Below, piece after piece: positions 1 to 64,000 of a stretch of 64,000 nucleotides of DNA. The stretch's first letter is position 1, and every line of letters begins with the position of its first letter. The DNA is from Hybos culiciformis (Eukaryota; Arthropoda; Insecta; Diptera; Hybotidae). The stretch is from contig OZ023273.1 of NCBI GenBank assembly GCA_964007475.1, positions 123,799,812 through 123,863,811 of the forward strand, given 5' to 3'. Position numbers and translations under genes: made by a program. Below the pieces are notes generated by a model, which was not told the DNA's origin, ran no database searches, and saw nothing but the letters and a program-made list of their open reading frames with translations.

Positions 1-2485
1 GCTGTCAAATGTCAAGTAAGAATTTTTTTTTCTTTTATCAACAAACGAGGAAAATGGCAGCAACAAGGAGATTATTTATTGTAAATATAAATTATAACTA
101 TATATTTATTATTTGATTTTATTTTTAATTATAAAAAAAATAATTATAAAATTATTATTATTTTTTTTAATAATTAGAAATAAAATTAAATAAAATTTAA
201 GAAGACCATTAGTTTCTAAAATAATAAAAAAAAAATTAGTAATTTTTCTAAAAAAAATTATTCGATTTTTTTTTTTGCAAAAAAGAAAATGAATAATTTT
301 TTTTGGAAAAATTACTAATTTATTTTTAATATTTTAGGAATTAGCTAATCTTAAATCATCCGGTTTGAAATCATTTCGAGAAATAAATTTACTTCCGTAT
401 TAATTAAATTTTATTTCCTTGCTTCATTTTGAACTTTTTTATTTATTTTTTTCATTGTAAATGTATTGTTTTCAACTCCCTCTCCCATGCACATTAAAGC
501 AGTATACAATACATGTTAATCAAATTTGTTATACAGCTCGTTCTGTATACACACAAACACATAGACACTCGTCTATATTATATCACTCGACCTTCGGTCT
601 CGTGATATAAATATGACTCGTGTCTATGTGTTTGTGTGTATACGCAACTCGCAAGAATAACAAATTTTCTTACCATGTATTGTAATCTACTATAATATTC
701 CTTATGGGAAATTAAGTAAAATTTACTTAAATGATTAATAGTATCTGGAGAATTATTTTTAAAAGATATTAGTTATATAAAGTATTACACTTTATATATA
801 TTTTAATGTATGTAGTGAGTAAAGTACTGTATACTTATTAAACATAACTACACAAGAAGAGCAAAAATGAAAACTATATTTTTTTTAATTTTCAAGCATC
901 ATTTCAAGCATCATTTCATAAAAAAAAATACGTATTAAATTTTAGAGATATAACACCTCATAAAATATTAAAATAAAAAAAAAATTGTAATAATCAGGCT
1001 CTCTCCGGGGTTAAATTCAAAAATTGCAAATTAAATTTTAGAAAACTAATGGCAGATAATTAATTAGAAGAATTTTTTTTTTTAACTTCTCTGGTTTTTT
1101 TAAATATTTAATTTTTATGCATATTTATGATAGTCGCATTATTCTGAGGACCGCATAGAGACGAATTATTCGTATCGTCCTATATTATCTTTAATAATTT
1201 AAATCGAAAAAAAATAGTTTAAAATAAATTGAACAAAGTTTTAAATGTCAGTATGAAAAGTGTTAAAATTTCTGAGTTTTATGCAAATTTTTGAAACCGC
1301 ATCACGTTTCAGAAGCATTAATATCGCTGAAAAGAAAGAAAACTATACGCCGGGGATTAATTATTTAATATATTATTTTTATTCTATAACGAATTTGAAA
1401 TTTTGAATGATAAATTATTAATTATAAAAAAAAGGATTTTTGTTCATTTTTAAAATTAAATCGTATAATTCATAATAGTAAATTATCATAATAACCCAAA
1501 ATCTAAAATTCTTATGTAGCCAAAATGTTATTCATTTTTAATTGCAGTGAAGATTTTTTAAACTTAAAAATATGTCAATGCCATAACGAAGGTTTTTAGA
1601 GCGTAATGTATCCTAAAGTTTATACCATTTTTTATACCCTAACTTTCGTAAATCAAAGACTTTTTTTAAGAGAAAATTAATTTCAATTTTAATTTTAAAG
1701 CTACATAAAATAAAGTATTTAACCTATCATTAACTTATTATCTTAAAAGTAAATAACTATTCAAAAAAAATCATAAAATTTGTGAAAATCTTTTTATTTA
1801 TTTTATTTATTTGGCTTTAATTTATTGCTTGGAAGGGCTCTGCGTAAAAAAAAACCTCGAGTCCTCCAACCATTTCGGCCTTTTCCATATACAAATTTGA
1901 ACCAGTCTAATGTACAAATATGTACTACACTACTATCCTCCATGAGATTTTGACATCACGGAAAGTTTTTTTTGTCAAGACTATATTAATATTATTGTTT
2001 AATTTTATTGACTTTCGTTTGTGATGTTTTAAATTAAAAATATTTAAATCTTATTTCTTTCTAATAGACTGTGCCCAAAATTATAATGAAGACAGCTGTT
2101 TTTTTTTGTTTTTCCTTTAACTCTTTTTTCTTTTAAGATTTATTTATGCAATTTTCTCTGCTATTAATTTTTACATTTTATTTGAAAAAAAAAAAAAGAA
2201 AAGCTAATTTATGTCTTTTTTTCTTCTTCTTCTTCTTCTAACTTCATATCACGCTTAATTAAGGAAAATGTTTGTGAATATGCTTTTCTTGCATTCTGTA
2301 TATATATAATAAATAAAGAAACAAAAAAAAAAAAAACAAAATTTATGAATTAAGTGAATTTTGCAAGAACAATAACAAGTGCAAACATACTAATAAAACA
2401 CTGAGAATAACAGAAAATAAAATATTCAGTAAAAAACAAAATTGTTTTTATTTTTAATTTTTTATTTTAACATTTTCCTACTCAC
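1..2485. other. No exon identified; presumed intron or 3' part of the DIP-like gene
   Basis: The frame leaving exon 2486-2557 needs a further exon, but no acceptor followed by a convincing stalk or membrane anchor was found here on the minus strand. A somewhat less AT-rich patch at about 1840-1965 is open in one minus frame for some 25 codons without recognisable sequence. The palindromic repeat at 437-684 is the only clear element. Confidence 0.6.
437..684. repeat. Palindromic repeat, copy at left edge
   Basis: Positions 505-684 form a long imperfect palindrome: tacaatacatg at one end, catgtattgta at the other, and cacaaacacatagacac in both arms. The centre is gacc-ttc-ggtc. TA at the outer edges could be a duplication. 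About 68 bp to the left, including caactccctctcccatgc, are shared with the copy at 63843-64000, so the repeated unit is larger than the hairpin. Confidence 0.8.
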
Positions 2486-2557
2486 CTCCATCTTTCCATT
2501 CTTCAAGTCCGTAATCAAATATAGAGTTTAGATCAAATTTTTTGTGGGGTCGCTTTC
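2486..2557 (-). CDS. DIP-like gene, stalk exon 2 (last exon in window)
   Basis: A 72-nt phase 1-1 exon encoding GKRPHKKFDLNSIFDYGLEE and then WKDG plus one base, bounded by ttccgcag and G|gtgag. The basic K-R..K-K-F-D start and the DYGxEEWxDG end match what I recall of the stalk in related insect proteins. The reading frame is open, so at least one further exon is required for the end of the stalk and the anchor. Confidence 0.88.
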
Positions 2558-5500
2558 CTGCGGAAGAAATGTAAAAAAAAAAAAGAAGAACTTTTTGTGA
2601 CAAAAACAACTATGAAAATTTTTCGTAAACTTCAAATAATATATTCGAAATAATTTATATAAACACAAAAAAAAATCTGAATTCTTTCTCTCAGTTAAGT
2701 ATTTATTATGAAAATAGTTAAACTTCATCATTTAAAATAAAATTTAATTGCATATGTAATGCGTGTATATTCCAGCCACTTAGCTATTAGATTTACTCTA
2801 GATTGAGCCACTTAAAAGGGGTCGGTCTATTCATTTTTGATATTCTAAAATTGATGGTTTTTTTTTTTATTTTTTTTTATTAAAAAATTAACATAATAGT
2901 CATTATGTATATGCTATGCATAAACATTGTATGCATATATACAAAATACATATGGTGCTGCTACTTAACATTATGTATTATTCATTAAATTCTTAAATTT
3001 TTTGTCGACTAAAAAATATATAATTAATTTTATGTTATGAATAAAATATTGCAAATTAAATTTGAATATGAATTTTTTTTTTTTTTTTAGCATTATTCAT
3101 ATAAATACAAATTGAGGATAAAAACGAACATTAAATTCAATTTAATATTTTTAAGCTTTAAAAAAAAAAAATAAATAAATGTCTTTTATAATTAGCTTTA
3201 TATAATAAAATGATAACAGAATTTTTATATAATTTTTTTTTTGTTGCTAAACGTCTTCAGTTTTTCTTTAAAAATTTTTTTTTGAATATAACTTCCTACA
3301 CATAGTACTATTATATATACTATTTATGTATTTATTAGTATGATGCACTTGTTTCAGGCAATATTACGAAATTATGCAATTTTCTTTTTTAAATTTTTAT
3401 TTTATATTTTAATTTTTTTTTTTTTGTTTAAATTCTAAATGTTATTGTTAAAATTGTATTTACTACTGGGTCATGAAGATATTTCATTTTGATAAGTAAC
3501 ACGACGGAGAATATATAAAATGATTTAACATGGAATGAAAGTCTTGATATTAATTTTTTGTTTTTTATGTTTTTTTTTTTATAGCTAATTTTCAAAGGTT
3601 GTAAATTTATTCAAATATTTCTAAGTTCCAAGTATTTGACAAAATGGTTCTTTTAAAATGGAATTGGATTTGAAAAAGTATTCAAGTTTATTTTTTGTAT
3701 TTGAAAAGTATACTGTAAAATCTATAAACTATAGAACTTTTATGGTAATTATATAATTAGCATAAATCCCGTCTAAACTTCCTGTCCTCATTACCAAATC
3801 CATACTTCTTATAGTATAAAAGGTATCCCACCTAGTGATTTGGTAACTTTAATAAAAAAAAAAAAATCAGCACTTTTTTTTAGATATTTTCGAAAGTATC
3901 TCTCAAAACTAATTTTATTCCTTACTTTCAAATGTAGATATTTATTTAAAAGCTTTGGTCACGAATATTTCACATCTAAATACTTAAAAGTTTGTGTTTT
4001 TATTGAGAAATACTTATCTTGTTAAATATATGAAAAGTACTATGAGTGTACTTTATATGTAATATCATAAAAGTTAAGTAGTTTAGATTTCAGTAAGTAC
4101 GCATATTAATTAACCCAATTTAATTTTTGAAAAAAATATTTAATACTTTTCAATATAATCTCTTGTGTACAAGCGAAGGATCCACCTTAAAAACTAAATT
4201 CATTATAATGTACAATGTTCATACATCATGATTTATTTTATAATAATATAATGAAATTATAATGCGATACAATGTAGTTCTACAGAAGACGTTATTAAAA
4301 TCAAAAACTTGGCAATTAATTAATTGCATTTTGTGTTGCACTTTTAAACTCAACTTGCACTATAACTTGCTCTTACTTAGAGCACTATCCTTATAAATAG
4401 TGCTTAATCAATTGAAAACGTTTGAAGGAAATACGAAAGTGTCTAAAAATTTGATGCCTTTTATTTGAAAGTTATTTAAACCTAGCATTGAATATAATTG
4501 TCCAAAATATTTTTTCAATCTCAAATACACAAACACTCTGTAAATATTTTTTTCAGTACATTTGTGATACTTTTGTTTGAACATTTTTATTATTCTGAAA
4601 CATTAAAAAAAGCGCAATTTCAAAAAAATTAAAAAAAAAAGTTTAAGAAAAAATCATTTAATTAGCCACAAGGATAAGAAAATTGTTTTTTTTTTTTTTG
4701 ACTTAGAAATTGAAAATTTTTTGATAGTAAATTGACTTATTTATAACATTTTTGTGTGCCAAAAACATGGAAATGGACAAAGATAAAAATATCAAGTCTA
4801 AAAATAATGCGAAAAAAAATAATAATGGTTATAAAAAAAGCTGGGGTGTATTATAATAATAACAAAAAATTTTTTTTTTTAATTGTTATCATCGGACAGA
4901 TTAAAGTATTTTGTGGAACTAAAATTTTTAAAGAAAATTTATTTTTTTATTATCATTGTACAAGAAAGGTACACCTATACAAATATTATTGAATAAACAT
5001 ATTATGTGAATTTAAAGTGTATAGTGTATATAATATGTAAAATGTCAAAAGTAAGGGTTCAGAAATTAATACATAATAATCCACCGACACATGGAACTAG
5101 TTTCTAAATTAGTTTAAAATATTCGAAATAAATAAATTGTACTCTGAATTCAATAGCAGTACAAGTGATGTTGCTATGCTGTTAAGACATAGAAAATCAA
5201 CATTAAACAATTTATATGAATTTTATTTTAACATTTTAATGGTAGAAATTTTGAGGCGTTCAAATGATTCTGACAATGAAGATATACAATTATTACTTTA
5301 AAATTTAATTAACACAACTTGAATAGTTTAACCTAAATTTGCCGAAAAAACATAAAAGTTCCTATTTAAATGTAATCTGGGTGATAAATCGAATTTGTGT
5401 CATAACGAAAAGAGTTAAAGCCAAGGTGTTAAATTTTCAAAGAACTATGAAGCAAAGACTGTGATAAGGATAACAAAAAAACAAAAAAGAAAAAATCAGA

Positions 5501-8500
5501 ATTGAAGAAATTCGAAGAAATTTGAAACTGAAATTGTATAAAAAAATGCTTCAAATATTTTTATGTAGAAGGATATTTTTTTTTAAAAACTCTCTATACT
5601 AACTATTTACAAATAATATTATGATAGAATCACATCAACTGCATTCTAATATATGTATAGAGATAAATAGATATAATACCTATGTATATTTATGAATACA
5701 TACATATGTATAATATATACATATAATTATATACTTTTGTTAACACTCTTCTATAAATAACATAATCCTAAATGAATTAAAAATTATCAAAGATTTTCAA
5801 AGTAATAATTTTTTTTTTTGCTCACTGACGATTCTTTGCTATTTTATTTTATGAAATAGATATAAACATACATATACAGGACAGGAATTTTTTGACATCA
5901 GATACACTTCAGGATTGCAATCATATTGCAATAAAAAAAAAAAAATTATAAAAAACTTCCCAGAATTTAAAAATTATACTCAAATAAAGTGTTAAGAGAG
6001 TAAAACATTTGTAGATTATTTGCATATTTTGCAAGTGAAAAGAAATATTTTCCTTGCATACATATACAATACATCATGAAAACGAAAAAAAAATAGAATT
6101 ATTTTCCTTTTGCAAAAAAAAAACTACCAAAAAGAAAAGTGTAAACAAAAAGAATTATATATTTTTTGTTGAATAAAAATAAAAAAACTCAATTTTTTTA
6201 TTCTCGACTTACCAAAGCTACGATTATACATGGTGATTTCTGACATAACGGCTGTTGTTGGTGCCAGAATTTCTGAAAAAAAAAATATATATATATATAA
6301 ATGAATGAAAGTTAAAAAAATTTATTACTTACGTTGTTGTTAATAAGATGATTTAGTAAAAGGGCCATTATGTTAATTAAAAAGTACTAAATTCTTTAAA
6401 AAAAAAGTCTATACTATAGTATAAGTAGTGCCGCAACGTTTCGACTTAAAAATCTAGTAACATATATACGAATATAAAAAATAGGCTTATATCATGTATT
6501 ATCAACTATATACGTTTAACACAGCCATATTTGCAAATGATTTATTCTAAGACCTATGTATAACTAAAACTTCATATACATAATGAGGTGTTAATTTTAG
6601 AAAATAAATTCTTATTAGTAGTTATTACAAGTTTCACGCTACACTACTATCTATACTTCTATACCAATGAAAAAAGTTATTATCATAAAATTGAAATACT
6701 TTTCATTGACGAAGTTTGTATAGCTTTTAAGTTAATCTTTCGCGGCAGAATCAATTAGGTATAACTCTTTGCAAAATTTTGAATAAATTTAAAATGAAGC
6801 CCTACAGCCCCAAAACACAAGATTTTGTCAAATTAGTCAAGAAAATCATAGACAAATTTGAACAAAACTTGTTAATAACAATATTGTGAGTTATAATTTA
6901 TCAATTTGAGAAAATATACAATAGTATAAAAATAATTTTAAAATTTTAAAGTTTTATGGTTAAAAACATATGTATTGAGCACCTATAAATTTAAAGATTT
7001 TGAAATATGTGTACAATACTTAAATAATATTCTCTTTATATTCGTATATAAAAAGACTAAGTTTTTAAAAACCTCAAATCTAATGTACAAAATTTTACAA
7101 TTTATAAAGAAAGAAACTATGTTGAGGCTATTAAACTAATAATAAAAAAGATAAATGTGTAGAACACAGAAAGTTTAATAAAAATAAAAAGGATTATTTA
7201 AACATATATATATTTTTTTATATATATAATATATAGATATAGTGCGCTCTTGGAAATGGAAAACTTGAAGTAAAATAAAATTGTATTTCTCGTGAAATGA
7301 CATGGAAAAAACATCTTTTGTGAATTTTATTTTTATTTTTCTATGTGTTTTTATTTTTAACTTATTCGGTATATGTATGTTTTTTTTTGAATTCTTTGAA
7401 TTAGAAAAAGATTTTTTTGAACTTGAAAATAACATTCTGTATGTATTTTTTATTTTTATTTGATAGGTTCAGCTTTAAAAGGAAAATTTTAATCAACAGT
7501 CGGTATTTTTAAAAAATGTTTTTAAAATAATCGATAATTTTCTGCGACGCGACACTAAGTTAAACTTAAATTTAAACTTAAGACAAAGAATATTCGATTG
7601 AGTATCTTCTTTAAGTTCTATTTCTTACAATTCTTAGTTAGTTATAGTCTCAATTACAGCTTTAGTTTTAAGAAAATAATTTTATGTTTTTTTTCATACT
7701 GTATATAAAGCATTGAAAAGTGTTGGTATAGTTTTATAGTATATTCAACACCACTTAAGATTAAACAAAATTTATTAAAAATTTGAGTTAAGGGTTACAT
7801 TAAAAGTATAGAAATCAGATTAACATGAATAATTTCTTTTAATCAAAATATTTTACATTAATTGTTAAAGAGAAAAAAAGTTTTTTTTATCTAGAATATC
7901 TTTTTTTCATAATAGTAATAATCCCAAAATAAATTTATTTGACACAAAATCCCAAATTCAAATTTATTTAGTTAGACTTTTAAGAACTTGTCATTTAATT
8001 ACCATCTAGTTTTATAATGCCATCAGTTTCTCCTAGTGAATTTTTTGCAACACATCTATATGATCCAAAATCATTAGAACTGACATTACGAATTTTTAAT
8101 TTCATAAATTTATGATAACCACGAGTTAATGATGTTGTCTCGAATTTGTCACCTGCTCTTGAGGTATCTGAAAGAAAATGAAATTCCTATTATTATTATA
8201 TAAGATAAGCATTATATGATTATGTACTTTATATATTATACAAATAAAACTCTTTAATTCAGCCGACATTATTTTATGCATATCTATTTCTATCTACTTA
8301 TAATATTAGATCAAAAATAATTTCGATATTGCTTTTAGGGGTTAAAATGAACATTATCGAATGAGAAAATCAACTGAATCTTTTTTGGGCGCGTTTTATT
8401 AAATACAAATATTTCAATAGTGAATTTTTGTATAGAATAAGTGAGTTTACACAGTATGACAACTATATATGAAAATTGCGATAGAGAATTTTTTTTGTAT

Positions 8501-11500
8501 TAATAAATTCATAAAAAAAATTTGCTAGATTTTTTTTGGGATAATTTCAAATTGAATAAATATAAAAACACTAAAAACGAATAAAAAAAAATAAATGAAA
8601 TAAAATAAGAAATACACAAAAAAAATAAAAGAAATATATTTCTGCTCTAATGGTTTTTCTATGTACATTTCTCAGATGGGGATTATCGACTGGAATAGGT
8701 CGTGCATTTTTTATTGGATTTATTTTATTTACCACCCAAACAGTAAATTTTATTAGATTTTTGTCAAAACAATAATAATAATAATAAATATAGAGCAATA
8801 TTTTATTTATCTTCGAAATAAAAAGTATAATTTTCACCAATTATTACACTTTTTTTATAACCATTCATAAATTTCTGAAAAAAAAAAAATAATAATAACA
8901 AGTGAGTTTGAACGATTTTAGAACTTTGTTCTTTTTACAACATAAAAATTATATAAAATTAATTTTCAAATTAAAATATAAATATATATTAAGATTATTT
9001 GATGTACAGAGTAGACATGTTGGCTGGGACCGGTTTAATAAAACTGGGTGTTGATGTTACAATGATCAAAGAGATGTATTGCAATAGTACTGAAAATTCC
9101 GCTTCCAAGCCTGTGCATCAAAATAATTAATTTCCATCTTGCAGTGTTTCGTTTTTGCCTAGTACCCTTTTGGCATTGTGGTAAAATATATGGGAAAGAA
9201 AATTTGCCAAATAATAGTCTTACACATCTATTGAACGTTACTTCTCGATACAAGAAAATGCTAGGCCGCTCATATTCAGTATAAATAAAATGTATCGCTC
9301 CCTAAGTGACTTATTTTATTTTTTTTAAATTTAATTCGCAGTTTTATTTATGAATTATGCTCAAAGTAAAAGAAAATTTCATTAAAGATCTGCATATATT
9401 ATATAGTATGCAATTATAAAAATAAAAATTATTTTTTGCAACTACCAATAATTTAGCGCGAATCGCAGGGAAATCAAATGTTATCTATAATATAGATAGT
9501 ATCGGATTTATATTTTTCATCATCGCCCTTTTTATAGAACTTCTATAAATATGTGTTTTAATCAAACACAATTTTTTTGTGAGCCTGATTAAGTTTTGCC
9601 GCCAAATAAAAGACTTATTATACGATAAATGTTAAAATTTCATTCTAGTTAAGAATATTCTTCTTTAGATGAATTAAATTATAATATTATGTTTTGACTA
9701 TAACGCAACCGATTTAAATTAGTTCTGCATATTTTAATGTTATAAAATTAAGAAAATAATGAAAATCACAACTTAGTAAACTTCCCAAAGCCAGATATTT
9801 TCGCTAAATACTGTATTAAGAGCTGTAATCAAAAACCATATTTATTAATTTATTCATTCAGAGGTAGAGAGTTAAGAAGGACAAAAAACTAATTTTTTAT
9901 TGAAATAAAATAAGATTGTAATAAGTAAGTTTGCATGCCATGTAAATTTCTTTAAATAGTATTAACAATAAAAAAAAATAATATAATTCAACCCTTTCAT
10001 GTTACTTAGAAAAAAAAAAAATACAAAATTAAAAACCTAAATGATCATTTTTGGAAATAAATAACAATAAAATGGCACGCAAATGTATTTTTTTTACTTG
10101 TCTTTTTTTTTTTTTTACCAAGAAAGAAAACCAAATTGAAGACAAATTTATGTTGACAAAAATTTCACGATATACCAAACTTATACATTTTATACCATAC
10201 ATGTAAGTTTAGAAAAAACCAACAACAAAATAAATTCAATTATTGATAAAACAATATAAGTTGTAATTTAGGTTTTTAAAATTATAATGAAAATGTATGA
10301 GCAAAAAATTTCCATTTTGAAAGCAAAAACTTGAATTTTATTTCGAATGTTTCAAGGATTTTTTTTTCAGATAATTTTCAAAAAAAATTTAAATGGAATA
10401 TTTACACTTTATTTTCACAATAACATTATTTGAGTAAATATACTATGAATTCTAAGTTAAAAATGAAATCTGTATAAGTTTTTATTATTATTGGTGTCCC
10501 TATGTGCCTTTCAATTTGAATGTCAGAGAATAAAAAAAGTCAATAACATAAAAATGTAAAATATATTTAAAAAAGTAATCAATCTATATTTCAAATGTAA
10601 TCTTAATTTATATAAAAAAATTATTCCTAAATTATTAAAATCATCAAAAAGTGCGGTAAGAGTCTATGAGACGATGAATGTAATATGTAATAAGCAAAAT
10701 GATACTTGTGTAGAGTTTTGTATTAGATACTTGATGCTTTTGTATGGCTCAGAAAAGGTTAATGTACGCTTGTAAGAAATATTTCAGCATTGTTTATTAA
10801 ATTAGAATCAAGATGCAACTTTTTGCAATATTTTCGTACAATGTTAAAAATATTAAATTTTTTATGTAAATTAATAATAATTTATTGCTTTGCTGTAATT
10901 AGATAAATCTGTGACGAAATTTTTTTAATGACCTCAAACTGGTTTCTGGATAATGTTTCTTCTGTTGTTGAAAACTATATTTTGTATAATTATATTTATG
11001 TAATGTGTAATATGTTGATGGCTTTTGCAGAGAAATAAATAGCACACTCTCATGTTTTCATGTTTTATGCCCAACAACAATCTCACAGTCTCCTTGAGTC
11101 CCTTTATACAATTTTTTATGAACATTTTTAATAGTTAAAATTTGAGAAAAAACTTATTTTTAGTAAACTTTTTAAAATTTTTAATAACCGACCAGAGAAA
11201 CCTACTGCAGTAACTTTGATTTTTGTTTCTGTGTGAAAAATATTCATTAAAAATGTCAAAAAAAAAGTTAATTGACTGATTTTTCTAAATTTGCACTGCA
11301 CATTTTCATTGAATGGCTTTAAAAGTTTCTTTCATCGCTTTAAAGTGCTAAAATTATTTACATTCAATACCTAGTACAGCTGTACAGCGTCAGTATTTGG
11401 AAGAAACAGATTTTTGAATAATAATTTTAAACATATAAAAATTTAATAGGTAAAGAGTCCTTTCTAAAGGCAAACATATAATCGGTTAAGATAATTATTA

Positions 11501-14500
11501 GAATGTGAAAATTATTAAATGAAATATTAATAAGTATTTGCTCCCAAGTGAATATATATGAAAGCATGCATCTATATGATATTTTATATTGGACATTCAG
11601 TTAAAAAAAATTATTAATTAATTCTATTTATCGATCTAAAAATATAAATTTTTTTAATCGTTTTTTTGTTCTTTAAATGTCTTATTCATGTCAAAAATTA
11701 AAAAAAAAATATCGTGTTTAAATCTGCCCAGTTGTTAATATCTAAAATAAGTGGATACGTATATACATAACAATATAAAACTTGTAAATTTTTTCTGATA
11801 TAGTTAAATTTGACTTTCTCGATCATAAGTAATTAACCCATATTTTCGAGTTGTGAATTAGAATATAAAGGCTCATTAAGAAACATTATTCGGTGAGAAT
11901 ATTTTATATGTAGTTAGAAAAAATTTTGATTTTCCTATAATCCATATAAATATATAAAGCTCATTACAATTTTATACTCAATCAAAAAGTTTATTCATCT
12001 TCTAATTTTGGTTTATCATATGTGCTCTATATTCTTAAGACAATTTATACAAGAATATACGAAACAAATGTATCTGCATTATCCATTAAATCCCAATAGT
12101 TATTAGGTTTTTTTCGAATATCTTGATTATCTTTTATATAAAATAGGTACTTTAAAATAAAGTAGGTTTTATTTACATGGCTTTTGGAAGTAAAAATGTG
12201 ATGATATTAACAATTTTTCAAGTTAAAATTATAGTTTTTTATAATATTGATAATTACTAAAAAAAGGTGCGCTAAAACTTGTCGAGATTTCATTAAAAAA
12301 ACTTACTTAAAAAGCGACTGTATGAAGATAAGTGTGAGTTTACAATACATACTAAAAATCAATTAAAATTCAAAAAATACAAAATTTAAATAATTTTATT
12401 ATTTTTATAGGTTTTTATTTATTTTCTTAATCCTCTAAACTATAGTAAGTAAAGTCTACAATAAATTCTAAATTTTGGCATTTTGACACTAAATTGAAGC
12501 AATTACAATCATAAGTTTGTTTTTACCTTCTGGAAGTTGAAGAATTCATAATATGTGTGCTGTGTTTGAAAATGGTAACAATAAATGTCATTTCGGCCTT
12601 TTCAATGTTAAATATTTTTGTCTGATTGTATCTATTTTTCTACATTCGTGAACAATGAAGCTTATAATAATGAACATGAACATTCATTTTATTTTTTTTA
12701 TATTCATACGATTAAATGGATTAAAATGTCCTTCAATGTTTTGACGTTGTTAACAAACAGCAAAAAAGTTTTCTTCGAAACATTTTTTTTTTTTCAAAAA
12801 TAAAGTAAATTCTAAATATAATAAAGATAATGATGATGTATGTACTATACATGTGTACAATGTTAAGACATTTAGTCTATGTATAAATAAATTAAGAGCT
12901 AAAAATAACTTTTAAAGCTAAAAATTAAATTTTTTAATTGTGCCACTACTATTTACTTTGAAGATTAGAGGTTTCTTTTTAAATACTAAATAATTATGTA
13001 TTGTAGGTATGTATATTATGTTTAATATCAAATCTTTGATTTTATATAATATTACGTATATAGCTTTAATGGAATCATTACAAAAAAGTTTAGTGAAGAT
13101 TAAGCCTTCATTAAACACCTGAGTAATTATACTTAACCCAAGCAAATGAACATTGTTCGAAATTTTAGTTTAAAATTATGTTTGTTTAAACGTAAGTCTG
13201 CAGCATAAATACATGAAAATACTATAAGACTATGTACGCTTATGTTATTATTATGTTGTACGAGAATCTATAGTTATACATCATACGTGTTCTTTTTCAA
13301 AGAATCCTGAATGTTTATAAAATTAAATAAAATCTTTTTTTTTATTATGTAAATAATGTTAAAGTGAACGAAATATAATTGCAATGTAACTAAAAATAAA
13401 ACAATAGTAAATTATTCAACACAACACATGGTAGATGGTTTAAATTTCTTTAAAAAAAAAAAAAAAATTAAATGATGTTAATGTGTGGAAAATGGAAAAG
13501 CTTAAGGGATTTCGGGATTTACTTTGAATAACAAAAAAACACAACTTTGAGATGAAGGTGCAACTACGACGTTGCAAGTGTATAAAAAATTAAATAAATT
13601 TACATAAGCAAGAATCGAATCAGAAATAGATAGTTGAAGAAAAAATACTAAAAATAAACTATATTGTAGGGCTTTCGTGTCGTCATATAATTCTGTAATT
13701 CTCATTATAGTTAACATTAATTTTTTTTTTTTTAAGTTTTCTTAATATCAGCCTAAAAATATATAAATTTTATTTTTTAGAATAGGAAAAAAAAATTATT
13801 TTAAAGACGTGATAAATTGTGAGGATATTTTTTTTACTATAAACTAGAGATATGTATATATATAAATTTATGAAGAAAATCCTGTCAACTTCCTATTCCC
13901 GCAAAAAATCTAATAAAATTCATACACATTAAGTCAACCGTCACCATGTCAAATATATGTAAGTATTTATATATAAAAAAAAAAAATTAATAAATAAAAG
14001 TTTTTTTTTTTACTTCCTTGCTTATATTGAGCATTAATTTTTTTTTTCACAGGATTTTCATACCTTAATATGTTATTTTTCATTTTTTTTTCATCATGTT
14101 TATATAGGTAAAAGACTTTTTTTTTTAACACCTGAAAATAAAATCAAACTGGTGAACAATGAACAGCTTGTTTGAATTTTTTTTTTTTTCTTCTTAATAT
14201 AAATTTTATTTTATTTTTTTTAAATAAAATAAAATAAAAATAAAAAAAAATTAAAAAAGAAATGCCTAGAATAAGTAGGAAAAAAAAAACTTTGTTTTAA
14301 ATTTTCGAGTTAACTGCGAAAGATTTGTAGGAAATCCTTTGAATATGGATCGATAACTTAATCGGGAATAAAATAAATTATCTGGGAAAAGAATTGGTAA
14401 AATAAACTTAAAAAAGAAAATTATCTTTTTATTTCATATGAACATGTAAAAATTTTAAAGAAAACTTCACAAATTTTTTTAATTTTAAGATAATTTAGTT

Positions 14501-17500
14501 TTAACTGCATTCACAAATCTGGATCTGAACAATTATGTTCTAAGATTCTACTGTAAGGATGTGTAAAAAACATTTGTCATTATATGTAAATATGTGAGGG
14601 CTTTTATGTTGAAATTTTTTTTAATAAGTCTAATATAGAGTAAAAATTAATACAATTTTGTTGAAAAGTAACAGAAAAGACTTTATTCCATTATGAACAT
14701 TTTTTATTTTGCTTAATAATTAACCTTTTTTTAATTATTTGACAAAAAAAACGAACAGATTCGTAGTTTTTTATCAAAACAATTATGATTTCCAAATAGA
14801 CGATAAGTTCATTAAAATATTTATTTTTTATATAGCAACAAAATGTGGAATAAACTTTTCCAATGATTGAACCGAAGTAGCTGTACCTAGTGGTAGGATA
14901 GATATTATTACAGGGAATAGGATAAACACATTTATAATTTCATTCGCTAAATGTGTCCAGTAAGGTGGTAATATTAAAAAAAAAATCAATTAGATAATTT
15001 GTCTTATTAAAATTTAATATATTAACATGAATCTTATATGTGTAAGAATCTTAAGAGAGTAGAGCATTTGAAATTTAAAAAATTTAAAAATGTCTGCGCA
15101 CAAATAGCTGTATGCCGACTACTTTCGGACAAATTTATCTTAAATAATTGAAAATTATTTGAAAGTAATCACAAATTAAATTGGCACTTCGGGATCAATA
15201 TTGTATATATAATACAGATTATATGAGCCAAAATTTGTTCACAAGATATCATTTGAGCACCATCGGAGTAGAGCATTGAGAAATATATCTAAGTTATGTA
15301 AGTTCTATAAATTATTGTTGCTAATATAGTGATGGTACAATGCTGATTTTATTAAGTACACCTTTTTTATTTTATTCTATTTATTATTGTAAGTACATAC
15401 CTAAATAATTTTCTCTCTTATATTGAAATCAAATACCTAACTACAAATAAAAATATTTTGTAAATGTCTAACGATCGAAAATGATTTTCACACCTATATT
15501 TTAAGAATGTAGGCATCATTATGTTTCAGTGTTTATATATTTTTTTTTTATAAACAAAAACTTTTCAATTTATTTTCTTCTTAATGTTTGCATACACTAA
15601 AGTTATGCAAACTCTCTTAAGAAAAATAATGCTATTGTACCTTTTTTTTTATTGAAAAAAATGTAAATTTAATAATTTATCCAAATATGGTAAATGGGAC
15701 TTTCAAATATAAAAAAAATATTTTTTTTTAACAGCAAAAAGGATTTTCATACAAAAGTACATAAATATAAATATAATACATAAATGTGTATACAATATGT
15801 ATTCAAATCTTTGTTGAGGCAATCAAATAAACAATTTAATTCGTAACATACCTTTTCTATATTATGTATGTTCCAAGGGGGGTTCATATAACACTAAGAG
15901 GGAAAACATTTTTTTTTTTTTTTATGCCATAACCTATAAACATAAACTGAATTCAATAAAATCATGTATTGAATTGAGAATATTTTCACAGTTTTATGGT
16001 ATTAAATTTCATTACTACCCAGGCACACAATGGGGATCCGTTCTGTTTAAAAAACAAATAATAAATTTTGAGGAATAAAAATGAAAAGCAATCAAAAAAC
16101 TGTAACTTCAAAATTATATTAAGAGAATGTTGTTTTTTGTTTTTTGTTAAATTTATTTATAGAATCATATGAAACTATATATCGTAAAACTATATGTGAT
16201 CTGTATGTGATTCTGTAACCTTTGTCTTCAATTTATGTGCTATGTCGAAACATGTACCATTTTACTTTGTAATCATAAGATGAAATATGCTGCAATTTGC
16301 AAAAATAACGATATTAAAATAAACATTACTAAACTCATAAAATACATCATCGTTTAGTAATTAAAATATGTCTCTTGAATACATTCATTGTCAATATTTA
16401 TTGTTCACTAATTCCGTTTAAGAAAAACAAAATGGTTTTCGGTACATAACAGAATATAATATAACGATTGAGTTATAAGATCTAGCCTGAGGATCTCTGC
16501 CACCACTTTCGGTAGAAGTGAAATTGATATTATTTTTTAGTGCGAAAATAAAATTTTAGTTTTGGAAGAATATTATTTCTTTTGTTGAATGAATATTAAT
16601 TCCCTGTAAATCTTCAAGCTGGCAAATTCGCCAATCCATTAGTAAGATCGACAACTATTTTCATAACCATTTTTTTATCTAATCGATTTTGATAAATAGA
16701 CGTATACTACACAATTTTGCATTCGGGTAGTACATATTTTCATAGGTATTATACGTATAAAATCACTGTTAACCTTTTGAATTAATTTTTTCCCCTTCTT
16801 TAACTAAATTGTTAAATCAGAAAATCAAAATAAACAACAACATTAAATTTTGTTTGACTTTAAAAAGATTTATGTTAAAAAATGTTGTGAAAAAGTTTTG
16901 AAATTTCAGGTATTTATTAACGGTAAACTTTAAGTTAATGTAAATCGAGCAGAAACATTTTTCATTTGAAGGAAAAATGGGTATTGAAAAGAAAAATGAT
17001 CTAAAAATATAAAAATATAAAAATTTTCGCTTTTAGAAAAAAAAAGAAAAATAAAAATAAATAAAAAAAATATAAAAATAAAAAAAAAGGTCAAAGATTT
17101 TGAAATTCTTAATGTAATATCATTATTCGATAAGTAGATAATGTATATATAAAAATGTTAGAGTAGATTATACTGTCGTAATATCAAGTACAGCGAAAGT
17201 ACTGATAAATTGAATCATTTGGATTTATTTTTGAAAAGGGTTTAGAATTTTTTTTTTTTCTGAAAAATTTATTTAAATCAAATTTATTTTCAGTATTGTC
17301 CATTTTTAGATGAGTTTAAAAGAGTTAGCATTTAACTAAGTAAACTATCAGTTTTTGACTAAGTAACTTTTAATTTTATTGTTCATAAAAGATTAAATGA
17401 ATTTTCATACTAAAATTTAGTGAGACGACAGATAGAGTAAGAACCCAAAACAAATATTTGAATGTTTTTTAAATCCCGGTTTTGCTTGTTATTTTTAATT

Positions 17501-20500
17501 TTTGTTTGCCTCGGTGGTTTTCCTTTTCCTACATATGATAATAATTTTTTTGAAACTCTCTTTGATGGAAACGAAAATTTTAATAACTATAATAATAAAT
17601 AAAAAATATTAATATTACCTGATATTATCATGTCTCCTCGCTCCGTTGTCCAATAATTTATTGATGCTGGATATGCTTCGGTTTCACATTCTAAAATTAC
17701 TTCCTGTCCGACGTATGCTCCTTCTAACTGATTAGCTATTGATAACATTGGAGGAACTATATTAAAAAAAAAAGAAATATATATAAGTATAATATTAAAA
17801 TTATTAATCATTATGGAAAAACATATGCAAAGCCTTTTTGACTTCTGCAGGTAGCATAATAGGTAGTAAAATAAGGTATGCATAATTGCAGGTAAAAATG
17901 TAAATAAGAAGTTTCGTATAAGAAACAAATTATAAAATTGGATATAAAATCAAATATTCCATTCATTCAAATTTAAAAAGTATGTAAATTATTGTACATA
18001 CACTGAACTCTTAGGTGAACTCGTTTACTTATAGATGGTGGAACACCATTCGATGCTACGCATAAATAAGCTGCCATGTGAAGTCTGCTTACTTTCGTGA
18101 TATGTAATATCTCACCATCAACAACATTAACTGCAAAAAAATAATTAAAATTTATAGAAAAGGTAAAGTGGAAAGTTTTTTATACATTATAGTTAAAGTA
18201 TGTAATAATCATGATTAATTGATCATAATAATGGCTAAACGTTAAAGTCCCACCTAACACATTAATAGGTTTGAAAAATTTTAACTACAAAAACTTTTAT
18301 TTTGTATTAGAAATTCAAATCTCACCAGTTTCTCCTCCAATTGACATTTCTTCACCATCTTCACGCCTCCACATTACATAAGGCTCGGGATAACCACGAG
18401 CTTTGCACATTAAAGTGACATTTGTGCCTTCTCTTACGACCATGTCATTACTTGTCATACTCTCAATTATCATCGGAGGTACTGAAATAGAATAGTTAAT
18501 ATGAATAATATAAAGGGTTTAACAGTTTGAAATCTAAGTTAGTTGCGTAACTCCCCTACATATTTTTATATTTAAAAATCAATTTTCAAACATAGCCAAT
18601 AAATTTAACTTATGTCACATTGAAGAAATTGAAATTGAAAACATTGAGAACTTTCAGAATCTCTAAGTTTGAAATATTTATATTGGCGAAATTCAAAAAT
18701 AAACTAATTTTTTAAACTACGGTCAGCAGCTTTACTAACTTAAATTAAAAATAAATTACACTTGACACGATATTTATATCTTTAGCTTTAAAGAATACGT
18801 TCTTTCTACTGTTTTGTTTCTTATAATTAATATAATATATTTCATTTATAAATGTATATTATCTATCGTCTATCTCAATATTATATCTTTCATGATATTG
18901 TCTAATACTTTCAACATATACGATTGATTTTCTTAAGTAATTAGCTTATTCTAAAAATTACATAGATTACCCTTTTTTTTTATGTACATTTTTGTGTATC
19001 TCTCTAAAAGTTACATTATTGATATTTTGGTTAAAACTATGTAAAATATAATAAAATTTCTTTTATATTTATAATTTTTTTTTATATGAAAAGCCAATTT
19101 TTATTGTTACGTTTTTGTGTTTTTAGTAAATTTTCCTCTCTGAATCTACTTATATAAAAATAACCACATCACATATTACAAAACCTATATATATGTCTGT
19201 CTAATAAAATATCTTAATTCATATCTCATTCAAGAAAAGGTTTTTCTTTTTTTACGGTCGTATTATATTGTTATCATCTCAAAAAAAATGGGATAATATA
19301 AAACATCTTAACTAAATAATATCAAATAAAATATATACAACATAATAATAATAAATAAATTCAAAATGAAAATAATAATCAGCTTACCTACAACTTGTAA
19401 ATATCCTTTTCTTGATCTCATTGGATCAGTATTAATTTGGCACATATACCATCCCCTATCACTTTCTTCAACTTCTTTTATGTGCAAATACCATGATCTG
19501 TGGTCGTTATATGTTAAACTTATACGTGGATTTTGGGTAATCACATTATGATGTATTGATAATATTGTTTGTGTATCAACTCTCACCCATGCTACCTGTT
19601 GATGATTATATATAGATATATATTATACAAAGATGTTATACAATTATTACTATACGTTTGGATATAAAATGAATAAAATGTTACGTACGTTTTTATTATA
19701 TTATTTGTGTAAGATACGTATTTATTTAATTCTATATCATTTCTATATAAAAAGAGAATTTTCCATGTAATAATAAAATATATAAATAAAAGAAAAACTT
19801 AAAAGAATTAAAGCATCACTCTAAAAATAAAGTACACCACTCTGATTATATGTGTATGAAAGAAAATCTTAAGCGCTCTAAACATTTTACGGAATTTTGA
19901 ATTAGAACTTAAGGCAAATTATAGAACTTTGCTGTCTTTTTTTTTATATGTTGAGCATAGTAATTCATTAAAGAAATTAAGTGATTTTTTTATTAAGATT
20001 CAAGTATGTTTTTTTCTGGTTTTTTTAAAGGAAAAAAGACTTATTAGAAGCTTTTGAGAGGTTTTGTATTTTTTTTTTCACTTTAATAATCATGTGTATT
20101 ATGTGAAATAAATATTGAATGTAATAAAAAATCGGGGAAAAGTTACTTTAAATTGAATTACTTTGGCTATATATTGCTGAAGTTAGGAACATAACATCGT
20201 TATAAATGTCCAAAAGCTAACAAAAAGATAAACTTTTTTTTGATAGTGAATTACTGAGTTCTGTATGGTAATATTCTGAAAAAACTTATTTATTTATTTT
20301 ATTTTAATTTTCTAAAATTTCCTTATATATAGTTTTCAATTAAAAACTTTGAAATTCTCCGTATTTTTAATAAAAAGTTTTTTTTTTCAAAATCCTTATA
20401 GTGTAATTATGTTAAATATAAGTAACAATCCATGTAAATTGTTCCCTTTTTTCTTTCTTATATATATATGATTGTGTACAAATAATCGGCTATATATGTT

Positions 20501-23500
20501 TATTTTATATAAATATATAGGTTGTTATGTCTATATAACGTGTATATAAGTATTTATAAAATAATATCCGGTAAATTCACAAATTATATTCAGGATGATG
20601 ATATTAAGGAAATTTAAAGGATAAATTATTCAATATTATTATATAAAGAAGGAAAAAAAAAGTTTATTTAATAACGATAAAAACGATTACGATGATCATG
20701 AAGTTTATACACAAAATAAATTGGAATTATTTATTGAGTGGAAACATTATGTTAAACATAATTTTTCATAATTTTCATTCATAACAATTTAAAGGAATAT
20801 TATATATGTATGTTTGTATACCTAATCAATGAATTATTATTGATAAAAAATAAAACAAAAAAAAAATCTAAGTACAAGTTCAATATTAAGTATAGTATAA
20901 AGCGTTTTTACTTACTTTAAAAATTTTCAAATTTTCTACTACACATGCTAGTAATGCATCTCGTCCCACTGATACTGTAACATTTGGTATTGGTTCAGCA
21001 AATCTTGGCATACTTGCATCTAAATAAAAAAATTAAAATAAATGCAGATTATTCATATTTTATAAATATAGGCATATTTAAATTAAATTTGCAAATTATG
21101 TCGTAAATTAAAAAAATAAAATTATATTAAGTTTTATTCAGACATGGAAAAAATGTTCTTTTTTAAAGTTTAAACGCTGAAAATAATGTATAATATTACA
21201 AATTTAGAAATTCATTTATGTAGATGTTAATAAGTTTACAAAGTTTCTTCGATGTGTTTCTTTTCACAAATTACATAAGTAAGTTCAGATAAATATTCTT
21301 ATATGAATATAATTATTTAAAAGTTTTTGTTCTACGATTTTTCTCAGTGTAGGATTTAGACATATACAATGTTCTAGAAAAACACGGGCTTTTCAATTAC
21401 CTTTCTTTTTGTACTATGGCTTCCGCCTCAAATAGTATTAAAATTTCTTTCAGTGAATCGACTGGTAAAGGATCAAAAATTTAAATGTTAAAATAAAAAC
21501 AAGAAAAATACAGACATGAAATTTAAGTTTGCGTGGCATGTGATGTACTGAAAGAGCTTATATGTTATTTATTCTAAAATTACTCTAATTACATTGAAAT
21601 TTGAAATGAATCTGTGATTCATTAATTATTTAATAATATGAAGAATTTGAAACTATGCTAAAATCGAACAATTATTGTTAAAAACAGGATAATTTTATCA
21701 TTAAATTTTTTAAATAAGCAGTTGGGCTTTAGTTTTAGAATAATAATTATTATATTCGTTCCAAATAAAATACTAAAAATAAATCTATATTTTGTACAGG
21801 GATGTTTTCGGTCCAGATATAGCTTATCAATAATACGTTGGTCATACACATTTAATGTGACGCTTTAATAATATAAAATACGCTGGAAATAACAAATTTT
21901 TTGCCACAAATTTGATACCCGTTTGAGGCACAAAAATTTCTTCACTTATAACTTTTTGGATTTATTTATTTTATTTGATTGCTTCTCAGTCTCGAGAAAA
22001 ATCTTTGGGTCTGATTCTATTTTATTGCTCTTAAATGTAGTTTTTATACTGAGAAATAAATATCTTTGTAAACAAAAAAGGGGTTAGTGAAGTGAAAGAA
22101 CTCAAACTACAACATTATATCCTTCAAAATGTGTTTACTCTAAAGCCACGAGCCTGACGTACTAAAATAAAATAACAATGTAGACGTTTTTTTGAAGATT
22201 TTAATTTTTTTGAGTTTCCTACTGATTGTACAAGAATAAGAATCACAACCAGTGGAAATCGTTTTAAGATACGAGCTTACGAGAAAAAATATACCATTTT
22301 GCAAATTCTTTATAAACTATATAATATACAATATGTCTTTTATATACAAAAATTGGTGTTATGATTTACAGAATATTATATAGAAATTTTGAAAGTCAGT
22401 TAAAAATTTTAAAGTAGTAATGAAATCTAAATATCTCGAAGCAATAATAAAAAAAAAGTTTTTTTAGTTTGTTTTTATTAAATCAAACCATTTATATAAA
22501 ACAAATTGAAAAAGTTAATTGACATTTGTGTATAGTTAATTAATGTTAATAATAAACTGTGTGAAATTTATATACAATACATAGATGATTTTATTGAATT
22601 TCTTGGCAGAATGAATCGCTTATATAATATTAATGTTTTATAATTATAAGAAAATATCTCTGACGGAGTAAAATAAATTATTCGATTACAACAAGTACTA
22701 ATTGACTTTGGAATTTATACTTTATTTTGCTACACTTTTCTAAACAAACGTTTTTATTTGACAAAAAGCTCAAAATAGTAATAAGGATTGGATGTATTAT
22801 TGGGTTACGAAAATTCCTTCTTTGTATGACAACTAAACTCAACAATAAAGAAAGGCAAAGATATGAATTTCAGATTTGCAGTTTTTTGAATAAGACAAAT
22901 TAACATTTTTGACCGCGGAGTTCATAATAACGAAATTTTCAAGAAACTTAGAGAACTATTTTGAGATGAGTTTCAGTATTCTGTACGAGGCAATTTCTGA
23001 AGAACTAGAATTAATGCTTGATAAGTTCTTTCCGCTCTGTTCTAAGTATTAGAACTTCAAACTGTACTCTCTAAATAAATTTTGGCTAGATTGTGGGTAA
23101 AAAAACTAGATTGAGCAACTAGATTGTGAGCAACTAGGATCTAGTTGGAAATCTAGCTTCCAAAATTTACCTAGATTCTAGTTAAAATGCCAAACTAGAT
23201 TCCTAGTGGAATTCTAGTTACCAAGGCTAGATCTTCCATTTTTTTTACTAGAATCTATTGACTTTTTTTTATAAAAAAAAAAAAAAAATTATTCTAATAT
23301 TTTTTTTTATTTATTACAATTTCTTTATTAGATTTTTATTAAATTCTAATTTTATTTCTTACGCCTTCTTCCGGATTCGAACCTGGGTCTTTAACATTGC
23401 AATTCGCCAACACTACCACTCAGCTACGGTATTGAAATTTAAAATGTACATAAAATAGAAAATATAAATTTGGTATACACATTTTCTTTGTGGTGTGTTA

Positions 23501-26500
23501 TTTATTTGCAATTCTAAGGACGCAGGTTCAAATCCCGAAGACATCAAAGAAATCTGGTATCAATAATTGAAATCTAGCAAGGAGAAATAGATGATAATTG
23601 CAGAAACTAGATTTTAATAATTTTTCAAATTTGTCTAAAACTATTTTAAAACTATATTCTAGTTTTAAATTTCCGTTCTTGTAATCTAGTTTACCAAAAT
23701 AACTGGAATATTAATGATCTGAAATGGAATCTATGTTCGGTAAATAATTTGTAAAATTTTACCTAGAAATCTAGCTTTTGAGAACTAGATTTTTGCGTGA
23801 ACTAGCTTTTGAAACTATAAAACTATTTTCAATAATTGAATTTCCCAGTAAAAATTGTTTAACTAGATGAAAGTTAGGGATTCTAGCCAAAATTAATTTA
23901 GAGAGTAGGTGATTCAGATAAAATTACTCAAATTGTAAAAATCTTTATTCGTTGAGAAAAAAAAAATTATATTACTTTTACTTATATTTATATTTAATTC
24001 ATTTTTATTTCACATCAGTTTTTGATTCAGAAAGCTTTGTAGATAGATGAATAATGGATGCAGTTGTAAAATATGTACACAGCATGAAATGTTTACCTTG
24101 GATAAAGAGAATTTTTTTTTTTTTTTATGATTTTTAATTTTTTGATATTTCTGTGTTGAATATATGTTGCAGAAATGAAAATAAGAGCAAAAGAAAAAAA
24201 ATTTATGTTAATTAACGTAAAATAAAATTTTAATAACATTTGAATCAATGAACCATGTTTACATATACTTTCTTCATTAAATTTAAAGTAATGAACTTTA
24301 ACTGTGTATAAAGGAAAATCGAATTTTATGGAAAATTGCATTATATTATTTTTGGGAATTTTAGATTTCTTTGGGAGTGGTACATTGTACAGTGTACTGT
24401 AGTAAGACTTCACTGTATTTTCACTGATTTCATTACATCCACGAATATTTTTCCGGATTTCATTACATCCATTTCCGAAAATTATATATTTAAATACTGT
24501 TCAAATACAGTGAAATAAAAACACAGTGTAGTGAAAATACAGTGTGGTGAAGTACAGTGAAGTGAAATACACTTAAACGTACCCAACCCAGATTATTATT
24601 ATTTTAACTTGAACTAATTACAAAAAACTGTGTAGAAAACGTCAAACCATTATTTTTCATAACATATAACTTACCGTCTCCTGATTGCGCATCGGATATT
24701 CTAGATGTTCCTGCAAAAAAAAAGAATAAATAAATATTAAAATATGTAAATTTTTCAAATTAATTCTTGTGTCTGTCAGTATCAATATAGTTGAAATCTT
24801 AGTATACTTTCTAGGCTTTTGACTATATCAAAAACGGTTAGAGCATTGTAAAATATACCAGAGCAAGGCAGACTTAAATATTATACATAAAACATTCAAA
24901 TATTATAAAAATTATTTGCCTGATAAAAAAAAAACAAAAGATAAAGGATATTAAACGAAATAGAAAACATTTTTAGCTAACATTAAATTGTTAAACATTA
25001 AAATCATTTATAGGCATTAGTTATGGCATTATATTTTATATCATTATATTTTATATCTATATGGTGTAAGAATTGTTAGTATCTATAATGGTTTTTATAA
25101 TATTGAGCTTGAAACCATATATAGTAAATTAAATTTTGTTTGCATTTTATTTTTCATTCAAAGACAATAATATAAAACTGATCTAATAAATGAGTTTTCT
25201 TGCCAAAAAAAAAAATTATCAAACTTTGGCGAAAAGCAAAAAGAAAATAACAAAAAATAAAACAATTTAAACGGAAAACCTTCCACTTCCATTAAGGACC
25301 AAGAAAGAAATTTAATAAGAAGACAATAAAATCAAATCTAACATAGTCATAGATATAAATTTTTTGTATATTTGTTGTACTTGTACAAATATACAAAAAA
25401 TTTATATCTATGACTATGTTACATTTTATTTTTTTTATATAAATTTAATGTCCTTAAATTATATACAAAAAGATTTCTTATTTTTTGCGGAAATAGCAAA
25501 TCCCACTTCTTTTATTTTCAAATTGCAAGTTTATTCGATTAGTTGGAATAGAATTCTGCAACGTAATCCAATAATGGAAAATGAAAATATTTTACAATAT
25601 TTCATAATACATAATATTTTACTAAATAAATAAATTTAAGCGTAATTTTAATTTTAGGTCCTATGAGAGTACTTTCTATTAAAAAAATCTTAATATTTTA
25701 ATAGAAATCATGAATTAAAAATATAACAATGTTTAATATTGTCAGAAAAATAAAAAAAGTCAACATAAACTACTGGAGATTTTCAATACATTCGAATTCG
25801 AAATAAATTTGTTAAAATTTACCATAAAATCAATGATAATCATAATTAATATCTTTTTTTTCTTAAATATTTAATTAATATATAACTGGGTGAAAATTTA
25901 TTTTTGGTGGTTGTTGTAATAATCGAGCATTAGAACAATATTTAAAATAATTGTTGTTTAAAGAAAACTATTGGAATGAGGCCACCAGGATTTTTAAGGA
26001 CAAAATCTCAATCGCAAACAATTCTATAAAGTAAATGCAAGTTTTTCTTTTAAATTACATATACGAGTGTTTGTATATATATAAAATACTAACATATATA
26101 TGTTTTTTATTTGCGGAAAAAACTTGTTGAAACTTTTCACTCGAGAGTTTATTATAAAATAAGATTTTTTTTTTCTATTATTTGAAGCATAAAAATTCTG
26201 TTTCTTGATGAAGAGGAAGTATTATTATGCATTATGTATGTGCCGATTGCATAAATTTTCATAAAGTTATTAGATTCTTAGAAATAATAAGATTTATAAT
26301 AAATTATTATAATTTTCGTTGAAATTATTTATCAAAGTATTAGGTATACTATTAACACATAAGAAAATATGGTAATAATGATGAATAAACGCATACGATT
26401 CCCTTATCTATATCTACAGAATTTTAAATAAAAACTCAAAAAAATTAAATTTTAACAAAATAAAACCAAAAATTTTATCACGTTTTGTGGCTGATATCGA

Positions 26501-29500
26501 TTATAATTATTTAACTTAATTTTGGGTATAATTTTTACCAATATAGGTAATTCTTTTTATTGCTAAATTTTAGGTAATGTGCATTTTCAATTACGTAATT
26601 ATGTAAATTTAAGATCAAAGTTAAATTGAATAAAATTATTTCAATTAAATTTTGTATAAAAAATTTAATCTGCTGAATTTAACAAAATTATTTTTAAAAT
26701 TTTCTACTCTTTTTTGTTGATATCTGCAATTGGCTGTTTGGACTCCTTAACTGGGAAAATACTATTATATAGAAATATGAATAAAACTAGTGTAGAATAT
26801 TTCGTTCTTCTATCTGCCTGCTTTCCAGATGTTGATCTTATCGTTTCGCAATCCAGGAAAAATGTAAATAATTTTCATTTTATTTACAGATAATTTTTGG
26901 TCGGCTGAAAATATATTTCAATGCTGATAAAAAGGTCTTACTATAGTCTGGCTTACATTGTAGGAAAAGAGAGCACATTAATAATAGTTAAATTTTTATC
27001 AACCCAAAATCTGGACAAGCCTTTATGTAAAGTTTAAAAAAATAATGTGCAAACTTATAATTTTATTGTTAAAACTAATAATCTTGTTTAAAATTAACAT
27101 TTTTTTGTTTGATTTTTGAATAACAAATTTCTTAACATATTACATATTACATTTTTTAAAATGCTATGAGGTTGTTATGAGCGAATTTTTTTTCAAATAA
27201 TTCAATATATTTTTTTGCAATCTCCAACGACTTATGATGTCAATTAAGTTTGATTGAACTTCTAAAGTTTATTAATAAAATAAAATAAAACTAATATATA
27301 TAATACATATGCACATAATAATACATAATCGCATAAATTTTCAACTTATATGTTTCTATTATTTTCCGTTACCAGCAAATTGTTTTTCATTGCAATGCAT
27401 TAAATGGAATTTAAGGAAAGAAGAAAAAAAAAACACAAGATATTTCTCATTGTCTGTCACCCATTATCACCCCAGACATGTATTAAACATTAAGGGAGTT
27501 AAAATTGTATTTTTCATTAGATTTTTATTTTATTATTTTTTTCTTTTTAAATAAAATAATATTATTATTATTATTATTATTTCTTTTTTTTTTCCTGGAA
27601 TGGGAAAGTTTTTAATTAAAAATTTTCATTGGATTAAATTTTAATATAAGCATAAAAGTTTTCTCTTAAATTTAAAAAAAAACTTTAGATGGATACTTCA
27701 AGTTTTATATTTTAAAAAATGTTTTTTTTTTTTTTCCTGTTCAAAACTTTTGTAATTGATAGTCCTGCATGCTACCCTGTTTCTATTGCAAGCATAATAT
27801 ATTGTGTGCAAAATGAGTTAGAATAATAAAAAAAAAAGAACAGCATTTTACAAAAAGTATGTAGCTGGAGCTTTTTTTTTTAAAAAATTTTAAATAGAGC
27901 TGTTTAATGTATAGAAGAATTTTTGCCTAAAATTTAAGGAAATAAAACAGAATACTGTTTATAGAATATTACGAAATGGGAATTTAATTTAAATTTATCT
28001 TTTAAGAATGTAGGTATATTTGTATATAATACTGTATTTGGTCAAAAAAGTTTTTCATTTGTAGTTATATGCGCTCTCGTAAATTATAATGCTTGAAGTT
28101 AATATACGTGTGTATTTGTTTTATTAAATTATATTTGAGCGCTAATAGTTTCTAGCTCTTTGAGGTTTACACCGGCTTGTACTGCGTCGATATACAATTT
28201 ATGTATGGGATTCTATTGTAGGAATTCATGTTTAAATGCTATATGGTTTGCAATTACTACAAATCAGTTCAAATAGCCAGTTGTTGCATTAAATCTTTTA
28301 ATTTGCTTAGATCATGTAGCCGTAGCGGATATGTACCTTGCTATATAACGCATTAACTTTTGTTCCACGATGTTTTTTATACAAATTTATTTTGTTATTC
28401 TTATAAAGATAAAATAAATAAATTGTCAATTCTGTTTAATAAAATATAATTATATTTAAATTTATAAGACTATTATTATGTTGCCGCCCTTATAATTTCA
28501 AAATTAAGAGAAATCTAAAGTTTTTTTTTGGAAAATTTGGTTCATTCTTTTTGCAAAATTATTACTAAAGAAAAAAATTTAAATTTTATTCTGTCATAAA
28601 AATAAATTTGGCGATTCGGTTTAGAGAATCTTTTATGCACATATGAGATTATTTTGGATTTTTAATGTAAATATACAAGAACATGTATCGCAACTTGTAC
28701 ACGTACATACACTAGGCAGAAAAAGTCTGCGTACGGGCTCGTTTTCTTATTTTTTGTTCCACATGTTCCCAGGTTTTTTTTTTTGTCATTTAAAAGGACT
28801 CTATAAACAAAGTTTTTATGTGAATTTTTTTTTTTTTTCAAAATATAAATTTTGAGAAATCTCAATTTTTGGAAAAGTCTGCGTACAGCCGTTTTTAATG
28901 CCGCGTCTCAGAAATTAACTAGTAATGTAATTTGAAAGGCAATTGAATGTAGATAATTTTGCACCATATAATTTTATCCCTGCGATAAGGGAAAGTGTCA
29001 AAAATCGCCTTTGAAAGTCATAAAAACAAGCGGTTCTAACCTATTTTCCAGCGGTTCTAAGCTATTTCTATGACTTTCAAATGCGATTTTTGACATTTTC
29101 CCTTATCGTAGGGATAAAATTATATGGTGCAAAATTATCTACATTCAATTGCCTTTCAAATGACATTACTAGTTAATTTCTGAGACGCGGCATTAAAAAC
29201 GGCTGTACGCAGACTTTTCCAAAAATTAAGATTTCTCAAAATTTAAAATTTGAAAAAAAAAAAAAATTTTTCACAAAAAAACTTTTTTTATAGAGCCTTT
29301 TTAAATGACATCAAAAACTGGGAACATGTCGAACAAAAAATAAGAAAACAAGCCCGTACGCAGACTTTTTCTACCTAGTGTATAATTTTGTATTTTTATA
29401 CTTTTATTAATAATTCGAAGCATTTTGCTAAATAAGTGTTTTGTTGTGAGTTTTATTAAAATGAATGTAAAATTGAATCGATATTGAATTAATAGTAACA

Positions 29501-32500
29501 CTTTTATTTTGGAGAATTATTTGTAAAATAATTCATAGGTTTCATAAAACGTAAAACATATGAAAATTTGCTGGGAATATCAATATCACTTAACTTTATA
29601 TTAATTTTATATATGATATTATACAGAATATTTTTGTAATAGATTTCTGCGTTTATTTATTTTTTATTGCCAAATATATTAATTTTAAAATAATATTTTT
29701 TTATTTTTTTTGGTTTTGAATGATTAAATTATGATCCTTTATGATGTAATTTGGAGGTATTACAAAAACTATTTATTATTACAATGTTTTATATATCATT
29801 GAAAAATAAAAAAAATCAATAAATACATTTAACAATAAATTTTCATATTTTTGTTTTGAGGTTAAAGTTTACGACGAAATTTTAATGACAAAATTGGTCA
29901 TTTAATAATTTATTTTTTTTTGTAATTTTTTGATATGAATTGAATTGTTTTTATAATCAATTTGAACTTAAATTATTTTATTTTTTCGAAACTAATTTGT
30001 TACAATTGCGAAATTAAATTACATTTGAAATTAATCTAAAACAGTTTAAGATACAAGTATCTTGTGTATAATGTTTAAATCGAAATCTAATATTATCTTA
30101 ATTTAATAAAATTAAGAAATATATGTAGAACTAAAAGATATATTTCATGTCGAAAAACCATAATAAACTACTGTTAAAGTAAAATATATTAAGAAAAGTT
30201 TTTTGTAGAATATATGTATATATATATAAGTATATTATAACTGCCGCAAGAATTTATATTATAATATTCTTTTCATAATTCCAAATAGAAATTTGAAAAT
30301 AAATTCAATTTTATACATATGCACATAATAATACATACCTACATAGTACAATTACAATTCAAATTCAAATTTAAACATATTTATTTTTTTTTTCTTTGTA
30401 AACTTAGTTACACCAATGTTTTTCTTCATAAAAAAAAAATTTTTTTTTCTTACTTTTGTCATAAATTTTATCCACTTAGAGTGTACATATTAGATATGGA
30501 TAAAGTTTTAAAAGTTTTTTCTTATATATTAACCATAAAAATATAAACGTTAACAATGTCGCTCAAAGAACTAAGAATTTGGAAAGAGACTGATTTTAAA
30601 AAAGGCGATTATCTCTGTTCCAATATCTAATGGAAACATTACCGTGTACACAGAATTTCATATTTTAATGATTTGGTCATCTTTTTTCCGGATAACACAT
30701 AAAGCGAATTTTTTTGAATTTATTTTTCCTTTTATTTCATACTTTTTTTTCCTTTTATTTTAAATTTATTAATTTTGTGAATAAAATATATTTTATTTTA
30801 AAAATTTATGAAAAATTATGTTTCATTTTTGTGTAAAATAGGTTTACTGGATTTTGTATATCTGAATTTTAATAAAATGCTGCACTTAAAAAAAAAACAA
30901 TGTGGAAAATCTAATGTTTTTAAGTGTGGATTTTAGAATACTGGGTTTTTGAAAACTGGCTTCGATTCTTAGTTTTGGCTGTAGGTATTAGATTTTGTAA
31001 TACTGACTCAAGAGGTTTGCCTTTTTTCTAATCTTTAATAAGTATTAGTAAGTAAAGGATTCGCATACGAAAAATTGAAAAGATTTTTTTTATCACTCAA
31101 ATTTTGTATAAACTTTGTTTGAAGGCTAATTTCTTCGTCAATCTTCTTTGCTATAAAAATAATTTTTTCCTGTGTTAAGGTTTCATTATTGAACTTGAAA
31201 AACAATTTTGACCCAAATCTTTTAATGAAATTAATTTTATATTATTTATATAAAACTCTTTTTTCAATAGTCATACTATGTTATAAAGAAAATGAAAATG
31301 GAAAATTTTGCAAGAATCAAGGTAAAAAATAATAAATTTTAATTTAAAAAAATAAAATAAAAATTAAAGATGATATAGAATGCAAAAAAAAACTTAAAGA
31401 AACTATTTTTATTATTTTTAGATTCAAGAATAATTCATGCAGAGGTCTACGACCACCCACCATGATTATAGTTCCGTATGAATTTTTATTTGATTTCTAA
31501 CAGAAACTTTGTTTTAAGGAACTTCCTTTAGAAAACATTGGAATAAAAAAAAATAATAATATGTGCATACATTTTTTTTTCATACCTAAGAACAAAAATA
31601 ATATAGTTCTTATGAAAAATTTGAATATGTACATATCAAAAGAAAAATAGAGATTCATATAAACAACGTAATGCATTTTAAGTTGTAACAAAAATTATTT
31701 ATTCATTCAGAATAATTTAACAAAAAGATGAAAATTTTATGAATAAAATTGTATTCAGTAATTTTTATTATGAATAAAAAATAAATTAATATAAATTTGT
31801 TATTTCAATTATTTTTGATTATGATTAGAATTAGAAACTTTTTTTATATTTTTAAACAATTACATTTTCAAGACATTTATAATTGTTCTTTTTATACTGG
31901 TGCTTATTAATTGTGTTCTAATGAAAATATTGGTCATTATTGTTCACATTTTTCATAACATGTTTATTTAAATAAAAAAAAAATATATACAAAAGTTTTT
32001 CAAAAAAGTTTAACCTTTATACTAATAATTTATTTTGAACAATCTTTTAAGGTTTCAATAAACTCTAAATGTTTTGCAGAAAAACAATAAAATATAAATA
32101 AAAGTTCTTCGTTTTCACAAACTAGCAACTTGGTTGTTACTGTAATGACTGCCAGATTTTTTATTATATGTTTATATCTGTTTAATTTTATTGGTTTACT
32201 GAAGTTATTGCAACGGAATATTTGAAGTCACTTACTATTAATATTATCAATATAAGTACGTAATAGTCTCTAACAATTTTAATCTTTTTTATAGTGCCTC
32301 AACGGATATTAAATATATGTCAGTCTAAAATAGATTTCATTAGAATACGAGTTAACTATCGAATTCTTAAAAATAAACAAAATTAAGTTCTAAATTAAAT
32401 AAATGAAATACCCACAAAAAATAATGCAATAATTTTTAAGATTTGTTTCCTTCTGCTCACACCTGAACTATAATTTATTATTATTTTTTTAATTTACTTA

Positions 32501-35500
32501 TTTATGGTTAAAAACTTGAAAAGTATTTAAAATAAAATGTTCTGAAACTTTTTTTTTTTTTCATAAATTAATTTTTTTCACAGAAAAGATATAAAGTATA
32601 TATAATATATATTTTGTATATAGTATCTATGAAACATAAATTTTCTCTTAATATTTTTAAAGCAAAAAAGAATTATTAAAAAAAAAAAAACGAAACGAAA
32701 CTTATTTGCATTGCAAATAAGCGTAAAAAAAAAATTTTGGTCATTCAAAGATAGTATTTCTCGAAACGTGTAAATGAGGTATAAAACAGGATACGTAGAT
32801 ATCGCATACATTAAAATATTTCATATTGTCAAAATGTAGGTATATTTAAAGAAAAATTGGTTTAAATAATTTTCTCTTTAGCTTTTAACATGTATTACCC
32901 TCAAAGAATGGATATGCAAATTACTATTATCTTTTTTTCGGTTTTTTTTTTTTTTTTGGGAAAATATCTGTCTGTGAAGAAAAAAAAAATATAGAAAAGA
33001 AAACTATATTATTTGAAGGGCTCTTGACCTGAATATTAACAAAACGTTTCCTTTTTTTTTTTTTTTTTGTACTTAAAATGCAATGAAAATTTTCGTAAAC
33101 CAAAGAATACAAAATATTTTATAATCGTTTTTATTTAACCATGGGATAAATTCATAAAATAAATTTGAATAAATTTATATCTGGGGTATAAAATAGGACT
33201 AACATTATGTATTAAATATACATATATATATATAGAGTTTTTTTTCCCCCAAAATGCGGTAATTTAAATTGATAACACAGAAATCACATGCAAAATATAG
33301 TGTTTCATAACATTAAAATATAACTATGTATGTATGTATTGTGAAAATACAATATACAAGCCCGCATAAGAATAAAAATAATATAGTATGTAGTGTATGT
33401 ACAAAATTTTCAATCTTAAAAATGTTTTCTTATACTCTTTATTTTGTTTTTTTTTTTTTTTTTAAATACGGTTATGTTCTACATAAAATATATAGTATAG
33501 TTGCGCTTTCGAAATATTTGTATCCTACAGCTATATTTGGTTGCAAAATAAAAGTGTTTTATTATAAGGAAATGTTTGTATTTATATATGTATAATTTTT
33601 GCATTTTCTTCAAAAAAAAAAAACAACAAACTAATAAGTAAAAGAGATGAGAACATATAAATAAAAAAAAAAAATTTGCTATTTTTTTTTTCCTTTTTGA
33701 GATCTTAATTTGCAAGCATTTGCATAATATAATCGTTTTATTTTTATCTAGGGAGCTCATATGACTTTAAAGAATATGTTTTTTGTTTTGTTTTCTTTTG
33801 TTTTTTTTTTTTTGGCGTGAATAAATATTTTGATAAAATTTTCTTCATGAAAATCTGTTGATCTATCAATTTGCATAGGTGAGCCTTAAAACTCTAAGGA
33901 TATGGTGTTAAAAGAAAATAAATATGTAAATTTTTAGCTATATTATATATATATAGTATCTAGGGTTGCCAGTTTTTAAAAACCCGAAATATGGACAAAT
34001 TGAAATTTTATTAGTTCAAATCTGGACAAATCTTTACAAAACCTAAAGAAATCTGGATAAAAATCTGGACAAAAATGATATGATTTTTAAAAAAAATTTA
34101 CCATGGAATAAATTAATTCAGTTTTTTTCATTGATCAATATAATGTTATTGCTTTTTATTTCATAATGAATTCTTATTATAAAGATAGGAAATTAATATA
34201 TAATGATACAATCTTCATCAAATAAAACCAGTGCATTTTTCATATAAAACCAGTGCATATTTCTAGGTAGGTAGTTACCAATTCTCAACCACATCATTTT
34301 TTCACTTTCAATGAACAAAAATTATAGAATTTTAGTACTTACCACTATAAAGTTATGATTTTTGGATTTTTCAGACATTTTTCTACATAAATCGGGATTG
34401 TTTTATTAATTTTTTTTTTTTAAATTCGTAGAATGAAGAAAAAAACCCATTTTCTCCTATTCTCAGTCTCAGCCACCCAAATTCTATTCTCAGCCACTTT
34501 GGTTTTTTTAAAGAAGAATTAAGCAATAAAACTCGGTTTTAAGTAATAATTTCGTTCAATTTTATTTAATTAGGAACTATAAGTTTATAAAAGCCAGATT
34601 AGAAAACTTAAAAAAAAAACAAAAAATAATTATTTATGCATTATATAAGAAAAGTATAAAAATATTTTAAATATAAAAAGGTAGCGGAACTGAGTTTAAA
34701 TAATATTTACAATAAATTTAGTTTTTGAATACAATTTTTTGTTTCAAATTTTATTTTATTTGCTAATATATTGAAAAACTGGACAATCCAGATGTCCAGA
34801 TTTGTGTCACTGAAATTTCTGGATTGTCCAGATGTCCAGATTCAAATTTTTTCATATCTGGACAGAGACCGAGAAATCTGGACAATCCAGACGAAAACTG
34901 GACGTCTGCAACCCTATCTACGTAACGTGTCCAAGTGAATATATTTCTCAAAGTATATTCATTTAAATTCAATATTACAAAATTTAATAAGTTTTAAATT
35001 AATTTGTAGAATAAATAATTCAAATAAAAAAAAAAATAAAAATAAAAAAATAAGTTAAAAACGAGTTTTCCAAAAAACTGAGGCCAGGCCGCATGAAAAA
35101 GTAGAAAATATCTTTCAATCAAAAAATCTGAGTCCACCTCTGTGTGTGAAGAAAAACTTATTTTCTACTTTTTCATGCGGCCTGGCCTCAGTTTTTTGGA
35201 AAACTCGTTTTTAACTAATTTTTATTTTCTGCCTTTTTCACATTAACTAAATTGTTATTATGTGCTGCATGGATGTTTGAAAACAATTTTATGACTAATC
35301 ATATCGATGAAAATTTTTCCGATGATTTTTCCGCTTTTTCGGATTTTCCATGGAGTTTTCTGCAAAAGCAACTTTATGCAACTCATTTCGCTCTACAACT
35401 TTGTCTCAGGTTGCAAAACGCTCAAACGCTTCCTTGGTCGGAAAAACTCCGGAAAAGCGTTTTACATGAATTTTCTTCGATTTTTTCTGCAAGTTTTCAC

Positions 35501-38500
35501 CATTGTCGGAGAGAAAGTAATGATGCCAGTTGATAGGGAACTTGATCCTGCATAATTTAGAAAACTTTTATACCGGAAAATTTTCAGGAAAAATCGGAAA
35601 ATTCCGGAAAATTTTTTCGAAAAATCAGAAAACTTTGCGTTTTTCCTAAAACGGATTTATCACTACTCAAATTTGTACCAAATTTTCAAATGATTTTTCC
35701 CGATTTTCCGGGTTTTCCATGGAAATTTCCGCTTCAAATTTTGATAGCTTCAATTGTCACGTGACATGAACCTTTGTGCCAAATTTCAGCTCGCTGTGAT
35801 GACGAAAAGTGGGTCTACGAGAGTGTCGAAAATAGTAAAGAAATATACAGACAAATTACTTTACAAGTTAATAAGAATTGTGTCCTCAAAAAATAAATTG
35901 TAATTAAAAAGGATGAAAAGAAAAAAAAATAATTTATTGTTTTATTTTATTTTCCTTTTTTATATAATATGATATGTTTACATTCTACCAAGAATTATCC
36001 AAGGAGTCAGTTAACTCCATATTTAACACTCGACTAGTCTAAGAAAAAAACGATCACTATGTGCGAAGTAATTAACTTATTAAACGGCTCTGATTGGAAC
36101 GCATTGTATTGCTACATTTTAGATTTGTTAAAGTATAGGTCACTTTTTATGGATGAGTTTGATGAGAAAATAGATTTCAGTATTTCAACAACTTTTTGAA
36201 TTTTTCTGCTTTTTTGATTTATTTTTTAATTTATTTTTCATGTCATTAATAGTTATATTAAAGTCTCTTTTATTTATTAAATTTAGCAAACGGCTTTGGC
36301 CATCGCTATTTTATTATCGTATTTAATAAGATTTAGTTAAACATTAAACATTTCACACATATATTTCATAATTATTATAACATGTAAACTTTGTATTGAA
36401 ATTTGAATTTGAATTAATAAACGATTTATTTACTTACTTACTTACTTACTTATTTTTTTATTAATATTTTTCATTCAGTTTATTTTATAATAATCAAAAG
36501 CAATATTTTTGTATAGTTATGCTGCAATTTTTCATTATAAACATGTTCAAAATATGTTATAATTTTAATAAAATATTTAAAAAAACTTTTTTGAAATTTG
36601 GGTCCGATTTTCAAAAAGATTATGGACAATTTTTGTGCTTTTTACTATCAAATGCCATCAATACTTAAATTTTTCAGATTTTGGTAGATACTGTGTTTTT
36701 CACTATATGACTGCAGTATGATAAATAGACTTTAATTAGTTTTGCGACCAAATTTGACAGTACAGTTGTTGACGTTTGTACACAATTTTCTGAAAGATTT
36801 GATGTTTTTTTGATAAATTAAAATTGTTATTATTATTATTATTAAATATACGAAAAAAAATTTTTTTTGCATTTACTACCTCGTACAAAATTGTGTAGTA
36901 AATGCATACCAAAAAATATACATTTAATTGTTTTTTCTAGCGAAAAATAAATTACAAAAAATATCTTTTTATACATTATGAGTTTCTGAAATTTTTATGA
37001 CAAATATTGCTATAATTATATGAATAGATTATTTTAAAAAGTTAAAGTATGAAATATTTTTCATTGATATAACAAACATGAAATTTTGCTAACGTCATTC
37101 ACAAGTTCGATTGGACCGATGTAATAAATACGGGTTGTACAGAAATTAAATCTCCAGCTATCTGTTTTTCATTGTTAATATCATCAATTATTCGATTTAA
37201 AAAAAATACATTTAGTTACGTTACATTCATATAATATTATCAACATTATTTAAACTAATGTTTGAATTATATTCTTCCTTTTGTATCCCTCTTTTTTCTC
37301 AATTAGATGAAGTTGAATAATTGTTAAAGCATTACAAATAATTAAAGCACTGAGACTTATAAAGAATTTTTTGTTGACTTCAAACAAACCAAATATCGTT
37401 GAATCGCATCGTACAATTTTAAACTGACGTAACAATTTTTCGAACTAAAAATAAAATCATATGATTTGATGACGTATATAACTAAAATATTAATTAAAAA
37501 AAAATATTTTAAATTTCAATTAAGAAAGAAAAACTTCAGAAAAGATTGTTACGCTTGGAAAAAACTATGACTATTAGTCTATTATGGAAAGAAGAAAACA
37601 AGATTGAACTTTTGTTATATTTTTATATCAAATTAAAATTTTCTTCGCGCCCTGGAGGAAAATTGTATTTGTAACTGAGTACTTCAACTTTCAGCTTGAA
37701 ATATATTGTATTACTAATTTTATTGAACATATAATATAAATGTACCTCTCTGTCAAAAGACTTATTCTCATAAATCTTACAGGCGTGCGAATTTATTGAA
37801 GATTTCAAAAGTTTATATCTCGATATTGGGAAATCAAAAGAATATAAAATCAAAAATAATTCAATCAAAATTATTAATAGACTGTAAAAAGTTTGTAACT
37901 GAAAAAATAAAGAAACAAAATAAAATTCATAGAATAGACTAAATCCACTTTCAAAAACTAAACTTATAATTATGAACTGGTAAATTAATTTAAATTTATT
38001 AAATACTTTACAAGAATTTTTGGATAAAATCATTATTTTCTTAAGGTTAATCATGCATTTTCTATTTTGCCTATCAAAATTCTCATGTTCCCTTTTAGAA
38101 ATAAATAACTTATCCAAATTATAAGAAATACTTTTAATTGCATGACCAACAAATAAAAAAATACAAAAAGATGGAAATGTGGAAAATAATTTTATACAAT
38201 CGTTTAGAAAATATAAATAGACATTAAAATAAACTAGACGCCGACTTTCTTTTAGAAAAAAAGATTCAATTATTGCAGTTGCCGTATTTTTAGCTTTAAT
38301 AATTAAAATTAAAAATTTTAGAAGAACTAACACAAATATTTCACTGTCAAATGGAGCTTGAAAATTAATTAAGATTTTAGAAAATTTAAAAAAAAATTTA
38401 AATAATTTTGTGAGTTTAGTATCAATTACAACTGAATTGATTAAAATTAATAATGAAATTAAAATATATATAAAAGTGCGAAAAGATGTTACTGCGAAAC

Positions 38501-41500
38501 TAACTTGAGTTGAGAAGCACATTAATTTAAATGACGGAATTATAAAAAAGTAAAAAATTCCGATAAACATATATAAAAACATAGAAAGATGGACACATTT
38601 AATTAAATTGATTATATTTTTTTTATATGGAATTATTTTAAATTCGTTGAGTTGGAACGTGAATTTAATGAATCCAAAATATTTCGAACAAACATAAAAA
38701 GTCCAAATTATAATAAAATATGAATATTCCAAAATATAGGCCATCAATTATATAACTCTGTCAAACTGTCAATCGATATTTATAGCGAACATAGCAGATA
38801 GAATTATTTCACAAAACTGAAATTAATTTCTAGAAATCTAGAATAATAAATTTAATTTAATCCAATTTCTCTAATCAATTAACTAATTAATTATCTTTTA
38901 TTTTATTCTCTAATTTCTTTAGTTCATACTTATGTTATTGTATGTATTGTAACTAATTGAGTAAATTTCATTTGAAATATTTTGAAGTTGTTTCTTTATT
39001 TCAGAGATCTCCAAATTACCGCTTGTGGGCCGAATCCGGACTGTGCCGCAAAAGGGGGCAATTGATTCTAAGATTAAATGTATGTACAAATATACGCAAA
39101 AAATTTATAATAATTTATATACTAATCACATTTTAAAATTCTAAAGTTTTCTTTTTTACTAGAATTGTATATATAATGTATAATATTCATTATGAAGATT
39201 ATATATAATATAATATATAATGTTCATTATGAAGATTATATATATAATATATTATATAATGTTCGTATTTTATTCACTGTAAAAGATGAATTGGTTTAAA
39301 ATACAGCGATAAAAGAAATTCGAAGCAGTCATAGAACGAATTAAATTATTTATACATTATGCAAACTGATAATTTGTGTAGGGTATAACTTGTGCCATGG
39401 TACGATGCAAATCACTTGACTAATCCGTTGTCAAAAAAAAAAAATTTCTGCCATTTTTTTAGAACGGGAATAATATTTTAGTTTCCAAAGATTAAGGAAG
39501 AGCTTTTCGTTATGAAAAATAATTATTTTAATTGAAAATATGTAGAAAATTTATTTGAATGTATGTCTCTTGAATGTTTTCTTTTTTGAGGTCAACCACC
39601 TAACTCGTTTTTTCACTTTCAATGAAGAAAAATTATAGAATATTAGTACTTACCACTATAAAGTTATGATTTTTGGATTTTTCAGACATTTTTCTACATA
39701 AATCGGGATTGTTTTATTAATTTTTTTTTTAAATTCGTAGAATGAAGAAAAACCCATTTTCTCCTATTCTGTCTCAGCCACCCAAATTCTATTCTCAGCC
39801 ACTTTGAATTTTTTAAAGAAGAATTAAGCAATAAAACTCGGTTTTAAGTAATAATTTCGTTTAATTTTATTTAATTAGGAACTATAAGTTCATAAAAGCC
39901 AGATTAGAAAACTTAAAAAAAAAACAAAAAATTATTATTTATGCATTATATAAAGTATAAAAATATTTTAAATATAAAAAGGTAGCGGAACTGAGTTTAA
40001 ATAATATTTACAATAAATTTAGTTTTTGAAAACAATTTTTTGTTTCAAATTTTATTTTATTTGCTAATATATTGAAAAACTGGACAATCCAGATGTCCAG
40101 ATTTGTGCCACTGAAATTTCTGGATTGTCCCGATTTCCAGATTTTAATTTTTTCATATCTGGACAGAGATCGAGAAATCTGGACAATCCAGACGAAAACT
40201 GGACGTCTGGCAACCCTAATAGTATCAAGGTAATAAACATTTTATATTTTTTGTTTTCAGATTTTTATAATTTATTTTAAATATTGTTTGCATAATGTTT
40301 TAATTTTTATTTTTTTGAAGTTTTAACTTAAGAAGTTTTGTGATCGAAATACTGCAGGTAGAACAAAATTGTGTATAAAATAAGTTTTGCAAAATTTGGT
40401 GCAGTAAAATGCAGTCTGTATGGCAGAATTCTAGATAACGAAATTCTGTAGAAAATATTTATAGAAAATTGTGGCATCTATATTTTCTGTATATTTTTAG
40501 TTGCGAACAAGGTATTACTAAAATCAAACATTACATGTAAATTATATATTTTTTCAGTGTAGTTTCGTTAATCAAATAAAGTAGTAAAAAAATAATTGCT
40601 GTACCTTGGCAGAAATATTTATTAACGGTTGGCAATTAATTAGCACTCATTCATCATATTGTGCATAATTATTTAAGTTTTATTGAAAAGTAAGAATAAG
40701 AGTAATGAGGTATGTAATTTATTTACATATAACACTTAAATTTGTTATTTTTTTTTATTTGTAAAGATATTTAAAATATCGACGTTAATATTTGGGTTAA
40801 TAAAATGCTATAGATAGGCATAAGTACATACGTGAAAATAGTTTCAGAATATTCGACATTATGGGGAAAGAGTTTATCTTTTTGAGAGTTTATCTTTTTG
40901 TATTTCATTTATCATTAAAGAAACATTAAAATTAAGTCTTTTCATGATCTTGCATAATATAATTTCTTAAAAATCAATAAATCACAGAATCAGTGGTTCA
41001 GTGGTATTCATGAAAGTGAAAATTAGAACATTTTTTTATTATAATTTTCTAATAATAACTTTAAGAAATTTTTTGAATCAGGAAATTTTCTATATAATAT
41101 TGAGTTAAAAAATATATTATTATACTACTAATGTTATGAAATAAATATTATTATAATACAGTGAAAGATTAAGGGTTATTATATTAGTTTTGGGCTACAT
41201 AAAGTTTTCCTTATGATTGGGAACTGATAAAGAAAATTTAATATATTCATAAAAGAGTATAACTTTTAACACCTAATGTACCTTTAATGGAATAAAGTTT
41301 TATTTTATTCTTGCATTATTTATAATAAAAGTACAGTATATATATAATATTAATAATAACTTTGTGTATATAGCTTCTTATATATATTTTTATTCAATAT
41401 ATCTAGAATTTGAATTAAGTACCATGACATTGGAAAAAAGTTTTTTTTTTGGCAAAGAAAATAAAAAAAAATTATTATTGATGAAATGAAACTTTTCCAA

Positions 41501-43947
41501 TTAATTATATTTTGTGTAACACTTTTTTTTTCTCCCAATTTCCATCAGAGTTATAGTGTGAATAAGAATATTGCTATTCGATTTCCACTACTGAAAAAAT
41601 AAGTATATATATATAGTATGTATATATACTATAAATAACTACTATATAAAATTTCTTTTTGTTTTCATTCCCAAGAAAATTAAAACGTAAAGGAGAAATA
41701 AATAATACATTAATACCAGACTATAACAACTTTATTTTTTATTTTTCACACAAGAAATTTTTTTTTTTTTCGCATAATGAAAATAAATTTTAATTTCATT
41801 TAGATTAAAACTTTTATGACAAGTGAAATTTTATTTTTTTTTTCTTTCTTTCTCAATATTGAAAAAGTAAATTAAGTGATTAATTTATATGAATAATATT
41901 GATTTTTTCTATTAAATTGGAATTACACTTGGGTAAATTTAATAATCCCTTGGATTGTGAAAATTTATCATTAAATTATTTCATTAAAAAAATAAAAAAA
42001 ATATTACTTGTATAATTTTCTTTAATTTTCATAACATTTTCGCTGATGGAAATCTTTTAAAAAAAGATTTATTGTAATATTTAGAAGTTTTAAGAGTTGT
42101 CGGTAGTTTTAAGGGAAATTAATTTTTTCAGGAAAATCTCTAACCCGATTTTAATTTTTTGATTGAAATAATTTACCAAAATTTCATCTATGATAGAATT
42201 ATGAATTATTAAATTTACGTACACACATTCAAATTATAATTGTTGCGTTTGACATAAAATTTGCAGCTGTTATTCTTATTAACGTTCAATTATTAAAACC
42301 AATGAAATTCAATAGTTGCCATAATATTCGTGGTTAAACAATTGTTTTTGGGGGAATCAAGAAGTTGTTGTTTGAGGTGAAATAACTACATACATATCTG
42401 TACATAATGTATGTAATACTTTTTTCCCCATAATGTAAAACAAATAAACAATTTGTGGAAATTTTTACCTTCTTTAAATAGTATATTTTTATGTATACAA
42501 CTTTTTTTTAATATAATCATTTTATAAATTGTATGTAAATTAATTCAATAATTTCAAAAGAGATAATAATATTCTTGATTATTATTATGTTTAATGATTT
42601 TTTTTAATATTATCATTGTTCGTTTGTATCGCAATTTTACTTCGCTTATTAAAAATATGCAAAATCTATTTATGTTGAACTGAATTTTTTTTGAAAAAAA
42701 AAAATTTTTTTTTGAATAAGACTTTTCTAAATTCAACGTAATGTTAAAATTAGTCCTTTTATTCTATGTGTATTTTTTGGTGTTAGTCCTCTTCTATTGT
42801 AAAAACAAAAAAAAAAAATCTTTTCTTCTTAAATATCTACCTTGAAAATTAAATTACTATTCCTTAAACTTAAACAAATAGAAACTAGTTACGAGAGGGC
42901 TTGTTAATAGAACGACGAGTTTTCTAAGAAAAAAATTATATAACTAATTTTTTTTTATTTTTATTCAACCGTTTTCTGGATGGATTCCGATGAAAATTTT
43001 TTGTTGTTGGATTTGGATATGTCGATTAGAGGAACTAAAATAAATTATTATACATCAGCCTGCTCGTTTCCACTGCTTCAGACTGGAGTTTAGTTTTTGA
43101 TTAAAATTGTTTTATTTGTATATACATATCAGGCCCGGATTTACATAACTTTGCGCCCTGGGCGGTTTTTGAAAACTGCGCCCTATAAATCATACCAAAA
43201 GTTATTTATAATGATTGAAAATAATACTACTAAAGTTAATGTATAGATATATATAATATTTTAATTTTATTGTAATATGATATTTTGTCTAACATTTTAT
43301 TTTCTATTGCTAAGATCGTAAAATCATTCGGTCACATACGGTTGATCTCAAGTAAGTTTTTATTCTTCTCAGTGCAGAAAAAGACCTTTCTGCTGAACAA
43401 TTGGATGCTGGAGTTGATAAAAATATTCTTAAAATAATTACTATTTTTGGATAGACAACCTGCATATTTTTTCTTTAATCAATGAAATTAAATAAATGGT
43501 TAAAAATAATTTTTTTTTCTCCCTAAAATTACCGAATTCACGGAACGAATTTTGCGCCCTTTTGAAATGTTGCGCCCGTGGCGGTTGCCCTATTTGCCCA
43601 TAGGTAAATCCGGAACTGATACATATGGTATATTATATTTAAGGAACGTAAAAAATATGTTTAGCCGCTGGTTGTTTCCGAGTAAAGTATCAAAAATTGA
43701 AATGTTGAATTAAGTTCTCTAACTTTTAATGAAGATTGTCATTGTATATTAATATTTTTTAACAAAATTTTAATTAATTTTAAATTTTATTTTTACAGAA
43801 ATCATTTTATTCTTTAATATTAATTTTTGACATTTTGATTATATGCGTAACAGAGAAAATCAACAATAACTTACCTTTTGATGAAATTTCTGCAGCAATT
43901 TTTGTTAAAAATAAAATTAAAAATATTATTTTTAGATAATCCAGCAT
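2486..43947 (-). CDS. DIP/lachesin-like three-Ig cell-surface protein (10 exons, 3' end missing)
   Basis: Ten minus-strand exons join in phase: 43875-43947, 24675-24710, 20916-21019, 19388-19595, 18326-18481, 18002-18130, 17619-17756, 8003-8167, 6213-6272 and 2486-2557. Together they encode 380 residues plus one base. The order is a signal peptide (about 1-20), a linker, Ig1 (about 42-140, Cys62/Cys123, Trp74), Ig2 (about 141-235, Cys166/Cys216, Trp178), Ig3 (about 236-336, Cys259/Cys320, Trp271) and the start of a stalk. N-glycosylation sequons lie at N49, N161, N309 and N353. Stretches such as DRGWYMCQINTDPM, MWRREDGEE, YLCVASNGVPPSISKRV and RCVAKNSLGETDG are hallmarks of insect Dpr-interacting proteins. 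In that family (known, not shown here) Ig1 binds Dpr proteins and specifies neuronal and synaptic partners at the cell surface, usually through a membrane or GPI anchor. That anchor is not in the window. Family membership is near certain, but which DIP paralogue this is could not be settled. A gustatory receptor gene is nested in the first intron seen. Confidence 0.95.
2558..6212 (-). other. Intron between the two stalk exons
   Basis: AT-rich, with homopolymer runs. A short open frame at 4756-4992 (plus) and coding-like scraps near 5220-5300 were inspected and match nothing I recognise. No repeat or RNA gene was seen. Confidence 0.75.
6213..6272 (-). CDS. DIP-like gene, stalk exon 1
   Basis: A 60-nt phase 1-1 exon encoding EILAPTTAVMSEITMYNRSF, with sequon N353-R-S. 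It has a polypyrimidine-rich acceptor ending cag and a G|gtaag donor. The resemblance to the stalk that follows Ig3 in insect relatives, with its P-T-T-A and N-R-S features, supports the call despite the short length. Confidence 0.88.
6273..8002 (-). other. Intron between Ig3 and the first stalk exon
   Basis: AT-rich, apart from normal splice ends. No gene, tandem repeat or mobile element was recognised. Confidence 0.8.
8003..8167 (-). CDS. DIP-like gene, second half of Ig3
   Basis: A phase 1-1 exon of 165 nt encoding DTSRAGDKFETTS, MKLKIRNVSSNDFGSY, Cys320 in RCVAKNSLGETDG and the end of the domain (IIKLD). It is bounded by ctttcag and G|gtaatt. It lies 9.5 kb downstream of the preceding exon, and the sequon N309-V-S is present. 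Confidence 0.96.
8168..17618 (-). other. Long intron splitting Ig3
   Basis: About 9.5 kb of AT-rich DNA. A patch near 9014-9290 is less AT-rich and carries a 72-codon minus frame with no recognisable domain. ATA and homopolymer runs are scattered through it. No alternative Ig exon was seen. Confidence 0.75.
17619..17756 (-). CDS. DIP-like gene, first half of Ig3
   Basis: A phase 1-1 exon of 138 nt encoding FPPMLSIANQLEGAYVGQ, Cys259 in ILECETEAYP, then ASINYWTTERGDMIIS. The acceptor is aatatag|TTCC and the donor G|gtaat. The EAYPxSINYW signature is typical of DIP Ig3. Confidence 0.96.
18002..18130 (-). CDS. DIP-like gene, second half of Ig2
   Basis: A phase 1-1 exon of 129 nt encoding VNVVDGEILHITKVSRLHM and Cys216 in AYLCVASNGVPPSISKRV, ending RVQ plus one base. 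The donor is CAGT|gtatgt. The competing GT two bases earlier was rejected because only this one gives the family-typical F-P-P-M join into Ig3. Confidence 0.96.
18326..18481 (-). CDS. DIP-like gene, first half of Ig2
   Basis: A phase 1-1 exon of 156 nt encoding VPPMIIESMTSNDMVVREG, Cys166 in LMCKARGYPEP, Trp178 and the RREDGEE segment. It is bounded by tttcag and G|gtgag. One sequon, N161-V-T, is present. Confidence 0.96.
18482..19387 (-). other. Intron between Ig1 and Ig2
   Basis: 906 bp with normal splice ends. Nothing else was recognised. Confidence 0.85.
19388..19595 (-). CDS. DIP-like gene, second half of Ig1 (Dpr-binding face)
   Basis: This 208-nt exon encodes VAWVRVDTQTILSIHHNVIT and continues to the second cysteine in DRGWYMCQINTDPM, ending QVV. 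The acceptor is aacag|GTA (phase 0) and the donor G|gtaag (phase 1). In the DIP family this half-domain contributes much of the Dpr-contact surface. That statement is family knowledge and was not tested here. Confidence 0.96.
19596..20915 (-). other. Intron within Ig1
   Basis: 1.3 kb of AT-rich DNA in phase 0. No embedded gene or mobile element was recognised. Confidence 0.85.
20916..21019 (-). CDS. DIP-like gene, first half of Ig1
   Basis: The exon encodes residues 37-71, including MPRFAEPIPNVTVSVGRDAL and the first Ig1 cysteine in LLACVVENL. It enters in phase 1 and leaves in phase 0 at AAA|gtaag. The sequon N49-V-T lies in the first strand. The pattern is the canonical start of DIP Ig1. 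Confidence 0.95.
23067..23905. mobile_element. CTAG-rich foldback element with tRNA-like boxes
   Basis: Inverted ends of 24-25 bp with one mismatch (CTCTCTAAATAAATTTTGGC on the left) lie next to TA on both sides (23065-23066 and 23906-23907). The interior has 23 CTAG tetranucleotides by my count, far above what such AT-rich DNA should give. The two halves are diverged inverted copies of each other, and both include a tRNA-like segment. The superfamily is unclear; TA flanks suggest a Tc1/mariner-mobilised foldback. Confidence 0.65.
23371..23431 (-). repeat. tRNA-like segment with box A and box B (SINE-head-like)
   Basis: On the minus strand there is a box A match, TAGCTGAGTGG, and a perfect box B, GGTTCGAATCC (23373-23383), spaced as in a tRNA. 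The acceptor and anticodon stems do not fold convincingly, so I read it as a tRNA-derived or SINE-like sequence and not a working tRNA. A diverged inverted copy with GGTTCAAATCC lies at 23525-23535 on the plus strand. Confidence 0.55.
24379..24575. repeat. CAGTG-rich repeat with short inverted and direct copies
   Basis: This stretch contains gatttcattacatcca twice. Several cagtgaa/ttcactg motifs occur in opposite orientations; cactgtattttcact is repeated inverted. It looks like the remains of a small foldback element but its ends could not be defined. It lies just beside the 36-nt linker exon, in the following intron. Confidence 0.4.
24675..24710 (-). CDS. DIP-like gene, 36-nt linker exon
   Basis: This 36-nt exon is bounded by tttgcag and G|gtaag. 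It is phase 1 on both sides and encodes a short polar linker (residues 25-36, GTSRISDAQSGD) between the signal peptide and Ig1. Skipping it would keep the frame, so it could be a cassette exon. It sits alone, with about 19 kb of intron upstream and 3.7 kb downstream. Confidence 0.8.
25339..25421. repeat. Perfect 37-bp inverted repeat
   Basis: Arms 25339-25375 and 25385-25421 are exact reverse complements separated by 9 nt. It lies in the DIP-like gene's large intron. No target duplication or transposon signature was found, so its origin is unknown. Confidence 0.9.
28710..29380. mobile_element. Tc1/mariner-type foldback element (671 bp)
   Basis: Two arms of about 313 bp (28710-29022 and 29069-29380) are nearly perfect inverted repeats around a 46-nt centre. 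The ends are CACTAGG(C/T)AGAAAAAG with TA on both sides (28708-28709 and 29381-29382), the Tc1/mariner target duplication. Each arm holds the motif aaaagtctgcgtac twice, about 152 bp apart (28721-28734 and 28873-28886 on the left). That resembles the paired binding sites of IR/DR-type Tc1 elements. No transposase is encoded. Confidence 0.85.
33961..34916 (+). mobile_element. hAT-type repeat, copy 1 (left end intact)
   Basis: About 956 bp running from TAGGGTTGCCAG to a damaged right end in which one G is missing (CTGCAACCCTA). Both subterminal regions carry repeated TCTGGACA/TGTCCAGA motifs, as expected of hAT transposase-binding sites. It is flanked by ATAGTATC on the left but TCTACGTA on the right, so this copy alone has no target duplication. 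No transposase frame is visible. Confidence 0.75.
35053..35216. repeat. Perfect 57-bp inverted repeat
   Basis: Arms 35053-35109 and 35160-35216 are identical as reverse complements over 57 bp, around a 50-nt loop. The arms are more GC-rich than their surroundings, for example gaggccaggccgcatg. The structure lies inside the hAT-bounded block and looks like a foldback element or its core. No clear target duplication is visible. Confidence 0.9.
35253..35880. repeat. Unidentified less AT-rich block with internal repeats
   Basis: This stretch is richer in G+C than its neighbours. It contains a loose direct repeat around tttccatgga (near 35321-35372 and 35690-35731) and many cggaaaa/ttttccg motifs. 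Two overlapping open frames here are short and match nothing I recognise. The final part, ccaaatttcagctcgctgtg, has the look of an old transposon-derived sequence. It lies inside the hAT-bounded block. Confidence 0.4.
35990..36452 (+). mobile_element. Possible 3' end of a non-LTR retrotransposon
   Basis: The stretch ends with an AATAAA-type signal followed by a (TTAC)n tail at 36431-36450, a LINE-like 3' end. Upstream, the plus frame near 36063 reads CEVINLLNGSDWNALYCY, which loosely resembles the linker after the endonuclease domain of Jockey-like elements. No reverse transcriptase is present, so this would be a heavily deleted remnant. Confidence 0.4.
37250..37444 (-). CDS. Gustatory receptor exon 2 (last helix)
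   Basis: Encodes FEKLLRQFKIVRCDST, then GLFEVNKKFFIS and the last transmembrane helix, LSALIICNALTIIQL, with a hydrophilic tail of about 19 residues before the stop. It begins right after the tttttag acceptor. A short last exon holding the final helix is a common gustatory receptor arrangement. Confidence 0.9.
   Translation of the reverse strand, partial: FEKLLRQFKIVRCDSTIFGLFEVNKKFFISLSALIICNALTIIQLHLIEKKEGYKRKNIIQTLV
37250..38744 (-). CDS. Gustatory receptor, 7-TM chemoreceptor, two exons, complete
   Basis: Exon 1 (37683-38744, 354 codons) joins exon 2 (37250-37444) through a phase-0 intron of 238 bp (donor GAA|gtactc, acceptor tttttag|TTC) to give 418 residues, a usual insect gustatory receptor length. 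About seven hydrophobic helices are visible, near residues 45-70, 80-105, 135-158, 170-203, 253-280, 285-305 and 378-400. The short N-terminus and the last helix, preceded by GLFEVNKKFFISLSALI, are typical of the 7tm_7 family. Such proteins are ligand-gated cation channels in gustatory neurons (family knowledge); the ligand cannot be inferred. The usual C-terminal TYhhhhhQF motif is degenerate: Cys391-Asn392, five residues, Gln398-Leu399. ATG at 38744 was preferred over the upstream TTG. The gene lies inside the DIP-like gene's large intron, on the same strand, and inside a hAT-bounded block. Confidence 0.92.
37683..38744 (-). CDS. Gustatory receptor exon 1
   Basis: A single open exon of 354 codons covering the N-terminus and helices 1-6, with an uninterrupted frame and no internal stops. 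It ends at LKVE before the donor gtactc. Reading past the donor runs to a stop 20 codons later without recognisable receptor sequence, which supports splicing there. Confidence 0.9.
39002..39061 (+). mobile_element. Solitary hAT-like terminus
   Basis: The sequence beginning CAGAGATCTCCAAATTACCG, followed by ttgtgggcc, resembles the CAG(A/G)GGTCTCCAAAC...GGGCC terminus of many animal hAT elements. No partner end was found nearby. It is probably an old, truncated insertion. Confidence 0.4.
39592..40218 (+). mobile_element. hAT-type repeat, copy 2 (left part missing)
   Basis: Closely matches 34284-34916 of copy 1, with a few percent substitutions and small indels, and ends in an intact CTGGCAACCCTA followed by ATAGTATC. 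The first 320 bp or so of the element, including its left terminus, are absent. Confidence 0.8.
43130..43618 (-). mobile_element. hAT transposon relic with transposase C-terminus
   Basis: The ends are CAGGCCCGGATTTAC and, on the other strand, CAGTTCCGGATTTAC (13 of 15 match), flanked by the perfect 8-bp duplication ATACATAT at 43122-43129 and 43619-43626. At 489 bp it is far shorter than an autonomous element. It lies in the DIP-like gene's intron, about 260 bp from the signal-peptide exon donor, so its right end is close to functional splice sequence. Confidence 0.88.
43270..43459 (-). pseudogene. hAT transposase C-terminal dimerisation region, frameshifted
   Basis: Minus-strand translation reads VYPKIVIILRIFLSTPASNC followed by the hATC core AERSFSALRRIKTYLRST, then a stop at 43310-43312. 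Shifting frame recovers LAIENKMLDKIS, which continues the family pattern, so one small indel has broken the frame. Only this C-terminal part survives; the catalytic RNase H-like region is gone. The fragment cannot encode an active transposase. Confidence 0.85.
43875..43947 (-). CDS. DIP-like gene, signal-peptide exon (start codon)
   Basis: The ATG at 43945-43947 opens a 24-codon segment (MLDYLKIIFLILFLTK and onward) with a short charged start, a hydrophobic core and small residues (Ala-Ala) before a likely cleavage point near residue 19 or 20. The exon ends with one base of a split codon (phase 1) at a good donor, G|gtaag. This start was chosen because it gives a classical signal peptide whose phase matches the next exon. 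Any 5' untranslated exon lies further right and was not identified. Confidence 0.85.
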
Positions 43948-46900
43948 TTTTAAAAAAAAATAAAAATTTTATTTTAAATAAAAATGAATTTACTATTTTT
44001 TTTATTAATTTTTAAAGTATTTTTATTTTTTTTTTTTTTTTTGATATTTTGAATTAATATAATAAATTGTTATTTAAATTTCTAAATTCATTAATGAAGA
44101 TTATAAATAAGCACACGATAATATTTTAATTGTTATCATTTTTAATTTGACTGTAATTACATTTTTATATATAATATGTGTATATAAATAAAGATATTTA
44201 TTATTATTATATTTTTTTTAACATTTTAATTAAAACATTTTCATACGTAACTATTATACATAGGTATATATTTTTTATCAACAACAATAATAATAATTTT
44301 TCCACAAAATAATAATAAAAAAAAAAAAAATTATTTTCGAATCAAAAAAAAAATTATTTTATTACAATGAATTAATAATTTATTTGATTTTTACACGATT
44401 AACCGTTCAACGCGATTAATTATTATCAATGAAATTCATAATAACAATAAAAATACCATTATTATTATTATAATTTTTATTTTTTATTTTTTTTTTTCAC
44501 ATTTTCATTTTCATTTTCTTTTTTTTTTCTTTTTTTTTTTTTTTTTTACTTTTAAATTTATTTCTTTTCAATATAAATAAATCATTTTTACACCATTAAA
44601 CGCAAATTTATTAATGTTTTTTTTTTTTTTTTTATTTAATGAAAGTCAAATATTATTTTTTTTCCTTTTTTTCTGTGTTAAGTTATTGTTTTTTTGATTT
44701 TTTTTCATTACCATCAATCAATCATTTCTGAACCGCCACCACAAAGTCAGAGATTTCCTTTCTTGTCTTTTTGTTGTTTTTTTTTTTTTTTTTGTTCATT
44801 CCAAGAATTTAATTCATTTTAATATTATTAATTGGTATTATCCGCTTAAAGAAAATAATATATATAAATTTTTATGTATTTTTTTTTTTTTTTTCGGAAA
44901 AATGAATAATTATGATTGAAAAGTTTTGAGATTGTGAAAAAGAAAATTTATTTGAAGAAAAACAAATTGTTGTCATTTTTATAACATAAATTTTGTATAT
45001 ATACTAGTTTGTATGTATATAGTTTGTTATATAATAAATATGAACTTTGGATTTTTGATTGGGAAATTTCATGTTGAGCTTCCGCAAGAAATTCGTATGG
45101 AATTATTAATTGCGTTGAAATTATATTTAATTTAAAAATATGAAAGGTCGAAGTTTTTTTTGTATAATTTACCTGAAAACTTTTACTTTCTAGAAATACG
45201 ATGATGGTGGAAAAATGCGAAATATTTTTTTTTTTCGAAGATAATTTCTTTTTGGTTTGAAAATAAATAAAATATTTTTTTTATTTGCTTAAATTGCAAT
45301 GATTCAAAACATATATAGTTTTATAGTTTCACCCTTAAAAATTATAGACCCAGATTTTTCTGTTGAATTGGGTGAAGAAACACAGAAATTGAAGCGAAAA
45401 CGTCCAGCTTTTGATTTTATAAACATCTTATATTCATAAAAAATTTATTTTGAATCATTTCAAAGAATTTAAAACCAAAAATTTTTCTCATCTTAACTAT
45501 AATCTTAAAACACCTTTCGTATCTTAAAAAAAATTACATTATTCTCAATTTAATAAATTCACAATTTTACCTCTGTTTAGTGCTTGTTATTTACTTATTT
45601 GATCGTATTTTTTATTTATAAAATTGATTGATAACTGACTTATATACTTTTCGAAAGATCTGATGACGACCCTGATCTTAAATAAAATAAAGAAGTTTCC
45701 AAATCGTTTCACTTCTTCCATTCTACTCTGTATTCTAAGATTTCAGATTTACTAATAAAAATCTCTTTTACAATATTTGATGAAATAGTTTCATATATAG
45801 ACCAGATAAATTATATACATAGTATAGATAAAATATTTTGTACCACTAATTTAAAAAAGAAAAATTTTTTTTTTTTCTTAATCTCGAGATAATATAAATT
45901 TAAATCGAAATATTAAGATTTAATTTAATTTTTAAATACGGTAATAAAAAAAAAGTATGTAAATAAAAAAGTTCTCAAGGCTTTTTAATCATTTCTCGTG
46001 AAAATATTTTTTAAGGATAACAAAAAAAAAAAAAAAACCAACAAACAACTTGATGGTAATTTTTTTTGTGTTGCCTGTCAACTTATGCAAATTGCAATAT
46101 TACACGCGAAAAGCAAAATAATTCAACTCTTTGAACTTTACTTATAGTATTAATGGTAAAAGAAATAACAAAATCATAATAAAAAACTTGTTTATTGATT
46201 ATACATATATAGTTTTTTTCTTCTAAGAAGATTAATATAATCTAATTTTAAAAGTTAACATATTTATGTAGATTAAAAGATAATCGAAAATTTTGTATAA
46301 GAAAACCATATGAACATAAATTAACATAGAATGTAGATTAATAATAAAATAATAAAATTAAGAGGATTGTCAAAAATTATTCATACATGTTGTGCCAGAT
46401 ATAGTGATTGTCAATCTAATCCAATATTTATGAAATTTTCTCTGATACGAGGTCAATTTTGGTCTTTTTTGTATTAATATAGTATTAAAATCTATCTAGT
46501 ATAGTATTCCAAATTTTGATATACGCCAAAATTTAATTTAAATTTTGCAAACAAAGGAATTGTATTTCGCACACTTTAGAGTTTTTTTTTTTATTTCCAT
46601 TCAAGTTATTTTATTTACACAAACGCTACAATAGAGATGATTGAAGACATGTAAGATTTCAATTCCATGATCAAATTTCTTATATGTAGCAAAATCTCTA
46701 TGTACCTAAATTTATTGTAAACATTGTAGAAAGGGATTTATGTGTATATTTTGAATTATTTTATCAGAAATTTATTAGTTATTGCAAACAATGAGAATAT
46801 TTCAAATTTCATTATTCATGTTTAGAATTTTTTTTAATATGAATTTTTACCCCCTGCTTACAAAAGTAATAATTAATAATTTTCTTTGAAATAGAAAACT

Positions 46901-49900
46901 TTCTGAAAATTACTTAAATTAAATTCAGAAAATAATTATTAAAAATTTAAAGTACATATACCTATAATATAATACTGATATAAAGAAGATTTAATTAAAT
47001 TTTAATATTATTTGTACATATTTAAGTTAAATTTTAAACATATAATTTTGAAAAAATTTTCACTATACGCAATGATTTGAAATTTTCAAAATAGGAAAGT
47101 ATTAAATAAAACCAATATAATTGGCAACAGATGAAGTATTTTATGAACTGATAATGAGCTGTCAGATACAATTTGTTTTCTTAAAATTTTTAACAATTAT
47201 AGTACCAGAATAATGATTGACTGTAGTTTTCTAGAAATTAATACCTGTTTCAATATTATATTATTTGATTCGGTCCTTTAACAATTTAATACAAATGATA
47301 TTAATGACCAATATAATACCACAAGACAATGATTTACGTATTAAATATTGAGGCGAATAAATGTTTAAAAAAATTGTTTTAACTTTTTTTATTTTTTTTT
47401 AACAAATAAAATAATATATGTACACATAGCATTCATAAATATAATTCTAATTCTGATTAATGTTCACACATAAAATTTTGATTAACTTAATTCCACAATA
47501 TTTATTTTGGTAAATATTAATTTATTTACACTCTTAATGACATTATCGTCACAAAGAAAATTGTATAAGGTTACTAAACTAACTATGTGGTCTCTTAAGG
47601 AATGAATTTAAATAAATAAAATTATTGTTTTTCAAATAAAATATGATTGTTTTTTATAATGCTTTGATTATTGGAAGTACATAGTTGCTGCAATAGGACT
47701 ATCATCATATCTTATTTAGTTGAAGACCTAATTATTCAATAATAAGACAAAAAAAAAAAAACAAAAACGGAGAAAATGGAATAAAATTTGACAACTGTTT
47801 TTATTTTATTATCAAAGGAAACAAATATAAACGTAAAAACGATTTAAATCAAAGGGTTCAAATTCATGAATAAAAACTCGGCGCCAAACCTCTGTTATCG
47901 CCTCCAGGTGCCCGTAGTTATTTCATGCGGCCGGCAGTCAAATTCTGTGTTAATATGGAATGTGTTGGAACTACATGAGTTAATTTTTTTTTTAAATGTA
48001 GCAATTTCTACTTTTTATTACGTTTCGTCCTATTTTTTTCCTTGTATACAGTTCTTGACATGCATAAATGTAATTTTACAAATTTAGAATTGTGAAAATG
48101 AATGATGGAAAAATCTACCTAAATTAGTGAAAAAATTTTAAAAAACCTACATAAAAATTTAAATGTAAGTGCATACCTTTTTTAATATTTATTTTGATAT
48201 ATTATAAAAGTTAAAAATTTTGAAGAAGGGTCATTAGCATAAGACCTATATTTAAAAAGTAATTATAGAAAAAAAAAATTCTTTCATTTTATAAAGCTAA
48301 CACCGATTTCAAAAATTTTTGTTATTATTTTGAAGTAGATTATTATGTTTTTTTTCCCCCGTTTTTTCTTTATTGCAACAAAAATGCATAATTTTTTTTT
48401 TTAAATTACATTTAAGATATTTTTAAATAGCTGAAATTAGGTAAATAAAAAAAAAGTGTTAATGTAGCGAAGTACGTTAACGATTTGACTAAAACGTAAT
48501 TTAAAAAAAAAATTAAACAAAAAACGGAAAAATATGATTAAGATTAAAATTTCTTCATATTAAAGGCTGCCTTGAATATAAATGTTGTATAAAAGTATTC
48601 AAATTCAAATTTACTCAATGGAAATTTTTCGGTCAACAGCAATTTAATTTCAAAAACACTTCTTCTCAGCTAATTTACCAAAAAAATAAAAAGAAAGAAC
48701 AAAAACACAATCCATTTAAGCACTTATGCACACCAGAAACCAATGCTTGAACTGAATAAATTTATAGCCTTTGATGTTGTCCAATGTTGGAATGATTTCA
48801 GCTTTGTAACGAAAGATTGAAACAAATTCAAATAATATGTACTTAATTGCAACATTAATTATATATTTTTGTATGTAATTTTGTTTTAACTACTTTATAA
48901 CGAGTTGAATTCATCATAATTTTTGTTTCAAAATCCATCATTTAAATATCAATGAAATGTTTTAACCATCATAAATTGGATATTTATGTCAAATTTTACT
49001 CTCGTTCAATTTTCCTCAAAAATAAAATAAAAAAATAAATAAAAAAAAAAATAAAGAAGAAAAAAGAAATTATTGTAGAACATGACCCAATTAACATACG
49101 TTTCAATGACATGTTGTTTGCTTTCATTTGACAATACATAAATTTTAGTGCTTTTTTTTTTTGCTGTTAGTTAAACAAAAAAAGAGAAATTAAAGTACAA
49201 ATTTTTTATTTTTCATTTTAAATTGCACTTTTCCTAGAAAAATAAATTCTCTGGTATGTGAGTCAAATGCGAAACGCATAATTAAACAACAACGTAAATT
49301 GATGTCCAAATATTTGCACACGAATTTCACTTAGTGTGGACACATTAAAAAGATTACAACATAAAAAACGAAATTAAAATAAAATAGCATTAAGTATATA
49401 CATTAAAAAAAAAAAGATAAAATAGCTTTAGATTTAAAAGCGAAATATTTTTTACCTATTTCAAAATTCCAGATTTTAAGACAGTTTTTTGTTGAATATT
49501 TTAATATCACCATAGAGACATTAGCTTTTTCTTCATTAGAAAAACAAATCTTACGTCATGAATATATCTTACGGGTTGCATGGAAAAGATAAGCCTTTTT
49601 TTTTATACATCAAAATTATGTTAATAACAATACTCTCCTCATTGCGGGGCTATTTTTATACGGTATATGATGGAATATGAAGATATATTATTCGTTCGAG
49701 ATCAGAATAAGATATTTTGCATAAATATTTATGTAAATGATTCCATAGATGTTTTTTATAGATGATTTTGATGAAAACACGATAATATTCACTGTAGGAG
49801 CTATAAAAGAATTTGTTAAGTTCGCGATTATGTTCAAGGAGCTGAATTAAAGGATTTAAATTGATGTGACAATATGCAATTAAGAATTCGAGTTGAACAT

Positions 49901-50886
49901 TGATATTGGATTGGATGAAAATTGACGAAAGTATTTATAATGAAATATGGAAAACGTAAACGCAAGTCTAATTATTCTAATTTCTTAATCGAACAAATTT
50001 TCTTCGAACTTTCAAAAGATATCGTAACAAAATAATTTAAAAAATAAAAAATATATATATTGTATATTATTCTGATAAATGAGTTGCAGATAACAAAAAA
50101 AAATATTGATAAATTTATAATATTTTTGGTTAAATTAATGACAAATTAGACAATTAATCAATTTTCAATCATGATTATTGGATATTATCATTCGAATGGA
50201 AAAAATTTATCCAAACACTTGAAAAATTTTACCAATTTTATTTTTATTTTATTTTTTTATTATTTTTTTTATCTATAATTTTTTTTAATATTATCTTTGA
50301 TTTATAAATTAGTAATAATAATTCCGATAGATTTATCATTTCATCAGAGTATAATGCAATAATATCCTATAATTTATTATTTGAAAATAATATTTAATGC
50401 ATAAAAAAAAAAGATATTAAAATTCATTTATATACACATGCACATATAAAACATATACATATTTTAAATTTGGAACGTAAAATAATTGAAGCGAAAAATA
50501 AAATTTTTTTTTGTTTTTTTTACATCAAAAATAATGAAAATTTATTCATTTATTTTATATATAGTGCACTCACTATGAGTGTAGTTTTTGATGCTGTTAA
50601 AGTTACTATGGGAATTCAAATCAATAATTTTTATTCATCTTTGTCATTAATATACATACACAGTCATATACAGTTTTTATAAAGAAAATATGTGAAGAAA
50701 TTTTATACTGAATAATATTTAAAATTGCTTTTTTTTGCACAAAGTTGCAGTAATCATTTATTTTACTATCAATTATTCAATTATAATATTGCTTTATTTG
50801 TCAAGCTGTAAATTCTGTCTGTTCATTTATTTATTAGGTATATTTAATATTTAATTTATCACATTTTATAAGAAAATTGTAAGCTC

Positions 50887-50977
50887 TAATAAGTCTCTCT
50901 AATAAGTCTCTCTAATAAGTCTCTCTAATAAGTCTCTCTAATAAGTCTCTCTAATAAGTCTCTCTAATAAGTCTCTC
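50887..50977. repeat. 13-bp minisatellite, seven copies
   Basis: Unit TAATAAGTCTCTC repeated seven times without visible variation. A truncated extra TCT and a diverged TAATAAGTC lie a little downstream. It lies upstream of the DIP-like start exon, in DNA without recognised genes. Confidence 0.95.
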
Positions 50978-53444
50978 TCTAATTGAAACTATAATAAGTC
51001 CTATTCTCAACTCGGAAAAAGTAAAGGTTATATCAAAATGTGGATTTTATGTAATACAAAACGCAATAGAAAACTTTGAGTATAGTTTCGACGAACAAAT
51101 CCTTTTAAAAATTAGACAAATTCCGATACAAGATAAGAGAAAAATCGTTGCACAACATTGTCAGTGAAATGGAATTTTTTTTTAAAACATAACTCTAGTT
51201 AATTGCCTTAGAAGTTCAACTAAAACTTCAGCTCACGAATTTATGATTACTTTCATCAATCAATAATATTCAAAGCTCTCAATTTTGTCAAGAATACCAA
51301 CCACGTAATGACTTTCTGGAAGATTTCGAATATTAATATATATCTTCTATCTTATTATTATTGAGGAAAAAATAAAAAAAAAAATAAGTGTAATAAATTT
51401 ACTACTACTTTAATAGGAAATCATATTTTAAATGGTATTTTCGAAGACAATATTCTGTATATATAAAAATAAATAAAAAGGACTAAAGAAAGTCATTACA
51501 TTGGGTGTCAATAGAGATTTATGTTTTAAATTTTCTTCAAAGGAGATAAGAACTAATAGCAGCATTTATTTATGTGATATTTTTTCTTCTGCTTAGAAGA
51601 AAAACTATATAAAAAAGAAAAAGAAGAAGAATTTAGTATTTTTTTTTTTGTTGGCACTACATTTTATAGGAGAATTTTTCATATTTGCACTCAATTGCAT
51701 GGTTTGAATTCACCCAAAATTTTTTATAATATACATTTAAAATAGTATTATATCTAATTAATGATAGTACAATTTTTTTTTTTTCATTTTAAAAATACTT
51801 TACTACATAGTTTTGCGCAGCTATGCAACTATTATATTATGAAATTATATTCCTCACTGATTTCAATAAACCTAATGGTTGATTAAATTCATAATAATGT
51901 TTTTTTTTTTTTAATTTTTTTCCTTGTTATAATTGAATTTAGTGATTATTGTGTGTAATCCTTGATGAAATATTTTCATGATGGAAGAAATATATTATAT
52001 ACATGTATAAAATTATAATTATCTTTCAAAATTTTCGCTGCAGAATCAAATTTTTCAGTTTTTAAGTTAAATTTCTGGGAAATAAATTAAAGCTTTGAAA
52101 AAGTTTATGAATGCAAAAAAAAATTTTTTTTAATTAAAAATTAAAATAAAAAGTGCCATAATTTTACAAATAATAAAAAAAAAAATTCATGAATGAATTT
52201 AATTTACATTTTAACTGTGTAAATTTTATTAATAAAATGCTTTGTGAAGTAAAATAAACTCAAGTATACATGTAGTATTTTTTTTGTCTGAAAGAATAAG
52301 GTTCTCTTTTTACTATGCTACATGGAACCACTAATAAAGCTACTGCTGGTATTAAATTTTTTCGTTGTTGATTCGAATTTAGTGTTGGTGCTTTATTTTA
52401 ATATAAAATTTTCATGAAAAATATGCCACCAAAATATTTCACTGATCTTCCGAATTCATCAAGCCTTTTTTTTGAAAGCGTTGTGCGTCATAGTGAAGTT
52501 TCGATTGAATATTAATATTCGTAAACATTAAGCTGTCTGCTGTCATAAGTTTGTTCAAAATTTTATCAATTTTATGTTTGTGAAAATTAATATTGTTGTT
52601 CGATTTTTTATTTTACAATATTATTTAACGTTTATTTTTGTAATTTCAAACATATATTTTCTTTCTATCAATGTTCTTTCAAGTACTGTCCATTATAAAT
52701 TTTATATTAAATTTTATAAATAAAATAGACTTTTTCAGATATTATGAACAGTACAAGTTAGATAAAGTTTAAGAAGGTTAACATTTATAATAAGATATTT
52801 TTTTAGAGACACGTTAATGTTTTTTGATAAACGAAAAAAATAAAAATTATACTAACTTAAAATAAAAAACCTGTATTTAAATAACGTATAAAAAATATAA
52901 AGTATTTAAAGTGAATAATCATCACCAGCAAAAAAAAAAAAACCTTTCCTAAGCTTAATCAACAAACTTCCATTTAGAACATTGAACTGTCAACAGCAGC
53001 CTGACAAGTTAAGTCTTTTTATGCTTCTGTGATGTCATTCTAAAAGATTGACACATTATTTTAGAGTATATATAATAGTTATTTTATGATTTTTTCTTTT
53101 ATGGAATCCTTAACTAGATTTATATACGAGTATGTATATAGTAGAAATGGTGGTTTTTGTTTATAAAATTTATCACAAAAATAAATTAAAATTAAAAAAA
53201 ATCATTTTCACACACTGTGACGTTTTAGTTTAGTATAATGATTTTTAGTATTTTAATTAGTGGAAAATTAATTTTTAAAAAAAGTTGTTGGCTTAAACGA
53301 AAAAGTAAAAATTTGCAAGTAAACTAAACCGGAAACCTGTGGTTATCATATTAAAATTAGGATTGACTTATTTATTTGATTAAATAAAATAATTATACAT
53401 AGTTTTAAATTAACTAAATCACTTTTTATTTGAACATACCTTAA

Positions 53445-53659
53445 ACCATAGATTAAGAATACAGAAAGATGGGAAGCTTCATACTACATTATTTTTGGTA
53501 TTTTTAAGTCAATGTGTTAGTAAAACAAAATAAAATACGTGATAATTATCAATGTATGAAAAGAATTTTATTGAGTTTTACTAACACCTTCACAATAAAA
53601 TACCATAAAAGACTGAAAAAATGTTGTATGTTGTATCTTTCTTTATTCTTAATCTATGC
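53445..53659. mobile_element. TTAA-flanked foldback element (215 bp)
   Basis: Arms of roughly 80-85 bp form an imperfect inverted repeat: CATAGATTAAGAATACAGAA on the left matches the reverse complement of the right end with few changes, and GTTAGTAAAAC closes the inner ends. TTAA stands on both sides (53441-53444 and 53660-53663). TTAA would fit a piggyBac-type duplication, but TTAA is common in this DNA and the termini are not clearly piggyBac, so the family is open. Confidence 0.6.
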
Positions 53660-56600
53660 TTAAACGTAACGATAAAAAATGAAAGAATTTCAATTAATTG
53701 CATTAATTAATCATATTATCATACTATGAAGAGGTTATTTTCGGATTGAAGAAAAATATAAATAAAAATATGGATTTAAACATAAAAAAAAGTTGTTTTT
53801 TTTAAATATGAGGATTTAAAAGAGTTGGAACTAAATAAGGTTAATTAAACTGGACATTGCTATAATAAAATTATATTTAATGAAATAATTGTGTTAGTTT
53901 TGGTGAACATTCTCACTCACTACTTGATATTTTATTTAAACTGCCGCAGAAAGTAAAAAAAAAATAATTCAAATTACAATTATTAGCCAATAAATCGTAT
54001 TAACATTAATTTTTGCTCTTTTGCGTTAAATTTGATCAGTTTTTTTTCAACAAATTTTAACAAAATTATTTTATTTATATTTTAAATTTAACAGGTATTT
54101 CCTTTTTTTTTAACGTTGGATTATGAATTGATTTTTAAATAATATTGCATTAAACTTATCAGTATATGCGATTTTATAGTTATAGGTAATTTTTGACATT
54201 TATGATTCAAATAACAAGATATTTTTAGTTATTTATTTATTTATAATGTAACAAACTTTTTATAATAGAGATACAATACATAATTTTTTTTTCTGTCATT
54301 TGATTGGCACATTCATATTTTGGGATTTCAGTATAACAAATATTATGATGACATTTATATTAATGATAATGCATTGAATTTTTTTAAAGAGGAGTGTGAG
54401 TTAACAACAACATCACTGAGCATAAAATTATTTTAATTTCATAAATGTCAAAAAATAAAATTAAACAATTAAATTGTTTTATAATGAAATTTTACTCCAG
54501 ACTGACATCATATTTTAAGATGACTTCACGATCAGCTTGGCATAAAAAAAAAGATGAAAAAATATTGACGATTTTAAACGACGATTTTATATTGTCGTCC
54601 TTAGTAAATAAGTTGATAAATATTTCATAGAAAATATACAAGTAAAAAAAGTAAAAAACATAAATATTTATTTTATTAGATTTCACTTTTATCATTAGAT
54701 TTTAAATTTTTTGGTTAAAATAGTTATTTATCCATTTTATATGATTGCCTTTTATGTCAGAGTTTTTGAATAATTTGGCTCAAATTTAATTTTCGTTTGT
54801 AGTTTTATATTTATTTATTTAAATTTTTTAAATTAAAAAAATAATGATTTTATCCAAAAATTATTCCAAAAGTTATCATTTTTTTTTTTAATTTGATAAA
54901 ATTCAACGTTTTCCTTAAACTTGTTATATTTGTTTTTATCTATGACACTTAAACTTAATTTGATAATTATTGTTGAATACAAAAACCAAAACTTTTCCAA
55001 TAGGAAAAAATCTAAATATTCAATTTTTTGTTTGCTTTTTAAAACCGGATATTGCAGTTATTAAAAAGTTTCCGCTTAAAAAATTTACATAATTACTCCA
55101 CGTGTTTAAAATTTTCCAAATTTATAAGTAACACTATAAAGTATGTATATATTTTATGTATATTTGTTTTTTATTGCACAAAATATTGCAATTTTAATTT
55201 TAACGGAAACAGCAATAAAAAAACGTAACGTACTTTATGAATATAATCGGCAAACTAAGAAATTCATTTTTATGTTTTTTGATAAAATAGAAAATTATGT
55301 GAGTTCGTGGTAAAACGAAAATATATTGCGCGAAAATTAAATAATTTTCTGTATACGAACATTGAGGAGTTCTATATTGAGTTAAGAAATTTTGTTTTGA
55401 GTGGAAAATTGGTTTTTCGTGCAGAAAATTTTTTTTTTTAACATTATTGAATTTAAAATCTTAAGGATAAATTATGCAGATTTATTGAGTTAAAAAAAAA
55501 AAAAATTGCATAAGCAAAACAGCAGAGATGTAAAATAATTTTCATATGTAGAGGTGTGTCTAATATATTTAGAGTTAAATAGCTTTGTTACTTCTTGAAT
55601 GCAGAATTTACAATAATATTGTCTACTTAGTTCCTTTTTATGGCTTACGTTATGAAATCAAACAGATGCAAATACTAATACCAATGTTTAAATGTAACTC
55701 AATTCTAGTCCATAGAAAAATATTTTTTTTTTCCTATAGTTTTTAGATTTTAGAAACATGAAAATAAATGGTCTTAAAAAATTTAAAATGAGAAATAATA
55801 CAATATTAATGTTTTCAAATATAGGACGAGAACTATATAGAGAACGGATATCAACATGATTTTAGTACATGAAGTTTCTAGCCAAAGAAAAAAAAAATAT
55901 GTAGGTCCTCCAAGACATAAAATACAATTTATTCTAAATTTTTGATTTTGACGGTGACATGACTGATTTGTGGATAAACCTTAAGTATGAAAAAATATAT
56001 GAAATCTAATTTTTTTTTTCATAAATTCAAAACTTGAAAAAAAAATTTGGCACTTTTGGTTATTCTTGTTGTGAAACATTTACTATCAATGAACACGATC
56101 ATTACTAATTTTCAGTATTAAAATGACTGAAACAATAATTCGCTTTTAAATAAAAAATACCAAAATAAAATGTTCAAATTTCGACTATAGGTTATTTAAG
56201 TATTTGTCCCACAATTTTGCAAGATTTTGGTTTTATTTTGTTGTTCTGTTTTGTGAACTTTTCTTCTCTAAAACATTAAAATTTAATTTTAAATAATTTT
56301 GTACAAACGTAAAGTATATACATAATTGTTAAAATATTGTTGCTCTTTTTGTTGAGTTTACAGTTTTACGCGTAAAATCATGATATGAAAAATCCAATTT
56401 ATTATTGATTGATTTAAAATTAAAATTTTAATAAACCATAAAGAATTGTTTGTTCAATGAAAATTTCAGCACATTGTATCTCACTTAATAGTTATTTTAG
56501 AAATAACTATTATTATCACTGTCATATTGGTATACAGTCGAAAGAGTAAATATAGAAAAACTTTTAATTTCATTTCTAAACATACACTATCATCTTTATT

Positions 56601-59600
56601 GTCCATATGTTACAAAATGTAGTTAAATGTGATAAATAGGCCATTCAAAGGATTAAGTGTGATTACCTGAAAAAAGTAATCATTTTTGGTTCTTTTTTAA
56701 TGGTATATGAAGTACATGATGTACGTACATTCTACGTAGTATTTTTGATAGAAACGAAAAAAAAAATGACTTTTAATTATAAAAAAAATATTAAGGATGA
56801 AGCATAAGGATATAAAAATTTCAAAATTTCATTCACTTAAGAAATATTGTTTTGTAATACATTATTTACACTTACGTTTAATACTTTGCTGACCTTTTGT
56901 CAGCAGGTTAGTTTGACTTTACTTAATTATATTCTTATATTTTATATTTTGTTTCAAGAGTCTCCAATTCTAAAAAAGGGTGTTCGTCGTAGGAATGATG
57001 TATGTGCCTTATAAACCATCTAAAAGGAACCGATAAATTTTAAGTAGCTAAAGATTGTCGCAAAAAAATTAGGCGGGTTCTTTTTTAAAATTTAGCATCA
57101 ACGGCTTCTAGCTAAATTGGACCACAGAAAAAATATCACAACTGTTCTATTAATAGGAAGGACTTCATAAAGTTTTTGGCACATATTTCTATAACTATAA
57201 CCAAATAAAAATGTTTAGAAAACTTAAATATCAATTCGCTCATACTTCTTAATGGTATAAATACAAGTAATATAATAATATTGACAAAAAAAAAACCTAA
57301 TTTTAAGAAATTAAAATTTTAAAATTAACTACAACATAACATAATTCATTTAATTTTTCATGTGGCAATAAAACCTTAACATTTAATTTATTCTATATCC
57401 GGCATACACCCATAGCACCCATATAGCCTTTAATCCTCTTCTTTTTTTTTAACAATAACCATCTTCATATTTAAATTAAGTTTAAAAAAAAAATTTCCTT
57501 TATATCTTTTATATATTATGTATATGTGCAGTACATTTATTATGTATTACATTATTATGTATATTATGTATTGTATATATATATCTTAAGTGAATAAATT
57601 TAGCTATTTATATTATAGGTATCTATTTAAACTTTCGTAAATTTCACTTTGCGAAAGTAAAACTTTTTTTATTTTTTTTTTTAGTAAAATTTCTTTAAAC
57701 TTAAGATAACAGATAACAATTTGACCTATTATCTTTATACGTAAAATGTTATAACCACACATAGACTTTATATATAAAAATAAAAGTTTTCCCATATTAA
57801 GTATAATGTTTTATAAAATTGATCCATTTTCCAAATTTTTTTTTTTTATTTTTTATTGTTGAGGGTGAAAACTTTTCTATTTTTTTTTTTTGATATAGTT
57901 AATTTTCTCTCTTATGACTTTGGGTCGTATATCACCTGATGGCTTTATTATCTTTGGGTTTATATACAAAAATTATTTAATTTTTCTTTCCCTTTGGAAA
58001 TTCTTGTATTTTTTTTTTTTCTTAAATTTTTAATGAAAAATTTATTAAATTTTATTTATCGAAATTTCCATTATTTAAGCATTGAAAAAGTTTTTAAGAT
58101 CTTGACCTTTTTTCATATATTTGTTCACATGTTTTATATGTATTCTGCAGTAAATGTAGGTCTCCAAAAAAAAAGGGTATAATCTATTTTTTTAATATTT
58201 AAAAAACAAAAACTTTATCATTTCTGTTCATAATTAATGTTTTATTATTGTTACATTTAGGATTATGGAAAAAAAAAAGGAATTAGTTGGTATTATCTTT
58301 TGTACAGGTTGAAAATGAAGTTTTCTGAAATTTGTATATACTGGAAACGTGGGATTAAATAATTTTTATTTATATAATTAAACTAAATCTTAGTTGTTTG
58401 GAGTCAGCTGCTACTACTTACGTTTAATGATGATCTTTGTATCAGCATATCAAATTCAAAATGTCGGTTGGACTTAATAATACTAAGAATTAAAATGTGG
58501 TGGGCCACAACTCATAAGCAAAACATTTTACATTTCAAAGTATTTATGAGGAATCAAAATTTTATTTTACATTATTACTAATTTGATTTCTTTTACTCAT
58601 TATCGATTACCGGTAGAATTTTTTTTGGTTTTAATTTTCAAAATCAAATTTAAATAGAAATAAATTTGTAAGTAAATTTGACAGTTTCTTGAAATCGCTG
58701 ATGAAGATATTTATAAAACTCATATCTACTTCTGAATAGTTCTGTTTCAAATTTGTGACACACTGCACTTACATAAATTATTTTCATATATATCTTGCTT
58801 TTTGTTTGGATTGTTTTTATACGGTCAAAAACGAACAAAAATTGTTTTCCAAGGAGTCTTGAAAATGGACTCTTTAAGTTCAAAAACTATATCATCAAAA
58901 GAACGTCATTTGCGCCAAAAAGCACTATTAGGACTATAAAATTGAGATGGATAGGCTGTTAAGTACTATTATATTTATATCTTTGATATCCGCTTTATAT
59001 GAATTTAATTACCATTTTTAATATTTGCAGCTATTAAAATTTAGTCATATATTTATGTCTGTCTATTCGATTGCAACAATGACTAGAAAGAATGTTGTGG
59101 GTATGCAATCTAGACAGTCAAAACAAATTATTTTGCAACTTTCAAGCACTTGTATAGTATGTAAAATGTGCATGTAATGAAAAATTTAGAAATTTCATTT
59201 TCAAAATTAATCAGAAAACATGAATTTTATTTTGTAAAATGAAAAGTAACTAATGAAACTGAATCGATAATGACATGCATGTAAATTAAAATTGCAATTA
59301 GTATTAAAATCAATATTTATATATATATACCTATATAATATACCTTTATATATATATATAGTATGGATATGTTATATTCTACATACATTTTAAATTAAGT
59401 TACAAAAATGTTATATTGTACAGAGTACCAATAACAAGTATATACTGCATATTTTACACATTGTATTAGTGTATATAGTACAAGTGTACACTAGTACAAA
59501 AAACTTAGTATCTTAAATAATTCCAGGAAAATTAAATAAAATATTATAAATAGATATGAATTCATTTATTTATTTTGAATTTATACCCAATTAAATAATA

Positions 59601-59702
59601 ATAATATATATTTTTTATATTTTTAAAATTTAACATAATACTTGATAGTACACAGGAAAGAAAAACATTGCTTCACTCTCTAACTAATTCACGTAGCAAT
59701 GA

Positions 59703-59705
<3 letters not shown>

Positions 59706-59766
<61 letters not shown>
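59706..59766. repeat. (AT)n microsatellite
   Basis: About 30 uninterrupted AT dinucleotides. Likely to be length-polymorphic and prone to assembly error. Confidence 0.97.
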
Positions 59767-59771
<5 letters not shown>

Positions 59772-62700
59772 GTGTAACATTGCAAAATTTCTTTGTTATG
59801 TGAATTACTTTAATTTAGTTTGGCTTTACCATATTTGAAACAAAATGAAACTTATAATCTCTGTCTTCTTTATTATGATTAAGACTGTGGTTACAAAATG
59901 GTTAATTAAACATCAAATCTTGAATTGAAATTCTTCATATAAGAAAAATGTCACTCTAACTAATAAACTAGGATATATTCGCAGTCAGGAAAATTATTTC
60001 TTTTGTATTTTTAAAGTTAATTAAATTTAATTTAATCAAAAAATAAGTTATTTTAAAAGAATTGAAAAACTATATAATCTATTGAAGTTGTGAATTTTTT
60101 GGGTTTATTTATTTTTTATAATTTTTTTTTTTTTTTTGGTTTGTTAAATTTAAAAATATATTCGCTGTATATATACCTACACAAAAGGCTATAACAAAAA
60201 TAAATTGAAAAAATATCAAATTGATTTGATTTAATCAAAGCGATTCTCATCAACGGTCTTTTTTTTGCCACTTTTTCAGTTTATTATTTTTATTTTATAA
60301 ATAAAAAATATATATATGTAGACGAAAATATTTATTTAAAAAAAAAAAAAAAAAAAAAACATTGAATAAAAATGTGAAAAAAATCAAACCATCATCATTT
60401 CCGGTATTTTTTACCAATCATTCCTTCACCATTTTATTTCAATTTACGTTGTTATTTTATTTTTTTTATTTTTTGTTATGTTTTCATAGTCGAATACTTT
60501 TTTTTTCAGTAGAAAAGGACCAATCAACATTTTTATTTATATTATCATCAGAATTGAATGAAGAAAAAAAAGTTGATTATTCGAACAAACTAGTGGGTAC
60601 AATCAAAATAAATACATACTTACGTTCAACATTTTTCTGATTGATGATGAAAGAATTTTTAAAGTTCCCGCGTTATAATTTTATTCAAATTTAATTAATA
60701 AAAAATAAAACTATGCAATAAAAATTATGTTAGATTTAATTTAATTCAGATTATGATGCTGAGTTTCGTCTCCTTGCAAGGTGAAAGATAATTTGCCGAA
60801 ACCTCTGTACGTTTGTGTTTATGGTATTGTCAAAAAAAAACTTTTAGAAAATTTTGGTTAAAAATTTACAAATAAGTTAAATTTAATCATTTTAATATGA
60901 AATTGAATTTCGATATTGCGTTGAAATAAATTTAATACTTCGTCTATTCCTAGGTTAAAGGAATAAAGAAAATAAATTGAATTTAAAAATTTTTTTTAAT
61001 AGTCGAGGAAATATATATTTTTTTTCTAAATAGAAATAAGTTTCTGTTAAATTATGTTGAAATTTAATAAGGTACTGATTTAATTTTCACCAAAACTTTT
61101 TAAATGACATCTTTAACTAAGGTAAATGAATGGGTTAAAGCTGACTGGAATTGAAAGTTTTATTTTCTTTATGGTTTTTATTGTGTATGTATTATATAAA
61201 AATTGTTTTCTTTATTAAATAAATGTTCTTGCGATATTCAGAACAATAATCAGTTTTATTGCAATAGTAATAATTGTGTTTTAAATTTGTATTTAAATAT
61301 ATGATTTGGGAGGTAATGATGTTTATGAAGGAAGTGTGATAAATAGAAGAACGATGAATGTAAAATTATATAATAAACATAAGTATAATTATAAATAATA
61401 TGGCTAAAAACCATTAAAGTTGTGAATAAAGTCTAAACTGCAATATACTAAGTTTAAAGCTTAAGACTTTTTTAAAAGCTATGAATTGCTTGGGGATTGG
61501 TAGTTGAAGATACATTTTTTTACCTTTTTGGATAATTTCTTGCGTCTCTTATAGACTTCCCAATACATATCCATTTTTTCAAACTTGAATTAATCGAAAA
61601 TTATTTGTATTCGCAACCTTCTGAAATTCGATATTCGTACTTAACCTCTTTTCAATAATAATTGATTGAAAATTTCACTGACTTGATAATCCCTTTTTAT
61701 CAATTCCCACCTATATACATAATTAATTCGTATAGGACAAAACATTACAAATAAATAATTAATTTTATAAGTCCTTGATTAAGGATTTTATTTTATTTAA
61801 TTTTTTTTTTGGTTAAATTGCCACCCTTTTGACTTTTGACTTTCAAGCAATAATATCTTTAATATTCATTTTGTTATCAAAAGAAAAATTTTTTTTTTTT
61901 ATCTGCAAAAATTAATTCTAATTAAATGCATATGAAATAAAATTAAAAAAAATACAATATAAATAAAAAGTAAAAAGTTATATTGCGCGCACGCTAAAAA
62001 TTTTACTGTGAATATAATATTTATAAAACACCAATAGATAAAAATTTATATTTTTCAATAAAGTTTTCATCAAAATGTTTTTTAAAATTATTTTACACGT
62101 GTGTTTTATATATCTTTTTTTTTTTGTTTTTTTTTTTTTTTTAATTAATAATTTTCATATCGAAACTTTTTATCATTTTGGAAAACAGAAAAATTTTGTG
62201 TGATAAACAATAACAGCAACAACATATTATTATCGTACAATGAAAAACATTTAAAAAAAAAAAAAGTTTTTTTTTTTTTATAAATATTTTTATTTTGAAA
62301 AAGCAATAAATCTGGATTAAAGACTTTTATCCTGATATGTTTTTGTACATTTCTGTTAAACAGAGAATAATATTTGTTTTTTAATCCTCAATGGTGGTAA
62401 GATAAAAAAAAAAATAAAAAATAAAAATTCCACAATAAAAGAAAAAAAAAAATAAATTTCAAATATAGAGTTTACCATTGGGATTCAAAACAACACCAGA
62501 CATCATTATATCTTTTAAAATTCATTTTAGAAGATATATTAAAAAGGATTTTTCAAAAAAAAAAAAAAAAAACACGAAGAAATTATTTGAATTTTTCCTA
62601 TTTTCCTATAAGAAAAATTCATAGACCTATCAAGTAGGATATTTTTGTGTAAAATTTTTGCTTGTTCATTTCACTTTTTTTTTTTTGTATACACAATTAT

Positions 62701-63842
62701 TATTATTATCGATTGGGTAAATAGTGAAACTACTTAACTTTTTATTATTTTTTTTTTCTTCTTACAGATTTGTAAAAAATATATATTTTCTGCTGCTTAA
62801 TGAATTGCAAAAAAAAAAGTTTGTTTAAAGGATTTAATATTAAAAGACAAAAAAAACCCCAAAATTTGTAGTATAGGTACTATGGAGAGTGAATGGATAA
62901 AATTGAGATTTTAAATTTTTCTTTTGTAAATCCAAATTAAATTTTTAATTAATAAATTTTACGGTTAAATGATTATGTCTATATATTATATTTTTAATAG
63001 TGCGCCGATATTTTGTAATAATTCTGTGTAATCTTGGATCAAAGGACAACTATATGTTTTATCTGCAAAGTAGTGCGATTATAAAAAATAAAAAGTATAG
63101 ATCATTTAAGTCTCAAAATAACTGATATCAAAATCTATCATGCATTTTCCAGATTTTTACAAACTCCTGTTTATAGAAGTGAGTTGAAAAATTAATCGTT
63201 ATCCCTGATTTTGTAAGTTTTGTGAGTTTTGATTATTTATCGACCACTATGAAATAAAGCATAAACAGGGAAAGTATATTGGGAGTTTTTAGTTCATGTA
63301 AAATATTAATCTTGCTATAACTAAATTAATAACCATTTTACATAAGAGATAAAATAACTAAATAAATATAAAAATTCATAACAAAGCATATATTGTATAA
63401 TAAAAGCAAATTAAAATCTTTATCTAGAAATAAAAATTTCACTGATAAAATATTAATATTAAACGCATACAAAATAACAATTAAACGTAAATTGGATGTA
63501 TTATATATATAAATTTTTAAACCAATTTCATTCGGTTTATGCAAAATATTGTCCATATTAAATATAGTTTTTTTTGTTCTTAAGTAAATATTCAAATTTA
63601 TATCAATTGAATTAAATTTTTTGTTGATAATAGTTTTATCTAAACACAGTAATTACACAATAAATAGTAGATGTTATCAGTTTAATATATGTATAATTTG
63701 ATTTATTTTTAAGCTTTAATATTTTTGCATTGGAACAATTTTAACAATATTTAATTATAATTTAGGTTAACGAAGCCTATGTGTATTATTTCTTGTACCT
63801 ATTTCTTTTTTTACTGAATCAGAATTAGAAAATTTTCGGTTT

Positions 63843-64000
63843 TATTTATTTATTTTTTTCATTGTAAATGTATTGTTTTCAACTCCCTCTCCCATGCACA
63901 TTAAAGCAGTATACAATACATGGTAATCAAATTTGTTATACAGCTCGTTGTGTATACACACAAACACATAGATACTCGTCAATATTATATCACTCGACCT
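63843..64000. repeat. Palindromic repeat, second copy cut by window end
   Basis: Matches 437-594 with about four substitutions and the same orientation, ending in the middle of the hairpin at the window edge. It shares both the left shoulder (caactccctctcccatgc) and the first palindrome arm. Confidence 0.85.

What the first reader, a model, noticed from the sequence alone, without database searches (positions are those of the whole stretch)
33953..40226. A gustatory receptor gene enclosed between paired hAT ends with a matching 8-bp duplication
Two damaged copies of one hAT-type repeat flank 4.7 kb of other DNA that includes an intact chemoreceptor gene. Neither copy has its own target duplication. 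The left end of copy 1 and the right end of copy 2 share a perfect 12-bp inverted terminus and a perfect 8-bp flank, ATAGTATC. The simplest reading is that the block transposed as one macro-element, which would move a sensory receptor gene into a neuronal adhesion gene's intron. Alternatives are insertion of the receptor-bearing DNA into an existing hAT element with a 630-bp duplication, or chance agreement of flanks.
Basis: partly seen in the sequence, partly recalled or inferred. Interest (0 to 1): 0.78.

Follow-up and report, generated by a model that had tools for sequence, protein, structure and literature searches.

The report
Taste-receptor gene carried by paired transposons
In an insect genome, a block of DNA holding a taste-receptor gene appears to have jumped to a new place as one unit because copies of a small cut-and-paste transposon sat at both its ends, and the same transposon family seems to have done this with another gene elsewhere in the genome.

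Summary
Two copies of one hAT-type miniature element, one complete and one truncated, enclose 4.7 kb with an open gustatory-receptor gene. Only the outermost ends share an 8-bp duplication, ATAGTATC.

Chance is practically excluded. Among 23 copies, 440 flank cross-comparisons gave three perfect matches: this pair, a second composite, and that composite's source flank. Of 20 copies with both flanks, 15 have a perfect own duplication and 2 match at 7/8; the other 3 belong to the two composites.

The receptor block comes from elsewhere. Gene and non-coding flanks match a receptor cluster 72 Mb away (77-83%). The longest of these matches end at the truncated hAT copy; none continues outside the composite.

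The second composite (C3:38.17 Mb) has the same design and carries a trypsin-like gene. Its source locus survives at C3:30.82 Mb and is uninterrupted at the left junction.

In both composites the two copies are sisters. I read this as macrotransposition, or a related composite insertion, as known from maize Ac/Ds. The receptor's immediate donor is not among the genome matches; an empty site and the transposase could not be looked for. Intron placement is open.

The parts
33953..33960 (.). left copy of the 8-bp target duplication ATAGTATC
33961..34916 (+). hAT miniature element, copy 1, complete; left TIR perfect, right TIR lacks one base
34917..34924 (.). inner right flank of copy 1, TCTACGTA; does not match the left flank (1 of 8)
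35045..35897 (+). unrelated young, very abundant repeat inside the block (long matches at 93-98%); edges approximate
36026..36448 (+). second dispersed repeat inside the block (matches at 87-90%)
36827..39591 (-). DNA homologous to the gustatory-receptor cluster at C1:50.56-51.66 Mb, coding plus non-coding flanks; the longest matches reach the edge of hAT copy 2
37746..38744 (-). gustatory receptor, exon 1
37250..37444 (-). gustatory receptor, exon 2 (last hydrophobic segment and stop)
39592..40218 (+). hAT miniature element, copy 2, left third missing; perfect right TIR at 40207-40218
40219..40226 (.). right copy of the 8-bp target duplication ATAGTATC
2481..21020 (-). exons of a lachesin/neurotrimin-like Ig-domain gene (strong matches 8004-21020; those at 6184-6273 and 2481-2576 are weak); the composite lies 13 kb 5' of the first exon found

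Best explanation
The 6,258-bp block 33961-40218 entered this site in a single insertion made by a hAT transposase that used the left end of copy 1 and the right end of copy 2 as if they were the two ends of one element (macrotransposition in the broad sense). The block carries a gustatory-receptor gene whose family home is a cluster about 72 Mb away on the same contig. The two hAT copies are one element doubled before the event, either by a local hop (classic macrotransposon) or by re-copying of the element and its flank during replication (composite insertion). Copy 2 was truncated, at an apparent microhomology joint, during or after the event. Shown: one 8-bp duplication at the outer ends only, sister copies, receptor DNA with relatives elsewhere, and a second composite of the same family whose source locus survives. 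Inferred: the transposase, the order of steps, and the exact donor.
For: Outer flanks match 8/8; in 440 cross-pairs the only 8/8 matches are the two composites and one shared source flank. 17 of 20 copies with both flanks have their own duplication (15 perfect, 2 at 7/8); the three that do not are W1, L024 and L026, all members of the two composites. The tree of the right 614 bp puts W1+W2 together (97/94) and L024+L026 together (88/81), the latter next to the copy at the source locus (84/80). Receptor block: long matches at 77-83% to cluster genes at C1:50.56-51.66 Mb, C80 and C1:6.69 Mb, non-coding flanks included. The matches of L056 and L057 run to 39587 and 39595, the edge of copy 2 at 39592, with an apparent 3-4 base microhomology; outside the composite only five hits of 51 bp or less appear. 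Second composite: outer ATCGCGAT; its inner DNA is the left flank of the hAT copy at C3:30.82 Mb, and the left junction (TIR end | CCCAAAAATCACAAG) falls at a source position that is uninterrupted.
Against: No near-identical donor of the receptor block was among the genome matches; the nearest paralogs are about 77-83% identical, while the two hAT copies differ by 2.4%, so the immediate source is missing. In the second composite the inner DNA is 93-98% identical to its source by piece, and 88% around the first protease exon, while the two flanking copies are 99.8% identical; this needs a diverged source allele or paralog, or homogenisation of the copies. The source shows neither the second hAT copy nor a footprint. 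The left 1.9 kb of the block (34917-36826) was not traced to the cluster. The cluster matches that reach copy 2 are 2 of 13 fetched loci; the others end earlier. The empty target site could not be examined in relatives, and the hAT transposase search did not complete.
Confidence: 0.84

Rival explanations
1. Classic macrotransposon with a later deletion: a donor chromosome held two full hAT copies in direct orientation, one a local hop of the other, on either side of the receptor. The outer ends transposed, and copy 2 later lost its left third. This is a sub-form of the best explanation.
For: The second composite has two complete copies, and its left copy is joined to source DNA 8.7 kb from the resident source copy, which points to a separate insertion of that copy. 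Sister copies are as expected from a local hop.
Against: For the window it needs an extra deletion to explain truncated copy 2 and its apparent microhomology joint. In the reference, the second composite's source shows neither the first copy nor a footprint at CCCAAAAA.
Confidence: 0.45
2. Composite insertion by re-replication: a single donor element's ends were used while DNA was replicating; forks re-copied the element and its receptor-bearing flank and aborted, and the broken ends were joined inside copy 2. This is the other sub-form of the best explanation.
For: It predicts what the window shows: copy 1 complete with its right terminus running straight into other DNA, copy 2 broken internally and joined by microhomology, copies derived from one element, and an outer 8-bp duplication. 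The mechanism is described for maize Ac (PMC4270019, abstract and passages).
Against: It does not fit the second composite, whose left inner edge is not the right flank of the source element. No donor is available to test it in the window.
Confidence: 0.39
3. A single hAT element was already resident at ATAGTATC, and receptor-bearing DNA was added later by recombination: integration of a circle carrying one hAT copy, or break repair copying from another hAT locus, which duplicated 630 bp.
For: It gives the same outer duplication and two direct copies, and the joint at 39591/39592 looks like a repair-type microhomology joint.
Against: It needs the added DNA to begin exactly at a hAT right terminus in both composites, i.e. 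a hAT insertion next to the added DNA beforehand. W1 and W2 are each other's nearest relatives among 25 rows (97/94), whereas independent resident and incoming copies should usually differ more, unless conversion homogenised them.
Confidence: 0.12
4. Two independent hAT insertions beside a receptor that always stood here; the flanks agree by chance.
For: None found.
Against: Flank identity by chance is about 1e-4; it was seen in no unrelated pair among 440. The longest cluster matches end at copy 2, and cluster-type DNA is absent outside.
Confidence: 0.02

Closest known systems
Ac/Ds macrotransposons of maize (PMC9910405 and PMC3260210, passages only; Huang and Dooner 2008 known from citation only)
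   Same: hAT superfamily; ends of two neighbouring elements mobilise the DNA between them (up to 100 kb in one case); an excised macrotransposon left a modified 8-bp duplication
   Different: Here the ends are about 0.97-kb miniature elements in an insect, seen only as structures in an assembly, and each composite carries a gene; no transposition was observed
Composite Insertions from transposition-mediated re-replication in maize (PMC4270019, abstract and passages)
   Same: hAT ends framing a copied donor flank with an internal repair joint, as may be the case at 39591/39592
   Different: No donor allele available; the second composite does not fit this form
Ising's Transposing Element of Drosophila (PMC6431247, one passage)
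   Same: Host DNA moved between two DNA transposons in an insect
   Different: Foldback elements and hundreds of kilobases, not a hAT miniature element
hAT MITE families such as Mar and Vege of Drosophila willistoni (PMC3517528, passages)
   Same: 610-884 bp, AT-rich, 11-12 bp TIRs, 8-bp duplications, non-coding
   Different: Different termini (Mar); a term search of that paper's main text found neither 'composite' nor 'nested'

Membership tests
hAT superfamily miniature element | 8-bp target duplication | tested here: met
   15 of 20 copies with both flanks perfect, 2 at 7/8, 3 none (the composite members)
hAT superfamily miniature element | short terminal inverted repeats (5-27 bp, from PMC3517528) | tested here: met
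   12-bp TAGGGTTGCCAG: perfect left end in 17 of 20 fetched copies (1 with a mismatch, 2 truncated), perfect right end in 19 of 20
hAT superfamily miniature element | non-coding, multi-copy, related to a hAT transposase with the same ends | tested here: inconclusive
   Multi-copy; no stop-to-stop frame over 77 aa touches the copies; the search for the transposase domain did not complete
Macrotransposon (Ac/Ds type) | two related elements in direct orientation, with the outer ends sharing one target duplication and the inner ends not | tested here: met
   Window ATAGTATC; second composite ATCGCGAT; inner flanks differ, though copy 2 of the window has no left end to test
Macrotransposon (Ac/Ds type) | enclosed DNA originates elsewhere | tested here: met
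   Receptor cluster 72 Mb away, only short hits outside; second composite's source at C3:30.82 Mb
Macrotransposon (Ac/Ds type) | two full-length elements at the donor | tested here: inconclusive
   Window donor not among the genome matches; second source shows only one of the two
Macrotransposon (Ac/Ds type) | excision and reinsertion as a unit | not testable with these tools
   Needs relatives, populations or an assay
Composite Insertion by re-replication | both copies from one donor element, inner DNA made of its flanks, internal repair joint | tested here: inconclusive
   Sister copies and an apparent microhomology joint in the window, donor unknown; not met in the second composite
Insect gustatory receptor (7tm_7) | full-length similarity to the 7tm_7 profile, several hydrophobic segments, an intron before the last transmembrane exon | tested here: inconclusive
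   Profile 5-368 of 370, E 7e-5, but 22.7 bits is below the curated cut-off of 26.6; 7 hydrophobic peaks, two overlapping, and a phase-0 intron in my model. No homolog in the protein database. I still think it is one

The most novel reading that the evidence does not exclude
A hAT miniature-element family of this insect has repeatedly acted as a gene shuttle. By doubling locally and then transposing with its outer ends, it exports genes with their own flanks (a chemoreceptor out of a tandem cluster, a trypsin-like protease) to distant sites. This gives a natural route in animals by which tandem gene families seed dispersed single-gene loci.
Probability: 0.5. Interest if true: 0.72.

Novelty: new member of a known kind. 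Interest (0 to 1): 0.6.

Why it matters
Insect chemoreceptor families often consist of tandem clusters plus scattered single genes (general knowledge, not from a call), and how the scattered ones got away is usually unknown. Here one dispersed receptor sits inside a unit with a clear insertion signature, and a sister composite in the same genome still has its source locus, so the steps can largely be read off. Macrotransposition is well worked out in maize Ac/Ds; two gene-bearing natural cases from one miniature-element family in an animal would make its role in dispersing gene families testable by a simple genome scan (paired elements, outer-only duplications).

Tried and rejected
Chance agreement of flanks: rejected by the cross-pair control. 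A receptor native to this site with two hAT insertions around it: rejected because the longest cluster matches end at copy 2 and cluster-type DNA is absent outside. A tandem duplication of a 5.3-kb unit: rejected because the right flank of copy 2 is ATAGTATC and not the TCTACGTA that follows copy 1. Re-replication from one donor for the second composite: rejected because its left inner edge is the source's left flank, not its right flank. Single-donor and two-element forms for the window: not separable here. Receptor homologs in the protein database: none at E 0.01 for exon 1, none at E 0.001 for a 4-row alignment (which scored only the 7995 candidates sharing most words). Rfam (curated thresholds) and tRNA searches of the window: nothing. 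Purifying selection on the receptor: dN/dS 0.75-1.32 against 11 cluster genes, median 1.00 among 55 cluster pairs, 0.54-0.61 against two C3 genes, and 16 non-synonymous to 3 synonymous polarised changes on its branch (ratio 1.12), so no evidence of constraint. An open frame over a 10% branch is not expected without selection (0 of 4000 substitution-only simulations open; 0.8% at 5%), but over 2.4% it is unremarkable (10% open). A single-exon reading of the receptor was replaced by a two-exon model, which raises the Pfam score from 17.2 to 22.7 bits. The nine paper searches showed no hAT-ended gene-carrying composite in an animal; I saw capped listings with titles and starts of abstracts, most hits were off the subject, and only the papers named with passages were opened (also PMC12312487, passages, not used further).
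Full report
OBSERVATION. The window is C1:123,799,812-123,863,811 of a 342-Mb genome in 509 contigs; its Ig-domain gene is closest to insect, above all dipteran, proteins. The termini TAGGGTTGCCAG (33961-33972) and CTGGCAACCCTA (40207-40218) are the only matches with up to two mismatches in the window, and each is bordered on its outside by ATAGTATC. Copy 1 is complete (33961-34916, right terminus one base short). Copy 2 keeps only the right part of the element, from 39592. Over the shared part they are 96% identical, or 97.6% over ungapped columns.

FAMILY. The genome search returned 43 matching rows, with 40 of 223 candidates scored. The flank test used 23 copies: the two in the window, 20 fetched, and L036; the ends of L021 and L036 were set by hand. 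Left out of the test were 15 rows of a 535-bp variant, two damaged copies (L037, L038), two fragments beside one of the variants, and one row that is a piece of L027. Twenty of the 23 have both flanks (W2, L025 and L027 lack one). Fifteen have a perfect own 8-bp duplication and two match at 7 of 8. Three have none: W1, and the pair L024 and L026 on C3. Of 440 comparisons of the left flank of one copy with the right flank of another, three are perfect. W1-W2 and L024-L026 are the two composites; L026-L036 is the source flank discussed below. The next best are two pairs at 6 of 8. A second search (45 rows, 40 of 131 candidates scored) listed one further close copy (C3:44.5 Mb, 97%) and about fifteen diverged ones that were not fetched. 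So other composites may exist.

SECOND COMPOSITE. On C3:38,168,767-38,175,571 (minus) two complete copies, 99.8% identical, enclose 4,878 bp; the outer flanks are ATCGCGAT and the inner flanks differ. The inner DNA matches C3:30.816-30.825 Mb in pieces at 93-98%; about 350 bp of it find no match there. At its right inner edge it runs through the source's CTTAGGTA into the hAT copy, just as at the source, where that copy has its own CTTAGGTA duplication. At its left inner edge the right terminus of copy 1 is joined to CCCAAAAATCACAAG, which in the source is uninterrupted (TTATTAGGACCCAAAAATCACAAG). In about 6.5 kb on either side of the composite, only three hits of 68 bp or less to the source region appear. 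The simplest reading is that a hAT copy once stood at that source position on some chromosome, and the outer ends of the pair then moved the DNA between them. The inner DNA holds two frames of a trypsin-like protease (Pfam Trypsin positions 1-44 and 49-220 of 220, E 3.3e-13 and 1.6e-27). In the source, several kilobases that the composite lacks lie in the intron between the two exons. Against a simple story: source and composite differ by 2-7% by piece and by 12% with gaps in the stretch with exon 1; the proteins are 77% (exon 1) and 88% (exon 2) identical, whereas the two flanking copies differ at 0.2%. The direct source may have been a diverged allele or paralog, or the copies may have been homogenised.

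TREE. On the right 614 bp of the element (25 rows), W1 and W2 are sisters (97/94) with L027 next (99/96). L024 and L026 are sisters (88/81) with the source copy L036 next (84/80); the bootstrap had not fully settled. In both composites the enclosing copies are thus each other's nearest relatives among the copies sampled, by common origin or later conversion.

THE RECEPTOR BLOCK. The gene model has 397 codons in two exons with a GT-AG intron, and 7tm_7 matches over nearly the whole profile but below its curated cut-off. In the genome, 43 protein matches include itself. Its relatives form a cluster at C1:50.56-51.66 Mb with members on C80 and C1:6.69 Mb (long pieces at 77-83% nucleotide identity), and a more distant cluster at C3:35.48-35.54 Mb (long pieces at 70-73%). 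The homology is not limited to exons. On the low side it begins at 36827 (L059), 36867 (L055) or 37096 (six loci). On the high side, of 13 fetched loci, L057 reaches 39595, L056 39587, L058 39580, L063 39571 (its fetched stretch ends near there), four reach 39538-39544, and five stop at 39109 or before, two of these being short stretches. At the edge of hAT copy 2 the cluster reads GAGTTCAA (L057) and the window GAGGTCAACCACC, an apparent joint with 3-4 shared bases. Outside the composite, 9 kb on the left and 9.8 kb on the right give five hits of 31-51 bp against the 13 loci. In the tree of exon 1 (14 rows) the window gene is its own lineage beside the C1 cluster genes, rooted by two C3 genes, with a branch of 0.10; its exact place is unresolved. 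A near-identical donor was not among the matches. It may have been lost by cut-and-paste, lie on another haplotype, or have been deleted. The left 1.9 kb of the block holds two dispersed repeats and was not traced to the cluster.

MECHANISM. Shown: one insertion signature for the whole block; sister copies; receptor DNA whose relatives lie elsewhere; a second case with a surviving source. Inferred: hAT transposase acting on the outer ends. Two sub-forms remain. (a) A local hop followed by macrotransposition best fits the second composite. (b) Re-replication with an aborted fork joined inside copy 2 would give the window's intact copy 1, truncated copy 2 and microhomology joint in one step, as described for maize (abstract and passages of PMC4270019). 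Later insertion into a resident element is possible but needs more coincidences.

TARGET. The gene beside it is lachesin/neurotrimin-like (120 best of 961 hits listed, 62-79% identity, the first seven rows dipterans), with exons from 21020 down to 8004 and weaker matches to 2481 on the minus strand. The composite lies 13 kb 5' of the first exon found. Whether a still further 5' exon makes this an intron could not be decided.

FUNCTION. No sign of constraint on the receptor relative to its cluster (dN/dS about 1, as among cluster genes). The frame has stayed open along a branch where neutral substitution would have closed it, but most of that branch may predate the move. Function after the move is unproven.

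KNOWN OR NEW. Macrotransposons and composite insertions are known for maize Ac/Ds (passages), and transport of host DNA between Foldback elements for Ising's TE in Drosophila (passage). In nine library searches, seen as capped listings, I noticed no hAT-ended natural case carrying a gene in an animal; the library holds only open-licence papers, so this is weak evidence of novelty. I file it as a new member of a known kind.

Noticed in passing
L029 1268-8072 (C3:38,168,767-38,175,571, minus): Second composite of the same hAT family: two complete 99.8% identical copies with outer ATCGCGAT, carrying two frames of a trypsin-like gene; source locus at C3:30.816-30.827 Mb.
   Followed up: yes
L036 / L051 (C3:30,812,100-30,831,000): The source protease gene has several kilobases of extra DNA in its intron and about 1 kb of extra DNA inside its hAT copy; both are absent from the mobile copy.
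   Followed up: partly
window 35045-35897: Very abundant young repeat (2096 first-look candidates for the inner block; long matches at 93-98%) whose left part forms an 85-bp inverted repeat (35031-35115 / 35154-35238).
   Followed up: no
window 36026-36448: Another dispersed repeat, 87-90% identical to copies on C2, C3, C473 and C1:72.9 Mb.
   Followed up: no
L034 2153-2695, L035 2787-3329 (C1:33.14 and 33.15 Mb): Two copies of a 535-bp variant of the element with identical outer flanks, so perhaps nested in another repeat.
   Followed up: partly
C1:50.56-51.66 Mb (L056-L064): A gustatory-receptor cluster with several damaged members and pairwise dN/dS near 1; no homolog found in the protein database.
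   Followed up: partly
L031 5752-6835 (C3:20.156 Mb): The nearest relative found of the window's two hAT copies (95-96%), itself interrupted by about 150 bp.
   Followed up: no
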